DNA from: Anaerolineaceae bacterium
Lineage (GTDB): Bacteria > Chloroflexota > Anaerolineae > Anaerolineales > Anaerolineaceae
Direction of reading: 5' to 3'
Assembly: GCA_029975475.1 (NCBI GenBank)
Contig: JARKPB010000018.1
Location: 1-64,000, forward strand
DNA length: 64,000 nt
Shown here: positions 1 through 64,000 of the stretch, in pieces
Layout: every line of letters starts with the position of its first letter
How positions within the stretch are numbered: the first letter of the stretch is position 1
Position numbers and translations under genes: made by a program
The notes under the pieces: generated by a model
What the model saw: the letters and a program-made list of their open reading frames with translations, nothing else
Told to the model about the DNA's origin: nothing
Database searches by the model: none

Positions 1-180
1 AAAGCGCTGCAGCACCTTTTCCAGCACGGAGGGGGCGAACTCTTCCACCCGGATCACCTTGAGCGCCACCTCGCGCTCCAGGGTGGTGTCCAGCGCCCTG
101 TACACCGCGGCCATGCCGCCCTGGCCAATGGGCTCAATCACGTGATAGCGGCCGATGTCTTTTCCGCTCAGGTCTGGCAT
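1..180 (-). CDS. Ser/Thr protein kinase, N-terminal part (cut by window start)
   Basis: Only the first 60 codons lie in the window; the gene continues beyond position 1. The translation carries the kinase glycine-rich loop IGQGGMAAVY at residues 18-27 and the ATP-anchoring lysine in VALKVI at residue 41, as in PknB-type bacterial kinases. Start ATG at 178-180 is preceded by a strong AAGGAGG site. It lies 22 bases downstream of the unrecognised gene at 203-1009 and is probably its operon partner, together with the WXG100-type gene. This mix suggests signalling linked to a type VII-like secretion locus, which is inference. Family assignment is firm; substrate is unknown. Confidence 0.9.
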   Translation of the reverse strand, partial: MPDLSGKDIGRYHVIEPIGQGGMAAVYRALDTTLEREVALKVIRVEEFAPSVLEKVLQRF

Positions 181-202
181 GCGCTTCCTTTCCTCCTTCC
201 GA

Positions 203-1009
203 TCAATTTTCCGCCAGGCCAAAGCCTGCCGCCACCCGGCGGGCGACCGCCGCAGCCGCGGCGGTCTCTACCAGTACGCTGTCGTCCTTTTCGTCCGTCG
301 AGGGGGTCAACAGCCATGCGCCACCCGCCCCGGCCAGCAGGCTGAAACCGTCTGCCAGATCACCCGCGCGGGCAATAAATGCGGCGGTATGGAAAAAGCG
401 CGGCTGCGCCAGGCTGCGCGCCAGGGCTTGCGCGGCTGACGCACTCATACCCGCGGCCTTCAAGCGCCTGCCAGCAGCGCGTTCGCCGCCATCGCGGGCG
501 GCCTGGCGCGCTTCGGTCAGCGCGGCGGTGGCCAGGCGCTGCCCAACAGCCTTCCCACCCTCCGGCAGGCTGTCCAGTTCCAGCAGGGAGAGGAAGGATT
601 GAGCCTGCTGGCGCGCCTCCTCCACCGCCAGGAACTGGTGGATGCCCGCGGCAGGCAGGGTATGGAGCACATTCATCTTCCCGGATTGGTGGAAATAATA
701 GGTGTCTTCCACCCGCTGCGGCGCGGCGCGGGATAAAAAGGCGCTGCGCTCTGCCTCGATGCAGGCACCCACCAGGGCAAACACCAGCGGATTGACCGTC
801 AGGCGGCCTTCCGCTCCGCGGCGCAGGAACCCGCGGGCAAACAAAGCGCGTTCAGCAGCGGCCAGCAGCGGGGCAGCCTGCTCGGCGCTCAGCGCGCGGT
901 AGGGTTCCAGGTCCAGCCCGGCCATCTGGTTAACTTTCAGATGGCCAAGAATGACCAGAAGTTCTTCTTCAGAAAGACCAAACGTGAAAGTACGCTGTTG
1001 TTTTGCCAT
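203..1009 (-). CDS. Unrecognised 268-aa protein of a WXG100/kinase operon
   Basis: I do not recognise the family with certainty. The protein is soluble-looking, without signal peptide or membrane segment, rich in Ala and Leu. It begins with FTFGLSEEELLVILGHL, then an alternating helix pattern (AERALFARGFLRR near residue 55) that looks like a winged-helix or EspG-type helper of type VII secretion; this resemblance is weak. The start ATG is preceded by GGGGAAGAAAT. It lies 15 bases after the WXG100-type gene and 22 bases before the kinase, all on the same strand, so an operon is likely. A chaperone or adaptor role for the upstream WXG100 protein would fit but is only inference. Confidence 0.7.
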   Translation of the reverse strand: MAKQQRTFTFGLSEEELLVILGHLKVNQMAGLDLEPYRALSAEQAAPLLAAAERALFARGFLRRGAEGRLTVNPLVFALVGACIEAERSAFLSRAAPQRVEDTYYFHQSGKMNVLHTLPAAGIHQFLAVEEARQQAQSFLSLLELDSLPEGGKAVGQRLATAALTEARQAARDGGERAAGRRLKAAGMSASAAQALARSLAQPRFFHTAAFIARAGDLADGFSLLAGAGGAWLLTPSTDEKDDSVLVETAAAAAVARRVAAGFGLAEN

Positions 1010-1024
1010 ATTTCTTCCCCTGAA

Positions 1025-2110
1025 TTATTTCAGTAACGGCGAGAACGCGCTGCTCCAGCGTTCAACGTAGCGTTTAGGATGGGTAATGTCCATATATTCA
1101 AAGATTCTGGCCGATTGCTCGGTCTGGTTTTCCACCCACAACGCGCCGGACTCCCAGCCAAAATCGCGCAGGTTATCCGCAAAGAACTGGCCGCCAAAGC
1201 GGGTGTATTCCGGGCTGAACATCTTGCCCATGCCGCCCGGCAGCAGCACGGTCTTTAGGGCTTCGTAAGGGTGGTCGCGGCAAAAATTGTAAACTGCATC
1301 GCCCAATTTTTCGGTGAAATCAAATTTCTTGAGGTCCTGCTGCAACTGCCCTGCGCCGGGCATGCCGAGCAGTTCCGCGCCGCCCGCGCCGAGCTCGACG
1401 ACAGCCAGGCCGAGGTTATAGGCCGCCACCACCGGAATCAGGTTGAGGGCGGTGTCCACCAGTTCGCTGCCCAGGGCAGTGCCGAGGTCCTTGCCCTCGC
1501 TCAGATCGCCCCACACACCGAAGCCGTAACCGATCACCGGCAGGGCTTTCTTGAGTGGACCGCGGATCAGGTGGCCAATTTTATCCATGCGCCCCACCCA
1601 GCCCGCGCGGGTGCTGCCTTCCATGAAGTTTAAGAACCGCCCAATGCCCTGATAACTGGTGCGAACGGCCGAATCATAGGGCATGTCAGCAAAAAGCTTG
1701 AGCGATTCCTCGCCCCCCTTGCGCCACCATGCACCCCAGTCAAAAGCAGCCAGGCTTCCGCCTGCTGCTATCCCTGCGATCGTGCCGGTCGAAGTATAGC
1801 CTGGCAAGCGGTTGCTGGCTGATCGGAAGCTGCGGACGCCGTCCGCGTCCATTTGCAGCCACTGGTCCACTTCGTGCAGGCCGCGCTGGTGCAGCGCATC
1901 CAGCGCTTGAACCAGCTGTTTCAATCGAGCCAGACAGGCTGCAAGGTCTGACTGATACGCGCTGGTGTTGCGCCCGCCGTGCCAGGCAGTTGAAAGGCGG
2001 CTGGACTGTGCACGTGCCTGCTGTAATAACTCATCCAGGCGCTCAGCGCTGCGCGCAACCTGCCGTACCATTTCCTGTACCTGTTCCGATTGCATGTGGA
2101 TCACTGCCAT
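1025..2110 (-). CDS. WXG100/LXG-type protein with long C-terminal domain
   Basis: The 361-residue product starts with a helical hairpin of about 90 residues typical of WXG100 proteins, with the turn motif W43-H44-G45 in TAWHGGRNTS. Such N-termini are export signals of type VII (Esx) systems. The remaining 270 residues are not recognised; they contain a Gly/Ala-rich segment around 110-125 and a hydrophobic stretch around 205-245 (LIPVVAAYNLGLAVVEL). This head-plus-effector layout resembles LXG or polymorphic-toxin substrates, but no toxin domain is visible. I chose ATG at 2108-2110 because GGAGGGG lies just before it; an ATG five codons upstream has no such site. First gene of the operon. Confidence 0.75.
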   Translation of the reverse strand: MAVIHMQSEQVQEMVRQVARSAERLDELLQQARAQSSRLSTAWHGGRNTSAYQSDLAACLARLKQLVQALDALHQRGLHEVDQWLQMDADGVRSFRSASNRLPGYTSTGTIAGIAAGGSLAAFDWGAWWRKGGEESLKLFADMPYDSAVRTSYQGIGRFLNFMEGSTRAGWVGRMDKIGHLIRGPLKKALPVIGYGFGVWGDLSEGKDLGTALGSELVDTALNLIPVVAAYNLGLAVVELGAGGAELLGMPGAGQLQQDLKKFDFTEKLGDAVYNFCRDHPYEALKTVLLPGGMGKMFSPEYTRFGGQFFADNLRDFGWESGALWVENQTEQSARIFEYMDITHPKRYVERWSSAFSPLLK

Positions 2111-2139
2111 CGCACCCCTCCACATCAGGATATTGTCTT

Positions 2140-2168
2140 ATCTTACAACAGTTCCAGTTGGATGTAAA
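2140..2168 (-). promoter_or_regulatory. Promoter of the WXG100/kinase operon
   Basis: On the minus strand TTTACA (2163-2168) and TAAGAT (2140-2145) are separated by exactly 17 bases, giving a start about 20 bases before the ATG at 2110. It lies between the terminator of the polysaccharide cluster and the operon it would drive, which supports separate transcription of the two units. Confidence 0.6.
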
Positions 2169-2183
2169 TCAGACCTCTCAAAC

Positions 2184-2211
2184 AAAAAATCTCCCCGCAG
2201 GCCGGGGAGAT
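2184..2211 (-). terminator. Intrinsic terminator of the polysaccharide cluster
   Basis: The inverted repeat ATCTCCCC/GGGGAGAT (2189-2196 with 2204-2211, plus one inner G-C pair) is followed on the minus strand by six T (2184-2189). It begins nine bases after the stop of the last cluster gene (2220). Confidence 0.88.
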
Positions 2212-2219
2212 CGGAATTT

Positions 2220-2900
2220 TCACAGTTTTTCCAACCGCTTGCTGAGCAAAGCATCAGCGATGAGAAAATCCAGCTCCTCGTCGATATCCCAGGCTTCAGC
2301 GGGATCAATCGGGAACATCAACGGGCGCTCGCCCAGGCGGTTGCGGCGGGCTTCCAGCGTGGCGCGGGTGAACAGGTAAGCGCAGGAGTTCTCTTCATAC
2401 ACCGGCGGCAGATCCTGGGTTTGCAGCAGCACGGCCGGGTTGTGGTTAAGCGCGCGCCCGAGCTGATCATACAGGCGGGTTTGCAGGCGGGTGACGGTGA
2501 AAAGCGAGTCGTAAGCCGGGTAAACGGCCAGCAGCGCCTGGATGGCAGCGGAGATGGTCTGGGGGCGCAGCAGCGGGTTGGTGGAATGGGTTTGCAGGTA
2601 CAGATCGGCGGGCACCTGAGCGCAGTCGTACAGCAGGATCTCGTTCATCGGAACCGTGTCTGCGCGCAGAGGTTCAGGACGCTCAAGAATTCTCACCCCC
2701 GGGTAATGGGCGCGCAGACCGGCGATGATCTCCGGGCTGTCGGTATCCACCACAATACCGGTCAATTCGGGCACCGCCAGCAGCGTATCCAGAATATGCC
2801 GGTATAGCGGCTTTCCCGCCAGCGGACGGTAATTCTTTCCGGGCACGCGCTGAGAGTGGTGGCGCATGGGCACCAGAGCAGTGATGGTTTCGGGTTTCAT
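2220..2900 (-). CDS. Acylneuraminate-type cytidylyltransferase
   Basis: A 226-residue sugar-nucleotide transferase. The N-terminal motif VPMRHHSQRVPGKNYRPLAG (residues 11-30) matches the CTP-binding loop of CMP-sialate/CMP-Kdo synthetases (the usual form is IPARxGSKGIPxKN, so this loop is divergent). It should couple CTP to an acidic sugar to give the CMP-activated donor. It is the last gene of the cluster, overlapping the upstream glycosyltransferase by ATGA and ending just before a terminator. It is one of three such enzymes here, so it may activate a different sugar from the others or be specialised; the substrate cannot be read from sequence. Confidence 0.82.
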   Translation of the reverse strand: MKPETITALVPMRHHSQRVPGKNYRPLAGKPLYRHILDTLLAVPELTGIVVDTDSPEIIAGLRAHYPGVRILERPEPLRADTVPMNEILLYDCAQVPADLYLQTHSTNPLLRPQTISAAIQALLAVYPAYDSLFTVTRLQTRLYDQLGRALNHNPAVLLQTQDLPPVYEENSCAYLFTRATLEARRNRLGERPLMFPIDPAEAWDIDEELDFLIADALLSKRLEKL

Positions 2901-3868
2901 GCTCCCTCCTGCTTACCGCCGGCGGCCGGCGGAAGGTTGTATTCAATTGGCTGCACACCTCGCCGGCCAGCGCTCGCCTGCCCGGTGGTTTGACTGCGCG
3001 GATAATAAAAAGCCTGTTTCAGCTTCCAGGAAAGCGGGCCGGATTGACGGTAACCGTGGTAAGTGCCGCGGAACTGATTCCAGCGAAAACGCAGGATGTC
3101 GAGCGCATGGCGAGCGAAGACGCCCTGGCGGGCAGCCTCGCGCCAGTCGCTGAGCACATTCCCGGTGAGAAGGCGCCAAAAATCCATCCAGCGAAAGGTC
3201 TCCTGAGGGTAGATCTGCTTAAACGCCATTCCCTCGCGGCGGTAGCGGTTGTAAACCCCCTGCCAGGTTTCGTTGTGCACGTGAATGATTTCCGCTTCCG
3301 CCGAATAGGCGACCGCCAGCCCGCCCTCAAAAACCCAGCGCGCCCAGGCCAGGTCTTCCAGCGCGGGCAGGGTTTCGTCATAAGGGCGCTGTTCCCACAG
3401 CTCGCGGCGGATCGCGCAGTTGGCGTTGTTGCAAAAGGGATGGCTCTGCCGAAGCGTGGATTGTTCCGGGAACCAATGGTGAAAAATCTGATGCTCGGAA
3501 AAGTGGCTGGTTTCCGCGCCGCGCTGTTTGCCGTACACCAGAGCCACCTGCGGATCGCGAAACGGTTCCAGCAGTCGCTCCAGCCAGTCCGGATAAACCG
3601 GGTAAACATGGGCGCTTGCCATCACAATCAGATCGGCGGTAGCCGCGGCGATACCGGTATTAAGCGAGCGGCCGAAGGTGAAATCTTCCGGGCGAATGGT
3701 AACGATCCGGGCACCGTGAGAGCGGGCGATCTCGACCGTCCGGTCGCTCGAGCCCGAATCCACCAGAATCACTTCGACATCCTTAATCGTCTGCTGGCTG
3801 ATGCCGGCGAGCAGCTTGCCGATATGGCGTTCCTCGTTGTAAGCGCGAATCACAATCGAACAGAACAA
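2897..3868 (-). CDS. Family 2 glycosyltransferase
   Basis: A 323-residue GT-A enzyme. It starts with the family 2 hallmark CSIVIRAYNEERHIGKLL, followed by VEVILVDSGSSDRT (residues about 31-44), which binds the nucleotide sugar. No strong membrane segment is seen, so it is probably cytosolic or peripheral. It would add one sugar to the polysaccharide built by this cluster. The stop codon overlaps the next start (ATGA). Donor and acceptor are unknown. Confidence 0.9.
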   Translation of the reverse strand: MFCSIVIRAYNEERHIGKLLAGISQQTIKDVEVILVDSGSSDRTVEIARSHGARIVTIRPEDFTFGRSLNTGIAAATADLIVMASAHVYPVYPDWLERLLEPFRDPQVALVYGKQRGAETSHFSEHQIFHHWFPEQSTLRQSHPFCNNANCAIRRELWEQRPYDETLPALEDLAWARWVFEGGLAVAYSAEAEIIHVHNETWQGVYNRYRREGMAFKQIYPQETFRWMDFWRLLTGNVLSDWREAARQGVFARHALDILRFRWNQFRGTYHGYRQSGPLSWKLKQAFYYPRSQTTGQASAGRRGVQPIEYNLPPAAGGKQEGA

Positions 3869-3869
3869 C

Positions 3870-5483
3870 TTATTCCTCCAGCAGGAAATCTCCGTCCTTG
3901 AGAATCCCGTTCACAATGGCCCGCAGCGCGGGCGAATTTTCGGGCAGCAAAGCCCGCCAGTCGAAACGCTTCAACCGGACATAACCGCGGCGTAGACCCT
4001 CGGTCTCCAAAAAAGCGTCGAAGGGCAGCGAAGAACGGTATAACTGATAATACAGGAAACGGCGGGCGTTGTGGCGGTGCTCCGGCGGCGGGGTGATCTG
4101 CCCCGCGGTCAACAGGCGCCGCGCTTCGCGGCGGTAGGCATCCAGACTTTCGGGGAAAATCACAGTCGGGATCTGGGTGTAGCGCGCCCGCCCGGCGCAC
4201 AGCACCGCCGCGCCCATCAGCGAAGCTTCCAGTCCGATGGTGGAATTATAGACCATGACGAACTTGCTGCGTTGAATTAATTCGTATGAGCTGATGTACT
4301 CGGTGGAAGGGACAAAATGCAGATTGGGGAGCCGGTCAGCGCCGTTCGCGGCCACCCAGCCAGCCACGCTTTCGCGCGCCTCCTTCCCGGGGCGCTCCTC
4401 ATCCGGGTGGGCGCGCAGCACAAAAAGCGTATCCGGGTAAGCTTTGACCAGTGCGATGACTTCATCCAGCCAGGCGAACATGGTTTCAAAGAGCACGTTG
4501 GCGTGCGCCTGACTGGTATCAAAAATGACATTGGAAAAGACCGGGACGATCTGTTTGAATCTTTCAGCCTTCTTCAGAAAGGCCGCATCCAGGCTGCGCA
4601 TTTCCGGCCAGAACTGCACCCCGGCCATGGTGAAATTCCCCTGGAAGCGCTCGCTTAAATAGGCATCCAGGCGCTCGTTTTGAGCTTCCGTCAGTTCAAA
4701 ATCAGCCGGGATGCGGATCGGATAAGCGGTGGCTTCGCCGGAAGTGAAAAAAGCGGTGTAGGGCTGCAGGGCAACTTCGTGGGTGAAGACAGGAAGACCG
4801 CGCGCCCTGGCGAGATGCTTGAGCAAGGCTTCCGGGTAGGTCATGCCGTTAAACACCACCACCGCCCGCGGGGAATAGCGCTCGAGCAGCAGGTTGAATT
4901 GGCCGGCCAGACTGGCGGCAGATGCGATCGAATGGCGCAGCAGCAGGCGGGTGGCGGGGTTATCTTCCAGGTGGTGGCGGCGCAATATCCAGCGCAGAGA
5001 TGGCAGAATCAGCTCGCCCAGCGGCAGCCCGTTAAAAGTGAACGCGGAAAGTTCCTCCAGGCTCAAGGCGGACAGTTCTTGCTGCAGCCCGGGCTGCGGT
5101 TGTGCGGTAAGGGCTTCCACGCGCTTGCCGCGGTAGATCCAGCGCGAGCTGGATGTGCAGCGCCGGCAGGGAGGGCTGGCATGCGGGTCATTCGGGTTGG
5201 TGCCCAGGACGCAGCGGCTCATCGCGCGCTGGCAGACCAGGTAAACCACCGGCACGCCCTGAAGTTCCAGCGCGCTTCCGGCCAGCAGAGAAAAAGCCGC
5301 ATTCAGACTCAGATCCTCAATGCGCGTGGAGGCATTAAAAAACAGGACCGGCTGACCTTCTGCGCGGCGGGCGCGCGCGCGCACCTGCCCCGCCAGGCGC
5401 GCCAGCTGGCTGGCGTTCTGCGCAATGAGCCGCTGGTGGGCTGCTTTTCGGCGGAAGGTTGCTAAAAAATCTTTGAAACCCAT
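3870..5483 (-). CDS. Polysaccharide-biosynthesis GT-B-like protein with a four-cysteine motif
   Basis: A 537-residue cytosolic protein, not firmly assigned. The C-terminal half looks like capsule/CDP-glycerol-type glycosyltransferases (LFVLRAHPDEE followed by YNSTIGLEASLMG, the typical donor-site region). It shares this region with the 533-residue protein at 21972-23573, so the two are probably paralogues. The N-terminal part differs: it carries Cys84, Cys91, Cys106 and Cys109 in a compact block (PPCRRC at the end) that could bind zinc or an Fe-S cluster. The start ATG at 5481-5483 follows TAAAGGA. A possible internal promoter lies upstream. Confidence 0.7.
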   Translation of the reverse strand: MGFKDFLATFRRKAAHQRLIAQNASQLARLAGQVRARARRAEGQPVLFFNASTRIEDLSLNAAFSLLAGSALELQGVPVVYLVCQRAMSRCVLGTNPNDPHASPPCRRCTSSSRWIYRGKRVEALTAQPQPGLQQELSALSLEELSAFTFNGLPLGELILPSLRWILRRHHLEDNPATRLLLRHSIASAASLAGQFNLLLERYSPRAVVVFNGMTYPEALLKHLARARGLPVFTHEVALQPYTAFFTSGEATAYPIRIPADFELTEAQNERLDAYLSERFQGNFTMAGVQFWPEMRSLDAAFLKKAERFKQIVPVFSNVIFDTSQAHANVLFETMFAWLDEVIALVKAYPDTLFVLRAHPDEERPGKEARESVAGWVAANGADRLPNLHFVPSTEYISSYELIQRSKFVMVYNSTIGLEASLMGAAVLCAGRARYTQIPTVIFPESLDAYRREARRLLTAGQITPPPEHRHNARRFLYYQLYRSSLPFDAFLETEGLRRGYVRLKRFDWRALLPENSPALRAIVNGILKDGDFLLEE

Positions 5484-5528
5484 TCCTTTAACCTGTCATT
5501 CAAAACTAAAAATATTGGGAAGATCCAG

Positions 5529-5558
5529 GTGATAGGCTGTGTAAATCACTAAAGTCAA
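5529..5558 (-). promoter_or_regulatory. Possible internal promoter in the polysaccharide cluster
   Basis: TTGACT (5553-5558) and TATCAC (5529-5534) on the minus strand are 18 bases apart, in an AT-rich 101-base gap in front of the gene at 3870-5483. The -10 is only a 4/6 match, so this is tentative. The gap holds nothing else recognisable. Confidence 0.35.
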
Positions 5559-5584
5559 AGTTGGAAACTCGATCTTTTTTCATT

Positions 5585-7135
5585 TCAATGCGTACAGGTT
5601 ATCGGAACTTCGGTTATATCAAGCGGCGATTCATAGGGCGAAAAGTAGGAATGATCCTCTAACAGAGGGTAGTCAGCTCCAAAATACCGATTAAAAATCA
5701 CCCTGAATGTATTCACAGGAGTAATTTTATTGTAAAGAAGATCGGAGCCGCTTCCGGGTAAATAATAAGCATTTAATATCTGTAAACGATAATCATCATT
5801 CCAGCCATGATCTCCCTGTATAACAATTATCGGTGGTGTTTCTGATTTAATTAAAATCGTGCGGATAATTTGCAGCACCCGCTCGTTGAGATATTGAATT
5901 TCGGGGGCATAACCCTCATACTGTCCCTCATGAAATTGAAAGCTCCCTTCCGCATTAAAAACAAAGGGGGCATGCGGCGCGGCGATATGCGCAAAGACAA
6001 ACTTACTGCCAGGTAAATCAGGCACCAGTTCCAATTGTGAAAGCTGAAATAACACTTTGTTATAGTGCGCTTCGGCCGGTGAAATTATTCTGCTGCGTAG
6101 AGGTTCAAAGAACGCTTTGGATGACTCCAGCCAGATACGGAATCCTGTTGTCCGTAAAAACATGACTTCAAAATCACTTAAACTGGCGCGGTCACTGGCC
6201 GACTTTAGAGGATTTTGGTTTTCTGCCAGGTAGATATCAGCCTGCGGCATGTCAGTCAAAGGGTAAATTGTGGAAAAAGAGACAAGCTGGTAGCCTAACC
6301 GTTTGAAGTTCTGGATAACTTTGCCGTTGTGAACATAATGAATAAACAACTGGTAGTCAGGATGCTGATTTGACCCAACTTTAAATGATGGATCAATGTC
6401 AAAGATGTAATCCATATTCATGGATGTGGTTACCGATAAAGAAGTCTGTGAGTAATTGCTCTGGGCGCAATCGGGGATGTAGAAGCCCAGCTGCCGCAAA
6501 CCGTCAAGGAAAGGCGTATTGTCATAGCCGTAAAGTTTCTGGATCACATCCGAACGGCTGTAGCCGTCCAAAATGATGTAATACACATCCGGGCGGTCCG
6601 GCGTGGGGGTAACCGCCTGCCCCGCGGCGGCCTGCGAGAACTGCGCTTTCAATTGGGCGGCGCGTATCTGGTAAATCCCAATCTGAACCAGGGGAACGCA
6701 GAGCAGCACCAGAATCAGCCCGTTTAAGATCCGCGTTGCCCCGGCTGGGCGGCGCACTTTTTTTAGAATCAGCCAGCTGCCCGCCCCGGCCAGCGCCAGC
6801 CACACCGGAAACAGCACGCGGTGGCGGCCAAGCGTCAACCCGGCAATTTTTACCCCCTCAATTTCCTGATAAACATGACCGTAGGTAAAGAACAGCAGCA
6901 GCAGGAAAGCGCTCCATAAACCGGCCCGATGCCAGTCGCGGGTGATCAATTTAGCCGTTATGAAGATGAACGCGCTGAACAGCACCGCGGCGGCCAGCGA
7001 ACGCAAGCCGTCTGCCAGTTTCATCTGATTCAAATTATTGGCGGTCAGCGCGATCACCGCGTAAGCGCCCAGCAAAACCGGGTAGAAAATCAAGCCGCCT
7101 TTTTTTTCAGCGGCCTTCTCGTTGGGTTTATTCAT
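5585..7135 (-). CDS. Membrane-anchored sulfatase/alkaline-phosphatase superfamily protein
   Basis: A 516-residue protein with about five N-terminal membrane segments (residues about 15-33, 43-63, 71-90, 105-121, 136-156) followed by an extracytoplasmic sulfatase-type domain. The domain starts with PDVYYIILDGYSRSDVI (about 186-202, metal-binding Asp) and has FVFAHIAAPHAPF and IIVIQGDHGWN (metal-binding Asp-His). The layout matches phosphoethanolamine/phosphoglycerol transferases and LTA-synthase-like enzymes, so it may decorate the exported glycan. The 3' part is noticeably AT-richer than its neighbours, hinting at a separate origin. It sits with the methyltransferase and the small membrane protein upstream, a recurring trio. 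Confidence 0.8.
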   Translation of the reverse strand: MNKPNEKAAEKKGGLIFYPVLLGAYAVIALTANNLNQMKLADGLRSLAAAVLFSAFIFITAKLITRDWHRAGLWSAFLLLLFFTYGHVYQEIEGVKIAGLTLGRHRVLFPVWLALAGAGSWLILKKVRRPAGATRILNGLILVLLCVPLVQIGIYQIRAAQLKAQFSQAAAGQAVTPTPDRPDVYYIILDGYSRSDVIQKLYGYDNTPFLDGLRQLGFYIPDCAQSNYSQTSLSVTTSMNMDYIFDIDPSFKVGSNQHPDYQLFIHYVHNGKVIQNFKRLGYQLVSFSTIYPLTDMPQADIYLAENQNPLKSASDRASLSDFEVMFLRTTGFRIWLESSKAFFEPLRSRIISPAEAHYNKVLFQLSQLELVPDLPGSKFVFAHIAAPHAPFVFNAEGSFQFHEGQYEGYAPEIQYLNERVLQIIRTILIKSETPPIIVIQGDHGWNDDYRLQILNAYYLPGSGSDLLYNKITPVNTFRVIFNRYFGADYPLLEDHSYFSPYESPLDITEVPITCTH

Positions 7136-7144
7136 ACCACCTTC

Positions 7145-8521
7145 TTAACGACGGCGCATCAGATACAGGGTTCGCTGCGAACCTTCGATCGGATCCGCCC
7201 GCACAATTTGGTACACCTGTTTGAAAATTTCCTCAAAGCGGTCGCGCTGATAATCCGGAAAGATGTCTTCACGTGAGGATAAGAGGATCTGGACCTGTGA
7301 ATCGCTTTTTGGAACAAACTCAATGATCAGCCATTCGCTCAAAGCGGCAAAATAGCGGGCGACTTCCAGGAGCGGCACATTATTCGAAATCGCCAGGTGG
7401 TGGATCAGCGCGAGCGCCATCACCAGCCCGGCAGGTCCGCGCCGGGTAAGCGAATCCCTTTCCTGATTGCCCCAGCCCAGATCAGGGGATGGGTTGGTCA
7501 GGTCAATAACCAGAGGAAGGAGGTGCTTTTCCCTGCGGGAGCACATGATGCGGTAGTTCTGTTCGACCGCCGCCGGGTCAATATCCGCCGAGATGGTTTC
7601 GATTCCCTGCTCGCTGGCGATTCGGCTAAACTCACCATTATTACTCCCCAGATCCCAGACGGTTTCTGGCTTTGCTTCCTTCAGATAATCCGCGACCAGG
7701 GCTTTTTTGGCATCAAACGCCGCATCACTGTAATTGGTAATCTGGTAATAATCCGCCCATTCGGTCCCGGCGGGTTTCCAGTTCAAGCCTTTCACCGTGC
7801 TTTCCAGACTGTCAATCAGGCCCAGGAAGCCAATCCGGTTTATTCGACCGCGGGTTTTTGTGGAATCCAACGCCTTCCCGGCATTTTTTTGCTGCATGCG
7901 CGCGTGTAAATGCAGATGGGTTGAGAGCCCCAAATTCCAGCGGGTTTTTGCCGGAAGCAGCTTGCTGGCCAGGTCGAGCGGAACCCCGTCAATGTAGATG
8001 CGCAGCAGCTGACTCAAACGCACATCGGTGTGCGCCATTAATGCCAGCGGCGCCAGGAAATGCTGGCAAAACTGGCGATACGCTACCCAGGGACTGCCCT
8101 CTTCATAAAAATCGAACGACAGCGTATCTATCAGAGTCACGCGGCCCCGGTGAAATTGAATATTATAGGCGCTGGCATCTTTGATTACCATGTTGAATTC
8201 CAGCGCCCTGCGTAAGAGCGCCAGCGTGACCAGGGCAGCGTCTTTCAACTGGCTGAATGACCATTCATACGGATAGGAGATAAAGGCCACCCGCTCCGGC
8301 TGGATGACTTTGTACGCCAGGTCAGGTAAGCCGGGCTGAGCATCGGTTTCTTCGTGAGGAATGAGCCACCCGGCTTTCACCGCGGCAGCATACAAACCGG
8401 AAGTCATCAGATGGTCATACTGCGCCTGATAAGCCCGGTTTACCTGGCGATAGAGGGTCCCACCCCGGGTATAAAGGAAACCGCAGGGGTCGCGGAATGA
8501 ACTCTGCAGCCGTTCCGCCAT
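7145..8521 (-). CDS. Class I SAM-dependent methyltransferase with kinase-like N-terminal part
   Basis: A 458-residue protein. The C-terminal half has the SAM-binding motif VWDLGSNNGEFSRIA followed by the acidic ISADIDPAAVEQNYR. The N-terminal half contains IKDASAYNIQFHRGRVTLID, which resembles the catalytic loop and metal-binding Asp of aminoglycoside-kinase/ABC1-like folds (a D-x4-N followed by an ID motif); whether it is active is unknown. The ATG directly abuts the stop of the small upstream gene, so translation is coupled. It probably methylates or modifies a sugar or lipid-linked intermediate. Confidence 0.75.
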   Translation of the reverse strand: MAERLQSSFRDPCGFLYTRGGTLYRQVNRAYQAQYDHLMTSGLYAAAVKAGWLIPHEETDAQPGLPDLAYKVIQPERVAFISYPYEWSFSQLKDAALVTLALLRRALEFNMVIKDASAYNIQFHRGRVTLIDTLSFDFYEEGSPWVAYRQFCQHFLAPLALMAHTDVRLSQLLRIYIDGVPLDLASKLLPAKTRWNLGLSTHLHLHARMQQKNAGKALDSTKTRGRINRIGFLGLIDSLESTVKGLNWKPAGTEWADYYQITNYSDAAFDAKKALVADYLKEAKPETVWDLGSNNGEFSRIASEQGIETISADIDPAAVEQNYRIMCSRREKHLLPLVIDLTNPSPDLGWGNQERDSLTRRGPAGLVMALALIHHLAISNNVPLLEVARYFAALSEWLIIEFVPKSDSQVQILLSSREDIFPDYQRDRFEEIFKQVYQIVRADPIEGSQRTLYLMRRR

Positions 8522-8737
8522 TTATTTCTTCTCCGCAGCCTCATCCGTTTGATCAGGCTGCTCAAGCGGTTCATCGGTTTTGCCGGTAAACAAGCGCTTG
8601 ATCTTCTTCCAGTAAACCTTGATTAGATACGCCCCCCCCAGAGCGGCAGCGACCAGCATCTGGATCAGGATCGACCCTGAACCGGGGTCAAGGTAAGCCA
8701 TCGGTTTGACAACAACAGGAAGCAATTCAAAGTGCAT
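8522..8737 (-). CDS. Small single-pass membrane protein, MAYLDPGSGS type
   Basis: A 71-residue protein with the motif AYLDPGSGSILIQMLVAA, a hydrophobic segment (residues about 20-42), a basic patch (KVYWKKIKRLF) and an acidic tail. Small proteins with this YLDPGSGS motif are known next to methyltransferases and alkaline-phosphatase-like proteins of surface glycan loci, but I know of no assigned function. The start ATG at 8735-8737 has AAAAGGAA before it; an internal Met13 has no ribosome site. The stop abuts the methyltransferase start without a gap. Confidence 0.8.
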   Translation of the reverse strand: MHFELLPVVVKPMAYLDPGSGSILIQMLVAAALGGAYLIKVYWKKIKRLFTGKTDEPLEQPDQTDEAAEKK

Positions 8738-8762
8738 TTTGAGTTCCTTTTTTCAAGCGCGC

Positions 8763-9635
8763 TTATTTTACCATGCGCAGCTTTTTCATAGATGAAAGCT
8801 CGCTCTCGTAGACTTTTTTAACTCCATCGCCCAGCGACGCTTCGGTGACCCGGATATACTTGACCAGGCGTTCAAAACCGCCCGGCTCCACCGAAGCCGC
8901 CTGGTCGCTGCCCCACATGGCGCGGTCGAGGGTGATGTGACGTTCCACCATGCATGCGCCCAGCGAGACCGCAACCACCGATGGAATCAACCCCACCTCG
9001 TGGCCGGAATAGCCAATCGGGACATCAAATTCTTTTTTGAGCGTTTGGATCATCAATAAATTCAGTTCGCTCGGGTCGCACGGATACGTGCTGGTGGCGT
9101 GGGTGATCACCAGGTCTTTTAAGCCTAAAACGCCCACCGCGGCGCGGATCTGTTCCATGGTGGACATTCCGGTGGAGAGAATCACCGGCCGGCCGGTCTT
9201 CCGCAGGTGTTTGAGCAGCTCGTGATCGGTCAATGAAGCCGAAGGAACCTTGTAGGCGACCGTGTCAAAGGCTTCCATAAAATCAACCGAGGGAATATCC
9301 CACACGGAAGCAAACCAGGTGATGCCGATTTCTTTACAGTACCGGTCGATCTCCCGGTATTCCGTTTCGCCAAATTCGACTTTATGACGGTATTCCAGAT
9401 AGGTGATTAAACCCCAGGGCGTTTCGCGGATTTGCCCCTGCTGCTCCACCGGCACACACAATTCCGGGGTGCGCTTCTGGAACTTGACCGCATCCACACC
9501 AGCCTCTTTGGCTGCCGCGATCAGTTTTTTTGCAATCGCCACATCGCCGTTGTGATTGATGCCAATTTCCGCCACCACATAGGTCGGGTGTCCATTGCCG
9601 ACATAACGGTCACCAATTTTGACAGCATTACTCAT
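8763..9635 (-). CDS. NeuB-family nonulosonate synthase lacking the SAF domain
   Basis: A 290-residue TIM-barrel enzyme that should condense phosphoenolpyruvate with a hexosamine to form a nine-carbon acidic sugar. Family motifs are AEIGINHNGD (residues about 22-31), AVKFQKR (about 48-54), STGMSTMEQI and GYSGHEVG, all in the expected order. The usual enzyme has about 345 residues, with a C-terminal antifreeze-like SAF domain that lids the active site of the partner subunit; that domain is absent. The second NeuB homologue at 18004-19071 keeps it. The next gene downstream is a CMP-sugar synthetase-phosphatase fusion, consistent with one pathway. The exact sugar (Neu, Leg, KDN or other) is not decided. 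Confidence 0.88.
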   Translation of the reverse strand: MSNAVKIGDRYVGNGHPTYVVAEIGINHNGDVAIAKKLIAAAKEAGVDAVKFQKRTPELCVPVEQQGQIRETPWGLITYLEYRHKVEFGETEYREIDRYCKEIGITWFASVWDIPSVDFMEAFDTVAYKVPSASLTDHELLKHLRKTGRPVILSTGMSTMEQIRAAVGVLGLKDLVITHATSTYPCDPSELNLLMIQTLKKEFDVPIGYSGHEVGLIPSVVAVSLGACMVERHITLDRAMWGSDQAASVEPGGFERLVKYIRVTEASLGDGVKKVYESELSSMKKLRMVK

Positions 9636-9647
9636 GATCAGCTCCTT

Positions 9648-10874
9648 TTATTGCCTGTATTTCAAAATCATATCGCAGATTTCCCGGACGGCCCCATGTC
9701 CGCCACTGCGAGTCAGCACGAGATCGGCCTGAGGCAGCACCTCGGGCTGCGCATCTGCGACCACCACCGCGCAGCCAACCAGATCGAAGCACGGCAGGTC
9801 GTTAATATCATTGCCAACAAAAACCACATGGTCTGGCCGAATATTTTTTTCTGTGAGATAACGGCGCAGCGTATCGGCTTTGTCCGCGACGCCGTGAAGG
9901 TAGGGAAGCTTCATTTTATTACACCGGGCAGCCACCACCGGGTCGGTTTCTGTAGAAAGGACCATGGCCGGGATTCCCGCTTTCATCATCCGCTGCAATC
10001 CCATGCTGTCGGAGCGGTAAGCGGCTACAAATTCTTCTCCCTGCCCGTTTACCCAGACGCGGTTATCCGTCATCACCCCGTCAAAATCGAAAACGACCAG
10101 TTCAACCGGATCTGGCAGTCCCCGCCGCGCTCGTCCGGGGTGAACCATATCCAGCCCGCCGTAATACACCAGCCATTCCGCCCGCTGCCAGTCAGAGGGA
10201 TTATCAATATCCACGGTATAGCGCGGATCGACCAGCACCGGCAGGATCAGGCTGCCGCTCATACTGCCCTGCTCCAGGATCGCTCGCGGACGGATCGCAT
10301 CAATATGCCCGGTCTGCCAGTAGGTAGACGGCAGCGACTGGCGCGGCGCGTTGAAGGGTTCCGCCAGACCTTCAACCCGCAGCAGCGGTACCAGCGCGCC
10401 TGTGGATGGCTCGATCCGCCACATTTTATACGGATTCTGGCCAGACGGAACCACCCCGCGAACCGAATCGGCTTCCGGGTGGGAGAGCAGCAGCTCAACC
10501 GTTTCATCTACCAGACCTACCGGCCGGACCGGTGAAGTTGGCCTGAGTTGCACAATCACATCCGGGTGGTAATTCTCGTGCTGCGCCAGCCAACGCAAGG
10601 CATGTTCAAACACCGGCAGGTCGAGCGTGGTGTCTTGAGCCAGCTCGGCCGGGCGCATAAACGGGGTTTCAGCGCCAAGCGAGCGGGCCACCGCTGCGAT
10701 TTCCTCATCATCGGTTGAGACAATCACCCGGGTGACCAGTTTCGCCTTCAGCCCCGCGGCAATGCTGTAGCCAATCAAGGGGCAGCCAGCGAAGCTGCGG
10801 ATATTCTTGCGGGGAATACCCTTTGACCCACCGCGGGCGGGAATAACCGCCAGCACTTCTGCTCGGGTTACCAT
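9648..10874 (-). CDS. CMP-nonulosonate synthetase fused to a KdsC-like HAD phosphatase
   Basis: A 408-residue two-domain enzyme. Residues 1-230 are a cytidylyltransferase (VIPARGGSKGIPRKNI at about 10-25), which activates the acidic sugar with CTP. Residues about 245-408 are a HAD phosphatase of the KdsC type (VVFDFDGVMTD with both catalytic Asp, STET, HGVADK, VGNDINDL). The phosphatase probably removes the 9-phosphate left by a synthase that uses a phosphorylated hexose, as in KDN and vertebrate-like sialic acid routes. It overlaps the upstream SDR gene by seven bases and has GGAGG before its ATG. Confidence 0.9.
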   Translation of the reverse strand: MVTRAEVLAVIPARGGSKGIPRKNIRSFAGCPLIGYSIAAGLKAKLVTRVIVSTDDEEIAAVARSLGAETPFMRPAELAQDTTLDLPVFEHALRWLAQHENYHPDVIVQLRPTSPVRPVGLVDETVELLLSHPEADSVRGVVPSGQNPYKMWRIEPSTGALVPLLRVEGLAEPFNAPRQSLPSTYWQTGHIDAIRPRAILEQGSMSGSLILPVLVDPRYTVDIDNPSDWQRAEWLVYYGGLDMVHPGRARRGLPDPVELVVFDFDGVMTDNRVWVNGQGEEFVAAYRSDSMGLQRMMKAGIPAMVLSTETDPVVAARCNKMKLPYLHGVADKADTLRRYLTEKNIRPDHVVFVGNDINDLPCFDLVGCAVVVADAQPEVLPQADLVLTRSGGHGAVREICDMILKYRQ

Positions 10875-11695
10875 GCCGTCCAGCCTCCATCCACCACCAG
10901 ATTGGAACCAGTCATGTAGCTGGAAGCGTCAGACGCCAGGTAAAGCAAAGCGCCGCTCATTTCATCCTTTTTTGCCATCCGGCCCAGCACGGTGCGGGCG
11001 GAATAATTTTGAACAAAGACGTCGTCATGCTGGTTGAATACACCGCCAGGGGTCAGACAGTTGGCGCGAATATTGCGGCCGGCATAATAGGTCGCCAGGT
11101 AGCGGGTTAACCCCAGCACGCCCGCTTTGGTAACCGAATAAAAAACCGGTTTAAACGCCTGGCGGCTCTCACCCGGACGGCGGTAAATCCGCTGATCGGG
11201 ACCCACCAGCCCGTAGGTCGAGCAGATGTTGATAATCACACCATGCTCCTGCGCCAGCATCGGTTGAACGGCTGCCTGCGCGCACAGGAACATCCCGGTC
11301 AGGTTGACATCCAGCGCCTCTTTCCAGGCGGTCAGCGGATAGGTCTCAAAGGCGTTGGCGCCTTGTTCGCCCAGGTGGCTGCTGTCAAATTTGGGATCTA
11401 ACGCCGCCGAACACACCAGGATATCCAGACGGCCAAATTTCTCCAGGGTCAGACCGACCATATTATTCACCGATTCCGGCCGGGTAACATCCACGCCCAG
11501 CGGAAGGACTGAAAGGTCGTCACGCTTGAGTTGATTGGCCGCGTCGATAGCAGCTGTTTCATTAAAATCTGCCATGACGACTCGCGCGCCGGCTTCAGCC
11601 AGAGTGCGGCAAAATTCTTTGCCCAGCAGCCCGGCGCCGCCGGTGACCACCGCTACCTGTCCATCCAGGCGGAATTTATCCAAAATGGTGCTCAT
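10868..11695 (-). CDS. SDR oxidoreductase, PtmA-like
   Basis: A 275-residue short-chain dehydrogenase. It has the NAD-binding motif VVTGGAGLLGKEF (residues about 15-27), the catalytic Ser in NICSTYG and the YSVTK (Tyr-x3-Lys) pair. The C-terminal stretch SDASSYMTGSNLVVDGGW is typical of the subgroup called flagellin modification protein PtmA, found beside nonulosonate genes in Campylobacter-type glycan loci. Placement directly upstream of the CMP-sugar synthetase supports a role in making the hexosamine precursor or in modifying the acidic sugar. ATG at 11693-11695 follows GGAGGATAATGGATC. Confidence 0.85.
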   Translation of the reverse strand: MSTILDKFRLDGQVAVVTGGAGLLGKEFCRTLAEAGARVVMADFNETAAIDAANQLKRDDLSVLPLGVDVTRPESVNNMVGLTLEKFGRLDILVCSAALDPKFDSSHLGEQGANAFETYPLTAWKEALDVNLTGMFLCAQAAVQPMLAQEHGVIINICSTYGLVGPDQRIYRRPGESRQAFKPVFYSVTKAGVLGLTRYLATYYAGRNIRANCLTPGGVFNQHDDVFVQNYSARTVLGRMAKKDEMSGALLYLASDASSYMTGSNLVVDGGWTAW

Positions 11696-11712
11696 GATCC
11701 ATTATCCTCCGG

Positions 11713-12702
11713 TTAATTTTGGATCGGAACCACCTGGCCGGCGCGCGCAGATGCGTGCGCGGCGGCGACCAGTTCCATGTCTTTGATACCGTCTTCCAGC
11801 GTGCAGATCGGATCTTCTTTTCCCGCGACAACCTGGATAAAATGGCGCATCTCGGCCAGAAACAGGTGATTGCGCTCAAAACCATCTGGCGGCAAAAAGA
11901 CAGACTCTGGCTGATCGGGCAGCAGCAAGCGCGCCGCGCCGTCGCTGTTATCCCAGCGCAGGGTACCACCGCTTCCCAGAATTTCCAGCCGGTGCGCGCC
12001 AGGGCGCTGGAAGTAATTCAGATGCACGCTCCCCAGCACACCCCTGGTAAAACGCAGCCCGATTTCAGCCACATCCTCAACACTGATTTCCAGGTCAGAA
12101 ATTTTACCGCTGAATCCCCATAACGCGCTGACCTCGCCCAGCAGCCAGCGCAGGTAATCCAGCGGGTGGGACAACGTGCCAATCACCCCGCCGCCCAAAT
12201 CTGCGCGGGCTGCGTAAGACTGGCGATAATCCTCCCAGGGATGCCAGCCGGGCAGGAACTCGCCCCAGTGGGCGCGGACCGACAGCGGTTCGCCGATGGC
12301 GCCTTCCTCCAGCAGCGACTTGATTTTGTTTAACCCGGGATGAAAGCGGAACTGGTAGCCCATCAGCAGCCGTCCGCCGCCGGACTGCAGCGCCTGTTCC
12401 AGCCGCGAAATGCCGTCCAGACTTGCGGCGATCGGTTTTTCCATCAAGATTGAACAGCCCATTTCCGCGGCCGGGACAGCCACTTCCAGGTGCAGCGCGG
12501 TCGGATTGCTGATAATGACCGCGTCCGGGCGGTGCCCCAGGGCAGCCACCAGGCTTGTTTCAACCGGGAATCCTTCCAATTCGTCAACCGGGATCGTGCT
12601 GCGGTTGGTGCGGTAGAGGACGATATCGCGTTCGCCCAATTCCAGCAGATTGCGGAAATGCCGCCGGCCAATCGAGCCAAAACCAGCCACCAGAAATTTC
12701 AT
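11713..12702 (-). CDS. Gfo/Idh/MocA-family NAD-dependent oxidoreductase
   Basis: A 329-residue two-domain dehydrogenase. It has an N-terminal Rossmann domain (FLVAGFGSIGRRHFRNL, residues about 3-19) and the family signature CSILMEKPIA at about 90-99 with the conserved Lys-Pro. It probably oxidises or reduces a nucleotide- or phospho-sugar of the cluster. The start at 12700-12702 is chosen because AGGAGGAAAAGGC precedes it and it overlaps the upstream stop as ATGA; an upstream in-frame start would run into the neighbour. The substrate is not predictable. Confidence 0.88.
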   Translation of the reverse strand: MKFLVAGFGSIGRRHFRNLLELGERDIVLYRTNRSTIPVDELEGFPVETSLVAALGHRPDAVIISNPTALHLEVAVPAAEMGCSILMEKPIAASLDGISRLEQALQSGGGRLLMGYQFRFHPGLNKIKSLLEEGAIGEPLSVRAHWGEFLPGWHPWEDYRQSYAARADLGGGVIGTLSHPLDYLRWLLGEVSALWGFSGKISDLEISVEDVAEIGLRFTRGVLGSVHLNYFQRPGAHRLEILGSGGTLRWDNSDGAARLLLPDQPESVFLPPDGFERNHLFLAEMRHFIQVVAGKEDPICTLEDGIKDMELVAAAHASARAGQVVPIQN

Positions 12703-14159
12703 GCCTTTTCCTCCTGCCGCGCGAATCGTTCCACCAGAGAGGCCAAATATTCGCCGGTGCGGCGTCCCGCGCTGCCGTCGGTAAACGTGCATTCATCGCG
12801 GACAAATTGCTGGCGGGCGGCCTGGTCCGCGGAGGGATCCTGCAAATAACGATTGATCGCGGCCGCCAGTTCTTCCTCAGTCATCGCTGCCCGGCCCGCG
12901 CCCGCCTGGCGGAAGCGTTGATGGGTTGGCCATTCGCCAATTTCAGAAAGTTTCAGGGAAAATTTTCCCGGCGTGTTCCACCCTCCGGGAACATCCAGGC
13001 AAACGGCAACAATTGGGCGGTCATGAATGGCCGTTTCCACCACCATGGTTGAATAGACCGTCAGAAACACATCGGCATAAGCCATCATGGACGCCTTTTC
13101 GGGCATATCTTCGCCGCTGTAATAGCCCAGTTCTCCGCCCAGCGGGACGGGCTCTACCAGGTGAACGTGAGGATATTCGCGCGTCAGCTGACGGACGCGT
13201 TCCGCCTCTTTTTCATACAGGCTGCCCTTCATGAAGTGATTGGGGTGCAGGCGGATCAGCAGCTGACAGGGTTCGCTGAGCTGATCTGAATTCACCAGTC
13301 GCGCCAGGGTCTCAATATTGCGGATATTGGGAGAAAAGGTCACGAAACTGCAGGCGTACGCCAGCAGGCGCCGCTGCGGGTCGAGGTGATGCAGCCGGTA
13401 ATATTCATCCCGCGGCATCAACCAGGTTTTGCGGAAATAGCCGTCGTAAGAGGGGATCCCGCCGACGTGAACGCGCTCAGGCGCCCAGTCAGATCCCTCT
13501 ACCAGTTCCGTCTTTTGAATCTCCGACCAACAGGTAATCCAGTTGACCGGCGCGCCCGGCAGGCGGTACGAACTGGGATTATCCCAGCCGACAATCACCG
13601 CGGCGGTTTGAATCCCGCGCGCAGCCGCCTCGCGCAGCAGGTAACGGTCAAAACGCCAGCCCGGGGTGCTGGCAACCACCAGATCAGGTTGATATTGATC
13701 CAGCAGGTCAGCGTAGATGGCTGGCGTAAAGCGCTGCTGGGCGTTTACCAGCCAGCGCCTCGCGAGGCGCGAGCGGCGCAACACCCAGGTGGCCAGGCTA
13801 ATCAAGGGCATGATCCATTTTCCGCGGCGGGAGGTTTCCACCCCCATTTGCCGCAAATGGCCGTCCATCGCGGTGGTGTTGATTCGTCTGGAACCGCCCA
13901 TCCAGCGCAAAAAGTGAAGCCAGTATTGCCAGCGGTGATGATCGCGCTCAAAATAGCGGCGCGCCTGGTCTAAACGCAGACCCTCAACGGTCAGCCCGGG
14001 ACGGCCAAACCTTTTGGTGATTTGATCTTTTAAGCCGTCATCCGTGAGCAAAACGACTTCTATTCCAGCCTCAAGCAATGCCGAAAGCACATCTGTTTGC
14101 AGAAAATACACCACTGCCAGGCCGTGGTCTGCGCTGATCATAATGCGTTTGTTTGCCAT
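12699..14159 (-). CDS. GT-B-like glycosyl/glycerophosphate transferase, unassigned
   Basis: A 486-residue cytosolic protein. Features are MISADHGLAVVYFLQTDVL at the start (a Rossmann-like first strand), IQTAAVIVGWDNPSS near the middle, LLIRLHPNHF, and ADVFLTVYSTMVVETAIHDR near residue 380. This pattern (RxHP, then a Ser/Thr-rich loop and an acidic site) is shared by CDP-glycerol glycerophosphotransferase-like and capsule glycosyltransferases. The N-terminal region is unlike the paralogue pair at 3870 and 21972. It is coupled to the Gfo/Idh gene by an ATGA overlap. Role in polysaccharide assembly is inferred from context. Confidence 0.72.
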   Translation of the reverse strand: MANKRIMISADHGLAVVYFLQTDVLSALLEAGIEVVLLTDDGLKDQITKRFGRPGLTVEGLRLDQARRYFERDHHRWQYWLHFLRWMGGSRRINTTAMDGHLRQMGVETSRRGKWIMPLISLATWVLRRSRLARRWLVNAQQRFTPAIYADLLDQYQPDLVVASTPGWRFDRYLLREAAARGIQTAAVIVGWDNPSSYRLPGAPVNWITCWSEIQKTELVEGSDWAPERVHVGGIPSYDGYFRKTWLMPRDEYYRLHHLDPQRRLLAYACSFVTFSPNIRNIETLARLVNSDQLSEPCQLLIRLHPNHFMKGSLYEKEAERVRQLTREYPHVHLVEPVPLGGELGYYSGEDMPEKASMMAYADVFLTVYSTMVVETAIHDRPIVAVCLDVPGGWNTPGKFSLKLSEIGEWPTHQRFRQAGAGRAAMTEEELAAAINRYLQDPSADQAARQQFVRDECTFTDGSAGRRTGEYLASLVERFARQEEKA

Positions 14160-14193
14160 AAAAGCGGTTCAATCCTTTTTCGCAGCGCGAACG

Positions 14194-15141
14194 CTAGGGA
14201 TTATAAAGCCTGAAAATGCGGTCATACAGCCAGAGCAACGGCTTTTTGATGAGCGGGAAATCCCACACACCGCGCTGGCGGGTGGCAGCCGGAGGCTGCA
14301 GTGCTTTGTGGCGCAGATGCGGTGGCAGCGTATTGCTCATATTTTGAACCAGCGGATCGGCGGTCATCAAACGCAGATAACCGCGGTCGTTCAGACCCCG
14401 ATCCAGCATGCGCACCTGCCCCATGGGCCGGTCCATGTTAAACGGCACAAATTCATTCAAGACCGCTTTCCAGCCCACAAACTGAAAATGATTGGCGCCG
14501 GCATACGCCGTTACGCCTTTATAGGTCAGGCGCACATCCTGTGTGCTGGCATAGACCTCTTCAATCTTTCCTTCCGGATACCCCATGGTCTCGGCGAATT
14601 CTTTATACATCTCCCAGGACATGAGCTGCCCTTCTTCCACCCTTACATCCGGGGTAGAAGCAGCCCAGGCCTGCACACTGGTGTAAAGCTCGGATGGAGT
14701 GCGCAGCGGCCGGGCGGTCACCATTCCCACCCGCGGATAGGTTTCAAGCACTTCAACCGATTTTGACAGCCAACCGGGATAAAAGAGCGCATCGCTATCG
14801 CTGTAAGCGATAATTTCACCCGGCGCTGCCGCAAAAATGACATTCCAGGCGCCGCCTTTTCCCAGATTTTTTTCAGATAGCAGCAGATACTGGATGCGGC
14901 CAGCCCGCTGTTCATTCACCAGATAATCAACCACCTCGGCGCACGAGCCGTTGTCAAAGACCATCAGATCAAACGGCAAATCCGCGCCTTCCCGCAGTGA
15001 GGTCAGGCAAACCTTCAATACATCCAGGGTTTCGGTATAAAAGCCGCTTAAAAAGGGGATGTAATTTAATACCGCAGCAGTGATGCGGGCTGGTTTCGCG
15101 ACTTCTTTGGCAGCTTTGGCTGGATTTTGTCCGATACGCAT
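14194..15141 (-). CDS. Family 2-type glycosyltransferase
   Basis: A 315-residue GT-A protein. It has the DLMVFDNGSCAEVVDYL motif (residues about 58-74), then NLGKGGAWNVIF and IIAYSDSDALFYPGW, which supply the nucleotide-sugar and metal (DSD) site. The C-terminus is basic and amphipathic. GGGAG lies nine bases before the ATG at 15139-15141. It would add one residue to the glycan; sugar specificity is unknown. Confidence 0.85.
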   Translation of the reverse strand: MRIGQNPAKAAKEVAKPARITAAVLNYIPFLSGFYTETLDVLKVCLTSLREGADLPFDLMVFDNGSCAEVVDYLVNEQRAGRIQYLLLSEKNLGKGGAWNVIFAAAPGEIIAYSDSDALFYPGWLSKSVEVLETYPRVGMVTARPLRTPSELYTSVQAWAASTPDVRVEEGQLMSWEMYKEFAETMGYPEGKIEEVYASTQDVRLTYKGVTAYAGANHFQFVGWKAVLNEFVPFNMDRPMGQVRMLDRGLNDRGYLRLMTADPLVQNMSNTLPPHLRHKALQPPAATRQRGVWDFPLIKKPLLWLYDRIFRLYNP

Positions 15142-15166
15142 GAGTCAGGCTCCCTGAGATAGATAC

Positions 15167-16102
15167 TCAACCTTGGTTGGGCTGTTCGCGCCGATTCCGC
15201 AGATACTGGCGGAATTCGCGGTAGGCTCTGACCGGGTGAAAAACGGCAAAAAAGACCTGCGCCAGCCATTTCGAACGCAGGCTGATCAGGGGGAAAATTT
15301 CGACCTCGCGCCAAAATTTATCCCAGGTCAGGCGGGGACGCAGGATGCGTCCGCCGGTCATCCGGCGGTTGCAGTCGCGCAAATGAAAGATGACGCGTTT
15401 CCCGCCAGCCAGACGGACATTCTCGCCGGTTTCTGGCAGGCGGTAATGCGGCTGCCCGCCCGGGAGGTGGTGATAATCATGCTGCTGATGAATGATCATG
15501 ACCTGTTCGCTGCAGTCCACTGCCGGCCAACCCTGTGCGCGCGCCTGGTAGATCATCCAGTTGTCCCAGCCTGCCCGCCCGATGGCAAAATCCGGGATGC
15601 TGGTAAAGCAGCCCCGCGGGAATAAGAAATAATCGCTGCCGGTGGCCACATGCAGGCGCCCCTGAGCGGCGACCTGATCGCGCAAACGCGTTTCATAATC
15701 GCCAGAAAAATCGATCAGCCCGGTCACCTCCAGATCCCAGCGGCGGCCCACCAGCATAAACTCAGGCATTCGCGCCGAAGCCAGTTCAGCGGCAGCCAGA
15801 AGATCCGGCAGCAGGATGATATCCGCGTTGACGTAAGCCAGCAGCGGGCTGGAGGAATGCTCGCGCGCCAGATGAAAAATCGAGGAAATCAATGGAGTGC
15901 CGTGAGCATTCCGGACGACCTCTGGCAGGTAACCGACCCGGTATTCCCGCGCCACTTCCGCTGCGCCTTCTTCCGCGCCGATTAAAAAAACTTCCACCGC
16001 TTCACTCAGCGCCAGCCAGGAGCGAATCGCGTTTCGCTGGATCAGATCAATATGCGGATGGGTAAAAGGCTTTGGAGCCGTGAAAATGGTCAACTTTGGC
16101 AT
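15167..16102 (-). CDS. Putative GT-A-fold glycosyltransferase
   Basis: A 311-residue protein. It starts with KLTIFTAPKPF, followed by WLALSEAVEVFLIGAEEG and LLAYVNADIILLPDLL (residues about 86-101, with the Asn-Ala-Asp that replaces DxD). It ends in a basic membrane-associating tail (FHPVRAYREFRQYLRNRRE). This layout is typical of small glycosyltransferases found in surface polysaccharide loci, though I cannot name the exact family. Three bases separate its start from the stop of the cytidylyltransferase gene upstream. Confidence 0.7.
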   Translation of the reverse strand: MPKLTIFTAPKPFTHPHIDLIQRNAIRSWLALSEAVEVFLIGAEEGAAEVAREYRVGYLPEVVRNAHGTPLISSIFHLAREHSSSPLLAYVNADIILLPDLLAAAELASARMPEFMLVGRRWDLEVTGLIDFSGDYETRLRDQVAAQGRLHVATGSDYFLFPRGCFTSIPDFAIGRAGWDNWMIYQARAQGWPAVDCSEQVMIIHQQHDYHHLPGGQPHYRLPETGENVRLAGGKRVIFHLRDCNRRMTGGRILRPRLTWDKFWREVEIFPLISLRSKWLAQVFFAVFHPVRAYREFRQYLRNRREQPNQG

Positions 16103-16105
16103 ACT

Positions 16106-16876
16106 TCACCGGTTGCGCTGGTCAATGTCATTGTAAGATTTATGGGCGACGCCAGAATTAATTGCGCTCAGCTCGGGATGCTGCTGGACCAAAGCCAACA
16201 CATCCAGCCAGGAGAAATCATCGCGTCCGCCAAAAGCCGCGGCGATGCGCCGCGCGGCCTCCAGGTCCTGGGGAGTATCCACGGTCCAGCGGTACGAACC
16301 GCAATCCGTTTCATGCTGCAGCAGCAAGGTCTTAAACCGCCCTTCGCTGTCATAGAGGTAGGGCATCACATGTTCGCGTTCATAGGTTTCGCGCGCTTCG
16401 CGCCAGGCGCGTTCGAGTGCAGAAAAAGAAGCCACCTCGGTATCCAGCCCGATCGGGTAGGTACGCCGCCAGGGAGGCGGGAGACGGTTGGCGGCAAAAT
16501 CCACCCCGCTGGCCAGAAAAGCGCGGATGGTTTCATCTACCAACTGCGGATCAAGAAACGGACAATCAGCAGTGATGCGCACCACCACATCCGCCTGAGC
16601 GCTTTTGGCCGCCTGATAAAAGCGGTCCAGAACATCGTAGAGCGACCCGCGGAAACAGGCGATCTGATTTTCGGCGCACCACGCTGCCAGCGGGTCATCA
16701 GCCGGGTCTTTGGTTGTGGCAACCATCACTTGATTAACCAGGCTGGCGCGGCTGGCGCGGCGAACAACCCATTCCAACATTGGGCGGCCTTCGATTGGCA
16801 GCAATACCTTACCCGGCAGGCGGCTTGAGCCCATGCGAGCCTGGATAATCGCGACGATCCGCTGCTCGGTGCTCAC
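16106..16876 (-). CDS. SpsF-like cytidylyltransferase
   Basis: A 256-residue nucleotidyltransferase. The N-terminal motif AIIQARMGSSRLPGKVLLPI (residues about 9-28) and RGSLYDVLDRF are diagnostic of the SpsF branch of CMP-sugar synthetases (spore-coat polysaccharide and pseudaminate-type loci). It should couple CTP to an acidic sugar. GTG at 16874-16876 is the start, preceded by GGGAGGCTGAC and overlapping the glycosyltransferase stop as GTGA. It lies two genes from a SAF-containing NeuB homologue, its likely partner in a second nonulosonate route. Confidence 0.87.
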   Translation of the reverse strand: MSTEQRIVAIIQARMGSSRLPGKVLLPIEGRPMLEWVVRRASRASLVNQVMVATTKDPADDPLAAWCAENQIACFRGSLYDVLDRFYQAAKSAQADVVVRITADCPFLDPQLVDETIRAFLASGVDFAANRLPPPWRRTYPIGLDTEVASFSALERAWREARETYEREHVMPYLYDSEGRFKTLLLQHETDCGSYRWTVDTPQDLEAARRIAAAFGGRDDFSWLDVLALVQQHPELSAINSGVAHKSYNDIDQRNR

Positions 16877-17997
16877 GTCAGCCTCCCACGCTGAAGATCA
16901 AAAGCGCGCTGATAGGCGTTCAATAAAATTTGGAAATTCTCTTTCCAGTTGGCGCGCTGTTCGGCCAGTTTTCGAGATTTTTCTCCCATCTGTTTCAGAC
17001 GCTGAAGATCGGAAGCAGCCCGGAGGATGGCGGCGGTTAGAGCCTCTTCATTTCCATCCGGAAAAAGCCAGCCCTGCTTATCTTCACTGATCCACTCTTT
17101 ATTGCCGGGAATATCCGAAACCAGCGCGGGCAGCCCGCAGGCAAGCGCTTCCATCAATGAAACGCTGGAACCATCGGAATGCGAAGCGCTCACATACAAA
17201 TCGGCTGAGCGGTAGACTTCCGGCAGATCGGAATTTTTCACCTGACCGCCCAGATAAACCCGCTCCGCCAGATCATTCTGCTGGATCAGGCGCTGGATCA
17301 TGGGGGCTTGAGAGCCGTTTCCCAGTAAGATCAGCCGCAGGCGCGGTTCCTGACGGGCAGCCCGGGCAAATGCGCGCACCACCAGGTCCACCCCGTAGAG
17401 CGGCTCCCAGGAGCGCAGAGAAAGGATAACGATCTCGTCCTCCCATCCCAGCCGTTTGCGCAATTTTTTCTTGCCGGCCGGGGTGAAATGCTCAAGATCA
17501 ACACCCCACGGGAAGAGCATGACGCGGTCCTCGGGAAACCCGTAAGCCGCGGCTTCCTGCCGCACTGCCTGACAATCTCCCAGCAGGATCTCCGTGTGGC
17601 GCAGGGCGAAACCCACCGCGCGGCGAGCCCAGGCAGACCGCCTGGCTTCCAGCAGGAGATCTGAACCCCACGACATGCTGACCAGCGGTTTTGCGCCAGC
17701 CAGAGCTGCCAGAAAAGCGCAGTTCGGCAGCGGGCCGGCGTGAATCACATCCGGTTTCCGATCGTGCAGAATCTGACGCAGCTCCGCGTACAACCCCGGG
17801 TAGTCCGGGAGGCGCAGCGGCCGCTGACCGCCCCGCCAGGGGATCCACTCGATCTCGGGCGGTAAGGCGCGGTCTTCCCGCTGCACCTGACCGCGCTCCA
17901 GCCGCAGGAGAGCGACCGAATGGTCGGTCGCAGCCAGAGCGGAGAGGAACCGGTGGTCGTGCGGGGTGTAGTCGCGGGTGAAATACAGGATGCGCAT
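16873..17997 (-). CDS. Family 4 glycosyltransferase
   Basis: A 374-residue GT-B enzyme of the RfaG/GT4 family. N-terminal acceptor domain starts MRILYFTRDYTPHDHRF. The donor domain carries LILLGNGSQAPMI, VYLGGQVKNSDLPEVYRSAD and the E-x7-E-like site SLMEALACGLPALVSDIPGNKEW (shown in part: EALACGLPALVSDIPG). It would transfer a sugar from a UDP- or GDP-donor on the cytosolic face. Neighbours are the SpsF-like enzyme and the NeuB homologue. Confidence 0.92.
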   Translation of the reverse strand: MRILYFTRDYTPHDHRFLSALAATDHSVALLRLERGQVQREDRALPPEIEWIPWRGGQRPLRLPDYPGLYAELRQILHDRKPDVIHAGPLPNCAFLAALAGAKPLVSMSWGSDLLLEARRSAWARRAVGFALRHTEILLGDCQAVRQEAAAYGFPEDRVMLFPWGVDLEHFTPAGKKKLRKRLGWEDEIVILSLRSWEPLYGVDLVVRAFARAARQEPRLRLILLGNGSQAPMIQRLIQQNDLAERVYLGGQVKNSDLPEVYRSADLYVSASHSDGSSVSLMEALACGLPALVSDIPGNKEWISEDKQGWLFPDGNEEALTAAILRAASDLQRLKQMGEKSRKLAEQRANWKENFQILLNAYQRAFDLQRGRLT

Positions 17998-18003
17998 AAT
18001 CGT

Positions 18004-19071
18004 TTAGTCAGACAGATCCAGCCAGCGGATTTCTTTCCCTTCTGGCAGATCATAACGGACGGTTTTGCCAATCACCCCATTGATTTCATACGGCAGGATG
18101 GCTCCCGGTGTGGCAGGCCGCAGGACCTTCAAATCCGAGCGGGACAGACGTTCGCCTGCTTTGAGCGCTCTGGCTGCGCGCACACAGCGGCGTTGAATGA
18201 TGACCGTCTCCTGTTCATTTCCGGCCACAAACTTCTCGCTTGAACCCAGAGCAGCTTCCAGCTGGCGCGTGTTTTCCACCATGGCTGCCCAGCTGGTCGG
18301 GTCCATCGAGAAGGGGTGATCGGGGCCTTCCCGGCTGGTATCATCGGTGAAATGTTTTTCGATCACCCGCGCGCCGAGCGCGACAGCCCCGAGGACGGTC
18401 GCGTGACCGGGCGTGTGATCAGACAGGCCAAGGATCAGATCGGGGAACATGGCGGCATAGGTCTTGAGGACGTTCAAATGGATATGCGCCATGTTTTCGA
18501 GGCTGCCGGTGTAATTGGTGTTGCACTGCATCAGGACGAGCTGGGGATTGATCGCGGTGATCGCGCGAACGGCGCGTTGAACATCGCCGATATCCGAAGC
18601 CCCGGTAGCGAGCAAAACCGGCTTCCCTTTGCGGGCGATATGCTCCAGTTCTTCAACCCAGGTGATATCACCCGAACCGATTTTGTGCACTTCAACATAC
18701 GGGTCCAGATGGTCAACCGCCTCAAAATCGTAAGGGGATGAAAAATAATCAATCCCCACTTCGTCGCAGACCTGTTTCAGGCGCGGGGTCCATTCAAAAG
18801 GAATCGAGGCTCCCTGATAAACCTCGAACACGCTCTTTTTCCATTTCGCCTGGTGCGATTGCTGGGAGCCCAGACTCTTGAAGCCGTAATCGGAGACGAT
18901 TTCAGCGGCGCGGAAGTTTTGAAATTTCGCCGCATCCGCTCCGGCTTTCTTCGCCAGACGCACCAGATACTCCGCGCGTTCCAGACTGCCGTCATGGTTT
19001 GCGGATATATCCGCGATGAAATAGGTTGGATGGTGAAGACCGATGGTATGACTCCCGATCCGAATTTCCAT
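18004..19071 (-). CDS. NeuB/SpsE-family nonulosonate synthase with SAF domain
   Basis: A 355-residue full-length synthase. The TIM barrel has ADISANHDGS (residues about 19-28), AAKFQNFRA, YFSSPYDFEAVD, KIGSGDITW, LLATGASDIGDV and GLSDHTPGH. The C-terminal SAF domain spans about 285-350 (RRCVRAARALKAGERLSRSD). The enzyme joins phosphoenolpyruvate to an aldose to make a nine-carbon 3-deoxy sugar acid. GGAGGCACC precedes the ATG at 19069-19071. It is only distantly similar to the shortened NeuB at 8763-9635, so two different acidic sugars are plausible. Confidence 0.9.
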   Translation of the reverse strand: MEIRIGSHTIGLHHPTYFIADISANHDGSLERAEYLVRLAKKAGADAAKFQNFRAAEIVSDYGFKSLGSQQSHQAKWKKSVFEVYQGASIPFEWTPRLKQVCDEVGIDYFSSPYDFEAVDHLDPYVEVHKIGSGDITWVEELEHIARKGKPVLLATGASDIGDVQRAVRAITAINPQLVLMQCNTNYTGSLENMAHIHLNVLKTYAAMFPDLILGLSDHTPGHATVLGAVALGARVIEKHFTDDTSREGPDHPFSMDPTSWAAMVENTRQLEAALGSSEKFVAGNEQETVIIQRRCVRAARALKAGERLSRSDLKVLRPATPGAILPYEINGVIGKTVRYDLPEGKEIRWLDLSD

Positions 19072-19082
19072 GGTGCCTCCTA

Positions 19083-20048
19083 TTAGAAAGTTGCGGTATC
19101 ATCCGGTTTTGCACCGGAGCGCAAATCCAGTTGAAAAGATTGCACATACTGACCGAAGCCCTGCCGGTACTGGGCATAAAAACCCTCCAGCCCCTCATCC
19201 ACTCCGGGGAGGGGATGACCAAGGGCAGCGGCCAGTTTTTCGCTGCTAGCGCTCAGGTCTGGCGAGCGCGGCGCGGCAAGCCGGACAGCGCCGTCCGCAT
19301 AGCGTACCGGTCGGATTAACTCGGCCGGCAGCTCAAACCGCTTTGCCAGGCGAATGCCAAAATCGTATTTTGAGAGCGCTTCGCGTCCCAGTACATGATA
19401 CAATCCGGTCAAGTCTTTCTGCAAGGCTTCCATCAACAAATCTACCAGATGATTTACCCACAGCGGGCAGAAAATGACATCGGTAAAACCATTCACCGGC
19501 CGCCGCTGCAGTAAATTATTGAGAAAAAACTCCGCCAGCGAACGCCTGCCGTTCAGGCTGAAGCCGTAAAAATTAACCCGCGCCACCAGCGCGTCGGGGT
19601 TAGCAGATCGGACGCGTTCTTCTCCCATCAACTTGGTCCGCGCGTAGGTATTGATCGGGTTGGGCTGATCTTCTTCGCGGTAATTTCCGCGCTGGCCATC
19701 AAAGACCGCATCGGTGGAGATATGCACCAGACGAATGCCCATCCGTTTGGTCAGCGAGGCCAGCTCGCCGGGCAGCGCGGCGTTCACCTTTTCAGCCAGT
19801 TCGGGGTTTTGCTCGCAGACATCCAGGTTTGCCTGGGCAGCGCAATGAATCAGCACATCCGGTCGGGACATTTCCAGCAGTTTGCGCGCCTGCCCCGGCT
19901 CGGTCAGGTCCACCGCCAGCACCGGAAAAGGAACGCCAACCAGAGAGCTGGTGTGGACAATCCCCAGGATGTCTTCCCGTTCGTGCAGATGTAACGCCAG
20001 GTTGAGTCCCAAAAGGCCACTGGCCCCTGTGACCAGGATGCGCGTCAT
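19083..20048 (-). CDS. RmlD-like NAD(P)-dependent sugar reductase
   Basis: A 321-residue extended SDR. It has the nucleotide motif ILVTGASGLLGLNLAL at the N-terminus, the STDAVFDGQRGNYREED signature and Tyr-x3-Lys in TYARTK, all typical of dTDP-4-dehydrorhamnose reductase and UDP-4-keto-6-deoxyhexosamine reductases. It overlaps the PseB-like dehydratase gene (ATGA), so the likely substrate is the 4-keto product of that enzyme. Unlike CapF-type enzymes it has no C-terminal cupin domain. It may make a 6-deoxy-N-acetylhexosamine; this is inferred from the pairing. Confidence 0.85.
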   Translation of the reverse strand: MTRILVTGASGLLGLNLALHLHEREDILGIVHTSSLVGVPFPVLAVDLTEPGQARKLLEMSRPDVLIHCAAQANLDVCEQNPELAEKVNAALPGELASLTKRMGIRLVHISTDAVFDGQRGNYREEDQPNPINTYARTKLMGEERVRSANPDALVARVNFYGFSLNGRRSLAEFFLNNLLQRRPVNGFTDVIFCPLWVNHLVDLLMEALQKDLTGLYHVLGREALSKYDFGIRLAKRFELPAELIRPVRYADGAVRLAAPRSPDLSASSEKLAAALGHPLPGVDEGLEGFYAQYRQGFGQYVQSFQLDLRSGAKPDDTATF

Positions 20049-21055
20049 TCCAGTTTACCCTGTTCAAACTCGACTTCAAGCGGGGCGATGATCGCGCGGA
20101 TCTGTTCCACGCTCAACCACTGCGGATTGTTGTTGCTGGCGTAGCGAAAATCTTCCGGCAGCGCCCTGCCCAGGCTGCTCCAGTCGGTGTCCCGCGACCA
20201 GAAGGTGTCCACCGGGTGAACGATGAACATATCCTCCAGCTCAACCGTGGTGCGGGCTTCATCTTCACCGATTAAAACTTCATGAAGTTTCTCACCCGGG
20301 CGGATGCCAACCACCTCGGTCTCGGCTTCAGGCGCTACCGCGCGCGCCAGGTCCGAGACGGTCATGCTGGGAATTTTCGGGACGAAAACTTCGCCGCCGC
20401 GCATTTGCTCGATGCAGCGAATGACAAAGCGCACCCCTTGATCCAGCGAGATCCAGAAGCGGGTCATGCGCTCATCGGTGATGGTCAATTTTCCGCTGCT
20501 GCGCTGCTTGAGAAACAGCGGCACGACGCTGCCGCGGCTGCCAACCACGTTGCCGTAACGCACGCAGGCGAAGCGCGTTTGCCGGCCGCCCGCGTAGGCG
20601 TTAGACTGAATAATCAGTTTTTCCGCGGCCAGCTTGGTCGCGCCGTACAGGTTGACCGGGTTAACCGCCTTATCCGTGCTGAGCGCCAGCACCCGTTCCA
20701 CACCGCAATCCAGAGCCGCGTCAATCACATTGCTGCTGCCCAGGATATTGGTCTTAATCGCTTCCATCGGGTTATACTCGCAGGCCGGCACCTGTTTCAA
20801 CGCCGCGGCATGGACAACAATATCCACACCTTCAAAAGCGCGCCGCAATCGGCTGGCATCGCGAATGTCGCCGATAAAATACCGCAGACTGGGGTGGTCA
20901 TAACCCGCCTGGCGCATTTCATGCTGCTTGAGTTCATCACGGCTGAATACGATCACCTTGGCGGGATGATATTCATCCAGCATCATGCGGATAAAACGCT
21001 TGCCAAAAGATCCGGTGCCGCCCGTAACCAGAACGACTTTATTTTTCCAGTCCAT
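20045..21055 (-). CDS. UDP-N-acetylglucosamine 4,6-dehydratase (PseB/CapE family)
   Basis: A 336-residue extended SDR. Features are VLVTGGTGSFGKRFIRMML (residues about 9-27), HAAALKQVPACEYNPMEA, STDKAVNPVNLYGATK with the catalytic Tyr-x3-Lys, and YGNVVGSRGSVVP. These are diagnostic of PseB/FlaA1/CapE-type enzymes that convert UDP-GlcNAc to a 4-keto-6-deoxy (sometimes 5-epimerised) product. A GGGAGTAAACA site precedes ATG. It feeds the RmlD-like reductase encoded next. No PseC-type aminotransferase is present in the cluster, so classic pseudaminic acid synthesis is not complete here. Confidence 0.92.
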   Translation of the reverse strand: MDWKNKVVLVTGGTGSFGKRFIRMMLDEYHPAKVIVFSRDELKQHEMRQAGYDHPSLRYFIGDIRDASRLRRAFEGVDIVVHAAALKQVPACEYNPMEAIKTNILGSSNVIDAALDCGVERVLALSTDKAVNPVNLYGATKLAAEKLIIQSNAYAGGRQTRFACVRYGNVVGSRGSVVPLFLKQRSSGKLTITDERMTRFWISLDQGVRFVIRCIEQMRGGEVFVPKIPSMTVSDLARAVAPEAETEVVGIRPGEKLHEVLIGEDEARTTVELEDMFIVHPVDTFWSRDTDWSSLGRALPEDFRYASNNNPQWLSVEQIRAIIAPLEVEFEQGKLE

Positions 21056-21083
21056 TGTTTACTCCCTGCTTTCAGGTTTCCGG

Positions 21084-21962
21084 TCATCCAACCGGGATAT
21101 CATCTTTTCGGATCACGATCAGGGGGTACTGTCCCTTCTCGCCGAACCACTCGGGGTTGCGCTCTTCCATCCAGAAGAGCAATTTCAGCCAAAACCGGCC
21201 GCCCAACCAGGGGTGAATGACTGCCCTCAAAAAACGCACCGAAACGCTGCGCCAGATGTAGATCTTGACTGAGTCGAGATTCTTTAATTGCTGGCGCACC
21301 CAGGCAGCGTCAATTTTCTGAACGTGCGTGCCAGTTGGAGCGGGTTTCGCCGCGCCGGCCGGGCTGGTTTCGGTTTTCTGCTCCGCTTTGCGCCCGCGCA
21401 GCCGGGCAGCCGCCCCGCCCAACTTCTCAAACAACAGCATCAACCACTTGAGCCGGTTCATCAGGCTGGATGAGGTCCAGCCGTTGACCACCACGGCAGT
21501 GTGACCCGGTTTTAAGACCCGGTCCAGTTCAAAATAACCGCGTTTCTGGTCTTCTGCCGGCAGGTGGTGAAGCGTATGCAGGGATACCACCCCGTCAAAG
21601 ACTTCACCCTCAAAAGGCAGCGCTGCCACATCGCCAACCACATACAAACCATGTTCGCCCAGGCGCTGTTTTGCCTCGCGCACCGCCAGAATGCTGATAT
21701 CCAGGCAGACGCGGCGCTGATAATGCTCAGAATAGGTTAAATATTCAGGATACTGCACCGGTCCCGACCCGGCATCCAGTAAGAAACGGCCGCTGGGACT
21801 CAAATAGCGTTTGACGCGCAGGTGGCATTTGTGGATGTATTCGCGCGAGACCGGGCGCAGGTCTTCGTAGTGAGCGTTCTGGTACACATTGTCGCTCACT
21901 TTCTTCCAGCCGACCTGGTCATAGAATTCACGCACTTCTTTTTTGATTTCGGTGTTCTTCAT
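21084..21962 (-). CDS. Class I SAM-dependent methyltransferase
   Basis: A 292-residue protein. The SAM-binding core is GRFLLDAGSGPVQYPEYL (residues about 72-89), then VCLDISILAVREAKQRLG and VSLHTLHHLPAEDQKRGYFE, as in Methyltransf_11-type enzymes. A Lys/Ala/Pro-rich linker near residues 185-215 precedes an unassigned C-terminal part that contains several Trp and a hydrophobic patch (WLGGRFWLKLLFWM), which may associate with the membrane. It probably methylates a sugar, lipid carrier or chain terminus; chain-capping methylation is common in ABC-exported O-antigens. Confidence 0.85.
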   Translation of the reverse strand: MKNTEIKKEVREFYDQVGWKKVSDNVYQNAHYEDLRPVSREYIHKCHLRVKRYLSPSGRFLLDAGSGPVQYPEYLTYSEHYQRRVCLDISILAVREAKQRLGEHGLYVVGDVAALPFEGEVFDGVVSLHTLHHLPAEDQKRGYFELDRVLKPGHTAVVVNGWTSSSLMNRLKWLMLLFEKLGGAAARLRGRKAEQKTETSPAGAAKPAPTGTHVQKIDAAWVRQQLKNLDSVKIYIWRSVSVRFLRAVIHPWLGGRFWLKLLFWMEERNPEWFGEKGQYPLIVIRKDDIPVG

Positions 21963-21971
21963 CGGCGCGGC

Positions 21972-23573
21972 TTACTCCACATGCTCCCAGTCTATCGGCT
22001 CACCGGCCAGATACGCCAGAGTCTGACCGTATTGCTGCAGCCCTTCTTCACTGAAAACAGCCTGCATCGGGCGGGCTTTGTAGTCCTCAGCCAGCCGGAC
22101 AAGATGCCAGGGAAACGGCCGGGGATATTCAAAGAAAAAGCGGTAAGCATACGACCAGGCCAGTTCAACCTGGCGGCGGCTCAGGCGATGGGCTTTGATG
22201 TTTTCCAGCAGCTGACCGAGGCTCTTGAAATAGTTGACGTACGAATCCGGATCAATGGTAAAACCCCGACCGCGGTAATGGGTCTGGCCAGAAACGACCA
22301 CCGGGATCCCGCTCATCGCCATTTCCATCCCCACTGTGGTGGTGTACACCAGACCAAGATCAGCCACTTCGATGATGTCGTAGGTGTTGACCTTTTCTTT
22401 TGGACCGATCAGGCGAATATGGGCAGGCAGCTTGGGCAGCACCTGGCGGACGACATCCGCCATCGATTGGCCGTGGGTCAGCACTTCTCCAGGGTGAACG
22501 CGGATGACCAGCTGGACATCCGTGCGTTCAATAAAATACTGCACCGTGCGGGTAATCCATTCGGCCATGCTGCGCGAGAAGACCTGACGGCCGAGGGTGA
22601 GCGAATCGCCCAGGACGTTGGTCGCCAGAAGCACCACGGGGCGCTGATCCAGCTTGAGCTCAGCCCGGATCTTCTCCCCGCCCTGGGCCGGGGTTCCCTG
22701 CCACTGGCGGGCAAAATTTTCCCACAGGGTGGCGCGCTGGCGGGCCATAAAGAGCGATTTCATCCGCTCCAGTTGTTCATCGGTCAAGGGAAGATCCTTA
22801 CGCGCCTGCCAGAGCTCATCCGTTTCCTGACGCATGACTTCACGGTTGTGTGCCAGCCAGATGCGCTGACGCTGGTCGCCAAACTCATAGGTAACGGCGG
22901 GGATTTTCAGCAGGCGGGCGATTCGATAAACCACAGCCAGTTCTTGAATGGTTCCGTTGGGCACGATCACCAGATCAGGAGGATTTGACCGTAAATAATG
23001 ATACACAGCGGCAGCCGCGGCGCGGTTGCGCTCGAGGCGCAGCTGATAGATCGCGCTTTCGGGATCAACCTCCTCAACCTGCTGGGTGTACTGGGTGTCG
23101 TAATTACTGACCTGCCGCACGATCTCTTCAACCGCCTCGGGCAAGGGGCGGAAATTCGGGCGCTGGTTCAAAAATGAGACCGTCTCGACCAGCGGACTCA
23201 ACACGGAAAGGATTTTTCGCGAATACACATTCTGACGGCGCAGGTCAAACCGGTTGATCGGGTTGATCCAGTCGCCGTACGGCAGGTATCCCAGTGTGAC
23301 CGAATGACCCTGCACCGCCAGCGCGGTTGAAAGCACCGCCGCGTGCTCAATCCAGTAATGCAGGGTGGCGAAGAAGAAAATCTTTTTTCCCTGCGGATTG
23401 GGCTTGTGCAGCGCGGCTGCCTGGGCTACCATTTCCGGGCCAAAGGATTGCAAATGGCGTAAGGAAAAACGGCTGAACGGTTTGCCGCCCTGGCGCACCA
23501 GATAATATAACTCGGCGGTGAATGGAATTTCACCGAGGAATTTTTTTAAAGCTTCTTTGGCTACTGCTGCCAT
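21972..23573 (-). CDS. Capsule-biosynthesis-like GT-B protein
   Basis: A 533-residue cytosolic protein. Its second half has LVIRVHPGE, LVYTTTVGMEMAMSGIPVVV and SGQTHYRGRGFTID, the conserved donor-site elements of capsule polysaccharide biosynthesis proteins of the Wcb/KpsC-like type. The start ATG follows GGGAAGTGTC. It seems related to the 537-residue protein at 3870-5483 in the C-terminal half only; it lacks the four-cysteine block. A sugar transferase function is inferred. Confidence 0.72.
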   Translation of the reverse strand: MAAVAKEALKKFLGEIPFTAELYYLVRQGGKPFSRFSLRHLQSFGPEMVAQAAALHKPNPQGKKIFFFATLHYWIEHAAVLSTALAVQGHSVTLGYLPYGDWINPINRFDLRRQNVYSRKILSVLSPLVETVSFLNQRPNFRPLPEAVEEIVRQVSNYDTQYTQQVEEVDPESAIYQLRLERNRAAAAAVYHYLRSNPPDLVIVPNGTIQELAVVYRIARLLKIPAVTYEFGDQRQRIWLAHNREVMRQETDELWQARKDLPLTDEQLERMKSLFMARQRATLWENFARQWQGTPAQGGEKIRAELKLDQRPVVLLATNVLGDSLTLGRQVFSRSMAEWITRTVQYFIERTDVQLVIRVHPGEVLTHGQSMADVVRQVLPKLPAHIRLIGPKEKVNTYDIIEVADLGLVYTTTVGMEMAMSGIPVVVSGQTHYRGRGFTIDPDSYVNYFKSLGQLLENIKAHRLSRRQVELAWSYAYRFFFEYPRPFPWHLVRLAEDYKARPMQAVFSEEGLQQYGQTLAYLAGEPIDWEHVE

Positions 23574-23621
23574 GACACTTCCCTTTGGCTGTCAAATTTC
23601 ATCCCGCCGGCGGCGGAGCGA

Positions 23622-24887
23622 TTACTTTTGTACAATTTCCCATTCCAGAGCCGGGCGAACCGCGCCCATGCGCGGCTCCGGCCAGTGTTTTCCCGGAGCG
23701 CCCGAGGCATCTACGTTAAATGTAATTGCCTGTTCATCATGAAAATAGCGGCGAATGCGGAAGGTGCTGGCGTTGACCCCGACAATAAAACGCCCTTCAT
23801 TCAAAAAATTCGCCGGCAGCGTGCAGCGGCTGACATAATGACCGGCAGGCCGCGAACTCAGTTTTTCATACATCCCCGGGTCATCGGTATCAAAAGTGGT
23901 CAGCACATATTCGCCGCGCGCCGAGAGCAGGTAATAGCCCACCCGCAGACCGGGGATCGGCGCGCTCAGACTGTATTCAAATTCAAGCGTTACCGGTTCC
24001 ACCGACCGAACCGTATCCGAAACCACTCCGGCCGGGTTTAAGACCCGCAGCGCGATCGGACGGAAGGGGGCTGCGTCCGCGGGTATTTCGTCCTCCAGCC
24101 AGGTGCGAATCCCTTCCTGAGAAAAACCCCGCGAGAGGTAATAATCCACCGCCTGGCTGGTTGGGGCGCGCATGACCAGCTGACCGTGATTGATCACCAG
24201 GGTTTCCTGCGTCAGGCGCAGAATTGCGGACATATTATGAGAAACGAAAAGAACGGTGCGGCCCTGCCGGGCGACATCTCCCATTTTTCCCAGGCACTTG
24301 CGCTGGAATTCTGCGTCCCCGACCGCCAGAACCTCATCAACCACCAGAATCTCCGGTTCAAGGTGAGCCGCGACCGCGAAAGCCAGGCGCAGGTACATGC
24401 CGCTGGAATAACGCTTGACCGGGGTATCAATAAACTGCTCGACTTCAGCGAAAGAGACAATTTCATCAAATTTAGATTGAATATCGCTGCGCTTCATGCC
24501 CAGAATGGCGCCGTTGAGATAGATATTTTCCCTCCCGGTCAATTCGGGGTGGAAACCGGTGCCGACTTCGAGCAGCGAGCCAACCCGGCCGCGGATTTCC
24601 GCATAACCCTCGGTTGGATCGGTGACGCGCGAGAGAATCTTGAGCAGGGTGCTTTTTCCGGCTCCGTTGCGCCCGATCACACCCAGAACTTCACCCTGTT
24701 TGACCTCAAACGAGACTCCCCGCAGCGCCCAGAGGTATTTTTCCTGGCCGTTGCCGCCAGCTTCTCGATCCGCGCGCGGCTTAAACAAATTATTGAGACT
24801 GTCGCGCAGTGTGTTGTACTGGGTGGTTAACTGGCCCAGCTGGTAGCGTTTGCCGATATTTTCTACACGTATTGCCAGATCGCTCAT
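23622..24887 (-). CDS. Wzt-like ABC transporter ATP-binding protein with carbohydrate-binding tail
   Basis: A 421-residue ATPase of polysaccharide export. The nucleotide-binding domain shows Walker A GRNGAGKST (residues about 73-81), the signature YSSGMYLRLAFA and Walker B ILVVDEVLAVGD. The extra 170 residues after about 250 form the C-terminal domain that, in O-antigen transporters, recognises the capped chain end. A one-base gap separates it from the permease gene. It powers transfer of the completed, lipid-linked glycan across the cytoplasmic membrane. Confidence 0.93.
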   Translation of the reverse strand: MSDLAIRVENIGKRYQLGQLTTQYNTLRDSLNNLFKPRADREAGGNGQEKYLWALRGVSFEVKQGEVLGVIGRNGAGKSTLLKILSRVTDPTEGYAEIRGRVGSLLEVGTGFHPELTGRENIYLNGAILGMKRSDIQSKFDEIVSFAEVEQFIDTPVKRYSSGMYLRLAFAVAAHLEPEILVVDEVLAVGDAEFQRKCLGKMGDVARQGRTVLFVSHNMSAILRLTQETLVINHGQLVMRAPTSQAVDYYLSRGFSQEGIRTWLEDEIPADAAPFRPIALRVLNPAGVVSDTVRSVEPVTLEFEYSLSAPIPGLRVGYYLLSARGEYVLTTFDTDDPGMYEKLSSRPAGHYVSRCTLPANFLNEGRFIVGVNASTFRIRRYFHDEQAITFNVDASGAPGKHWPEPRMGAVRPALEWEIVQK

Positions 24888-24888
24888 G

Positions 24889-25740
24889 CTACACCATATC
24901 CGCGAAACGGCGTTCCATGCGCCGGAAGAAAAACAATCCGCTGAACAGGATCACCAAGGAAACAGCGATGGAAATCACCAGATTCCAGCCCGGCGCGCCG
25001 GCTTCCACCCCCAGCAATGCCCAGCGGAAACCGTTCACCACCCCGACCATCGGATTGAGCGAATACACAAATCGCCACGCCTCAGGCACAAGGGTGGAAC
25101 CGTAAGCAATCGGGGTGATAAACATCCAGAACTGGGTCAAAAATGGAGAGACATACCCGATGTCGCGGTAAAGGACGTTCAGGGCTGAAAGCCAGAGCGC
25201 GACGCCCAGAGCGGTGATGATGGTGAGCAGTAAAAACAGCGGCAAGGTCCAGACAGCGGAAGTCGGGGCGATCTGGTAGTACCACATCATCCCGAGTAAA
25301 ACCAGAAAGGCGATGGCAAAATCCACCACCCCCGCCAGAATATTGCTGAGCGGCAGGATGATGCGCGGAAAATAGACTTTGGTGATCATATTGCTGTTGG
25401 CCACCAGCGACCGCGCCGCGACCCCCAGGGATACTGCAAAAAGTTCCCAGGGCAGCAGGCCGGAATACGAAAAAATCGGGTAGGGAATGTTATCCGAAGG
25501 CACTTTGGCCAGATTGCCAAAAAAGATGCTGAAGACCACCATGCTCAAGAACGGCCGCAGCACCGCCCAGCTGGCGCCCAGCAGGGTCTGCTTGTAGCGC
25601 ACAATAATGTCGCGCCAGGTCATGAACAGGATCAATTCGCGGTAACGCCACAATTCGCCAAAATCAAGGGCTGACCAGCCGGTTTTCGGGCGAATGATGG
25701 TGATCCGTTCTTCGATCTGCGGAGCGGAAGAAATGGTCAT
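24889..25740 (-). CDS. Wzm-like ABC-2 polysaccharide export permease
   Basis: A 283-residue integral membrane protein with about six hydrophobic segments. Family motifs include ELWRYRELILFMTWRDIIVR near residue 30 (the amphipathic entry helix) and YFPRIILPLSNILAGVVDF near 145. It partners the ATPase encoded one base downstream. This ABC-dependent route means the polysaccharide is finished in the cytoplasm before export, unlike Wzx/Wzy systems, and no wzx or wzy is seen in the cluster. Confidence 0.92.
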   Translation of the reverse strand: MTISSAPQIEERITIIRPKTGWSALDFGELWRYRELILFMTWRDIIVRYKQTLLGASWAVLRPFLSMVVFSIFFGNLAKVPSDNIPYPIFSYSGLLPWELFAVSLGVAARSLVANSNMITKVYFPRIILPLSNILAGVVDFAIAFLVLLGMMWYYQIAPTSAVWTLPLFLLLTIITALGVALWLSALNVLYRDIGYVSPFLTQFWMFITPIAYGSTLVPEAWRFVYSLNPMVGVVNGFRWALLGVEAGAPGWNLVISIAVSLVILFSGLFFFRRMERRFADMV

Positions 25741-25749
25741 AGATCAGAT

Positions 25750-27193
<1,444 letters not shown>

Positions 27194-27204
27194 ACTACCT
27201 CTAT

Positions 27205-27219
27205 ATTCAATTTTTGAAT
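27205..27219. promoter_or_regulatory. Candidate operator palindrome ATTCAA-TTT-TTGAAT
   Basis: A perfect 6-base inverted repeat with a 3-base centre lies on the predicted transcription start of the cluster promoter, touching its -10 box by two bases. A bound regulator would block RNA polymerase. The natural candidate is the winged-helix protein encoded just downstream. The site is deduced from symmetry and place only. Confidence 0.5.
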
Positions 27220-27246
27220 TATAATCCCCGCCTCCGCGGCGGTCAA
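27218..27246 (-). promoter_or_regulatory. Promoter of the polysaccharide cluster
   Basis: On the minus strand TTGACC (27241-27246) and a perfect TATAAT (27218-27223) are separated by 17 bases. Start is predicted near 27211, about 18 bases before the regulator ATG. It is the only consensus-like promoter I found ahead of the 24 co-directional genes. Confidence 0.82.
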
Positions 27247-27254
27247 GGGCAGGT

Positions 27255-27283
27255 TTGGCTGGCAGCCGCATCTTTGATACAAT
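27255..27283 (+). promoter_or_regulatory. Promoter of the lipoprotein gene, giving a leaderless mRNA
   Basis: TTGGCT (27255-27260) and TACAAT (27278-27283) are 17 bases apart. Only six bases separate the -10 box from ATG 27290, so transcription should start at the initiation codon itself. There is no Shine-Dalgarno sequence. Confidence 0.65.
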
Positions 27284-27289
27284 CAGACC

Positions 27290-27832
27290 ATGGATTCCCA
27301 AAAGCGCTTCTTCTCAATCCTCTGCGTCGCCTTCCTGATGGCCGCTGCGGGCTGCCGCCCGGCCGGGCCGGTTTCCGTCTCGGCGGAGGAGATCAACCTT
27401 ACCGCCCAAGACCTGGGCGGCGCGTTCAACCTGGCCGGTCAGGACGGGTACAACCCGGCGATGCCGCCTGAAGTCAGCGACTACAACCAGCGCATCTTTT
27501 CAAGCCAGAACGCGCTGATCTACGCCCGCGTGATCGTGTACAGCGATGTGGTGGATGCCGATCAAATCAGCGAGCTTCACCGCGCTTCGCTGGAAAGCGA
27601 ATTAAAGGCCGGCATGGAAGCTTCGCTGGAGGGCTTCGACCCGCCAGTAGAGATACAAATCGGCAGGCGCGCGGTGCTTGAAAAAGTGAATGTGACCGGG
27701 CTGGATGGCCAGTTCCTCATCTGGGCAGACCGCAACGTGGTGTTTGAACTGATTGCGATTGGCCGCCCCGGAGCGGTCCGCGGCGAGGAAATCCAGGAAC
27801 TGGCAAAAACCGCCTGGGGGCGCCTGAAATGA
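27290..27832 (+). CDS. Lipoprotein of unknown function
   Basis: A 180-residue secreted protein. It begins with a basic/hydrophobic signal (RFFSILCVAFLMAAAGC) whose Cys22 fits a lipobox, so it is probably anchored to the outer face of the membrane. The mature part is a single mixed alpha/beta domain with no family I recognise; it has conserved-looking patches SELHRASLESELKAGM and VVFELIAIGRP. It is divergent from the polysaccharide regulator across 96 bases and appears leaderless. Confidence 0.75.
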   Translation: MDSQKRFFSILCVAFLMAAAGCRPAGPVSVSAEEINLTAQDLGGAFNLAGQDGYNPAMPPEVSDYNQRIFSSQNALIYARVIVYSDVVDADQISELHRASLESELKAGMEASLEGFDPPVEIQIGRRAVLEKVNVTGLDGQFLIWADRNVVFELIAIGRPGAVRGEEIQELAKTAWGRLK

Positions 27833-27864
27833 AAGGAGGGCCGCGTATGCGCTGGATCCGCTGA
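27833..27864 (+). other. Five-codon reading frame with strong Shine-Dalgarno in the yedF leader
   Basis: AAAGGAGGG, directly after the lipoprotein stop, lies six bases before ATG CGC TGG ATC CGC TGA (27847-27864), encoding MRWIR. A perfect ribosome site before such a short frame is typical of a regulatory leader peptide, but chance cannot be excluded. It precedes the hairpins described next. Confidence 0.35.
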
Positions 27865-27878
27865 AACCGACCTCTCCC

Positions 27879-27898
27879 GGCTGGCAGTTGCCAGCCAG
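27879..27898 (+). promoter_or_regulatory. Leader hairpin with alternative pairing (yedF)
   Basis: GGCTGGCA and TGCCAGCC (27879-27886 with 27889-27896) form a perfect 8-bp hairpin with a 2-base turn. The segment TGCCAGCCAG (27889-27898) is also a perfect 10-base complement of CTGGCTGGCA (27973-27982), which lies in the loop and 3' arm of the following terminator. The two folds exclude each other, the classic arrangement of an attenuator. Confidence 0.5.
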
Positions 27899-27961
27899 CA
27901 GTTCACCCGTTTGCCACCCCGACCGCGGTTCGCAGGCGTTGAGAGCCGGATTTCTTTGCCC

Positions 27962-27996
27962 GCGGCTGCCCTCTGGCTGGCAGCCGCTTTTTATTT
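27962..27996 (+). terminator. Intrinsic terminator 20 bases before yedF
   Basis: GCGGCTGCC and GGCAGCCGC (27962-27970 with 27979-27987) form a 9-bp GC-rich stem followed by TTTTTATTT. It ends the lipoprotein transcript, or acts as a regulated terminator ahead of yedF. No promoter fits between it and the gene. Confidence 0.85.
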
Positions 27997-28015
27997 AATT
28001 ACAGAAGGAGACCTT

Positions 28016-28357
28016 ATGAAAAATCACAGCGTGCTTCTATTTACCCGCAACGGTCTGGGAGAAGGCCCCGCGGAATTACAGCAAAAACTGGCTGTAAAGT
28101 ACCTGACCCTCACGCTGGAATCGGGCGAATACCCGGCGCGGATTCTGTTTTATACCGACGGAGTCCGGCTGGCCTGCCAGGGTTCGCCCGCGCTGGATGC
28201 GCTGGAAAAACTGGAAAAGGTCGGGGTAGAACTCGTGCTCTGCCAGACCTGCCTGGAGACTTACGGGCTGTTGGAGCGGGTCGCGGTCGGCGTGGTTGGC
28301 GGGATGGGCGATATCCTCGAATCTTTGCAAAAAAGCGCCAAAGTGATCTCCCTGTGA
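28016..28357 (+). CDS. yedF: YedF-like selenium-metabolism protein (DsrE domain)
   Basis: A 113-residue DsrE-fold protein. The order LLFTRNGLGEG, LTLTLESGEYPARILFYTDG, GSPALDALEKLEKVGVEL and CQTCLETYGL (two Cys) matches the C-terminal domain of the sulfurtransferase-like protein YedF, which occurs with selD in selenium-using bacteria. The usual N-terminal TusA-like domain is missing. AGAAGGAGACCTT precedes the ATG. It is preceded by a leader with a terminator, so regulation by attenuation is plausible. Together with the Sec-containing selD at 43097-44164 it supports active selenium use. Biochemical function is unproven. Confidence 0.8.
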   Translation: MKNHSVLLFTRNGLGEGPAELQQKLAVKYLTLTLESGEYPARILFYTDGVRLACQGSPALDALEKLEKVGVELVLCQTCLETYGLLERVAVGVVGGMGDILESLQKSAKVISL

Positions 28358-28365
28358 ATAAGACC

Positions 28366-28389
28366 AGCCCCCGGCATGATCCGGGGGCT
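28366..28389. terminator. Hairpin between convergent genes
   Basis: AGCCCCCGG and CCGGGGGCT form a perfect 9-bp stem with a 6-base loop between yedF and the convergent DUF5667-like gene. There is no real T-tract on either side, so the strength as a terminator is uncertain, but the position fits a shared end signal. Confidence 0.6.
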
Positions 28390-28404
28390 GATATTCGCCT
28401 GTGT

Positions 28405-29322
28405 TTACGGCTTGCCGCCTTTATGGCCCGGTGTGCTCTGAGGCCCTGGCCCGTAGCCGCTGCCCGGCACAGGAGTGGTTGTCGTCCAGGGGTTGGCACC
28501 GCCTTGATCCTGCGGAGCCGCTCCACCCTGACCGCTGCCTTCCGGGGTAATTGTCTCGCTGACTTCTAAAGTCGCGGCCTGATTCTGGCGCTGCTGCTGC
28601 TGATTGCGCTCCTGCAATGGAATGGTGCTGCCGCTTTCCAGCCAGCCGATGCGTTCCTGAAGCATATCCCGGATTTGCAGCATGACCGGGTCCTCTGGAG
28701 CCGCGTTCTGGGTCTGACGGGTTTGCAGCATCTGAGTCTGCTGGGTTCGCAGCCGCTCCAGCACCTGCTCCATAGCCTTCAGCGCCTGATCCGGGTCCAT
28801 CCCCGCTGCCAGTTGAATCGCCTGCTCGATCTGAGCCTGATAACGGGTCTGGACAGCCTCAGGGATATTCACGCCTCGGGCGATCAGCGCGTTGATTTCC
28901 TCGGCGCGAGTCTGCGTAAACTGCAGCAGCAGCTCCAGACGGGTCTGGGGCTGCGGGGCGAAAGCCAGACGCAGGTCCTCGCTAAACAGTTTGACCGGGT
29001 ACAAAGCTTGGTCAGGCTGGCTGGTCTGAGCCGCAACGGCTGTTGCGCCGCCGCCAAAAATCATCGCAAGAATCAGTAAAATAGTGGTCACTGCCGACAT
29101 TGTGCGAAACTCCTTTCTGGGGAACAGGATTGTCTTCCATCCTGTATGACGCAGATTCGAGCCCGCAGATACGGCCTGTGCGTATGATTTGGCGGAATTG
29201 AGATATTTTTGCCGGCCGAGGCGGACGCGTTCGGGTTGACGTTCGGGGATATCAGCCAGCGGTTTCAACAGGATTTCCGCATCCCGGTCCAGGTTTTCTG
29301 CGTCTGATTGAAATAAGTTCAT
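28405..29322 (-). CDS. DUF5667-type membrane protein, partner of an ECF sigma factor
   Basis: A 305-residue protein with one membrane segment (VTTILLILAMIFGGGATAVA, residues about 77-97). A cytosolic N-terminal part (about 75 residues) is followed by an exported region typical of DUF5667: QALYPVKLFSEDLRLAFAP and a long Gln-rich helical stretch with repeated TRQTQ. The C-terminus is Gly/Pro/Thr rich. Its start overlaps the sigma-factor stop (ATGA), the classic sigma/anti-sigma layout, so the N-terminal part probably binds the sigma factor. DUF5667 proteins commonly sit in this position in Chloroflexi and Actinobacteria. Confidence 0.78.
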   Translation of the reverse strand: MNLFQSDAENLDRDAEILLKPLADIPERQPERVRLGRQKYLNSAKSYAQAVSAGSNLRHTGWKTILFPRKEFRTMSAVTTILLILAMIFGGGATAVAAQTSQPDQALYPVKLFSEDLRLAFAPQPQTRLELLLQFTQTRAEEINALIARGVNIPEAVQTRYQAQIEQAIQLAAGMDPDQALKAMEQVLERLRTQQTQMLQTRQTQNAAPEDPVMLQIRDMLQERIGWLESGSTIPLQERNQQQQRQNQAATLEVSETITPEGSGQGGAAPQDQGGANPWTTTTPVPGSGYGPGPQSTPGHKGGKP

Positions 29323-29861
29323 GATCCATCCCTTTCCTTGTCCGAATCCAACCGCTTTCTCAAGTTTGCCAGTCCGCGGTGCTGTAGGGCTTTTACCGCG
29401 CCGACAGGTTTATCCAGAAACCGGGCGATCTGTTCGTTGGTCCATCCCTCCAGGAACTTCAACACCACCGCAGCGCGTTGATCTTCCGTTAAAAATCGCA
29501 GCGCATTTCTCAGGTCGGAAGCCGAAGCGGGAGGTGCCTCACCCGCCGGGGCAGGTTCATCGCCGGTATCCTCTTGCAGTTCTGTTTCCTGGAGGGGTTT
29601 TCTCCGGTAATAGTCCGTGATCCAGTTGTGCGCCACGCGGAAGAGATACGCCTGCAGGGCATCCCGCGGGCCGCCGCCCTGCTTTATTGCCCTCAGGAAA
29701 CGGTCAAACGTGTCGGCAACGCATTCTTCTGCCAGGTAAGAATCTCCCAGAAAGCGCATGGCGTAGCGATAGATCGCCGGGCTAAACTGGTCGTAAATCT
29801 CAGCCAGGGCGGAGAGGTCAAATTTTTGAGCAGCGCGGAGCAATTCTTTGTCGCTGATCAT
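29319..29861 (-). CDS. ECF-type RNA polymerase sigma factor
   Basis: A 180-residue sigma factor. Region 2 (residues about 20-85) includes AIYRYAMRFLGDSYLAEECV and AYLFRVAHNWITDYYRR. Region 4 (about 120-170) carries the helix-turn-helix LKFLEGWTNEQIARFLDKPV. It should direct RNA polymerase to its own stress or envelope regulon under control of the adjacent DUF5667 protein. The ribosome site is weak. The 217 bases upstream are shared with the divergent cold-shock gene. Confidence 0.93.
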   Translation of the reverse strand: MISDKELLRAAQKFDLSALAEIYDQFSPAIYRYAMRFLGDSYLAEECVADTFDRFLRAIKQGGGPRDALQAYLFRVAHNWITDYYRRKPLQETELQEDTGDEPAPAGEAPPASASDLRNALRFLTEDQRAAVVLKFLEGWTNEQIARFLDKPVGAVKALQHRGLANLRKRLDSDKERDGS

Positions 29862-29954
29862 GCTCTATTGATTATGACGGAAAACTGGCGGATTCGGTAC
29901 GCAGAAAACCCAAAATCGTCATCCGGCTTCAGGAAGATTAACGTTAAATTAATA

Positions 29955-29983
29955 TTGACAAGCCCCCTCTGGCATGATACAGT
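29955..29983 (+). promoter_or_regulatory. Promoter of the cold-shock gene
   Basis: TTGACA (29955-29960) and TACAGT (29978-29983) are separated by 17 bases. It gives a 5' leader of about 90 bases before the start codon, which is usual for cold-shock mRNAs and may fold with temperature. The rest of the 29862-30078 gap shows no other feature. Confidence 0.75.
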
Positions 29984-30078
29984 ATTTCAAATTGGCAGTC
30001 GTTCGGTCTGAATTGCACTTTCCCGCAAGAAAACTGAAACGCGCCTGACAATTATTTTTCAACTGGAGAGGATGGATT

Positions 30079-30297
30079 TTGGAAATGGCGGAGCGAGAAA
30101 CTGGCACTGTCAAATGGTTCAATGCGTCCAAGGGGTACGGATTTATCACCCGCGACGCAGGCGGAGCGGATGTCTTCGTGCATTACAGCGAAGTCGAGGG
30201 TTCCGGGTTCCGCACCCTGAACGAAGGGCAGCGCGTCGAATTTGAAGTGGCTACATCCGGAAAAGGACCCCAAGCCCACAAAGTCGTAGCGATCTAA
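30079..30297 (+). CDS. Cold-shock domain protein
   Basis: A 72-residue (70 from the alternative ATG) single cold-shock domain. The RNA-binding motifs are [18 protein letters not shown] and [10 protein letters not shown] (RNP-1 and RNP-2). It is a nucleic-acid chaperone that melts mRNA structure. Two starts are possible: TTG at 30079, spaced eight bases after GAGAGG, or ATG at 30085. I keep the TTG because its ribosome site is better placed, but the protein from ATG (MAERETG) looks like usual family N-termini. Confidence 0.92.
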
Positions 30298-30310
30298 CCC
30301 ACCCTGAACG

Positions 30311-30348
30311 AATCAAAAACAGCCTGGTCAGGCTGTTTTTGATTTTAA
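30311..30348 (+). terminator. Intrinsic terminator after the cold-shock gene
   Basis: AATCAAAAACAGCC and its complement (30311-30324 with 30331-30344) form a 14-bp stem with loop TGGTCA, and the 3' arm contains a T-tract (GTTTTTGATTTT). Confidence 0.9.
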
Positions 30349-30391
30349 GAGGACGAAACCCGGATGGGGATATTTTTACCTCTGGTACCCT

Positions 30392-30420
30392 TTGACAGAC
30401 AGGCGGGAACATGATAAGAT
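30392..30420 (+). promoter_or_regulatory. Promoter of the SAM riboswitch-metK transcript
   Basis: TTGACA (30392-30397) and TAAGAT (30415-30420) are 17 bases apart. The start falls near 30427, about 30 bases before the riboswitch. Confidence 0.8.
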
Positions 30421-30455
30421 TGGTGCGCTTAACAATTCAATAGCCCCGCTAGGCA

Positions 30456-30556
30456 CTTCTATCCAGAGAGGCGGAGGGACCGGCCCTACGAAACCTCGGC
30501 AACCAGATCAAACGATCGATGGTGCTAATTCCGGCAGGAAAACTGGAAGATAGAAG
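30456..30556 (+). ncRNA. SAM-I riboswitch (S-box) aptamer
   Basis: Hallmarks in order: CTTCTATC (P1 5' arm), CAGAGAGGCGGAGGGACCGG, CCTACGAAACCTCGGCAACC, GGTGCTAATTCCGGCAGG, AACTGGAAGATAGAAG (P1 3' arm, eight pairs with 30456-30463). It binds S-adenosylmethionine and switches off synthesis of the enzyme that makes it. Downstream, GGGCAA (30556-30561) can pair with TTGCCC (30572-30577), while TTGCCCC (30572-30578) pairs with GGGGCAA (30594-30600). These exclude each other and form the likely switch. The T-tract after the second hairpin is weak (ACAATTTTAAT). Confidence 0.96.
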
Positions 30557-30634
30557 GGCAAGCTCGTTTGATTGCCCCTCGATACTCTCCGGTGGGGCAA
30601 ACAATTTTAATATCACAAGGAGATACCAACAAAA

Positions 30635-31849
30635 ATGGCCAAAAGCACGTTCATGGATTCGCCCAGTTATATGTTCACCTCCGAATCAGTCACCGAAGGC
30701 CATCCGGATAAACTCTGCGATCAGGTCAGCGACGCAGTTCTGGATGCCTGTCTGGCACAGGATCCGCGCTCGCGGGTCGCCTGCGAGACAGCCACCAAAA
30801 CCGGGTATGTGATGGTGCTGGGCGAGATCACCACCAACGCCTTTGTGAATTTCGATGAATTGATCCGCAAGGTGGTCAAAGAAATCGGATATGACAGCAG
30901 CGAAAAAGGCTTTGACGGCAACACCTGCGGGATCCTTTCCGCGATTTCCAGCCAGTCCAGCGACATCGCCATGGGGGTGGATCAATCGCTGGAATTAAAG
31001 GGCGGAGAAATCACCGAAAAAGAGCTGAACGAAATCGGGGCTGGCGATCAGGGGATGATGTTTGGCTACGCCTGCAACGAAACCCCGGTATTAATGCCGA
31101 TGCCGATCTACCTGGCGCACAAATTAACCCGCCGTCTGGCAGAAGTTCGAAAAAGCGGCGGGCTGCCCTGGCTGCGCCCGGACGGCAAGAGCCAGGTTAC
31201 CGTCGAATATTCCTACGGGAAACCCGTGCGGGTCGATACCGTCTTGATCAGCACCCAGCACGGACCCGAAGTATCCCACGCCGAGATCACCGAAGCGGTG
31301 ATTGAACACATCATCAACCCCGTCATCCCGGCTGATCTGATGGACAAACAGCCCAAGATCTATGTCAATCCAACCGGGCGGTTTGTGATTGGCGGGCCGA
31401 TGGGAGACGCGGGTGTAACGGGCCGCAAGATCATCGTGGATACTTACGGCGGAATGGGCCGCCACGGCGGCGGCGCTTTCTCCGGCAAGGACCCGACCAA
31501 GGTGGACCGCTCGGCGGCTTACGCCGCCCGCTGGGTCGCCAAGAATGTGGTCGCCGCGGGGCTGGCGGAACGCTGCGAAATTCAGGTCGCCTACGCCATC
31601 GGAGTCGCCCACCCATTGAGCATTAATGTCGAAACCTTTGGCACCGGCAAGATCGCGGATGAAAAAATCGCCCGCATCATCAGCGAGCATTTTGACCTGC
31701 GGCCGGGCGCCATTATTCGCGATCTCGACCTGCGCAAACCGATTTACCAGAAAGTCGCCGCTTACGGGCATTTTGGCCGCGATGACCTGGATTTAACCTG
31801 GGAACGCACCGACAAAGCCGAAGCCCTGCGCAAAGCGGCCGGCCTCTAA
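30635..31849 (+). CDS. metK: S-adenosylmethionine synthetase
   Basis: A 404-residue enzyme that makes S-adenosylmethionine from methionine and ATP. Motifs are [18 protein letters not shown] (residues about 14-31), [17 protein letters not shown] (ATP-binding), and [19 protein letters not shown] (P-loop-like, near residue 278). Length and order match the family. AAGGAGATACC lies ten bases before the ATG. Expression is controlled by the SAM-I riboswitch directly upstream, and the gene ends with a terminator. Confidence 0.98.
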
Positions 31850-31873
31850 ACCCTGAACGATGATCCTGAAGAT

Positions 31874-31910
31874 CACAGCGCTCTGTTGCCAGAGCGCTGT
31901 GTGTTTATTT
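31874..31910 (+). terminator. Intrinsic terminator of metK
   Basis: CACAGCGCTCTG and CAGAGCGCTGTG (31874-31885 with 31890-31901) form a perfect 12-bp stem with tetraloop TTGC, followed by TGTTTATTT. The convergent cytochrome P450 gene ends nine bases later. Confidence 0.92.
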
Positions 31911-31918
31911 GGCGGATT

Positions 31919-33262
31919 TCAGCGCCGTACCAGGCGCATGGGCAGACCGCGGCGGGGGCGCAGGGTTACCAGCGGATCCACCTCGACAGCATTTTCGGTA
32001 GCGTTTTCCAGCCGAAATCGCTGGCTGACGCAGGCGAGAATCAGTTGACCCTCAATCAGGGCAAATTGATTTCCAATACACAGGCGCGGTCCGCCGCCAA
32101 AGGGGATATACGCAAAGCGGTGTTGTTTTTCGTTTTCACCCAGAAACCGGCCCGGGAGAAAATCCCCCGGCTGCGGCCAGAAATCGGTGTGCCGCTGCAC
32201 CACATAAGGGCTGATAATCACCAGCGAATCTGGCCGAATGGTTCCCCCTGGGAGAGGATCGGCCTCCAGCGAGCGGCGGGTGATCAGCCAGGCAGGAGGG
32301 TAGAGCCGTAAAGCTTCATTAAATACCGCCGCTACCCTGGGTAAGGAATCCAGGTCCGCGCTGGACGGGGCGCGTCCGGACAGAGAGCTATCCACCTCGG
32401 CTTCCAGCGCGGCGCGCTCCTGCGGATGCTGTGCCAGCAGGTACCAGGTCCAGGTGAGCGCAGAAGCCACCGTTTCATGCCCGGCGATCAGCAGGGTGAT
32501 GACTTCATCCCGGATTTCAGACGGTGTCAGACCTTCTCCGCTGATTTCATCGCGCGCGGAAAGCAGCATCCCCAGCAAATCGTCACCGATTATCCCGCTC
32601 TCCGAACGCTGGCGGATCAAGCCAGCCACCGCCTGGTCCAGACGCTTCAGCGCGCGTTTGAAGCGCAGGTTGCGGGGGGTCGGCACCCAGGCCGGCGGGG
32701 TGATCATCGTGCGCGCCTGATATACAATATGATCCAAACAGGTGACCACCGCTTCGGTCAGCGGGCCGGCTTCGCTGCTCAGATCCATGCCAAACAGCAC
32801 CTTACCGACGACTTCCAGGGTCAGGCGCATCATTTCCCGGTCAATATCCAGCTCGGCGCCAGCCGCGGCGGCCGTCTCCCATTGGTCCAGCATGCGCTGG
32901 CAGGCGGGCACAACCACCTGATCCAGCCGCATCAAGCGCGAGCGCGCAAAAGCCGGTTGCGCCAGGCGGCGGTTGCGCAGCCAGGAGTCACCGTCGTTGG
33001 TTAATAAACCCCGCCCGGTGATGGTCGCCAGGGAATTGTACTGAATCGTGTTCTTGGTGTAGTTGCGGGCGTTATCCTGGAGGATGTGCTTGATATCATC
33101 TGGATGGTTGACCAGGTACGCGTGAATCCCCCCCAGCGAGAAATGCACCAGATCGCCGTAATCCCGGACCGTGTCCAGGAGAAACCACAGGGTGTCCTGC
33201 TGAATGCGCCGCAACCGCGGCAGTAGATCTTTTCCATAAATCACCGATAGATTTCCGGGCAT
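31919..33262 (-). CDS. Cytochrome P450
   Basis: A 447-residue soluble monooxygenase. Key motifs are AGHETVASALTW (I-helix oxygen-binding site), NEALRLYPPAW (ExxR) and FGGGPRLCIGNQFA (heme-binding Cys). The substrate is unknown; the I-helix (AGHET, not AGxDT) and length fit CYP102/CYP110-like fatty-acid or terpenoid P450s. I start at ATG 33260-33262, which has GGAGG six bases before it. A longer reading frame of 84 more codons upstream crosses the terminator of the next gene and is not believed. No redox partner is adjacent. Confidence 0.95.
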   Translation of the reverse strand: MPGNLSVIYGKDLLPRLRRIQQDTLWFLLDTVRDYGDLVHFSLGGIHAYLVNHPDDIKHILQDNARNYTKNTIQYNSLATITGRGLLTNDGDSWLRNRRLAQPAFARSRLMRLDQVVVPACQRMLDQWETAAAAGAELDIDREMMRLTLEVVGKVLFGMDLSSEAGPLTEAVVTCLDHIVYQARTMITPPAWVPTPRNLRFKRALKRLDQAVAGLIRQRSESGIIGDDLLGMLLSARDEISGEGLTPSEIRDEVITLLIAGHETVASALTWTWYLLAQHPQERAALEAEVDSSLSGRAPSSADLDSLPRVAAVFNEALRLYPPAWLITRRSLEADPLPGGTIRPDSLVIISPYVVQRHTDFWPQPGDFLPGRFLGENEKQHRFAYIPFGGGPRLCIGNQFALIEGQLILACVSQRFRLENATENAVEVDPLVTLRPRRGLPMRLVRR

Positions 33263-33323
33263 ATCTGCCTCCGATTTTGCCTGATTTTGATAGTGTAACC
33301 AGAATTCGGCTGTCTGTCTATCG

Positions 33324-33355
33324 AAAAAACACCCCGTCCAGGGCTGGACGGGGTG
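33324..33355 (-). terminator. Intrinsic terminator of the lipoprotein gene 33381-34331
   Basis: On the minus strand CACCCCGTCCAG and CTGGACGGGGTG form a 12-bp stem (33330-33341 with 33344-33355), followed by six T (33324-33329). Confidence 0.92.
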
Positions 33356-33380
33356 ATGCGAGGTTTTTTCGTTTTGCGGC

Positions 33381-34331
33381 TCAAGGTTTGAGCGAATCCC
33401 AGTAGGAGATTTCATCAATCTCGACCGAAAACTCTTTGGTCTTATCCGGGTTGATGAAGACCCCAAAATTTCCTTCTTTGTAAGTTGCGTCGCTATACTC
33501 ACCCAGTTTTTCACCGTTGACGTACAGGATGATGGTGCTGCCGTCTACCCACACACCCAGACGGTTGGTTTTACCTTCACCCGCCAGAATCGCCTTGTTC
33601 GCTTTCCAGTTTTGCAGGACAACCGATTCGCCGTTCGCCCCCGCTTTGCCGTTCCAGCGGCTGAGGCGGAACTGACCATCGCAGGAAATCGAATACAGAT
33701 ACCCCTGATCAGCGTTCCTCAGGTCAGGAACGCGGAAAATAATTCCAAAAGCGTCCCTTCCGCTGCATTTGCCGGTGATCGCGGTCATCTCCACATAAAA
33801 ATTCTTTAAAGACGGCAGCAAAGGCAGGCGCCAGCCGGCATCTTCACTTAACCCGGTCAATTTCATGCGGCTGCCGGTAAAACTGACCGCGGTAAAATCG
33901 CTTTCACCGGTGGGCCAGGTCCATTTATCCGCGTTGCTCATCGGGTCGGTCGCCTTCGGGTTTCCAAGCTTCAAACGCGGATCGCCTTCAGGCAGGGTGG
34001 GGGAAGGGGCCAGCGTGGCAGTGGGCGTCCCGGGATCGGGGGTTGCCGTCAGCGTGGGCAGCTCAGTTTCAGTGGGGGTAAAAGCAACGGTCGCTTCCGG
34101 CTGGGTCGGGATCATTTCCGGAGTGGCGGTTTGCACCACAACCGGCGGCAGGGTCGGCAGCCCGCTGGTCGGTTCCACCGGCAGCTGGCCGGTGGCTGTA
34201 GGCATCGTGGTCAAGACCTGCGCCACGCGGGTGGCCATTTCCTCATCGGTTAAACCCCGCGAGCCGATCTGGCCGCAAGCCGTGAGGATCAGGGCGGTCA
34301 GCAAAAAAACGGCTAATAAAGATTTTCTCAT
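33381..34331 (-). CDS. Lipoprotein with Thr/Pro linker and a concanavalin-like domain
   Basis: A 316-residue surface lipoprotein. The signal (MRKSLLAVFLLTALILTACG) ends in a lipobox with Cys19. A linker rich in Thr, Pro and Val (about residues 45-115) leads to a C-terminal domain (about 130-316) that looks like a DUF1080/LamG-like beta-sandwich (VYVEMTAITG-like strand, NRLGVWVDGSTIILYVNGEK, FGVFINP). It has an obvious paralogue at 40429-41250. AGAGGATAACCG precedes ATG. It probably binds or degrades a carbohydrate on the cell surface. Confidence 0.8.
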   Translation of the reverse strand: MRKSLLAVFLLTALILTACGQIGSRGLTDEEMATRVAQVLTTMPTATGQLPVEPTSGLPTLPPVVVQTATPEMIPTQPEATVAFTPTETELPTLTATPDPGTPTATLAPSPTLPEGDPRLKLGNPKATDPMSNADKWTWPTGESDFTAVSFTGSRMKLTGLSEDAGWRLPLLPSLKNFYVEMTAITGKCSGRDAFGIIFRVPDLRNADQGYLYSISCDGQFRLSRWNGKAGANGESVVLQNWKANKAILAGEGKTNRLGVWVDGSTIILYVNGEKLGEYSDATYKEGNFGVFINPDKTKEFSVEIDEISYWDSLKP

Positions 34332-34376
34332 CGGTTATCCTCTTTCGTTTCCCGGCGCTGCCGGAACTAGATCCGT

Positions 34377-34862
34377 TCAGGCTTTATATCCAATCATGCG
34401 GAGAAAATTTTTCCGCCAGTTGATTCCGCTTTCATCTTCTACCCCGCGCGGCATCTCGCCATCCAGCACTCCGAGGATCCCGCGGGTATTACCGCTCTGA
34501 GCCACGATCACCGTGGTGGGATTGGCGGTGGCGCAAAAAATCCGGCAAACTTCCGGTACCTGCCTCACCGCCGGCAGCACGTTGATCGGGAAAAATCCCT
34601 CGCCAAGAAAGATGATAAAACTATGCCTGGCGCCAATCGCAAGCGCGTTTTTGCGCGCCAGTTCAAGCATGGCTTCATCGGTGCCGCTCCAGCGCACCAG
34701 TCGCTCGCCGGACGCCTCGCAAAAAGCCAGGCCAAAGCGAATCCCGGGGACGCTGTTGACCAGAGCTTCATGCAAATCCTCGACCGTTTTGATAAAATGC
34801 GATTGGCCCAGTATAAAATTTACCGCATCCGGTTTTTCTATTTTGACTTCGAGCAGTTCCAT
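34377..34862 (-). CDS. Adenosine-specific kinase family protein (DUF355)
   Basis: A 161-residue protein. It shows the conserved ordering of the PF04008 family: PDAVNFILGQSHFIKTVEDL at the start, FGLAFCEASGERLVRWSG, the GARHSFIIFLGEGFFPINVL motif, FCATANPTTVIVA and GVLDGEMPRGVE. Family members have been described as adenosine-specific kinases on structural grounds, and the exact reaction is still debated. GGAGGTAAATC precedes ATG. It shares orientation with the downstream lipoprotein gene (45-base gap), so the two may be co-transcribed. Confidence 0.88.
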   Translation of the reverse strand: MELLEVKIEKPDAVNFILGQSHFIKTVEDLHEALVNSVPGIRFGLAFCEASGERLVRWSGTDEAMLELARKNALAIGARHSFIIFLGEGFFPINVLPAVRQVPEVCRIFCATANPTTVIVAQSGNTRGILGVLDGEMPRGVEDESGINWRKNFLRMIGYKA

Positions 34863-35058
34863 GATTTACCTCCGGGGCAAAGCGTTCGATCTATTTGATT
34901 ATAGTATGAAACCCGTCTGACCTGCCCGCAGCCCCAGGCGCTGTGATTCGGTGCAAGGATCATGCCGAAACGCGGTTTTGAAAGATCAGATCAAACATCC
35001 GGCGGGGGAAAATAATGGGGTAAAATTCATCCAGCGTTGATGAAAGGAAATACCGGCA

Positions 35059-35979
35059 TTGTTTGAACTTATCTTTTTGGGCACCTCGGCTTCAGCCCCC
35101 TCCCCGCGCCGCAGCCTGCCTGCGCTGGTGGTCAAACACAATGAATATCGGTTCCTGGTCGATTGCGGAGAAGGCACCCAGCGTCAAATCCTGCAATCGG
35201 GCATCGGATTTAAACGGTTAAACCATATTCTCCTGACCCACGGCCACCTGGATCATATTCTCGGGCTGGGCGGCTTGCTTTCCACATTACTGCGCTGGGA
35301 AACGATCGATTCGCTGGATATATACGGCGGCAAAAGCACGCTCGAACGCGTTCAGGACCTCCTGTACGGCGTGGTGCTGCGCGGGGCGCGGCCGCCCATG
35401 CCCCTGGAACTGCATCCCATCCGCCCGGGCGTTTTTATTGAACAGGACGATTTTCGCATCAGCGCTTTCCCGGTCCAGCACCGCGGGCCGGATTGCCTTG
35501 GTTATCTCTTTGAAGAAAAAGGCCGCCGGCCATTTTTACCGGAAGCGGCTGAAGCCCTGGGGGTGCCGCCCGGGCCGCTGCGCCGCAGTCTGGTTGAAGG
35601 GCAGGCCGTGACCCTGCCTGACGGGCGCCGGGTTGAACCGGATCAGGTGCTGGGCGAGTTTCGCCCGGGCACACGCCTGGCGGTTATCGGCGATGTGGGC
35701 GAAACAGCCAGCCTGGTTGAAGTCTGCCGCGGGGTGGACGCGCTGGTGGTGGAAGCCACCTACCTGGAGCCAGAAGCTGACATGGCGCGTCAGTTTTCCC
35801 ACCTGACCGCGCGCCAGGCCGCTGAACTGGCCCAGCAGGCGGGCGTCGGTCAGCTGTTTCTGACTCACCTTTCCCGCCGCTACCGGGATAAAGAAGTCGC
35901 CCAGGAAGCGCAGACCTGTTTTGAAAACACAATCGTCGCCCGTGATTTTGACAGCTTCATCGTAAAACGGGAAGAATAA
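35059..35979 (+). CDS. rnz: Ribonuclease Z
   Basis: A 306-residue metallo-beta-lactamase-fold endonuclease that trims the 3' end of tRNA precursors. Zinc-binding motifs are THGHLDHILGLGG (HxHxDH, residues about 60-72) and PVQHRGPDCLGYLF, with the late His in THLSRR. An exosite-like insertion lies between residues about 150 and 200. The start is TTG at 35059, eight bases after AAAGGAAA. Length fits the short bacterial form. It is the first gene of a plus-strand block that ends with ftsK. Confidence 0.95.
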   Translation: MFELIFLGTSASAPSPRRSLPALVVKHNEYRFLVDCGEGTQRQILQSGIGFKRLNHILLTHGHLDHILGLGGLLSTLLRWETIDSLDIYGGKSTLERVQDLLYGVVLRGARPPMPLELHPIRPGVFIEQDDFRISAFPVQHRGPDCLGYLFEEKGRRPFLPEAAEALGVPPGPLRRSLVEGQAVTLPDGRRVEPDQVLGEFRPGTRLAVIGDVGETASLVEVCRGVDALVVEATYLEPEADMARQFSHLTARQAAELAQQAGVGQLFLTHLSRRYRDKEVAQEAQTCFENTIVARDFDSFIVKREE

Positions 35980-36045
35980 GCCCCTTCCCGCTGTTCTATT
36001 CAGAGAATGGGATACAATTAACCATCAGCTGGACTGCTGGGAATT

Positions 36046-36657
36046 ATGGACGAAGCGCGCTTAATCGAATTTGCCCGACAGGGCGACCTGGAAGCGTTTA
36101 ACCGCCTTGTGCTGCAATATCAGGACATGGCTTTCAACCTCGCCTACCGCATGCTGGGTGAAGATGACCCGGCTGAAGACGTTACCCAGACCGCATTTAT
36201 TTCCGCCTATCGTTCCCTGAGCACCTACCGCGGCGGCTCGTTCAAAGCCTGGATTCTGCGCATGGTCACCAACGCCTGCTATGATGAATTGCGCCGCCGT
36301 AAACGCCGTCCAACGATCGCGCTTGAACCCGCCTTACCGGATGAAGACGGTGAGATGGAATCACCCGCCTGGATGGCGGATCCCGGCGCGGGACCTGAAG
36401 AACAGATGGACCAGGCTGAACTGCAGCAGGCGTTAAAACGCTGCATTCAAGCGCTTCCGGATGATTTCCGCTCGATCGTGATCATGATCGATCTGCAGGG
36501 CATGGATTACTTGGAAGTAGCCGAAGCGGCATCCTGCCCGCTTGGCACGATAAAAAGCCGGCTGGCGCGCGCCCGTCTGAGGCTGCGCGACTGTCTGCGG
36601 AACTTCTGGGAACTTTTACCCTCTCAATTCCGTCTGGATGAGGAAGGGAAAAGATGA
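36046..36657 (+). CDS. ECF-type RNA polymerase sigma factor (SigE/SigW-like)
   Basis: A 203-residue sigma factor. Region 2 shows NRLVLQYQDMAFNLAYRML and DDPAEDVTQTAFISAYRSL (residues about 18-62), followed by FKAWILRMVTNACYDELRRR. Region 4 has LQGMDYLEVAEAASCPLGTI with the DNA-contacting helix. It probably responds to envelope stress and is controlled by the anti-sigma factor encoded four bases into its end (ATGA overlap). A TACAAT box is present at 36013-36018. Confidence 0.95.
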   Translation: MDEARLIEFARQGDLEAFNRLVLQYQDMAFNLAYRMLGEDDPAEDVTQTAFISAYRSLSTYRGGSFKAWILRMVTNACYDELRRRKRRPTIALEPALPDEDGEMESPAWMADPGAGPEEQMDQAELQQALKRCIQALPDDFRSIVIMIDLQGMDYLEVAEAASCPLGTIKSRLARARLRLRDCLRNFWELLPSQFRLDEEGKR

Positions 36658-37454
36658 GCGTGAAACTGTCCCCCCAGGAATGGCAGTTAATATCCAGCTA
36701 CCTGGACAATCAGGTTACCGCGGAGGAAAAATCCGCCGTTGAAACGCGCCTGAAGCAGGATGAACAATATCACCAGGCAGTTGACGGGCTGCAGCGCACC
36801 CGCGCGCTGCTGCGCTCCATCCCCGCGCGCAAAGCCCCCCGCAGTTTCGCCCTGACCCCGGCGATGGTAGCCCCGAAGCCGCTTTCCCGCTGGCTGCCTG
36901 TGTTCAACTGGGGTTCCATAGCCGCCAGCGCGGCCGCGGTGATCCTTTTCTTCGCCACCAATCTGCTGCCCGGCCTGTCGCTGGCGCCGCAGGCGGGAGC
37001 GCCAATGGCTGCCGAAGCCCCGGCGGTTGAGATGGCTGCCCCAGACGCCGGTCGGGTTGAGGAAAGCAATTACAGCCGTTCCCCGATCATCCTTTGGGGC
37101 GCTCCTTTGGCGTACGGTAAGGGCGGCGGAGGCGGCGCGGATACATCTATGGAAAAAGTCCCGGGCGGCATGGGCGGCGGTCCAGAACCCATGCCAACCT
37201 TGAGTCTGGAACAACCCGCGGCACCTGAAGCCATGCCCACCCAAATCGAACCGCTGCCCGGCAACCCGATTCTCGGTCTGCCGGATGCAGAGCTGGCTGG
37301 CAGGGAAATTGACCGGGCGGGGAATCCGTTACCCGCTGGAGAAGCTGAAGCCCTGCGGATCTCGCCCGCCAATCTGGCCGCGGCAGTGCTTGCCTTCCTG
37401 GCCGTCTGTCTGGCAATCGCCGCATTCACCATCCGTAAACAGCTGCGCTCATGA
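36654..37454 (+). CDS. Membrane anti-sigma factor
   Basis: A 266-residue protein. Residues 1-60 form the cytosolic anti-sigma helix bundle (LISSYLDNQVTAEEKSAVET, a zf-HC2-like frame without visible zinc His/Cys). A membrane segment at about residues 85-106 and a second one near the C-terminus (about 240-260) bracket a long Ala/Pro/Gly-rich region with a Gly-rich stretch (GKGGGGGADTSME). It overlaps the sigma gene by four bases and the Nudix gene by four. It likely tethers the sigma factor at the membrane. Confidence 0.82.
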   Translation: MSVKLSPQEWQLISSYLDNQVTAEEKSAVETRLKQDEQYHQAVDGLQRTRALLRSIPARKAPRSFALTPAMVAPKPLSRWLPVFNWGSIAASAAAVILFFATNLLPGLSLAPQAGAPMAAEAPAVEMAAPDAGRVEESNYSRSPIILWGAPLAYGKGGGGGADTSMEKVPGGMGGGPEPMPTLSLEQPAAPEAMPTQIEPLPGNPILGLPDAELAGREIDRAGNPLPAGEAEALRISPANLAAAVLAFLAVCLAIAAFTIRKQLRS

Positions 37455-37945
37455 GCAACCCGGAAGAAGTTCATTACTGCATCCGCTGCGGGACCCCAAC
37501 CCGGGCGGAATTTCATTTTGGGGCAGACAGGCCCAGCTGTCCAGCCTGCGGGTGGATATTTTTCGCGGATCCCAAAGTCGCCGCGGCGGTTCTGGTTGAG
37601 GAGGATGGAAAAGTGCTGCTCACCCGGCGGGTCAATGAACCCTACCAGCGCATGTGGAGCCTGCCCGCAGGTTTTATTGACGCGAATGAGGATCCAGCTC
37701 AGGCAGCCGTTCGCGAATGTTTTGAAGAGACCGGGCTGAAGGTCCGCATCACCGGTTTGCTGGATGTGATCGCCGGTAAGGAACATGCTCACGGCGCAGA
37801 TTTTGTGATCGTTTACCGCGCGGAGGTGATCGGCGGAACGCTCCAGGCTGGCGATGACGCCGACGAAGCCGCCTTTCATTCCCGCAGCAGCCTGCCGCCG
37901 CTGGCGTTCCGCGTTACCCGGGTGGTGCTGGGGCAGTCAGACTGA
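37451..37945 (+). CDS. Nudix hydrolase with zinc ribbon
   Basis: A 164-residue protein. The N-terminal zinc ribbon has CIRCGTP and CPACGW (residues about 10-37). The Nudix box is GFIDANEDPAQAAVRECFEETGL (about 75-97; only its core EDPAQAAVRECFEETGL is quoted here), with the metal-binding glutamates. This layout resembles NADH pyrophosphatase-like or ADP-ribose hydrolases. ATG overlaps the anti-sigma stop, so it is translationally coupled. It probably cleans up nucleotide derivatives. Confidence 0.9.
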   Translation: MSNPEEVHYCIRCGTPTRAEFHFGADRPSCPACGWIFFADPKVAAAVLVEEDGKVLLTRRVNEPYQRMWSLPAGFIDANEDPAQAAVRECFEETGLKVRITGLLDVIAGKEHAHGADFVIVYRAEVIGGTLQAGDDADEAAFHSRSSLPPLAFRVTRVVLGQSD

Positions 37946-37966
37946 CCCGGCTCCGGCTTTCCTGCG

Positions 37967-37975
37967 TGCTATAAT
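37967..37975 (+). promoter_or_regulatory. Extended -10 promoter candidate for ftsK
   Basis: TGCTATAAT carries the extended -10 TG and a perfect hexamer, 40 bases before the TTG start of ftsK and directly after the Nudix stop. No convincing -35 is visible. Confidence 0.5.
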
Positions 37976-38014
37976 CAGTTAGAACAACCTTTCGCCCCAC
38001 AAGGAGGTTTTGCC

Positions 38015-40378
38015 TTGGCGCGACCGACCCGGCCTGCCACCAAACCCTCTGCCCGCTCCGGCAGTCGAAAACCAGCCGTCAAATCTGCGCCTTCAGCGCG
38101 CAAGCCCGCCGACCGCAAACGCAGCGCGCCCCGCGCGGGGGCTCCGCGGCGCTCCAGCCTCTCCCCTGAACGCAAAATCGATCTGATCGGCGCAGCCATG
38201 GCTCTGGGCGGTCTGCTCAGTCTGCTGAGTTTTATTTCCGCCACCCAGAGCCAGGCCACCTCCACGCTCTTGCGCGGGATGCAGGCAATCGCCGGCTGGG
38301 GCGGCTTCATGATCCCGCTGGCGCTGCTGCTCTTTGGCCTCTGGCTGGTGTTTCGCAATGTGGACCGCCTCCCCGCGCTTTCAGCGGAACGAATCACCGG
38401 CCTATTCCTTTTTTACCTGACCGTGCTGGCCTGGATGCACCTGCTGGGCGGCGGCGGATGGCAGCTGGCCAGGGACGGCAAAGGAGGAGGATTCCTCGGC
38501 GCGGTTATCGAACGCTTGCTGGTCCCCAATATCGGGGCCGCCGCCGCCGGCGTGGTTCTGCTGGCTTTATTGATCCTGGCGGTAACCATGACCCTGGATA
38601 TCTCTCTGGCGGAAATGGCCGCCTGGATCAAGCAAAAAAGCGCGCGCAAGCCCGCTCGCCCCGTTCCTCAGCCGCCAGCCGCTCAGCCGCGCGCTCAAAG
38701 CCCGAACCCTTCAGAACCCGAACCCATCACTGACCCAGATGCGCTCCCGCCCGAATTTCAACCCCTGACGCAGGTGAATGAGCCAGCCCCGCGCCTGCGG
38801 GTTTCGCCCGGCGAGCGCGTGAAACCCGCCCCGGCAGCCGCCGGCCGCGAGAAAAGCAGTCTGCCGGCTGCGCAGTCCGAACCACCACCACCGGGGACGA
38901 TCGCCTGGAGCCTGCCGCCGGCGGCCGAAATTTTGGACCCGCCGAGCGCCGTCGCCGATGAAACCATCCACGATCACGAACGCGCGCGCATCATCGAAAA
39001 GACCCTGGCGTCCTTTGGCGCGCCGGCGCATGTCGTTGAAGTCAAACGCGGACCCACGGTTACCCAGTTTGGGGTCGAGCCAGATTTTATTGAAACCCGC
39101 AACGGAAAAACCCGCGTGCGGGTAGGGCGGATTGCCTCCCTGGTTGATGACCTGGCTCTGGCTCTGGCTGCTCAACGCATTCGAATCGAAGCCCCGGTGC
39201 CCGGCCACAACTATGTCGGCATCGAAGTGCCGAATGAAGAAATCAGCCGGGTCGCCCTGCTGGATGTGCTGCAGAGCGATTCCTTCCAAAAGCTGCGCTC
39301 GCCCCTGCGCCTGGCGCTTGGCAAAGATGTCTCCGGCAAGGCGGTGGCTGCCGATCTCACCGCCATGCCTCACCTGTTAATCGCAGGGACCACCGGCTCC
39401 GGTAAATCGGTTTGCGTCAACGCCATCCTTTCTTCTCTGCTGCTAACCAACACGCCGGTGGACCTGCGCCTTGTACTGGTCGACCCGAAACGAGTCGAGC
39501 TGACCGGATATAACGGAATCCCCCATCTGCTCGCCCCGGTGGTGGTTGAACCCGAGCGGGTAATCGGCGCGCTGCAGTGGGTTCTGCGCGAGATGGACAG
39601 CCGCTACCAGAAATTTGCCAAAGCCGGCGCGCGGAACATCAAGGAATACAACAACAAACGCGAAGAGCATTTACCCTATCTGGTCGTGGTGATTGATGAA
39701 CTGGCTGACTTAATGATGCTGGCGCCGGATGAGACCGAGCGCAGCGTAACCCGTCTGGCGCAGCTCTCGCGGGCTACCGGCATCCATCTGGTGATCGCCA
39801 CCCAGCGCCCCTCGGTGGATGTGGTAACCGGTCTGATTAAAGCCAATTTTCCAGCCCGAATCGCCTTCGCGGTCGCGACCGGCATTGACAGCCGGGTTGT
39901 TCTGGATCAACCCGGGGCTGAACGGCTGCTCGGGCGCGGAGATATGCTCTTCCAGGCGCCGGATGCCCCCGCTCCGGTTCGCCTGCAGGGCGTGTTCGTA
40001 TCCGACGCGGAAATTCAACGCCTGGTGGACGCCTGGAGAACCGCGGCAGCCCGCTATACCCGCGAGGATGAGCCCTCCCCGTTCTTTGATTCGCTGCCCC
40101 GGGGTGTGCCGTTGAAACAGGCACCCCTGTGGGAGGAACCAAACGCTCAGGCGGAAGATCCGGTCTACGACGAAGCCCTCGATCTGGTGCGGCGGGAAGG
40201 CCGGGCGAGCATCTCGATGCTGCAGCGCCGCATGCGCATTGGATACAACCGCGCGGCCCGCATCATTGACCGGCTGGAAGAAAATGGAATCATCGGTCCC
40301 CAGCAGCCCGGTTCTCAGGTGCGGGAAATTCTGGATTACGGCCCGGCTCGGCCGCCAGAAGACACACAGCCGGATTAA
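38015..40378 (+). CDS. ftsK: FtsK/SpoIIIE-type DNA translocase
   Basis: A 787-residue protein that pumps DNA at the division septum. The N-terminus is basic, then four membrane segments (residues about 54-75, 85-110, 125-145, 170-195). A Pro-rich linker leads to the motor: Walker A GTTGSGKSVCVN (about 453-464), Walker B DELADLMM, and ARIAFAVATGIDSRVVLDQP. A C-terminal winged helix (about 720-775, ISMLQRRMRIGYNRAARIID) is the gamma domain that reads orientation sequences. The start is TTG at 38015, preceded by AAGGAGG with a seven-base gap. It ends at a strong terminator. Confidence 0.97.
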   Translation: MARPTRPATKPSARSGSRKPAVKSAPSARKPADRKRSAPRAGAPRRSSLSPERKIDLIGAAMALGGLLSLLSFISATQSQATSTLLRGMQAIAGWGGFMIPLALLLFGLWLVFRNVDRLPALSAERITGLFLFYLTVLAWMHLLGGGGWQLARDGKGGGFLGAVIERLLVPNIGAAAAGVVLLALLILAVTMTLDISLAEMAAWIKQKSARKPARPVPQPPAAQPRAQSPNPSEPEPITDPDALPPEFQPLTQVNEPAPRLRVSPGERVKPAPAAAGREKSSLPAAQSEPPPPGTIAWSLPPAAEILDPPSAVADETIHDHERARIIEKTLASFGAPAHVVEVKRGPTVTQFGVEPDFIETRNGKTRVRVGRIASLVDDLALALAAQRIRIEAPVPGHNYVGIEVPNEEISRVALLDVLQSDSFQKLRSPLRLALGKDVSGKAVAADLTAMPHLLIAGTTGSGKSVCVNAILSSLLLTNTPVDLRLVLVDPKRVELTGYNGIPHLLAPVVVEPERVIGALQWVLREMDSRYQKFAKAGARNIKEYNNKREEHLPYLVVVIDELADLMMLAPDETERSVTRLAQLSRATGIHLVIATQRPSVDVVTGLIKANFPARIAFAVATGIDSRVVLDQPGAERLLGRGDMLFQAPDAPAPVRLQGVFVSDAEIQRLVDAWRTAAARYTREDEPSPFFDSLPRGVPLKQAPLWEEPNAQAEDPVYDEALDLVRREGRASISMLQRRMRIGYNRAARIIDRLEENGIIGPQQPGSQVREILDYGPARPPEDTQPD

Positions 40379-40420
40379 AATCTCAAGGGCTGCGGATCGC
40401 AGCCCTTGAGATTTCTTAAA
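40378..40420. terminator. Bidirectional terminator between ftsK and the convergent lipoprotein gene
   Basis: A 17-bp perfect stem (40378-40394 with 40398-40414) with a three-base loop GAT lies in the 50 bases between the two stop codons. The plus-strand side ends in TTTCTT; the minus-strand side has TTTTA. Confidence 0.88.
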
Positions 40421-40428
40421 ATGATCGT

Positions 40429-41250
40429 TTATGGTTTGGCAATGGTAACACTTTCGATCAAGGCAAACGCCGGGTAGCGTTCGGGGAAGGTGGTGAAGCC
40501 CACTCCGACCCCGCCGGGCAGCGGGCGGCGGATCTGGTTGGTGGTGATTTTATTACCGTTGATAATCAGCGACAGGGTATCGCCAACGCATTCCAGACGC
40601 ATGGTGTTGGGCACATTGCGCTTGGCGGCAATTTTATTGGTCTGTCCTTTGGTGATTTCGATGTACGGGTTCTTGTTGGCAGCTTCCAGCTGGCGGTCGT
40701 ACTGGTAGAGCCAGTAACTGCCGTTCGTGGTCACGCGCGCCTCGAACCAGCTCTGATCTGTGACCCGACAGGCTAAAATGAAACCGGTATTCAGGTTGCT
40801 GTCAGTCAGGGTTTGGAAGGTGGTTTCCAGGGCGACATCGTTGTACGTGTGCTGCCCGTTAAAGAAGTAGTAATAGAGGTCATACTTGAAAGTGCTTTTA
40901 TCTAACGGGAATTCAAAATTCAGCGCTCCTCCAGCCAGGTAAATACGGGCTGCTTCAGGCGGGGGAACAATCGGAGCTTTAAAGAAGACCTTGTTGAGAT
41001 CAAAGCACTCGTTAGGGGTGTCAAATTCTTCGGTGTAGTATTCGGGACAATTTGATGTCGGCCCCTGGGTTGGCTGAACCTCGAGGGTGGGAATCGGGGT
41101 GGTTACATTAATCGGCGCGGACGGCGCGGTCGGGATCTCGTTTGGCTGGCCAGGACCAGATGGAAACGGGGATGCCCCGCTGCTGCCGCCTCCGCAGGCG
41201 GCTGCAACCACAGCCACCAGAATCAGGGTAAAAAACAACTTGAATTTCAT
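40429..41250 (-). CDS. Lipoprotein with concanavalin-like domain, paralogue of 33381-34331
   Basis: A 273-residue surface lipoprotein. The signal (MKFKLFFTLILVAVVAAACG) places a lipobox Cys at about residue 19. A Pro/Thr/Ser-rich linker (about residues 20-65) leads to a beta-rich domain with EYYTEEFDTPNECFDLNK and TMRLECVGDTLSLIINGNKI. The same layout and the phrase around the INGNK/VNGEK strand recur in the lipoprotein at 33381. GGAGGAGGCGACA precedes ATG. The role is probably carbohydrate binding at the cell surface. A perfect TATAAT on the minus strand (41335-41340) lies about 85 bases upstream. Confidence 0.8.
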   Translation of the reverse strand: MKFKLFFTLILVAVVAAACGGGSSGASPFPSGPGQPNEIPTAPSAPINVTTPIPTLEVQPTQGPTSNCPEYYTEEFDTPNECFDLNKVFFKAPIVPPPEAARIYLAGGALNFEFPLDKSTFKYDLYYYFFNGQHTYNDVALETTFQTLTDSNLNTGFILACRVTDQSWFEARVTTNGSYWLYQYDRQLEAANKNPYIEITKGQTNKIAAKRNVPNTMRLECVGDTLSLIINGNKITTNQIRRPLPGGVGVGFTTFPERYPAFALIESVTIAKP

Positions 41251-41430
41251 TGTCGCCTCCTCCTTTGGGTGATTCGCACCGCGCTCTCACCAACGCGGTT
41301 GAAAAAAGGTTTGAAAATGATAAGCGCCGTTTTGATTATACAGAGACAGTAGTTTCATGATGAACATAAAACCTTACAGTTAACCTACGCTCAACGGTTG
41401 CCTAAACAATAGCAAAAAGGATATTCGCTG

Positions 41431-43071
41431 TCAAGTCAGGGGCACAGCCAGTCCGTCCGCGCGGGGATCAGAGCCGGCGCAGAGCACCCCGCTGGCCGGA
41501 TCGCGCAGGATGATCTGCCCGCGGCCGAAGTTCTGGCGCGCCAGTCCGGTGATGCGCTGTAAGGTATGCCCCCTACTGATCAGGTCAGCCAGGCTGACCT
41601 CAGGCAGGCCGTCTTCAACGTCCGCCCGACCAGGTGTAAACGGGTCAATACACCAGCGCGGACGGTCAAGGGCAGCCTGCGGGTCGAGACAATCATCCAC
41701 CAGGGCAGTTAGAACCTGTACATGTCCCTGAGGCTGCATAAAACCGCCCATGACACCCAGCGCCGCGAACAGGCTGTGATCTTCTTCACGGGTGGCGAGC
41801 GCTGGAATGATGGTGTGGTACGGGCGTTTGCCTGGTGCGAGGACATTCGGATGGCCTGGCTGAAGGCTGAAATTCAGTCCGCGGTTTTGCAGGCTAAATC
41901 CGCAGCCATCCGGCACAATCGCGGTGCCAAAGCCCATGTAATTAGAGTTCACAAAAGAACAGGCGTTCCCCTCTCCGTCCACCACGCAGAAATAAACCGT
42001 GCCGCTGCTTTCCAGGGGCTTGCCGTCTGACAGCGCCGGGTTTACCCTGTCCATCAGGATCAAGGAACGGCGCCGGGCGGCATACGCCTTATCCAGCAGG
42101 GCAGAAACCGAAACCGGCGCCGCCTGCGGGTCGGCAATATACGCCCCGGCATCCAGAAAAGCCAGGCGCATGGCTTCCAGCATCCAGTGCAGGCGCTGGG
42201 GATGATCCCAGGCGTAGGATGCCAGATCAAATTCTTCCAGGATATTCAGCGCCAGCAGGGCTGCCAGACCCTGACCGTTTGGCGGACATTCCCAGACGCG
42301 CCTGCCGCGATAGGTGGTTGAAATCGGCTCTACCCACTCGCTGCGGTGCCGCGCCAGATCTGTTTCGCTCAGGCAGCCGCCCTGAGCCTGAACCGCGGCG
42401 CTGATCTGGCGGGCGGCGCGCCCGCGGTAAAAAGCCGCCTGCCCTCCCTCCGCGATCTCGCGCAGTGTATGAGCCAGGTCAGGATTATAAAACCGCTGCC
42501 CGGCGGCGGGCGCACGGCCGTTAATCAAGAAGGTGCTTCCACCAGGCGCGCTCCTGAGCAGGGATTCCGACTCGGCCCACTGCTGCGCAGTGAGCGGGGC
42601 TACCGGGAAACCGTTTTCAGCCAGGTCAACCGCCGGAGCCAGCAAATCGCTCAAACGCAGGCGGCCAAAACGCTCAGCCAGATCACACCAGGCCGCGCAG
42701 GCTCCAGGCACGGTGACGGCATCAGGATGGCGGGCAGGCAATTTTCCATTGCGGGCGTGGCTGAGGGCGCGGTCCAGGGTCAGGTCCTGCGGCGCGCGTC
42801 CGGAGCCGTTCAGCGCGAAGACGCTTTTGGACCGGGCTTCATAGTAAAGCGCAAAAGCGTCTCCGCCCAATCCGGTCGAACAGGGCTCGGTAACGCTGAG
42901 CACGGCCGCCATGGCCACAGCGGCGTCCGCCGCGCTGCCGCCTGCGGATAGAATGGAAATTCCCGCCGCGGCAGCGAGCGGCTGAGAGGCGGCGGCCATT
43001 CCTTTTATTCCAAACACCGCGGAGCGCCGGGAGGCAAAATCAAAGGCTGTCTGATTCAATCGATCCCTCAC
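41431..43071 (-). CDS. Gamma-glutamyltransferase family protein
   Basis: A 546-residue Ntn hydrolase homologue. The N-terminal block is GMAAASQPLAAAAGISILSA, with STGLGGDAFALYYEA. The autocleavage region reads SSGTVYFCVVDGEGNACSFV; its Thr near residue 355 would be the nucleophile of the mature small subunit. The family transfers or hydrolyses gamma-glutamyl groups, for example of glutathione. There is no signal peptide in the chosen frame. The start is GTG at 43069-43071, just after the selD stop; a longer open frame into selD is not believed. It is 25 bases downstream of selD and likely co-transcribed. Confidence 0.9.
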   Translation of the reverse strand: MRDRLNQTAFDFASRRSAVFGIKGMAAASQPLAAAAGISILSAGGSAADAAVAMAAVLSVTEPCSTGLGGDAFALYYEARSKSVFALNGSGRAPQDLTLDRALSHARNGKLPARHPDAVTVPGACAAWCDLAERFGRLRLSDLLAPAVDLAENGFPVAPLTAQQWAESESLLRSAPGGSTFLINGRAPAAGQRFYNPDLAHTLREIAEGGQAAFYRGRAARQISAAVQAQGGCLSETDLARHRSEWVEPISTTYRGRRVWECPPNGQGLAALLALNILEEFDLASYAWDHPQRLHWMLEAMRLAFLDAGAYIADPQAAPVSVSALLDKAYAARRRSLILMDRVNPALSDGKPLESSGTVYFCVVDGEGNACSFVNSNYMGFGTAIVPDGCGFSLQNRGLNFSLQPGHPNVLAPGKRPYHTIIPALATREEDHSLFAALGVMGGFMQPQGHVQVLTALVDDCLDPQAALDRPRWCIDPFTPGRADVEDGLPEVSLADLISRGHTLQRITGLARQNFGRGQIILRDPASGVLCAGSDPRADGLAVPLT

Positions 43072-43096
43072 TTTGAAAACCGGGGATGTCAGACGG

Positions 43097-44164
43097 TTAA
43101 ACGACCTGAATGCCGCGGCCGGGATGGACTTCGCCGATTCTCCAGACGGGTTGGCGCAATTCCTCCGCCAGCCGGGTAAAGGCGTCGGCTTTCTGGCGGG
43201 GCACGGCCAGCAGCAAACCGCCGCTGGTCTGCGGATCAAAGAGCAGCATACGCGCCGCCTCATCCAGGCGATCGGCAAAAGACACCTGACCTTCATAATG
43301 CAGGCGGTTATCGGCTGCTCCCCCCGGGAAACACCACATTTCCGCGTAACCACGCGCCCCGCTGACAAAGGGGACGCGGTCAAATTGAATGCTAAAAGCG
43401 CAGCCGCTGGCCTGCGTCATTTCCAGGCCGTGCCCTAACAGGCTGTAACCGGTGACGTCCGTGCCAGAACGCACGGAACATTCACGCGCCAGTTGACCCG
43501 CGGCGCGGTTTAACGTCTTCATCCAGGCGACCACTTCTTCAACATGATCAACGGCCGCTTTTTCCTGCTTCAGGGCTGTGGTGGTAACCCCGAAACCCAG
43601 CGGCTTGGTAAGGAATAGAAGATCTCCAGGTTGTGCTCCGCCTTTCTGAATGATCTGCTCCTGATTCACAAAACCCAGCGCCACCAGGCCGTACTTGGGC
43701 TCTTTATCCTGAACGGTGTGGCCGCCGGCCACAACCACCCCCGCTTCGCGAGCTTTTTCCGCACCGCCGCGCAGAATCTCCGCTGACAGCGTGGGGGGCA
43801 GATCGGGCGGCAGGGCAGCGATATTGAGGGCTAAAAATGGTTCGCCGCCCATGGCATAAATATCCGAGAGGCTGTTCGCGGCAGCGATGGCGCCGTAATC
43901 ATAAGGGTCATCCACAACCGGGGTGAAGAAGTCAGTGGTTAAAACCAGCGCACGCCCGCCGTCCAGCCTCCAGACAGCAGCGTCATCCGGCGGTTCCAAC
44001 CCGACGAGTAAATCCGGGTAGTCCGCGCGGTTAAAAACCGAACCCAGCGGCTGCAGAACTTGCGCCAGCGCTTCTGCGCGTAATTTGGACGCTCAGCCAG
44101 CGCAGTTAGACAGGCTGGTCAGACGGATCTGCCTGCCGCTGGGGGCAGGGGCCTGGTTTTCCAT
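43097..44164 (-). CDS. selD: Selenide, water dikinase, a selenoprotein with in-frame TGA
   Basis: A 355-residue enzyme that makes selenophosphate from selenide and ATP. Reading through TGA at 44093-44095 gives LSNCAG-U24-ASK27, the catalytic Sec/Cys with the conserved Lys three residues on (E. coli Cys17/Lys20). Downstream motifs are PPDDAAVW, TTDFFTPVVDDPYDYGAIAA and SDIYAMGG. An ordinary ORF call starts at TTG 43999 and loses the active site. The ATG at 44162-44164 has no Shine-Dalgarno; a perfect TATAAT (44172-44177) seven bases upstream makes the mRNA probably leaderless. The SPFH gene terminator lies before it. A bSECIS-like hairpin follows the TGA. Confidence 0.95.
44060..44095 (-). ncRNA. 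bSECIS-like hairpin after the Sec codon of selD
   Basis: On the minus strand, counting U of UGA as 1, GCGC (17-20) and GCGC (25-28) pair around an apical AGAA loop with G at its second place, and an outer helix AAAUU/AAGUU with one mismatch may extend it. The 16-base distance from UGA and the G in the loop meet the usual bacterial SECIS pattern for SelB binding. The assignment is structural inference. Confidence 0.55.
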
Positions 44165-44171
44165 GGCGCTA

Positions 44172-44177
44172 ATTATA
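44172..44177 (-). promoter_or_regulatory. -10 box of selD, leaderless start
   Basis: A perfect TATAAT on the minus strand ends seven bases before the selD ATG. The region 17 bases further up (GATTCC) is a poor -35 and overlaps the neighbour's terminator hairpin. Confidence 0.55.
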
Positions 44178-44186
44178 TAACGGAAA

Positions 44187-44209
44187 CCGGCGCGGGAATC
44201 CCGCGCCGG
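44187..44209 (-). terminator. Terminator-like hairpin after the SPFH gene
   Basis: CCGGCGCGGG and CCCGCGCCGG pair perfectly (10 bp) with a three-base loop, 18 bases past the SPFH stop, followed on the minus strand by TTTCC. The T-tract is short, so termination may be partial and allow read-through into selD. Confidence 0.6.
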
Positions 44210-44227
44210 CTGGTCCAGTCGAATCAA

Positions 44228-45244
44228 TCAATTTCCTGAGTTCGGGAACACCGCCGAGGGGAGAATAAACGGCGCGTTCGAAGGCAGCAGCAGGGTTTGA
44301 ATGGTGGGGGAAAGCTTGGTGATGTACTGATAATTCAACAGGCTGGGATTATCGCGAATCACCTTGGCGATCAATTCCAGGGCTTTGGCTTCAGCATCGG
44401 CTTCAATAATCCGTGCGTCCGCGCGGCCTTTGGCTTCAATCACCGCGGCATCCGCGCGGCCCTGTGCGGTCTGGCGGGCCTGCTCGGCTTCCTGTTTTTT
44501 CTGTTCGACAATCAGTTTCGCCTGCTGGGCCTGCTGTTCGGCGATCTGTTTCTGTTCCACCGAGGCGGAATATTCCGGTGAGAAGGTGATGTTGCGCAAC
44601 ACAAAGTCCACCAGCATCAAACCGTTATCTTCCAGTTTTACCTGCAGGGTCTCATAAATCCGCTTGACCAGCTCATCGCGTTTGGTCGAATAAACTTCTT
44701 CGACCCCGTACTTCGATACCATATCGCGGATGATGCCGCGCGCCTGGGCTCTCACCAGTTCTTCATAGCGGTTCTGCCACTGGATGTGCACCTGAATGAC
44801 CTTGTTGGGGTCAATTTGATAAATCACCGAGGCGTCCACATAGATTTCCTGACCGTCCGCGGTGCGCGCGGTGATTGAGTCATCCCCCTGCACCCGGCCT
44901 TCGCTCGGAGCGATGGACATGGTGTAGGTCTGGCGTGAAATCGGGTAAGTGACGACCGATTCAACAAACGGAATGATCCAGTTTATGCCCGGTTGAAGGG
45001 CAGCCGCGCGGTAGCCAGGAGCGACCGCCGTGATCACCACCCCGCGTTCATTGGGCTGGATAAATACCAGGCCGGCGCTGACCGTGCTGACCAGAATAGC
45101 CAGCACCGCGAAGACGATGATCACCAGGGTGCCGCTGCGCATGGGCTTGCCCCGAGAAGCGCGAATGACCACCAGGGCGACAGCACCAAACAGCAGCATC
45201 CACATAACGAAGGATATCCCGCGAATTAATACAGATATGTTCAT
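44228..45244 (-). CDS. SPFH/Band 7 (prohibitin-like) membrane protein
   Basis: A 338-residue membrane scaffold protein. Two membrane segments (residues about 10-30 and 40-62) precede the SPFH domain (FIQPNERGVVITAVAPGYRA, INWIIPFVESVVTYPISRQT, about 60-200). A long charged coiled coil (AEQQAQQAKLIVEQKKQEAE, about 230-290) follows, and the C-terminus is hydrophobic. Proteins of this type assemble into membrane microdomains and often regulate proteases. GAGGAGGAGAGC precedes ATG; a perfect minus-strand TATAAT lies at 45296-45301. Confidence 0.9.
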   Translation of the reverse strand: MNISVLIRGISFVMWMLLFGAVALVVIRASRGKPMRSGTLVIIVFAVLAILVSTVSAGLVFIQPNERGVVITAVAPGYRAAALQPGINWIIPFVESVVTYPISRQTYTMSIAPSEGRVQGDDSITARTADGQEIYVDASVIYQIDPNKVIQVHIQWQNRYEELVRAQARGIIRDMVSKYGVEEVYSTKRDELVKRIYETLQVKLEDNGLMLVDFVLRNITFSPEYSASVEQKQIAEQQAQQAKLIVEQKKQEAEQARQTAQGRADAAVIEAKGRADARIIEADAEAKALELIAKVIRDNPSLLNYQYITKLSPTIQTLLLPSNAPFILPSAVFPNSGN

Positions 45245-45343
45245 GCTCTCCTCCTCGAGAGTTGTTTTATTTTTGGGTAGTTATTCACATTGTTGATTAT
45301 AACGGTAGATATCAACCAAACATCAAGTTCTGGTTAAGCTTTG

Positions 45344-45372
45344 TTTAACGCTGGAGCAAATTACAGTACAAT
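45344..45372 (+). promoter_or_regulatory. Promoter of the phosphodiesterase gene 45399
   Basis: TTTAAC (45344-45349) and TACAAT (45367-45372) are 17 bases apart, 26 bases before the ATG at 45399, which has CAGGAGG before it. It is divergent from the SPFH promoter region. Confidence 0.6.
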
Positions 45373-45398
45373 CAGGTCATTGCTCAGGAGGACTGACC

Positions 45399-46676
45399 AT
45401 GCCAACTCTGCTCGAAACCACCCTCAACGCCGTGCAATCCCACCGTCTGGCGGGGATTTCCCTGCCCGCTACCCACGTCCCTCCCAATTACGCAGGATAT
45501 TCGCTGCACAACCTGGTTCACAGCGCCGTCACCTGGCTGGGCGGGCAGCCGTCCGGACCAGGTCTGGCGCCCGCTTTTCATGAAGCCCTGCCCGGCGGCT
45601 ACGACCGCATTCTGTTTCTGCTGGTGGATGGATTAAGCCTGAGCCTGTTTCAGCAGATGACCGCCGACAGCCGTCTCTCGGCTCTCTGGCAGCCGCACCT
45701 GACGGACAGCGTTCAGGGGGCGCTTACTTCTGTCTTCCCTTCGACGACCGCCACCGCCCTGTCCACCCTGTGGAGCGGAACCCTGCCCGCCGAGCACGCG
45801 ATTTTGGGTTATGAATTATGGTTGAAAGAATACAGCATGATTACCAACATGCTCACGCACAGTCCGGCGGCATACTTTGAACCCGCTGGCATCCGCAGGG
45901 CGGGCTTCACCCCTGAAAATTTCCTCAAAGTACCCACGCTGGGCACCCAACTGGAAAATCAAGGCATTCGGGCATACGCATATATGCCCGAACATATCAA
46001 CCTCTCCGGTCTGACCTTAATGCTCATGGGAGATGTCTGCCGGGTTCCATACCGCACGATCTCTGATCTCTGGGTCACTCTGGAAGACCAGCTGGCGGCC
46101 AGACCGGGAGAGCGCGCCTTCATCCATATCTACTGGGGTGACCTGGATGAACTGGAACACAAGGTTGGGCCCTCCGATCGGCGCAATCCGATGGAATGGG
46201 AACTCTTTAGCCGAACGTTTCTCGATTTTCTGACCCGGCTGTCCAGAAAGCCGCAGAAAACGCTGGTCATCATGAGCGCGGATCACGGTCAGATCGACAC
46301 CAGCCCGGCGGATTGCATCAGTCTGAGCCCGGACGAACGTCTGGGCGCGTGGTTAAGTATGCTGCCGAGCGGAGAAAGCCGCGCGCCGTATTTCTTCCTG
46401 CGCCCGGATGCCGCGGCTGCCTTTCAACAACACGCTCAGAAAACCTGGGGCGAAAAAGTCAGCCTGATCCCCCGCGAATTGGCCCTCACCAGCGGGCTGT
46501 ACGGTCCGGTCCAGCCTTCAGCGCAAACCCTGGAACGGCTGGGTGACTGGATTGGCATCACCGATGAGCGTACCTATTTCTGGTGGTCAACTAACAAAGA
46601 AGATAAGATGCGCGGACGTCACGGCGGATTACACCGTGACGAAATGATCGTGCCCTTCGTCGCCTGGGAAATTTAA
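45399..46676 (+). CDS. Alkaline-phosphatase-superfamily nucleotide pyrophosphatase/phosphodiesterase
   Basis: A 425-residue enzyme of the phosphodiesterase/nucleotide pyrophosphatase family. The metal and nucleophile sites are RILFLLVDGLSLSLFQQM (metal-binding Asp, residues about 71-88), FPSTTATALSTLWSGTLPAE (nucleophilic Thr) and IYWGDLDELEHK and MSADHGQID (metal-binding Asp/His). It has no clear signal peptide, so it may act in the cytosol. The physiological substrate is not predictable; related enzymes cleave phosphodiesters or phosphonates. It converges with the small membrane gene and overlaps it by four bases. Confidence 0.88.
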   Translation: MPTLLETTLNAVQSHRLAGISLPATHVPPNYAGYSLHNLVHSAVTWLGGQPSGPGLAPAFHEALPGGYDRILFLLVDGLSLSLFQQMTADSRLSALWQPHLTDSVQGALTSVFPSTTATALSTLWSGTLPAEHAILGYELWLKEYSMITNMLTHSPAAYFEPAGIRRAGFTPENFLKVPTLGTQLENQGIRAYAYMPEHINLSGLTLMLMGDVCRVPYRTISDLWVTLEDQLAARPGERAFIHIYWGDLDELEHKVGPSDRRNPMEWELFSRTFLDFLTRLSRKPQKTLVIMSADHGQIDTSPADCISLSPDERLGAWLSMLPSGESRAPYFFLRPDAAAAFQQHAQKTWGEKVSLIPRELALTSGLYGPVQPSAQTLERLGDWIGITDERTYFWWSTNKEDKMRGRHGGLHRDEMIVPFVAWEI

Positions 46677-46990
46677 CCCTGATCGTCAGGGGGTTCGTGC
46701 TTCTGGCTGATCACCACAGCGGTCCCGCCCACCACGACCAGAACAAGCAAGACCCCGCCAAGGATGATACCGTTGGTCTGTGATTCCGAATTGTAGTAAT
46801 CAGACGGCAGAGCCGTCTGGCCCTGCGCCAGCGCCAGCTGATTGGTTAAGTTGACGTTCGCGCCTCGCTGAGCTGAAACCGGCCGGTCCGCGCCGGTAGA
46901 AAAGAGGGTGGCCAGAAAAAGCAGCACCGCCAGGAACATAACCACCTGGCTGAGAGTGATCTTCTGTAAACGGTTTAACAGCGCCTTCAT
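46673..46990 (-). CDS. Small two-pass membrane protein
   Basis: A 105-residue protein with membrane segments at about residues 15-32 and 75-94, an exported loop rich in Gln and Asn between them, and a short acidic tail. I do not recognise a family. The ATG overlaps the stop of the solute-binding gene (ATGA), so it is translated with it and may be an accessory subunit. It is the last gene of the M42 operon and overlaps the convergent phosphodiesterase gene by four bases. Confidence 0.7.
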   Translation of the reverse strand: MKALLNRLQKITLSQVVMFLAVLLFLATLFSTGADRPVSAQRGANVNLTNQLALAQGQTALPSDYYNSESQTNGIILGGVLLVLVVVGGTAVVISQKHEPPDDQG

Positions 46991-48300
46991 GGTTGGGGTG
47001 ATTCTACCCGATTTTGAAACTCCGCGACAGCCTGACGGGGATCGGTGATGCCTTTGACGATTTGCTGAACCAGGTCAGCCAGAACGGGAGTGATGGGCGC
47101 GCTGAGCTCGGCATCTGGCAGCGGAAGCGAGGTCTCGGCCAGGGATTTCACCAGGGTGCGCAGGGCAGGGTCTTTCCAGCTGGTGAGCTGCGAAACATGC
47201 ACTGGCAAATAACCGGTCAGAGCATTGTACTGATCAAGAAAATCTCCGGCCGAAAGCGCTTCCACCAGCCGGGCAGCCAGCTGTTGGCGGGCAGGATTGG
47301 GCTCTGAGACAGCCCAAAACCAGCCGGTCGCCAGTGCTGCCGGCTTTCCGCCCAACGAAGGCAGCGGGGCCGCCTGCGCGTCAGCCGGCAGGGCGGTGAG
47401 ATAGTCCGACAGCCACACCACCGCCCAGTCAACCCGTTTCTCTTGAAAGGCATTCCACCCCTGCCGAAAATTCAGCATCTCCGTCAACCAGTAGGGGAAG
47501 ATCCCCTGCTGAGTCCCTTGATCAATCAACCGAAAAATGGTTTCAATTTTCTCCAGATCGTAAGCCGGACGGTTTTGAAGATCACGGTATTCCGCGCCAG
47601 TGGAAAGATACAGCGTCTGGAAGAAGAGCGCCTGCGGATCCGCAGCCGGAAAAGCCAGCGGCAAACCCCGTGAAAAAATTTCAGCCCAGCTGTCCGGCAG
47701 CGCTCCGGTGCTCACCGGGCGGTAGACCATCACCAGCACATCGCCAGCCAGCGGCGCGCCAAATGTCTGCCCGTCCAGCAGGGCAAGCTGATAGGCGTAA
47801 GGGTACCAGTCGTTGACATCCAGAAGCGGCGTAAGCGAGTCGAGCGGAAAGATCAGCCCCTTGCTGGCGGCCTGTTCCAAATCGCTGCGCGGCAGGGCAA
47901 TCACAGCCGGCAAATTTTCTGGCGCGGAGATGCTGGTGGCTGCCAGAAAATCCAGCAGGCTGCCAGGGCCGCTCACCGCGCGCACGCGGACCTCAATTTC
48001 AACGCCCGGATTGTCCAGCATAAATTCGTCCAGGCGTTCCCGTAACAGGCGCGCGCTTTCGCTGCTGCCGTCCGGGTTAAACTGCGGAGGTACCCAGATC
48101 ACCAGACGGTTCTTTACCACTGCCGCGGTGGGACTTTCCACAGGCTGCGTGGGAGTTTCCATCTGCGGCGGCGCGGGCGTATCCCCTGCCGAAGCTGGAG
48201 CCGCCGGCAGCACACCGCAGGCGGTCAGCAACCACACCGACAGAATAATCACCGCGAGGTGAAGGCGAAACTCCGCAAACCAGTTCCTACAAGCTTTCAT
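46987..48300 (-). CDS. Family 1 extracellular solute-binding lipoprotein
   Basis: A 437-residue ABC transporter substrate-binding protein. The signal (LHLAVIILSVWLLTACGVLP) holds a lipobox Cys at about residue 28. A Pro/Thr linker leads to the two-lobed binding domain: LVIWVPPQFNPDGSS, LDEFMLDNPGVEIEVRVRAV and LPLAFPAADPQALFFQTLYL match the maltose-binding type. No permease or ATPase is adjacent, so it must work with partners elsewhere. The start overlaps the stop of the M42 gene upstream. It may bring in peptides or sugars released by the neighbouring peptidases. Confidence 0.87.
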   Translation of the reverse strand: MKACRNWFAEFRLHLAVIILSVWLLTACGVLPAAPASAGDTPAPPQMETPTQPVESPTAAVVKNRLVIWVPPQFNPDGSSESARLLRERLDEFMLDNPGVEIEVRVRAVSGPGSLLDFLAATSISAPENLPAVIALPRSDLEQAASKGLIFPLDSLTPLLDVNDWYPYAYQLALLDGQTFGAPLAGDVLVMVYRPVSTGALPDSWAEIFSRGLPLAFPAADPQALFFQTLYLSTGAEYRDLQNRPAYDLEKIETIFRLIDQGTQQGIFPYWLTEMLNFRQGWNAFQEKRVDWAVVWLSDYLTALPADAQAAPLPSLGGKPAALATGWFWAVSEPNPARQQLAARLVEALSAGDFLDQYNALTGYLPVHVSQLTSWKDPALRTLVKSLAETSLPLPDAELSAPITPVLADLVQQIVKGITDPRQAVAEFQNRVESPQP

Positions 48301-49298
48301 TGCAAATCAATTGGATGGCCGAGCAATTCCACCAGCAATTTTACTGAATTAATTACATCCTGGTAATCCAGGACTTCGGAAGGGCTGTGAATGTAGCGGC
48401 AGGGAATGGACACGCAGCCCGCAGGCACACCGGCGCGGGTGGTCTGAATGGCGCGCGCATCGGTTGTGCCGCCCTCCAGAATTTCCAGCTGCACGGGTAT
48501 GCCCAGCCGTTCGGCAGCCGCGCACATGTGGCGCACCAGGCGCGGGTCAGAGATCATCCCCGCATCGCGCACTTTAATCGCCGGACCCTTTCCCAGAGCG
48601 GTTTCCATTTTTATTCCGCGCGGCGTGTCTCCGCTCACCGTTACATCAATGGAGATGCCAATTTCCGGGTCCACCGCATACGCAGCCGTTGTCGCGCCGC
48701 GAAGCATGACTTCCTCCTGGGTTGAAAAGACAAACACCAGTTCATTGGGCGAAGCTTTCAACTGGCGGATCACCTCTACCTGAACCGCCACCCCGATGCG
48801 GTCGTCCATCGCTTTGGCTGCCAGGCGGTTTTCGCTTAAGGCGACAAAGTCCCGGTCAAAGGAACCGGCATCGCCAGTTCTGACCGGGCAATCCTCCCGG
48901 CTGGCCGCGCCGACGTCAATAAACATCTGTTCAAATCCAGGCGTCCTGGCCAGATCTTCGAGGCGTTCACTGCCAATCACTCCGCGCGTCCCGTTTTGAA
49001 AAATTACCCGCCCGCCCAGGCAGGTATGCGGGCGAACCGCACCCAGAGGTGTGAAACGCACAAAGCCGTTCTGGTCTACGTGGGTGGCGATGACTCCGAT
49101 TTCATCCAGATGCGCGGAGATCATGACTCGTTTGCCGCCCGGCTGCCTGCTGCCCTTCCAGGCAATCAGGCTGCCCAGCGCGTCTACCTCGATCCGATCG
49201 ACATAAGGAGCAATCTCAGCCTTTACCAGGTCGCGGACCGCGTTCTCAAAACCGGAAGGGCCGGCTGCTTCAACGAATTTTTTGATCAATGCTTTCAT
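48297..49298 (-). CDS. M42-family aminopeptidase, third of three in tandem
   Basis: A 333-residue dinuclear metallopeptidase. Motifs are AAGPSGFENAVRDLV (residues about 11-25), MISAHLDEIGVIATHVDQNG (first metal His-Asp), MDDRIGVAVQVEVI, VFSTQEEVMLRGATTAA (catalytic Glu pair) and GTTDARAIQ. These cytosolic TET-type peptidases trim short peptides from the N-terminus. GGAGATACC precedes ATG. Its stop overlaps the start of the solute-binding gene. Confidence 0.92.
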   Translation of the reverse strand: MKALIKKFVEAAGPSGFENAVRDLVKAEIAPYVDRIEVDALGSLIAWKGSRQPGGKRVMISAHLDEIGVIATHVDQNGFVRFTPLGAVRPHTCLGGRVIFQNGTRGVIGSERLEDLARTPGFEQMFIDVGAASREDCPVRTGDAGSFDRDFVALSENRLAAKAMDDRIGVAVQVEVIRQLKASPNELVFVFSTQEEVMLRGATTAAYAVDPEIGISIDVTVSGDTPRGIKMETALGKGPAIKVRDAGMISDPRLVRHMCAAAERLGIPVQLEILEGGTTDARAIQTTRAGVPAGCVSIPCRYIHSPSEVLDYQDVINSVKLLVELLGHPIDLQ

Positions 49299-49317
49299 GG
49301 TATCTCCGAATTTTCAT

Positions 49318-50406
49318 CTAACGTTCCGCAGCCAAAACGGAACGATCTAATCCGTGCAGCGCGGCATAAACCAGCTGAAGGGTATGCGTCCAGTCATCGG
49401 TACGGGTAATCTGCGCTGCCGTATGCTGGTAACGTCCCGGAACAGATATCGATACACTGGGAACACCGCCGCGGGTCTTGTGAATCGCGCCGGCATCTGT
49501 GCCCCCGCCGCCCGGCTGGCGGAATTGAAACGGGATGCCGTGCCGTTCGGCTATCTGTGCCAGGAATTTTATCAGGCGCGGGTCATTGATGGTCGCGCCG
49601 TCAACCGTGTAAATCGCCGGGCCGCAGCCAATACGGGTATTGTAGCGGATATTTTCTTCGCCATCCCAGACGGGCAAATCATAGGAGGGGGTACTGTCAA
49701 GGATAATAGCAATGTCTGGATTGAGCGCGTAACCCGCCACCCGCGCCCCGCGCAGGCCCACTTCTTCCTGGACGGTGAAAGCCACCTGCAATGTTAGCTG
49801 GCGCGGACGGCGCTTGAGAATCTCAATTAAAGTCGCCACCCCCAGGCGGTCATCCAGCGCTTTGCCAATGATGCTCGGCCCAACCTGCTGAAAGGCGGTG
49901 GCAAAGGCCGCGCGGTCTCCGGGTTTCAGTTTGCCTTTCCCACCCGGGCCAATGTCAATCCGCAGACTGGTCAGCGGAATCGCGCGGCCGTTCTCATCTT
50001 TTTCCTGCAGGTGGATTGGCTTTGCGCCAATCACCCCCGGCAGGTGCTGTTTTCCAGCCTGAACCATTTTCCCGGGCAGGTGGCGAAGGTCCACCCCGCC
50101 AACCACGGCGAAAGCGTATAAGCCGGGAGCGTCTTCCTCCACCAGCATAAACCCGACTTCATCCATATGAGCCGCCAGCATGACCCTGAGCGGGTCCGGG
50201 CCCTCCCCATTACAGATCGCGAGAACGTTCCCCAGCGAGTCTACGATGATTTGGTCAACCAGCCCCTTAATTTCATCCAGAACGATCTTGCGAACCTCAC
50301 CCTCGTCGCCGGAAATTCCCACCGCGTTGGAGAGTTTTTCCAGCAGGGCGATTTGTTCCGCGCCGATGACGGGTAATTCAAACGCATGGGTATTGTGCGT
50401 GCTCAT
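49318..50406 (-). CDS. M42-family aminopeptidase, second of three in tandem
   Basis: A 362-residue paralogue. It has LSNAVGISGDEGEVRKIVLD at the start, MLAAHMDEVGFMLVEED (metal site), ALDDRLGVATLIEI, AFTVQEEVGLRGARVAGYAL (catalytic Glu pair) and GGGGTDAGAIHKT. The ATG overlaps the stop of the first M42 gene (ATGA) after GGAGGATGCTGA. Sequence differences among the three copies suggest different peptide preferences, and mixed TET assemblies are possible. Confidence 0.92.
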   Translation of the reverse strand: MSTHNTHAFELPVIGAEQIALLEKLSNAVGISGDEGEVRKIVLDEIKGLVDQIIVDSLGNVLAICNGEGPDPLRVMLAAHMDEVGFMLVEEDAPGLYAFAVVGGVDLRHLPGKMVQAGKQHLPGVIGAKPIHLQEKDENGRAIPLTSLRIDIGPGGKGKLKPGDRAAFATAFQQVGPSIIGKALDDRLGVATLIEILKRRPRQLTLQVAFTVQEEVGLRGARVAGYALNPDIAIILDSTPSYDLPVWDGEENIRYNTRIGCGPAIYTVDGATINDPRLIKFLAQIAERHGIPFQFRQPGGGGTDAGAIHKTRGGVPSVSISVPGRYQHTAAQITRTDDWTHTLQLVYAALHGLDRSVLAAER

Positions 50407-51467
50407 TCAGCATCCTCCATGCGGACTTTTTCCATGAAATTCATCTCCATGCGGGCAATAAACTGCGCCATCAACCAGCCAGTGCGGCGAATATCTTTTA
50501 ACATCACCGCTTCCACCGGCGTATGCATGTAGCGCAGCGGAATACCCAGTACCATACAGGGGATGCCTTCGGCGACAACCTGAATCCCGAAGGCGTCCGT
50601 ACCCGAATGAGCCGGCATCGGTTCCACCGCGCAGGGCAGATCGAGTTCCTCCGCCAGAGTCTTAAAAGATTGAAAGATCGCCGGATGAATATTCGGACCT
50701 ACGCCGAGCATTGGTCCCTTATCCATCTCAAAGGCGCGGTAATCCGATGCGCCCGGGCCTTTTGCGAACGTGACATCTACCACTATGGCAATCTGGGGGC
50801 GGAGGTCAAAGGGAGAGGTCAACGCCCCCGCCATGGTGATTTCTTCCTGTACGGTGGCAACCGTCCAGACATCCCAGCCGGGTTTCATCTGCTGCAGGGT
50901 TCTCAGGCACTCGGTCACCGCCGCCACTGACGCGCCTTTATCCAGACTGTGGCCAGCGATCACCCCACCGCTCAATTCAACCGGCTGTGTATTGAAAGAT
51001 ACCAGGTCGCCAACGCGCACCAGTTCTGCCACCTCTTGCGCGGACAAACCGGTATCCACCAGCAGATACTCAAGGCTGACCGGTTTTCCGGCTTGAGAGG
51101 GCGGTAAGAGGTGATCCGGTGGAGCGGCCACCCAGGCAGGCAGATCGCGGCGCCCGTGGACCGTGACCGGCGTTCCCGGCAGGATTCGCGGATCTACCCC
51201 GCCAATAGCGGTAACGCGCAGCAATCCTTCCTGGATGGAGGTTACCATCAGACCGATCGCGTCCATATGCGCCGCCAGAAGCACGCGCGGGCGCGGTTCA
51301 GGACCATAACCGCGTTTCAGGCCGTGCAGACTGCCCAGCGGGCTGACTTTCAATTCATCAACCAGTGTCTGCCATTCTTCCGCAATCACTTTGCGCACCG
51401 GGTCTTCAAAACCGCTAAGACCAGGCAGAGTCAACAATCGTTTTAAGAAATCTTGGTTTTCCGTCAT
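50403..51467 (-). CDS. M42-family aminopeptidase, first of three in tandem
   Basis: A 354-residue paralogue, upstream-most of the three. Motifs are LPGLSGFEDPVRKVIAEEW, LLAAHMDAIGLMVTSIQEG (metal site, with Ala instead of the usual Glu after the Asp), SLDKGASVAAVTE (Lys-Gly where the other copies have Asp-Arg), VATVQEEITMAGALTS and SGTDAFGI. Its metal-site neighbourhood is the most divergent, so activity or specificity may differ. It follows the Thr-rich membrane gene by 21 bases. Confidence 0.9.
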   Translation of the reverse strand: MTENQDFLKRLLTLPGLSGFEDPVRKVIAEEWQTLVDELKVSPLGSLHGLKRGYGPEPRPRVLLAAHMDAIGLMVTSIQEGLLRVTAIGGVDPRILPGTPVTVHGRRDLPAWVAAPPDHLLPPSQAGKPVSLEYLLVDTGLSAQEVAELVRVGDLVSFNTQPVELSGGVIAGHSLDKGASVAAVTECLRTLQQMKPGWDVWTVATVQEEITMAGALTSPFDLRPQIAIVVDVTFAKGPGASDYRAFEMDKGPMLGVGPNIHPAIFQSFKTLAEELDLPCAVEPMPAHSGTDAFGIQVVAEGIPCMVLGIPLRYMHTPVEAVMLKDIRRTGWLMAQFIARMEMNFMEKVRMEDAE

Positions 51468-51488
51468 AGAAATCCTGAATGGGTAAAG

Positions 51489-51875
51489 TTACCCCCCGGG
51501 TGTCTGGGTATCCGCCGGGGTGGCGCTGGGTTCGGGGGTATTGGTGAAGGTCGGCACAGGCGTCTGGGTTTGCGTTGGTGTGCTGGTATGGGTCGGCAGG
51601 AAGACAAAAGTGGCTGACGCCGTGGGAGTCAGGGTAATGGTGGGAGTCAGGGTGATGGTGGGCGTTGCGGTTGGTGTGGCGCTGATCAGCGGGGTTGGGA
51701 CGGTCGCGGTTGCGGTGGCGGTTGTGGTTGTGGTCGGGGTGCGGGTGGGCGAGTTATCGATCACGCTGCCAGCGAACAATAAAACCAGCCCCAGAAGATA
51801 GCAGGGTATCGTGGCGAGGATGATGATCACCAGGATATTGCGGGTACGTTTTTTTCTGTCAGCGGTGAGCGCCAT
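51489..51875 (-). CDS. Single-pass membrane protein with Thr/Pro-rich exported tail
   Basis: A 128-residue protein with a short basic cytosolic start (ALTADRKKRTRN), one membrane segment (residues about 14-37, ILVIIILATIPCYLLGLVLL) and an exported tail of low-complexity Thr/Pro/Ala repeats such as TPTITLTPTITLTP. It has no known fold; such tails resemble glycosylated wall spacers. I start at ATG 51873-51875 because AAGGAATCTCGC precedes it. It is first in the M42 operon. Confidence 0.7.
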   Translation of the reverse strand: MALTADRKKRTRNILVIIILATIPCYLLGLVLLFAGSVIDNSPTRTPTTTTTATATATVPTPLISATPTATPTITLTPTITLTPTASATFVFLPTHTSTPTQTQTPVPTFTNTPEPSATPADTQTPGG

Positions 51876-51899
51876 GCGAGATTCCTTAACCTGCCACAC

Positions 51900-51928
51900 A
51901 TGATATCATGCAGCCACCGAGGTGGCAA
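51900..51928 (-). promoter_or_regulatory. Promoter of the M42 peptidase operon
   Basis: On the minus strand TTGCCA (51923-51928) and TATCAT (51900-51905) are separated by 17 bases, about 25 bases before the ATG at 51875. It sits in the gap after the MFS gene. Confidence 0.55.
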
Positions 51929-51951
51929 GCGTCAGCGGCGCGGAGAACCGG

Positions 51952-53181
51952 TCAACCCTTCTCCCCCTTAAATTGCCTGGGCAGCAAGATCAGCACCGGC
52001 GAGAGCAGCAAAACGGAAACCAGCATCCCCGTGGAAATGCCCGCGCTGCGCGCCACCAAACCGACCGGCGGGCCGCCGGCGATCTGCCCGAGGGCGTCCA
52101 CCTGCGAGCTGACCGACAGCACTGTGGCGCGCACCTGAGGGTCCAACCGGTGGTTGACCCAGGCGGTGTAGAGCGGCGAGGCGAGGGTGCGAAAAATATC
52201 CACTGCCCAGAAGCAGAGGATCGCGAGCACAAACGAACCGGACAGGACGAAACCAAGCAAGGAGAGAATTAATAATCCGCTGACCGCAGCCAGCCAGCGC
52301 GCCAGAACCTGCGGCGGCGGATTCTCCACCCGCTTCTGCAGCCAGCCAGAAGCCAGAGCCGAAAGGATGAGCGAACCCGCTCCCAGCAGGCCAAACCAGG
52401 TGACATCCGGGAGATTAAGAATGGATGGAAATTGGAAGCGCTCCAGCAGCGAGGCGGTCCACAGGCGGTCATACCCCTCGCTGTACAGGCCGAAAAAGAA
52501 TCCGATCCCCAGAATGGCCAGCAAAGCGGGGCGCGCTTTGATCATGCGCATCCCCTGACGAAATGTATCCGCGAAATGCTGCCAGGAGGTGCGTTCCGCT
52601 GGCGGAACCGGCGAATAACCATCTTCCGGCATGACCGCGATCAACAACGCCCCGAGCAATAAAAACAGTGCCCCGCTGGTCAAAATCGGAGTCTGGATGG
52701 AGACGGCTGCCAGGGCGACGCTCAGCCCGGTGCCGAGCAGCGCGCCCCAGTTTTCCACCTGCACCCCCTTGAGAAATGCGGCAGCGGCGTTTTCTTCGCC
52801 AATTTCATCACTGATCCAGGCCTGTAACGCGCCGCTGGTAAAGGTCCAGCCAGCGCCCCACAACACCTGCGCCAGCAGTATCGGGAGAAATAAGGGCAGC
52901 AAACCCGTCACCAGAAAACCGGCTCCGACCAGAAAAACGCCAATGATCACCGATAACCGTCGGCTGTAAACATCCGCGACCACACCGGTCGGAATTTCCA
53001 GGAAGAATACCGACACTTCCAGGGCGGTACCCACCAGGACGAGCTGCAAGGCATCCAGTCGGGCATACTGGATGAAATACACCATATTGACGGTAAAAAC
53101 CATGCGAAAAAGCATGGCGGTCAGAAAAGAATACAGCAGATATACGCGGTAGGGCCGGGAGTTTTGCAATCTTTTCCTCAA
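51952..53181 (-). CDS. MFS transporter
   Basis: A 409-residue integral membrane protein with about twelve hydrophobic segments. The N-terminal half shows FLEIPTGVVADVYSRRLSVI (the A-like loop between helices 2 and 3) and QVLWGAGWTFTSGALQAWIS, typical of drug/metabolite MFS carriers. The transported solute is unknown. The start is TTG at 53181 overlapping the DUF92 stop; a TTG four codons later (53169) has a better ribosome site (GAGGAAAAGA) and could be the real start. Confidence 0.87.
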   Translation of the reverse strand: MRKRLQNSRPYRVYLLYSFLTAMLFRMVFTVNMVYFIQYARLDALQLVLVGTALEVSVFFLEIPTGVVADVYSRRLSVIIGVFLVGAGFLVTGLLPLFLPILLAQVLWGAGWTFTSGALQAWISDEIGEENAAAAFLKGVQVENWGALLGTGLSVALAAVSIQTPILTSGALFLLLGALLIAVMPEDGYSPVPPAERTSWQHFADTFRQGMRMIKARPALLAILGIGFFFGLYSEGYDRLWTASLLERFQFPSILNLPDVTWFGLLGAGSLILSALASGWLQKRVENPPPQVLARWLAAVSGLLILSLLGFVLSGSFVLAILCFWAVDIFRTLASPLYTAWVNHRLDPQVRATVLSVSSQVDALGQIAGGPPVGLVARSAGISTGMLVSVLLLSPVLILLPRQFKGEKG

Positions 53182-54005
53182 CGCAGCAGAGAAAGCAGCA
53201 AAGCTGCCAGCGCCCCAACCAGCGTGCAGGCGGTGTTTACCCAGTCATTATTCAACCAGGGCATTCCCCTGAGCCGGCGGGTCTGTTCACCGCAGGTGTG
53301 GAAAGGATGACGCTCCGTTTCTTTTTGACAGCGCGGACAGGTATAAACCGCCTGCAGGGTCGCGCCCAGCAGCGAATCAGCCAGGCTGCCGAGAAAACCG
53401 CCCGCGGTGACCGCCCCCAGGAGGAGCAGCAGCCGGGAGAAAGAAAGCCCCTCGGCGTACGGCCAGGCAGCCGCTCCCAGCAGGGCGATTAAGGCTGACC
53501 CGGCCAGCGCCGCGGCTGAACCCGCCAGGCTGATTCCGCCAGAGGTGCCAGGGGCGACCACCTTCCAGGTTGTGATACTGCGCGGGGCTTTGCGGCTCAA
53601 AACGCCCAGTTCGGTTGCCCAGGTATCCGCGTTGGCCGCCGCCAGCGACCCGGCAAAAGCGAACCAGGGCCAGACCGCTCCAGGAAATGCCAGTTGAAGC
53701 AGGACAAATACCCCGCTGATCCCGCCGTTGGCAGCCACCTGCCAGATGTCGCGCTGCGAACCTTTTGAAAATTTCTCTTCAAATTTCAACTTCCGCTGCT
53801 TCCACAGCCGGGACAATCCGCTGGAGGAGATGAAAAATCCCAGCAGCAGCACCGACCAGTTCAGGCCCCCCAGCCCAAAGACGATCGAACCCAGCAGCAT
53901 CGCGCCCGCCATTCCCGACTTGCTGAGACTCCCGGCGCGGTAGGCTGCATAAGAAATCGCCAGCGCGAGTATGATTCCAATCAGCAGTGTGGTTGTATTG
54001 ATCAT
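53178..54005 (-). CDS. DUF92-family membrane protein
   Basis: A 275-residue protein with six or seven hydrophobic segments. Diagnostic elements are AGAMLLGSIVFGLGGLNWS, FAGSLAAANADTWATELGVL (the NADTWATE motif) and GGFLGSLADSLLGATLQAVY. A small zinc-ribbon-like piece, CPRCQ and CGEQ, lies near residue 220. DUF92 proteins relate to phytyl-phosphate kinase (VTE6) of phototrophs, but the bacterial function is not settled. GGGAG precedes the ATG. It is followed by the MFS gene with a TTGA overlap. Confidence 0.9.
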   Translation of the reverse strand: MINTTTLLIGIILALAISYAAYRAGSLSKSGMAGAMLLGSIVFGLGGLNWSVLLLGFFISSSGLSRLWKQRKLKFEEKFSKGSQRDIWQVAANGGISGVFVLLQLAFPGAVWPWFAFAGSLAAANADTWATELGVLSRKAPRSITTWKVVAPGTSGGISLAGSAAALAGSALIALLGAAAWPYAEGLSFSRLLLLLGAVTAGGFLGSLADSLLGATLQAVYTCPRCQKETERHPFHTCGEQTRRLRGMPWLNNDWVNTACTLVGALAALLLSLLR

Positions 54006-54049
54006 TACAGGAAATCTCCCGGGCGGTCGAGTGGCACCGACTGAGTGTA

Positions 54050-54952
54050 TTACAACGAGAAAAGAACCGCAATGGACAAAAGAATAGTTGTTAATGGCGA
54101 AGACCCCCAGAGCAGATACGCCGGCAGGGGGCCGTCTTCCCGGCGGTAGAGGAACAACCCGCCAATAAGATCCGCGCTGTAAACCATCAATCCCAGAACG
54201 GGGAGCAGGAGAAGCCTTTCAGGGTTAACCGCTTCGAGGGGTTGGCCGGAAGGGTCAAATCCGATTGATACCGGCCCGAGGCCTGCGGCCGCCAAAGAGA
54301 CCGCCACCAGGAAGAGCACCCCCAGGACCAAACCGGACAGCATCAACGCGCGGGCAAAGCGGTCAGACCAGACCTCTTGAAGATACGCGGCCGGCAGCGT
54401 GCTGCGGGCAGTCAGAGGGGTCAGGCTGCCCATTTCTATCGCTTCCTGAAACGCGCGGGCAAAGGCTGACGGATCTTCCGGTGAGATGGCAAAGACTTTC
54501 TTCCGGGTCGCCAGCAGCAGCAAACGGCCGGGATCCGATGCCAGGAATTCCACCCGCCCCAGATCAGGGATCACGAGCGAACCGATCAGCGCCCCCGGAG
54601 CGCGCAGGGCGGGTAATTTCAAACGGCTGCCAAAATCTTGAGCAGAACGCAGCCAGTCAATATCATCCAGGGGAATATCCTCGGCGCGCAGCCCCCAGTT
54701 TATCCGCAGACCATCTCGACCCACGCGGTAACTCGCTCCGCGTAACGCATACCAGCGGTAAGCCGCCAGCGGCAGCAGCGACAGCACCCCCAGAGCGGCC
54801 AGCAGCAGCAGGATGAAATTCACCCCTTCCTGCTGCATCGCCGCCCAGAATAAAAAGCCGCCGCCGCCTGCCGATACCAGCGCGAGGAGAGCGTGCACCA
54901 GCAAACCAGCGCTGCGCGGGGGGTAGAAAGTCTGAGAGATCTCCAAGCGCAC
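54050..54952 (-). CDS. Membrane protein with PH-like domain
   Basis: A 300-residue protein with two N-terminal membrane segments (residues about 15-40, 45-65), a central soluble domain resembling bacterial PH domains (ASYRVGRDGLRINWGLRAED, IDWLRSAQDF, LIGSLVIPDLGRVEFLAS, VFAISPEDPSAFARAF) and two or three more membrane segments from about 205 on. The role is unknown. The start GTG at 54950-54952 lies five bases after the aminotransferase stop, so translation is probably coupled. Confidence 0.75.
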   Translation of the reverse strand: MRLEISQTFYPPRSAGLLVHALLALVSAGGGGFLFWAAMQQEGVNFILLLLAALGVLSLLPLAAYRWYALRGASYRVGRDGLRINWGLRAEDIPLDDIDWLRSAQDFGSRLKLPALRAPGALIGSLVIPDLGRVEFLASDPGRLLLLATRKKVFAISPEDPSAFARAFQEAIEMGSLTPLTARSTLPAAYLQEVWSDRFARALMLSGLVLGVLFLVAVSLAAAGLGPVSIGFDPSGQPLEAVNPERLLLLPVLGLMVYSADLIGGLFLYRREDGPLPAYLLWGSSPLTTILLSIAVLFSL

Positions 54953-54957
54953 TTCCC

Positions 54958-56139
54958 CTACAGGGTCTCTGCCAGAGCGCGGCAGACCGTTTCGACCTGT
55001 TCTTCGGTCATGACGCTTGAAAACGGCAGGGCCAGACCGCGTTCGCCCAGGTCTTCCGTTACCGGCAGATCACCCTGGCGGTACCCAAAACGCTCGACCA
55101 TGTAAGGCTGTAGATGGATGGGCAGGAAGTATGGGCGCACCGGTATACCGCGTTCCGCGAGAGCGGCCGCCACCCTGGCGCGCTGCATACCTTTGGGCAC
55201 ACGAATCACATACACGAACCAGGAGACTTTGCTGGTGTACGCGGCGACATTTGGGGCTTCAAAAGGCAATTTCGCCAGCCGCTGCGCATACCAGTCCGCC
55301 ACGCGCTGCCGTTTGGCAATCAGTTCATCCAGGCGCGACATTTGAATGGTCCCCAGGGCGGCGCTCATTTCGTCAATGCGGTAGTTATAGCCCAGATAGG
55401 TATGCTGCAGCCAGGTATCGCCGGGCGCCCGTCCCTGATTCCGCAGCGCGCGCATAAAACTTGCCGCCCGTTCATCATCGGTCACGATCATGCCGCCTTC
55501 GCCCGTGGTGATCTGCTTGTTGGGATAAAAGGCAAAAACCCCGCAATCGCCAAATGTGCCAGCCGATTTTCCGCGGTATTCTGCCCCAAGGGCTTCACAG
55601 GAGTCTTCGATGAACCCCAGACCGTAGCGGTCGGCCGTCTGCCGCAGCGCGGCCAGGTCAGCTGGCTGGCCAAAGACATCTACAGCCAGCAGTCCGCGTA
55701 ATTTTGCCCCTTCCGGAACTCCCTGGCGCGGCAGCCAGCGGCGGGCGGCGGCTCCGCCGCGGGTTATATCCGCCGCGGCCTGTTCAACCAGACCCGGGTC
55801 GATGTTGCCGCTGCGCTCTTCCACATCCACAAAAACCGGGATCACATTTTCGAAAAGCAGCACGTTGGTCGAGGCGACAAATGAGAAGGAAGTGGTGATC
55901 ACCAGGTCGCCAGGGCTCCATCCAGCGGCGCGCACACACAGGTGCAGCCCGGCGGTGCCGGAATTGACCGAAATGGCGTGTTTGCTGCCCGTGCGCTCGC
56001 AGAAGGCCGCTTCAAAACGGTCCGTCCAGGATCCCATGCTTAAATTGGGGGTGTTCAAGACCGAGAGAACCGCCTGACGTTCGGCTTCGGTGATATCGGG
56101 GGATGACATCGGTACAACAGGTTTCATCATTTTGCTCAT
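54958..56139 (-). CDS. DegT/DnrJ/EryC1/StrS-family sugar aminotransferase
   Basis: A 393-residue PLP enzyme. Motifs are ERQAVLSVLNTPNLSMG, HAISVNSGTAGLHLCVRAAG, FIEDSCEALGAEYRGKSAGT (cofactor Asp) and ITTGEGGMIVTDD. It moves an amino group onto a keto-sugar nucleotide. It lies outside the polysaccharide cluster, which lacks such an enzyme, so it may supply it in trans. The ATG at 56137-56139 has no Shine-Dalgarno; TACAAT ends six bases upstream, suggesting a leaderless message. Confidence 0.93.
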   Translation of the reverse strand: MSKMMKPVVPMSSPDITEAERQAVLSVLNTPNLSMGSWTDRFEAAFCERTGSKHAISVNSGTAGLHLCVRAAGWSPGDLVITTSFSFVASTNVLLFENVIPVFVDVEERSGNIDPGLVEQAAADITRGGAAARRWLPRQGVPEGAKLRGLLAVDVFGQPADLAALRQTADRYGLGFIEDSCEALGAEYRGKSAGTFGDCGVFAFYPNKQITTGEGGMIVTDDERAASFMRALRNQGRAPGDTWLQHTYLGYNYRIDEMSAALGTIQMSRLDELIAKRQRVADWYAQRLAKLPFEAPNVAAYTSKVSWFVYVIRVPKGMQRARVAAALAERGIPVRPYFLPIHLQPYMVERFGYRQGDLPVTEDLGERGLALPFSSVMTEEQVETVCRALAETL

Positions 56140-56145
56140 AAGTGG

Positions 56146-56151
56146 ATTGTA
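56146..56151 (-). promoter_or_regulatory. -10 box of the aminotransferase gene, leaderless start
   Basis: TACAAT on the minus strand lies six bases before ATG 56139, like the leaderless cases at 27290 and selD. No good -35 is visible. Confidence 0.5.
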
Positions 56152-56172
56152 CCCCGCTTTAAGGCCGCGGGG

Positions 56173-56592
56173 TTATTCGCCAATGATTTTGATCAATACA
56201 CGCTTTTTGCGCCCGCCATCAAACTCGCCGTAAAAAATCTGCTCCCAGGGCCCAAAATCCAGTTTTCCATCGGTCACCGCGACCACCACTTCGCGCCCCA
56301 TCACCTGACGTTTCAGATGCGCATCGCCGTTGTCCTCGCCGGTGCGGTTATGCTCATACGCGTTAAGGGGCGCATGCGGAGCAAGTTGTTCCAGCCAGCG
56401 CGCGTAGTCGTGGTGAAGGCCGTCTTCATCGTCGTTGATAAAGACCGATGCGGTGATATGCATGGCATTGACCAGCGCCAGGCCCTCGCGAATTCCGCTT
56501 TCGCGCAAAGCTTCTTTTACTTCCGAAGTGATATTCACAAAACCCATCCGCCCGGGGATCAAAAACCACAACTCCTTGCGGTAACTTTTCAT
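56173..56592 (-). CDS. YjbQ family protein (UPF0047)
   Basis: A 139-residue single-domain protein. Hallmarks are [58 protein letters not shown] and [20 protein letters not shown]. The family binds zinc and has been shown in some bacteria to have weak thiamine-phosphate synthase activity; the general role is uncertain. I start at ATG 56590-56592, which overlaps the upstream stop as ATGA and has GGAGGCGGC before it. The nearby thiamine operon makes a thiamine link tempting but unproved. Confidence 0.9.
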
Positions 56593-57239
56593 GCCGCCTC
56601 CGCCTCCAAATTGGTCAACTGCAGCCGGTAGCATTGGCCGCCTTCTTCAGGTGAAAAACCCATGCGCTCCAGGTAGCGCCGGTGCGCCCGGCTTCCGCTG
56701 GGGCTGACCACCGCGCGAACCCCCATGGCGCCAAAGCGCTGCTGCTCGCGGGTGTAAACAAAGCGGCCAATCTTAAAATCACGATACCCAGGAATTACGT
56801 AGTCCAGATGGACCAAAAATTCTTCACCGAAGACTTCGCCCAGCACCAGCCCGGCGGGTACCATGTTGCGCAGCACAAAAAAGCCAATCCATTCCTTTTC
56901 CGGGTTGATTCTGAAATCGGGCAAAAATTTTCGAATATCCGCCTGATAATGCTCCAAAAAACGTTCAAGGTAGAGCGAATCCTGGCGGGCATCCAGGATG
57001 GTAAAGTATTCCTTGACCCGGACCATTTCGAGTAAATAATACAGGTCTATCAGCACAATAAACGCGTTCACAAAAGCGACCGGAAACGCGCCAATCAGCA
57101 CCCCGTAAATGGTGAAGATTACCGCGCCAATCAGGTTAATCAACCTCAACCGGATAATTGAACGCATGGTCAGCGAGACGGCGACCAGCGCTGAAGCCAG
57201 ATACCCGACGATTTCAAGAATGATTCGATCCTGGATCAC
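56589..57239 (-). CDS. YgjV-like membrane protein with soluble C-terminal domain
   Basis: A 216-residue protein. Three hydrophobic segments (residues about 8-24, 31-50, 52-72) with [20 protein letters not shown] resemble the YgjV family. The C-terminal 130 residues include [20 protein letters not shown] and [20 protein letters not shown] and look like a GNAT-type fold; function is unknown. GTG at 57237-57239 follows GAGGTGGAAA. It is the gene directly before YjbQ in the operon. Confidence 0.75.
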
Positions 57240-57311
57240 TTTCCACCTCGTAATGATTGAACCGCCAGCGCCGATCGGTTTTTTCCAATTAGCGCTGCGG
57301 CCCTCCCCGCT

Positions 57312-59030
57312 TCAGGCTTCCTTCAGGGCGGCTGCCGCGGCCGAAACGGCTTCTTCCAGCGGCACGACCCACGCTTCACCGCCAGCGCGGCGCTTGAATT
57401 CAACCCCGCCCTGTTTTAACGCTCGCTCGCTCACCGTGATGCGCAGCGGCAGCCCGATCAGATCGGCATCGTTAAATTTGACCCCCGCGGATTCTGCCCG
57501 GTCATCCACCAAGGGTTCCAGCCCGGCCCGGGTCAGCGCTGTTTCCAGCTGCGCCGCGGCGGCCTGGGTGTCAATGGTTTTCCCTGCCAGTACAACCAGG
57601 TGGACGGGATAAGGCGCAATGCTGGCTGGCCAGATCAGACCGCGTTCGTCATGGTGTTCCTCTGCCACGCAGGCCAGCAGACGCCCCACACCGATTCCGT
57701 AACTGCCCATAATGACCGGCTGACTGACGCCCTGTTCATCCAGAAACTCAGCCCCCATGACAGCCGTGTAGCGTGTGCCAAGCTTGAAGATATTGCCCAC
57801 TTCCACGCCGCGGCTGGCGCGCATCGGCTGGCCGCATTCCGGGCAGGCATCACCCTCGCTGGCGGAGGCGATATCCGCCACCACCGCGGCGCTGTAATCC
57901 CGACCGTAATTCACATTTTTGAGGTGATAGCCCGCCTGGTTGGCCCCCGCCACCAGATTCGGGCTGTGCGGGATGGCATCGTCCACCACAACCGTGGCAG
58001 CGGATAAACCGACTGGCGACGCATACCCGGGCACAGCCCCAACCGCGCGAATTTCCTCATCCAGCGCAGGCCGCAGGTCTTTGAGTTTTAACGCATTGGC
58101 CAGTTTGGTTTCGTTGACTTCCATATCCCCGCGCACAACGGCAAAGACAAACTGCGTCTGGCTGCCGTCCGCGGTCTGCCCGACCATGAACACGGCTTTG
58201 GCGGTTTTTGCGCATGGAATCTTCAAAAAGGCGGCCAGGTCCTGGATGGTGCTGGTGTCCGGGGTCGGAATTTTTTCCAGCGGCAAGGCTGGCTCGGCTT
58301 CTGCCGGGGGTTTACGGAATCTGGCGATCTGCCGGTTGGCAGAGTAATGACAGGCATCGCAGAAAAGCAGGGTATCTTCCCCGATCGGGGTCAGGTACAT
58401 GTATTCGTGCGCCATCTGCCCCCCCATCATCCCGGTATCGGAAAGCACCGCGACAACATCCAGCCCGCACCGCTTAAAAATCCGGAAATAAGCCTGGTAA
58501 TGCGCCTGATACTGCCTGTCCAGCCCTTCCCAGTCGGCATCCAGACTGTAGGAATCCAGCATGGTAAATTCGCGCACGCGGATTAAACCGGCGCGCGGGC
58601 GGGGATCATCGCGCCATTTGGTTTGAATGTGATACACCAGCGCCGGCAGCTGGCGGTAGGAGCGAATTTCGCTGCGCACCAGGAAAGAGACAATTTCCTC
58701 GTGCGTCATTGCCAGCACCATATCATGGTTATTCTTGTCCTTAAACCGCCCCATTTCACTGCCAATCTGATACCAGCGGCCGGTCTCTTTCCACACATCT
58801 GCGGGATGTACGACTGGCATACACAGTTCCTGCCCGCCAATGGCATTCATCTCCTCGCGCATGATCGCCTGAATGCGCTGCATGGCGCGCTGCGCCAGGG
58901 GAAGGTAACAAAAGATGCCCGCCCCCAGGGGGCGGATAAAACCGGCCCGCAGCAGCAGCTGATGGCTGGCAATTTCAACTTCCGATGGAGCTTCTCGCAG
59001 GGTGGTGCTGAATAGTCTGGATATTTTCAT
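57312..59030 (-). CDS. proS: Prolyl-tRNA synthetase, bacterial type
   Basis: A 572-residue class II synthetase that charges tRNA-Pro. The core starts MKISRLFSTTLREAPSEVEI and has motif 1-2 regions (FCYLPLAQRAMQRIQ, TKWRDDPRPRAGLIRVREF), the editing insertion (about residues 230-390, with ANALKLKDLRPALDEEIRAV) and motif 3 in GSYGIGVGRLL. The C-terminal anticodon domain follows (VHLVVLAGKTI). I start at ATG 59028-59030; a longer open frame upstream reads into the CPBP gene on the same strand and is not believed. A 572-residue length fits the bacterial form. Confidence 0.97.
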   Translation of the reverse strand: MKISRLFSTTLREAPSEVEIASHQLLLRAGFIRPLGAGIFCYLPLAQRAMQRIQAIMREEMNAIGGQELCMPVVHPADVWKETGRWYQIGSEMGRFKDKNNHDMVLAMTHEEIVSFLVRSEIRSYRQLPALVYHIQTKWRDDPRPRAGLIRVREFTMLDSYSLDADWEGLDRQYQAHYQAYFRIFKRCGLDVVAVLSDTGMMGGQMAHEYMYLTPIGEDTLLFCDACHYSANRQIARFRKPPAEAEPALPLEKIPTPDTSTIQDLAAFLKIPCAKTAKAVFMVGQTADGSQTQFVFAVVRGDMEVNETKLANALKLKDLRPALDEEIRAVGAVPGYASPVGLSAATVVVDDAIPHSPNLVAGANQAGYHLKNVNYGRDYSAAVVADIASASEGDACPECGQPMRASRGVEVGNIFKLGTRYTAVMGAEFLDEQGVSQPVIMGSYGIGVGRLLACVAEEHHDERGLIWPASIAPYPVHLVVLAGKTIDTQAAAAQLETALTRAGLEPLVDDRAESAGVKFNDADLIGLPLRITVSERALKQGGVEFKRRAGGEAWVVPLEEAVSAAAAALKEA

Positions 59031-59041
59031 AGTATCGCTCG

Positions 59042-59806
59042 TTAAATAAGGGTTTGGATCCAGCCTGATATCAAACGGTAAAAGAACGGCGCGGCCGCGT
59101 GGCCGGTCTTTCGCATCATCCAGCCCAGAAGCAGCCCCTGCACCGCGCTGATCAGCAGACCCCAAAGCAGAACCGAACCGCTGTAAACCCCCAGCCGGCC
59201 GGGTAAAAACCATAGGGTAAACATAGCCGACGCCGCCAGCCAGCCCCAGCGCTCGCCCAGCCAGGCAGCCATACGGGGCTGGATGTAACCGCGAAAGAGG
59301 GTTTCTTCTCCCAGGGCGATGACGGCCCAGTACAAAAAAGCGGTTCCTTCTCCCGGGGTCAGGCCGTCCATCACATTCATCGCCCGCCCGCGCAGGAAGA
59401 GAACCACCAGCGCGGTACCAATCCCCAGACGCAGCGCTGCGCCTAACGTCTCCCGGTTCCATCCCGCGCTGCGCAGCGGCTGCCGGCGAATCGCGAGCGC
59501 CAGCAGCACCAGCCCAAGCCCGACGGCTGCCACAATCGCCTGGCTGCGCAGACCAGACAGCAGAAGCGGCAGTGTATCTTCTTTGACCGGTTCAGGGAGC
59601 AACGGCAGGCTGCCCGCCGCCCGGTAATATTGAAATGCGATCAGAAAGAAGATGGCGAAAAGCAGAAACGAGACGGTACCTTCCCGGCGGGGGTAACGAA
59701 AGCCGAGGCGCGCGCGCTGAAAAGCGGGGGCTAACCCCATCAACATGGTCGCGCCAATCACCCCCAGCCATTCAACCAGGTAAAGCAGGAGGACGCTGGT
59801 ATTCAT
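59042..59806 (-). CDS. CPBP-family intramembrane metalloprotease
   Basis: A 254-residue membrane protein with seven or eight hydrophobic segments. The active-site motif is ALGEETLFRGYIQPRMA (Glu-Glu-x3-Arg, near residue 166) and the second part is SAMFTLWFLPGRLGVYSGSV, where the expected His-x3 in the fourth helix is not clear. Members of the CAAX-protease and bacteriocin-processing family are cytoplasmic-membrane peptidases of varied role. The start lies three bases after the bactofilin stop, so they are co-translated. Confidence 0.85.
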   Translation of the reverse strand: MNTSVLLLYLVEWLGVIGATMLMGLAPAFQRARLGFRYPRREGTVSFLLFAIFFLIAFQYYRAAGSLPLLPEPVKEDTLPLLLSGLRSQAIVAAVGLGLVLLALAIRRQPLRSAGWNRETLGAALRLGIGTALVVLFLRGRAMNVMDGLTPGEGTAFLYWAVIALGEETLFRGYIQPRMAAWLGERWGWLAASAMFTLWFLPGRLGVYSGSVLLWGLLISAVQGLLLGWMMRKTGHAAAPFFYRLISGWIQTLI

Positions 59807-59809
59807 GCT

Positions 59810-60256
59810 TTAGCGGTCTCCGCTGCTCGTGGCGGCTGAATCAACCGTCGTGGGCCGGGTAGCTTCGGCTGCGTCGAGTTCCAGTTCAACTTTTTCTTCC
59901 ATGCGAATTTGACCGCGCAGAAAAGCGCCTTCTTCCGTCGTGAACGCGGCGGTGACCACATCGCCCCACACCCGCCCGGTGGAACGGATCTCCAGTTTTT
60001 CCGCCGTGATATTTCCGCGAACGGAACCGGCGACAATCACATTATTGGCGCGCAGGTTGTCGCAGGTGACCCGCCCGGTCTCGCCAATCACAACCAGTCC
60101 CTGCAGGGCAATTTGCCCTTCAAACAATCCTTCGATCCGTACGCCGCCGCTGCCGCGCAGGTTGCCCTGCCAGTTAATCCCCTGTCCCAGCACGGAAGTC
60201 ACACGTTCCACTGGGGTAACCGCTGGCGGCGCAGGGGGTGGGTTTCTTTTTAACAT
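59810..60256 (-). CDS. Bactofilin-type polymer-forming protein
   Basis: A 148-residue protein with a short Pro-rich head (MLKRNPPPAPPAVTPVER) and a beta-helical bactofilin core (about residues 25-120): GQGINWQGNLRGSGGVRIEG, GETGRVTCDNLRANNVIVAG and STGRVWGDVVTAAFTTEEGA. Bactofilins form filaments that position cell-shape or polysaccharide machinery. I start at ATG 60254-60256, which has GGGAGGCTGGT before it; a TTG six codons upstream is less likely. First gene of an operon with CPBP protease, proS, YgjV-like and YjbQ. Confidence 0.87.
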   Translation of the reverse strand: MLKRNPPPAPPAVTPVERVTSVLGQGINWQGNLRGSGGVRIEGLFEGQIALQGLVVIGETGRVTCDNLRANNVIVAGSVRGNITAEKLEIRSTGRVWGDVVTAAFTTEEGAFLRGQIRMEEKVELELDAAEATRPTTVDSAATSSGDR

Positions 60257-60339
60257 ACCAGCCTCCCGGTTCAAACTACATTTCGGGTTTATTTTATCGT
60301 ATGGCGGGCATCTTGAACATCATGCTTTTACACACCGGA

Positions 60340-60368
60340 TTGACATTTCCCCCTCCCTCTCGTATACT
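60340..60368 (+). promoter_or_regulatory. Promoter of the thiamine operon
   Basis: TTGACA (60340-60345) and TATACT (60363-60368) are 17 bases apart. Start near 60375 puts the TPP riboswitch about ten bases into the transcript. Confidence 0.85.
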
Positions 60369-60383
60369 CAAATTGAAAATTTA

Positions 60384-60468
60384 ACGGGGAGCCTTTTTGG
60401 GGCTGAGAGGAGGGTTGCGACCCTCGACCCGCATCACCTGATCCGGATAATGCCGGCGGAGGGAACAA
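60384..60468 (+). ncRNA. TPP riboswitch (THI element)
   Basis: Conserved blocks in order: CGGGGAGCC, GGGGCTGAGAGG, CACCTGATCCGGATAATGCC, GGCGGAGGGAAC. The last two are the most conserved parts of the thiamine-pyrophosphate aptamer. Binding of thiamine pyrophosphate should repress the operon thiN-thiB-thiP-thiQ that follows. Confidence 0.97.
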
Positions 60469-60482
60469 AGCCCAGTGCTGCC

Positions 60483-60512
60483 ACATCCTCCCCCGGCGGA
60501 GGATGTTTGTTT
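60483..60512 (+). promoter_or_regulatory. TPP riboswitch expression platform, hairpin that hides the thiN ribosome site
   Basis: ACATCCTCC and GGAGGATGT (60483-60491 with 60498-60506) form a 9-bp stem with loop CCCGGC. The 3' arm holds the GGAGG that serves thiN (ATG at 60513), and it is followed by TTGTTT, so the hairpin can both stop transcription and block translation. Confidence 0.75.
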
Positions 60513-61172
60513 ATGCGCTTTCACCGTGCTGTCATTTTTGCCAACGGCGAGCTGCGCGACCTGGCCGCGGCGCGCCGCCTGCTCGACACCCAGGACCTGC
60601 TGATCGCCGCGGACGGAGGTCTGGAACACATGCTGCGCATGGCAGTCCTGCCGCATCTGCTGATCGGCGATCTGGATTCCATTGATCCCGGTCAGGTCCC
60701 CCACCTGGAAGCCAGCGGGACCGAGGTCCGGCGGTATCCACCTGAAAAAGATGAAACCGACCTGGAGCTGGCCGTTCTGGCAGCTGTCCAGCTTGGCTGC
60801 CAGGAGCTGCTCATTCTGGGCGGGTTGGGAGGCCGGCTGGACCACAGCCTCGGAAATCTGGCGCTGCTCACTCACCCCGCGCTGGAAGGCATCAGCGCCC
60901 GCCTGGAAGACGGACTGGAAGAAGCCTTGATCATCCGCAGCCGGGCGCAGATCACAGGCCGCCCGGGAGATATCGTCTCGCTGATTCCCTTTCAGGGAGA
61001 TGCGCGCGGCATCACCACCCAGGGATTAAAGTATCCATTAACCAACGAAACGCTGCTGGCTTACCAGACGCGCGGAATTTCCAACGAGATGCTGACTTCG
61101 GCCGCCGAGGTCAGGCTGCAGTCCGGGCTGCTGCTGTGCATCCATACCCGCAGCGGTAATAAAAGGATTTGA
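60513..61172 (+). CDS. thiN: Thiamine pyrophosphokinase
   Basis: A 219-residue enzyme that makes thiamine pyrophosphate from thiamine and ATP. Motifs are LLIAADGGLEHML (residues about 28-40), HLLIGDLDSIDP (about 48-59), RYPPEKDETDLELAVL (substrate and metal Asp) and LGGLGGRLDHSLGNLALL. The start is ATG at 60513, served by the GGAGG inside the riboswitch hairpin; a longer open frame upstream runs through the riboswitch and is not real. The stop lies two bases before the thiB start. Confidence 0.95.
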   Translation: MRFHRAVIFANGELRDLAAARRLLDTQDLLIAADGGLEHMLRMAVLPHLLIGDLDSIDPGQVPHLEASGTEVRRYPPEKDETDLELAVLAAVQLGCQELLILGGLGGRLDHSLGNLALLTHPALEGISARLEDGLEEALIIRSRAQITGRPGDIVSLIPFQGDARGITTQGLKYPLTNETLLAYQTRGISNEMLTSAAEVRLQSGLLLCIHTRSGNKRI

Positions 61173-61174
61173 CC

Positions 61175-62215
61175 ATGATCAAGAAAAATCTGTTCACCAT
61201 TCTGCTGCTTTTCACCCTGCTGGCTGCCTGCGCGCCGGCCAGCCCGACCGTCCTGCGCGTCATGACCCACGACTCGTTTTCGGTGAGTGAACCGGTGGTA
61301 CGCCAGTTTGAGGAAACGCGCAACGTCAAGATCGAATTTTTAAAAAGCGGCGACAGCGGCGCGGCGTTGAACCGCGCGATCCTGACCAAAGACAACCCGC
61401 AGGCTGATCTGCTTTTCGGGGTAGACAACACCTTTCTTTCTCGCGCCTTGCAGGCGGGGATCTTTGAGCCCTACCAGTCTCCATTGCTTCAGCAAATCCC
61501 CACCGAGTTTATTCTCGATCCCCAGTACCGCGCTTTACCGGTCGATTTCGGAGATGTATGCATCAATTACGACCGGTTATATTTTGAAAAACAGAAGATC
61601 AAAGTACCCGAAACGCTCCAGGAACTCACCCGGCCGGAATACCGGGGATTGCTGGTGGTGGAAAATCCTGCCACCTCCAGCCCGGGACTGGCTTTCTTGC
61701 TTGCCACCATCGCGGAGTTTGGCGATCCCGGCTACCTGGATTACTGGAAGCAGCTGCGCGCCAACGGGGTTGTGGTGGTCAATGACTGGAACACCGCTTA
61801 CTATACCAATTTCTCCGGCTCGTCCGGTAAAGGTCCGCAGCCGATGGTGGTCTCCTACGGGACCAGCCCGGCGGCTGAAGTGATCTTTGCCAGCCAGCCG
61901 CTTACCGAAGCTCCGACAGCCAGCATCATCGGGCCGAACACCTGCTTCCGCCAGATCGAATTTATTGGCATTCTTAAAGGCACACCAAACCGCAAACTGG
62001 CTGAGGAATTTGTGGATTTCATCCTCGGCAAGACGTTTCAAGAGGATATTCCCTTGCAGATGTTTGTTTTCCCGGTGAATTCGCAGGCGGCCGTGCCGGA
62101 AGAATTCAGCCGCTATGTGCAGGTACCGTCCCAACCAGCCGAACTGGGATTGGATTTGATCGATCAACATCGCGAAGCCTGGATTGAAGCCTGGACGGAG
62201 GTGGTGCTGCGGTGA
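61175..62215 (+). CDS. thiB: Thiamine ABC transporter substrate-binding lipoprotein
   Basis: A 346-residue periplasmic-type binding protein. The signal (MIKKNLFTILLLFTLLAACA) ends in a lipobox Cys. The mature protein begins VLRVMTHDSFSVSEPVVRQF, then ADLLFGVDNTFLSRALQAGI and ALPVDFGDVCINYDR, the thiamine-binding ThiB/TbpA pattern. I start at ATG 61175 with AAAAGGA before it; the TTG two codons earlier overlaps the thiN stop. It captures thiamine outside the membrane for the ThiPQ transporter. Expression follows the TPP riboswitch. Confidence 0.93.
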   Translation: MIKKNLFTILLLFTLLAACAPASPTVLRVMTHDSFSVSEPVVRQFEETRNVKIEFLKSGDSGAALNRAILTKDNPQADLLFGVDNTFLSRALQAGIFEPYQSPLLQQIPTEFILDPQYRALPVDFGDVCINYDRLYFEKQKIKVPETLQELTRPEYRGLLVVENPATSSPGLAFLLATIAEFGDPGYLDYWKQLRANGVVVVNDWNTAYYTNFSGSSGKGPQPMVVSYGTSPAAEVIFASQPLTEAPTASIIGPNTCFRQIEFIGILKGTPNRKLAEEFVDFILGKTFQEDIPLQMFVFPVNSQAAVPEEFSRYVQVPSQPAELGLDLIDQHREAWIEAWTEVVLR

Positions 62216-63873
62216 GGTTGGCGCGCCGGGTATGGCTGTGGGCACTGCCCCTGCTTTTTCTGGGTTTGTTTTTCTATCTGCCGCTTGGCCGAATTCTTAT
62301 CATCACAGGCCAGGCAGCCATTGAAACCGGCCTGCGGCCTTCGTTTGGCGCGCAGCTGCTGCGCACACTGGGATTCACGGCTGGCCAGGCCGGTCTGTCC
62401 ACTCTGCTGACCCTCTTGATCGGGCTGCCCGCTGCCTATTTGTTTGGCCGCTTTCGCTTCCCCGCCAAACGCCCCTTGCAGCTGCTGTTTACCCTGCCGT
62501 TTATTCTCCCGACTGTGGTGGCAGCCGCCGGGTTTAACGCGCTGCTCGGACCCAACGGCTGGCTTAACTGGGGGTTGATGCGCATTTTTGGTTTAAGCCA
62601 GCCGCCGGTGATGATTCTGAACACCCTGACCGCCGTCCTCCTGGCTCACGTTTTCTACAACACCAGCGTGGTATTAAGGGTGGTCGGTTCCGCCTGGGCA
62701 CAGCTGGACCCGCGTCTGGAGGGCTCAGCCCGCACCCTGGGCGCTTCACCCTGGCAGGCTTTTCGCACGGTCACCCTGCCGCTGCTGCGCCCGTTTATTC
62801 TGGCAGCGACAGTGCTGGTATTCCTTTTTAACTTTACTTCATTTGGAGTGGTTTTGCTGTTGGGCGGACCAAAATTCGCCACCCTGGAGGTCGAAATCTA
62901 CATTCAGGCGCTCCAGATTCTGAATCTGCCGGCTGCCGGAGCGCTTTCAGCGGTGCAGCTGCTGTGCACCCTGATCATTACCCTGGTCTACACCCGTCTG
63001 GCTGACCGGCGCAATATCCCCCTCACCCCCCGGTTGGAATCCGAAGCGGTCCAGCCGCTTCATTCGCTCCCCCGCCGGGTTTTCGCCGCGCTGGTTATTT
63101 TCTTGCTGACTGCGCTGCTCCTCCTGCCGCTGGCAGCCCTGGTGCTGCGCTCTTTCAGCGCGGTCAACGCCGATGGAACGCTGCGTCTGACGCTGGATTT
63201 TTACCGCGAGCTGTTTATTAACCGCCGACAATCAATTTTTTATGTCCCGCCGATTCGGGCGGCGCTTAACTCGCTGGGGTACGCCGGGCTGACTGTCCTC
63301 ATCTCCCTATCGCTTGGCAGTCTGGCTGCCTATGCCCTGCGGGAAAGCTCGCGCCTGAACCGCGTCCTGGAACCCGTCCTGATGCTGCCGCTTGGCGCTT
63401 CTGCGGTAACCCTGGGCCTGGGGATGGTGATGGTTTTCAACCGCCCTCCGTTTGACCCGGGCAGCTTCCCGCTTTTGCTGCCGTTTGCCCACAGCCTGGT
63501 AGCGCTGCCCTTCGCCCTGCGCAGCATCCAGCCGGCTCTGCGCTCCATTCCGCCCAGCCTGGGTCAGGCCGCGGCTGTTCTGGGAGCCTCTCCGGGCAAG
63601 GTCTGGCGAACGATTGAAATGCCAATTCTCGCTCGCGCCTTGCTGGTCAGCGCTGTCTTTGCTTTCACCATTTCTCTGGGCGAATTTGGCGCCACTGCTT
63701 TCCTTGCCCGGCCAGAGCGCCCGACCCTGCCAGTGGCAATCTTTCGGTACCTTGGTCAGCCGGGTGAGTTGAATTACGGGCAGGCGCTGGCACTATCTAC
63801 CCTGCTGTTGATCATCTGCGCCGTGAGCATTCTGCTGCTGGAATATTTAGAGAACCGCGCACGCCAGAAATAA
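62212..63873 (+). CDS. thiP: Thiamine ABC transporter permease (two fused halves)
   Basis: A 553-residue permease with about twelve membrane segments in two homologous halves. Each half has the EAA-type loop: GSAWAQLDPRLEGSARTLGA in the first (near residue 155) and AAAVLGASPGKVWRTIEMPI in the second (near 455). This duplicated layout is typical of ThiP and FbpB. GTG at 62212-62214 starts it, with GGAGGTGGTGCTGCG before it and a GTGA overlap of the thiB stop. With ThiB and ThiQ it imports thiamine. Confidence 0.92.
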   Translation: MRLARRVWLWALPLLFLGLFFYLPLGRILIITGQAAIETGLRPSFGAQLLRTLGFTAGQAGLSTLLTLLIGLPAAYLFGRFRFPAKRPLQLLFTLPFILPTVVAAAGFNALLGPNGWLNWGLMRIFGLSQPPVMILNTLTAVLLAHVFYNTSVVLRVVGSAWAQLDPRLEGSARTLGASPWQAFRTVTLPLLRPFILAATVLVFLFNFTSFGVVLLLGGPKFATLEVEIYIQALQILNLPAAGALSAVQLLCTLIITLVYTRLADRRNIPLTPRLESEAVQPLHSLPRRVFAALVIFLLTALLLLPLAALVLRSFSAVNADGTLRLTLDFYRELFINRRQSIFYVPPIRAALNSLGYAGLTVLISLSLGSLAAYALRESSRLNRVLEPVLMLPLGASAVTLGLGMVMVFNRPPFDPGSFPLLLPFAHSLVALPFALRSIQPALRSIPPSLGQAAAVLGASPGKVWRTIEMPILARALLVSAVFAFTISLGEFGATAFLARPERPTLPVAIFRYLGQPGELNYGQALALSTLLLIICAVSILLLEYLENRARQK

Positions 63874-63885
63874 GGATACCTTCCC

Positions 63886-64000
63886 ATGCTTGAAATCCAG
63901 CGGATCAATAAGACCTACGAAGACCAACCCCTGCTCCAGAATATCTCCTTTGCGCTCGGAAAAGAAGAAACCCTTTGCTTACTGGGACGTTCCGGCTCAG
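63886..64000 (+). CDS. thiQ: Thiamine ABC transporter ATP-binding protein, N-terminal part (cut by window end)
   Basis: The first 38 codons lie in the window: MLEIQRINKTYEDQPLLQNI at the start, then the beginning of Walker A in LGRSGS (residues 33-38), where the window stops. It is an ABC ATPase by this motif and by place directly after the permease. AAGGATACC precedes the ATG. Assignment as ThiQ rests on operon context. Confidence 0.85.
   Translation, partial: MLEIQRINKTYEDQPLLQNISFALGKEETLCLLGRSGS

Follow-up and report, generated by a model that had tools for sequence, protein, structure and literature searches.

Two NeuB-type synthases in one Anaerolineaceae-like glycan cluster and a possible pseudaminic-type branch with a hydroxyl at C7

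Pseudaminic and legionaminic acids bear nitrogen at C7. In the CMP-pseudaminic pathway (PseB-PseC-PseH-PseG-PseI-PseF), PseB is established to convert UDP-GlcNAc to UDP-2-acetamido-2,6-dideoxy-L-arabino-hexos-4-ulose. In Fischer terms, an L-altro hexose is the precursor of both pseudaminic and fusaminic acid, and C4 is the sole position at which the two acids differ. Fusaminic acid, whose configuration is tentative, occurs together with L-6dAltNAc in the O-chain of F. nucleatum 25586 (PMC13014188); the available parts of the fusaminic acid literature give structures and name no genes, and no published gene set for a fusaminic-type (7-hydroxy, 9-deoxy) route was found in the literature searched. 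Kdn, in turn, is a constituent of streptomycete teichulosonic acid (PMC7831098, PMC11481543), and PtmA, LegF and PtmF are found together in a legionaminic cluster of Plesiomonas (PMC4481668).

We analysed a window of 64,000 nucleotides from an Anaerolineaceae-like genome (contig JARKPB010000018.1, positions 1 to 64,000), in which a single minus-strand run with Wzm/Wzt-type export encodes two NeuB proteins and three cytidylyltransferases (Table 1). A first-pass annotation of the span 8763-20048 had described a NeuB without SAF domain beside a NeuA-HAD fusion, an SDR and a Gfo/Idh gene, a separate full-length NeuB with an SpsF-like enzyme, and ABC export; domain matches bear out all of these, and the gene order of the cluster is found again in relatives. 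The third cytidylyltransferase that it placed at the end of the cluster exists and belongs to the same minus-strand run, but lies outside that span, stopping ca. 5.9 kb before its start; it scores 55.4 bits with the PseF model, below the cut-off of 205.7, and has homologues in 21 of 80 NeuB1 loci, many of these being short contigs. The Gfo/Idh ORF opens at 12792 (ORF span 11713-12792), although, judging from the sequence, its true start is probably 12702, which makes it overlap the stop of the preceding gene.

Table 1. Features of the nonulosonate cluster, in order of position in the window.
Feature	Position	Strand	Evidence
Third cytidylyltransferase, without a NeuB of its own	2220..2900	-	PF02348 97.2 bits
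GT2 glycosyltransferase	2897..3868	-	PF00535 88.8 bits
KpsC-like GT-B (CapA), candidate CMP-ulosonate transferase	3870..5483	-	PF05159 26 bits
NeuB1, nonulosonate synthase without SAF	8763..9635	-	PF03102 261 bits, E 1.3e-77; no SAF match
Cytidylyltransferase fused to C-terminal KdsC-type HAD phosphatase	9648..10874	-	PF02348 (CTP_transf_3) 69.8 bits
SDR oxidoreductase, PtmA-like position	10868..11695	-	PF13561 158.6 bits
Gfo/Idh/MocA oxidoreductase, PtmF-like position	11713..12702	-	PF22725 78.4, PF02894 73.3, PF01408 46.7 bits
GT-B protein, Glyphos_transf-like	12699..14159	-	PF04464 26.2 bits; DDG and RxHP motifs
GT2 glycosyltransferase	14194..15141	-	PF00535 58.1 bits
Conserved protein, GT-A-like by eye	15167..16102	-	Homologue in 20/25 loci
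SpsF-like cytidylyltransferase	16106..16876	-	PF02348 124.5 bits; 6oew 151.5 bits
GT4 glycosyltransferase, directly downstream of NeuB2	16873..17997	-	PF00534 120.8 bits
NeuB2, nonulosonate synthase with SAF	18004..19071	-	PF03102 E 2.2e-72; SAF 39 bits
RmlD-like SDR, proposed 4-ketoreductase	19083..20048	-	PF04321 193.9 bits
PseB, UDP-GlcNAc 4,6-dehydratase (5-inverting)	20045..21055	-	TIGR03589 507.7 bits, cut-off 407.75
Methyltransferase adjoining pseB	21084..21962	-	PF08241 60.9 bits; homologue in 20/25 loci
CapB, Capsule_synth-like, pseB side	21972..23573	-	PF05159 22.4 bits; RxHP; homologue in 17/25 loci
Wzt-type ABC ATPase	23622..24887	-	PF00005 76.6 bits; Wzt_C 25.6 bits, below cut-off 30.4
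Wzm-type ABC permease	24889..25740	-	PF01061 55.2 bits

The KpsC-like GT-B proteins are candidate transferases. With the predicted structure of CapA, five KpsC chains came out on top by VIA-align (Z 15.6-16.7; next 13.0), whereas Foldseek E-values placed UDP-GlcNAc 2-epimerases, and not KpsC, first; its RxHP motif is kept in 40/40 relatives. A GT-B fold is predicted for the 12699..14159 protein, for which UDP-GlcNAc 2-epimerases and NeuC are the top matches (Z 22-24). The conserved protein at 15167..16102 had no match in Pfam or NCBIfam at E 0.001, and the GT4 gene next to NeuB2 has a homologue in 23/25 loci, including that of the relative L127.

The two synthases are the only NeuB-family matches in a whole-genome search, both above the cut-off. 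The phylogeny that the first-pass annotation had called for places them in separate clades (support 100/100 each), a tree with both in one clade was rejected (p-AU 0.005), and each goes with partner genes of its own, all of which agrees with its proposal of two different nonulosonic acids. On the tree, NeuB1 is separated from the Leg and Neu rows as a clade of its own. NeuB2 adjoins the Pse synthases (PseI) with a support of 95/68, where 68 is the SH-aLRT of the branch; its grouping with Leg was rejected (p 0.0097) and that with Neu was not (p 0.112). The two proteins score 253.4 and 274.9 bits with the NeuB model (cut-off 399.65), and NeuB2 reaches 238.8 bits with the PseI model, below the cut-off of 340.25. 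Both kinds of NeuB are present in 24/24 sampled genomes from two Anaerolineales families, on different contigs in seven and more than 170 kb apart in three; the two modules are separable, because the genes are separated by 31 kb or less in just 14 of the 24.

Our main reading, to which we assign a probability of about 0.5, is that the cluster would supply an ABC-exported surface glycan with two CMP-activated nonulosonic acids of different chemistry, with NeuB2 making a 7-hydroxy pseudaminic-type acid and NeuB1 a Kdn-type acid. The genes, their order, their conservation and the clades are direct observations, from which we infer the reactions of both modules; the order of the genes also suggests that a single glycan may carry both acids, although in 10 of the 24 genomes the two NeuB genes are distant or on separate contigs.

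The lack of SAF in NeuB1 is, as judged from ORF lengths, a family trait and not a truncation, because 92 of the 97 ORFs with NeuB1 as best match have 325 aa or fewer. Relatives with 63-79% identity come from several phyla (80 loci kept of 576). Where 5 kb or more of sequence precedes the NeuB1 gene, a HAD is nearby in 33/36 loci from Chloroflexota and 16/20 other or unranked ones (49/56). The HAD half of the 9648..10874 protein matches the KdsC model with 113 bits and the KDN-9-P phosphatase model with 84.3 bits (cut-off 180), below the cut-off in both cases. This phosphatase points to a phosphorylated product, and the module of fusion protein, SDR and Gfo/Idh would most likely lead to a Kdn-type acid via a phosphorylated intermediate. 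NeuB1 would join PEP to a hexose 6-phosphate, after which the HAD half would dephosphorylate the product and the cytidylyltransferase half would convert it to the CMP sugar; the likeliest outcome is Kdn, or a Kdn derivative modified by the SDR and the Gfo/Idh enzyme.

The PtmA-like reading of the SDR and Gfo/Idh pair in the first-pass annotation is reasonable in view of the Plesiomonas cluster, and would fit NeuB1 making a legionaminic- or neuraminic-type acid instead of Kdn, with these two enzymes in the roles of PtmA and PtmF. Nevertheless, LegB, LegC, LegG and LegH had no match above the cut-off among the cluster proteins scanned and NeuC had none in the genome, which, together with the separate clade of NeuB1 and the HAD phosphatase, makes such a product rather unlikely.

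Turning to NeuB2, the first-pass annotation held that a PseC/PseH/PseG set was missing and that the acid was not standard pseudaminic acid. This is sustained for the whole genome, where the PseC model gave three matches (best 286.2 of 423.5 bits), the PseH model six (best 53.1 of 93.1) and PseG one (22.8 of 153.55), none of them above the cut-off; however, the annotation overlooked PseB and the RmlD-like gene. The nearest solved chain to PseB is 2gn4, a 'UDP-GlcNAc C6 dehydratase' (396 bits vs 243 for CapE), and the T, D, K, Y and K of its TDK...YGATK stretch are conserved in 29/29 aligned PseB-like proteins. The RmlD-like gene shares 4 bp with the end of pseB, and a genome search at E<=1e-20 gave no other RmlD-family place; its product scores 185.9 bits with TIGR01214, below the cut-off of 224.05, and its S-T-Y-K catalytic residues are intact in 32/32 aligned sequences. 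We define a fusaminic-type route, for the purposes of this report, as PseB coupled to an intact ketoreductase and a PseI-like synthase with PseC, PseH and PseG absent above the cut-off, and this is the combination found here.

The order PseB-RmlD-NeuB2, with RmlD upstream of NeuB2, occurs in 24/24 loci of the two families. Outside them, RmlD is upstream of NeuB2 in 8/10 loci (all but L185 and L211), and PseB in 7/10 (unseen in the stretch read of L204, L210 and L212). PseG was found near NeuB2 in 0/34 loci. By comparison, seven pseudaminic loci contained PseC (7/7), PseG (7/7) and an SpsF homologue (7/7), and RmlD in none; the PseH query recovered PseH in just 4/7 of them, so its absence beside NeuB2 carries little weight and the whole-genome PseH model is the better test. 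Same-strand RmlD above threshold was likewise found in 0/16 other NeuB loci, although the threshold used missed a probably true RmlD in an annotated rfb operon at most 3 kb from neuB in an Alistipes plasmid (L219).

The coupling of PseB to the RmlD-like enzyme, together with the position of NeuB2 beside PseI, indicates that one of the acids is probably built on a pseudaminic-type skeleton that lacks an amino group at C7. PseB would form its usual 4-keto product from UDP-GlcNAc, and the RmlD-like enzyme would reduce the keto group, in place of amination by PseC, to give UDP-6-deoxy-L-AltNAc or its 4-epimer. A further enzyme would take off UDP; no hydrolase freeing the NeuB2 substrate was found in the genome searches for PseG and NeuC (the latter 61.8 of 235.9 bits at best) or in the comparison of loci. 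NeuB2 would then add pyruvate, giving a 5-acetamido-3,5,9-trideoxynonulosonic acid with a C7 hydroxyl ('7-hydroxy-pseudaminic' or fusaminic-type), which the SpsF-like cytidylyltransferase would activate as the CMP sugar.

The same missing hydrolase would fit PseB and the RmlD-like enzyme making a UDP-hexosamine (6-deoxy-L-AltNAc or a relative) for the glycan itself, with the NeuB2 substrate coming from elsewhere; L-6dAltNAc is indeed built into the O-chain of F. nucleatum 25586 (PMC13014188). In the two families RmlD is within 104 bp of PseB and in many loci farther from NeuB2 (up to 3.9 kb). Outside them, however, RmlD overlaps or abuts NeuB2 in 8/8 loci that contain it (-16 to +8 bp), with PseB 1.5-7.5 kb off or unseen in 7/8, and supplying NeuB2 could coexist with providing a glycan residue. 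We consider this explanation unlikely.

An equally improbable explanation is that NeuB2 makes ordinary or epimeric pseudaminic acid with the help of unlinked DegT and GNAT proteins, the RmlD-like enzyme doing another job. With the PseC model, a DegT aminotransferase at 54958-56139 reaches 288 bits, below the cut-off of 423.5 yet not low, and GNAT-like places reach up to 53 bits for PseH. DegT also lies ca. 1-2 kb upstream of NeuB2 in three of the ten outside loci (L205, L210, L211) and 9-12 kb from it in three more (L127, L203, L212), which counts against our main reading in that a 7-amino acid may still be the product of some NeuB2 relatives. Against the pseudaminic explanation, the DegT gene of the window is 37 kb off, among aminopeptidase, transporter and tRNA-ligase genes, none was found in the other 23 loci of the two families, PseG is missing too, and no candidate passes its cut-off. 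In L127, moreover, the RmlD-NeuB2 pair sits between a pseC relic and a C-terminal pseI relic, PseB and PseF being retained. Finally, it is very improbable that the RmlD-like gene is a dTDP-rhamnose reductase beside NeuB2 by chance, as might be thought from its being the sole family member in the genome and from the rhamnose operon near neuB in the Alistipes plasmid, given its score below the RmlD cut-off, the absence of RmlA, RmlB and RmlC among the cluster proteins scanned and the pairing with NeuB2 in 32 loci of several phyla.

Returning to the 7-hydroxy reading, we tentatively propose, at somewhat less than even odds, that the RmlD-NeuB2 pair defines a further nonulosonate branch in addition to the neuraminic, legionaminic and pseudaminic ones, with reduction in place of amination, which would be a core surface trait of two Anaerolineales families, accompanied by a second, Kdn-like synthase in all of their sampled genomes, would be scattered across other phyla and would offer a route to fusaminic-type acids. 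If true, such a C7-hydroxyl pathway would account for acids such as fusaminic acid, and the small PseB-RmlD-NeuB2 gene set can be assayed directly. Pse/Leg and Kdn have been reported in environmental biofilms (PMC10915975) and Chloroflexi have been described as highly abundant in wastewater bioreactors (PMC9942424); two acids as a trait of all the genomes sampled from the two families would point to a probable source.

Among known systems, the cluster resembles ABC-exported polysaccharide loci in its Wzm permease and Wzt ATPase, although the Wzt_C domain falls short of its cut-off. It shares with legionaminic clusters (PtmA, PtmF, LegF) the grouping of SDR, Gfo/Idh and cytidylyltransferase, but LegB, LegC, LegG, LegH and PtmE were not seen among the cluster proteins scanned; for the Neu5Ac pathway, both NeuC and NeuB remain below the cut-off. 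The Kdn-9-phosphate pathway likewise unites HAD phosphatase, cytidylyltransferase and synthase, the first two fused here, although the phosphatase equivalog cut-off is not reached. Streptomyces, whose Kdn teichulosonic acid is assigned to SCO4873-SCO4882 in S. coelicolor (PMC13011467), has NeuB1 orthologues with 65-67% identity adjoining NeuA and HAD in six loci, but no SDR or Gfo/Idh neighbour was found in these, and the link to Kdn, drawn by genus and not locus by locus, is a candidate one. With the CMP-pseudaminic pathway the cluster has in common PseB above its cut-off, a synthase adjoining the PseI clade and an SpsF-type cytidylyltransferase, but it differs in the RmlD-like reductase that takes the place of PseC, PseH and PseG and in a NeuB2 below the PseI cut-off. 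The fusaminic acid O-chain (PMC13014188) has an amidino group, of which the cluster gives no sign, and the product here may have either configuration at C4; nevertheless, the 7-hydroxy, 9-deoxy skeleton is the one expected from L-6dAltNAc, itself a residue of that O-chain.

The window's genome carries two nonulosonate modules that are real, conserved and different from one another, and in one of them an RmlD-like reductase occupies the place of PseC, PseH and PseG, next to a synthase whose clade adjoins PseI. Both belong to a glycan cluster, a minus-strand gene run between roughly 26.7 and 2.2 kb in a genome of 3.15 Mb, of which the window is contig 10. The first-pass annotation had placed two NeuB homologues and three cytidylyltransferases in this cluster; they are there, except that the third cytidylyltransferase lies beyond the span it gave, and it had overlooked PseB, which exceeds its profile cut-off, and the coupling of PseB to the RmlD-like gene.

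Features of the glycan cluster, in gene order, followed by other features of the window
Feature	Coordinates	Strand	Remarks
GDP-fucose-synthase-like protein		-	
Wzm		-	
Wzt		-	
CapB		-	Capsule_synth-like
Methyltransferase		-	
PseB	20045-21055	-	507.7 bits (cut-off 407.75)
RmlD-like reductase	19083-20048	-	
NeuB2	18004-19071	-	with SAF domain, PseI-like
GT4		-	
SpsF-like cytidylyltransferase		-	
Protein without assigned family	15167-16102	-	
GT2		-	
Glyphos_transf-like protein	12699-14159	-	RxHP and DDG motifs
Gfo/Idh		-	
SDR		-	
Cytidylyltransferase-HAD fusion		-	
NeuB1	8763-9635	-	without SAF domain
458-aa protein	7145-8521	-	
Membrane-type protein	5585-7135	-	sulfatase family, weak (22.6 vs 25 bits)
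CapA		-	Capsule_synth-like
GT2		-	
Third cytidylyltransferase	2220-2900	-	without NeuB of its own
Weak WXG100 match	1025-2125		22.4 vs 27.3 bits, immediately beyond cluster end
M42 aminopeptidase genes	48297-51467		
DegT protein	54958-56139		288 bits for PseC (cut-off 423.5)

The third cytidylyltransferase (compare L036:13176-14153, in a relative) could possibly serve a third CMP-activated acid. The 458-aa protein retrieved no matches in Pfam or NCBIfam, and its DLGSNNGEFSR stretch resembles, by eye, a SAM-binding methyltransferase motif; the membrane-type protein may act on the glycan as a phospho-group transferase. The DegT gene was rejected as a cluster member, its neighbours being aminopeptidase genes (M42 family), a transporter and a class II tRNA ligase; DUF92 is also encoded nearby. 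Profile searches for pathway enzymes ruled out a complete Pse or Neu set, and the genes present in the cluster a Leg set.

In a tree of 84 synthase rows, NeuB1 (30), NeuB2 (25), Pse (8), Leg (5) and Neu (2) were each separated by a branch, with support of 100/100 for NeuB1 and for NeuB2; the other 14 rows belong to no group. The groups used in tree tests and neighbour counts take their names from a quick first tree of 110 rows, 26 of which were then dropped because they were near-copies or duplicates or, in four cases including the Leptospira chain 6ncs, long branches. Pse, Leg and Neu rows were labelled by gene context, three of the five Leg rows being Chloroflexota loci with a NeuC neighbour. 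A joint NeuB1 and NeuB2 clade was rejected (p-AU 0.005), as was a grouping of NeuB2 with Leg (p-AU 0.0097); NeuB2 with Neu was not rejected (p-AU 0.112), and on the tree NeuB2 adjoins the Pse rows (support 95/68). The two synthases thus do not share the single clade that would sit badly with the first-pass proposal of two different nonulosonic acids, and this proposal is supported by separate clades and different conserved modules; the two acids very probably differ. That NeuB1 is a truncated NeuB2 copy was dismissed, given the separate clades and an absence of SAF common to the NeuB1 family.

The best 80 of 576 NeuB1 relatives (63–79% identity) come from Chloroflexota, Ignavibacteriota, Poribacteria, Streptomyces and others, the closest including Longilinea and Bellilinea (Anaerolineaceae, Chloroflexota). 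For the neighbour counts we used the 56 loci that have 5 kb or more ahead of the gene, 36 from Chloroflexota and 20 other or unranked. A same-strand HAD was present in 49 and NeuA in 51 of the 56, which defines a core of synthase, phosphatase and cytidylyltransferase and, through the phosphatase, implies a phosphorylated nonulosonate. SDR (33/36 Chloroflexota loci versus 6/20 of the rest) and Gfo/Idh (20/36 versus 2/20) are mostly a Chloroflexota addition. Kdn occurs in streptomycete teichulosonic acid (PMC7831098, PMC11481543), the corresponding S. coelicolor gene set being SCO4873-SCO4882 (PMC13011467); since NeuB1 relatives include Streptomyces, Kdn would be the likeliest NeuB1 product, a tentative assignment by analogy.

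The NeuB1 loci vary in other respects. Downstream, a D-2-hydroxyacid dehydrogenase gene was found in 17/80 and an extra SDR gene in 13/80. The glycan of some relatives may be sulfated, because their loci contain a sulfotransferase-type gene (23/80) or an ATP-sulfurylase/APS-kinase fusion (22/80), examples being L019:10946-11788, L032:4453-6180 and relatives; neither type was found among the scanned cluster proteins of the window. Ignavibacteria-type loci and their kin (L072:7293-8624 and relatives) show a different NeuB1 setting, with a class III aminotransferase in six and a fatty-acid-hydroxylase-type protein in five. Two NeuB1 loci (L007, L061) stand under the record titles Thiomonas intermedia, with 77% identity and neighbours resembling those in Chloroflexota, and Methanoculleus; they reflect either binning errors or gene transfer.

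As to the transferases of these acids, CapA, CapB and the protein at 12699-14159 are candidates worth pursuing. KpsC is a Kdo transferase, and a structure prediction for CapA (mean pLDDT 91.8) placed five KpsC chains on top by VIA-align (Z 15.6–16.7, next 13.0; rmsd 3.7–4.0 over 261–286 aligned residues); by Foldseek E-values, UDP-GlcNAc 2-epimerases came first and KpsC at rank 12. CapA and CapB contain the RxHP motif and the third protein both RxHP and DDG, which are motifs of bacterial sialyltransferases and Tannerella nonulosonate transferases, according to PMC6388019.

Partner genes of NeuB2, and of other synthases for comparison, were counted by tblastn (45% query coverage and E 1e-5, with a 55-bit threshold for RmlD and PseB) in pieces of 10.8–20.9 kb and in the 64-kb window; counts of cluster homologues in 25 loci include L127 and L134. 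PseB and RmlD lie upstream of NeuB2 on the same strand in all 24 loci of the window's family and its sister family, the window included; outside these families, RmlD was found in 8/10 loci and PseB in 7/10. PseG was found in none of 34 NeuB2 loci, nor was PseH, a weak line given that the PseH query detects PseH in only 4/7 pseudaminic loci. The seven Pse-context loci contained PseC (7/7), PseG (7/7) and PseB (6/7), with RmlD in 0/7, and none of 16 other NeuB loci had a same-strand RmlD over threshold; L169 carries one on the opposite strand, and an annotated rhamnose operon at most 3 kb from neuB in the Alistipes locus L219 escaped the search. In the window the PseB and RmlD genes share 4 bp, and nowhere in the 24 loci does the distance between them exceed 104 bp; the RmlD–NeuB2 gap is 12 bp in the window, up to 3.9 kb in relatives and -16 to +8 bp in 8/8 outside loci with RmlD. 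All 32 aligned RmlD-like proteins retain the catalytic S, T, Y and K, and all 29 aligned PseB stretches retain T, D, K, Y and K. The lack of a standard PseC/PseH/PseG set, already noticed at first pass, extends to the whole genome, where profile searches found no PseC, PseH, PseG or NeuC over cut-off; the RmlD-like gene is the genome's sole RmlD-family match at E<=1e-20. Because a SpsF homologue lies near PseI in 7/7 Pse loci, we assign the SpsF-like enzyme to NeuB2.

Between GT4 and SpsF, sister-family loci can carry an AAC(3)-like acetyltransferase (11/24) and a DUF4910 protein (10/24; both kinds illustrated by L122:10282-11067 and L129:9344-10669), DUF4910 also occurring near NeuB2 in L185 and L212; these proteins may modify how the NeuB2 acid is N-acylated.

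Of 301 Chloroflexota genomes sampled, 26 gave a NeuB2 match (E<=1e-60), including all 24 from the window's family (7) and the sister family (17), where genomes were sampled evenly and the statement that every one matches assumes result tables ordered by kinship. The other two are G222, from another family (66% identity), and G159 (39%), whose match sits in a locus carrying PseC and PseG. Searches with NeuB2 (E<=1e-60) or the PseI model yielded no match in G232, from a third family of the same order, or in the other listed genomes of the class. With the PseI model, all 24 genomes also gave a further match, some 800 bp long, ending short of the C-terminal part, at profile position 269–279 of 327, by which we recognised a NeuB1-type gene. 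The two genes lie within 31 kb in 14 genomes, more than 170 kb apart in three (G176, G120, G046) and on separate contigs in seven; hence both synthases are constant in the two families and the single cluster is not. Outside Chloroflexota NeuB2 is rare (5/398, 2/247 and 1/246 genomes, E<=1e-70), with a homologue on one Maritalea myrionectae plasmid (52.7% identity).

The locus of G222, L127, looks like a pseudaminic locus that lost its amination and synthase genes to decay after the RmlD–NeuB2 pair arrived. Its order is PseB, a pseC relic of which the first half remains before it runs into stops, PseF (292.7 bits against a cut-off of 205.7), RmlD-like, NeuB2 (67%), GT4 and a stretch matching only PseI residues 266–361 (57%). 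The relics could arise in part from an assembly fault. Some 12 kb away is a second DegT gene, which scores 245 bits for PseC (cut-off 423.5) and lies beside a WecB-type epimerase, so it is no clear replacement for PseC. A simple allele swap with the congener G267 was rejected, DNA alignment giving only short pieces of pseB and the pseI end.

PseB yields a 4-keto-6-deoxy-L-sugar that PseC then aminates, according to PMC5109656. A reductase replacing PseC and PseH would leave a hydroxyl at hexose C4 (either 4-epimer), which would become C7 of a 7-hydroxy nonulosonate. We put the probability that the NeuB2 module makes such an acid at roughly 0.5. Against it, a DegT aminotransferase lies just upstream in 3/10 outside loci (L205, L210, L211), with three more having DegT 9–12 kb away; L211 is without RmlD, as is L185. 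Also against it, the UDP-releasing enzyme was not found, PseG and NeuC being below cut-off in the window's genome. The protein at 12699-14159 might be this hydrolase, its predicted fold retrieving UDP-GlcNAc 2-epimerases and NeuC on top (Z 22–24), although MurG and further GT-B enzymes come next, near Z 20, and its motifs are equally compatible with a transferase. The GT4 downstream of NeuB2 is another candidate, but a short GT2 protein takes its position in five loci outside Chloroflexota.

Among the matches listed, the Anaerolineae literature makes no mention of nonulosonic acid; passages retrieved for PseB, RmlD, NeuB and pseudaminic acid describe RmlD as a rhamnose enzyme, and those naming fusaminic acid give no genes for it. 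A 7-hydroxy product would be of the fusaminic type. Fischer bookkeeping derives both pseudaminic acid and fusaminic acid (tentatively L-glycero-L-gluco) from an L-altro hexose, leaving C4, which the synthase itself forms, as their sole difference. According to PMC13014188, 2-acetamido-2,6-dideoxy-L-altrose and fusaminic acid occur together in the F. nucleatum ATCC 25586 O-chain, and these are the two sugars that the reductase route would predict.
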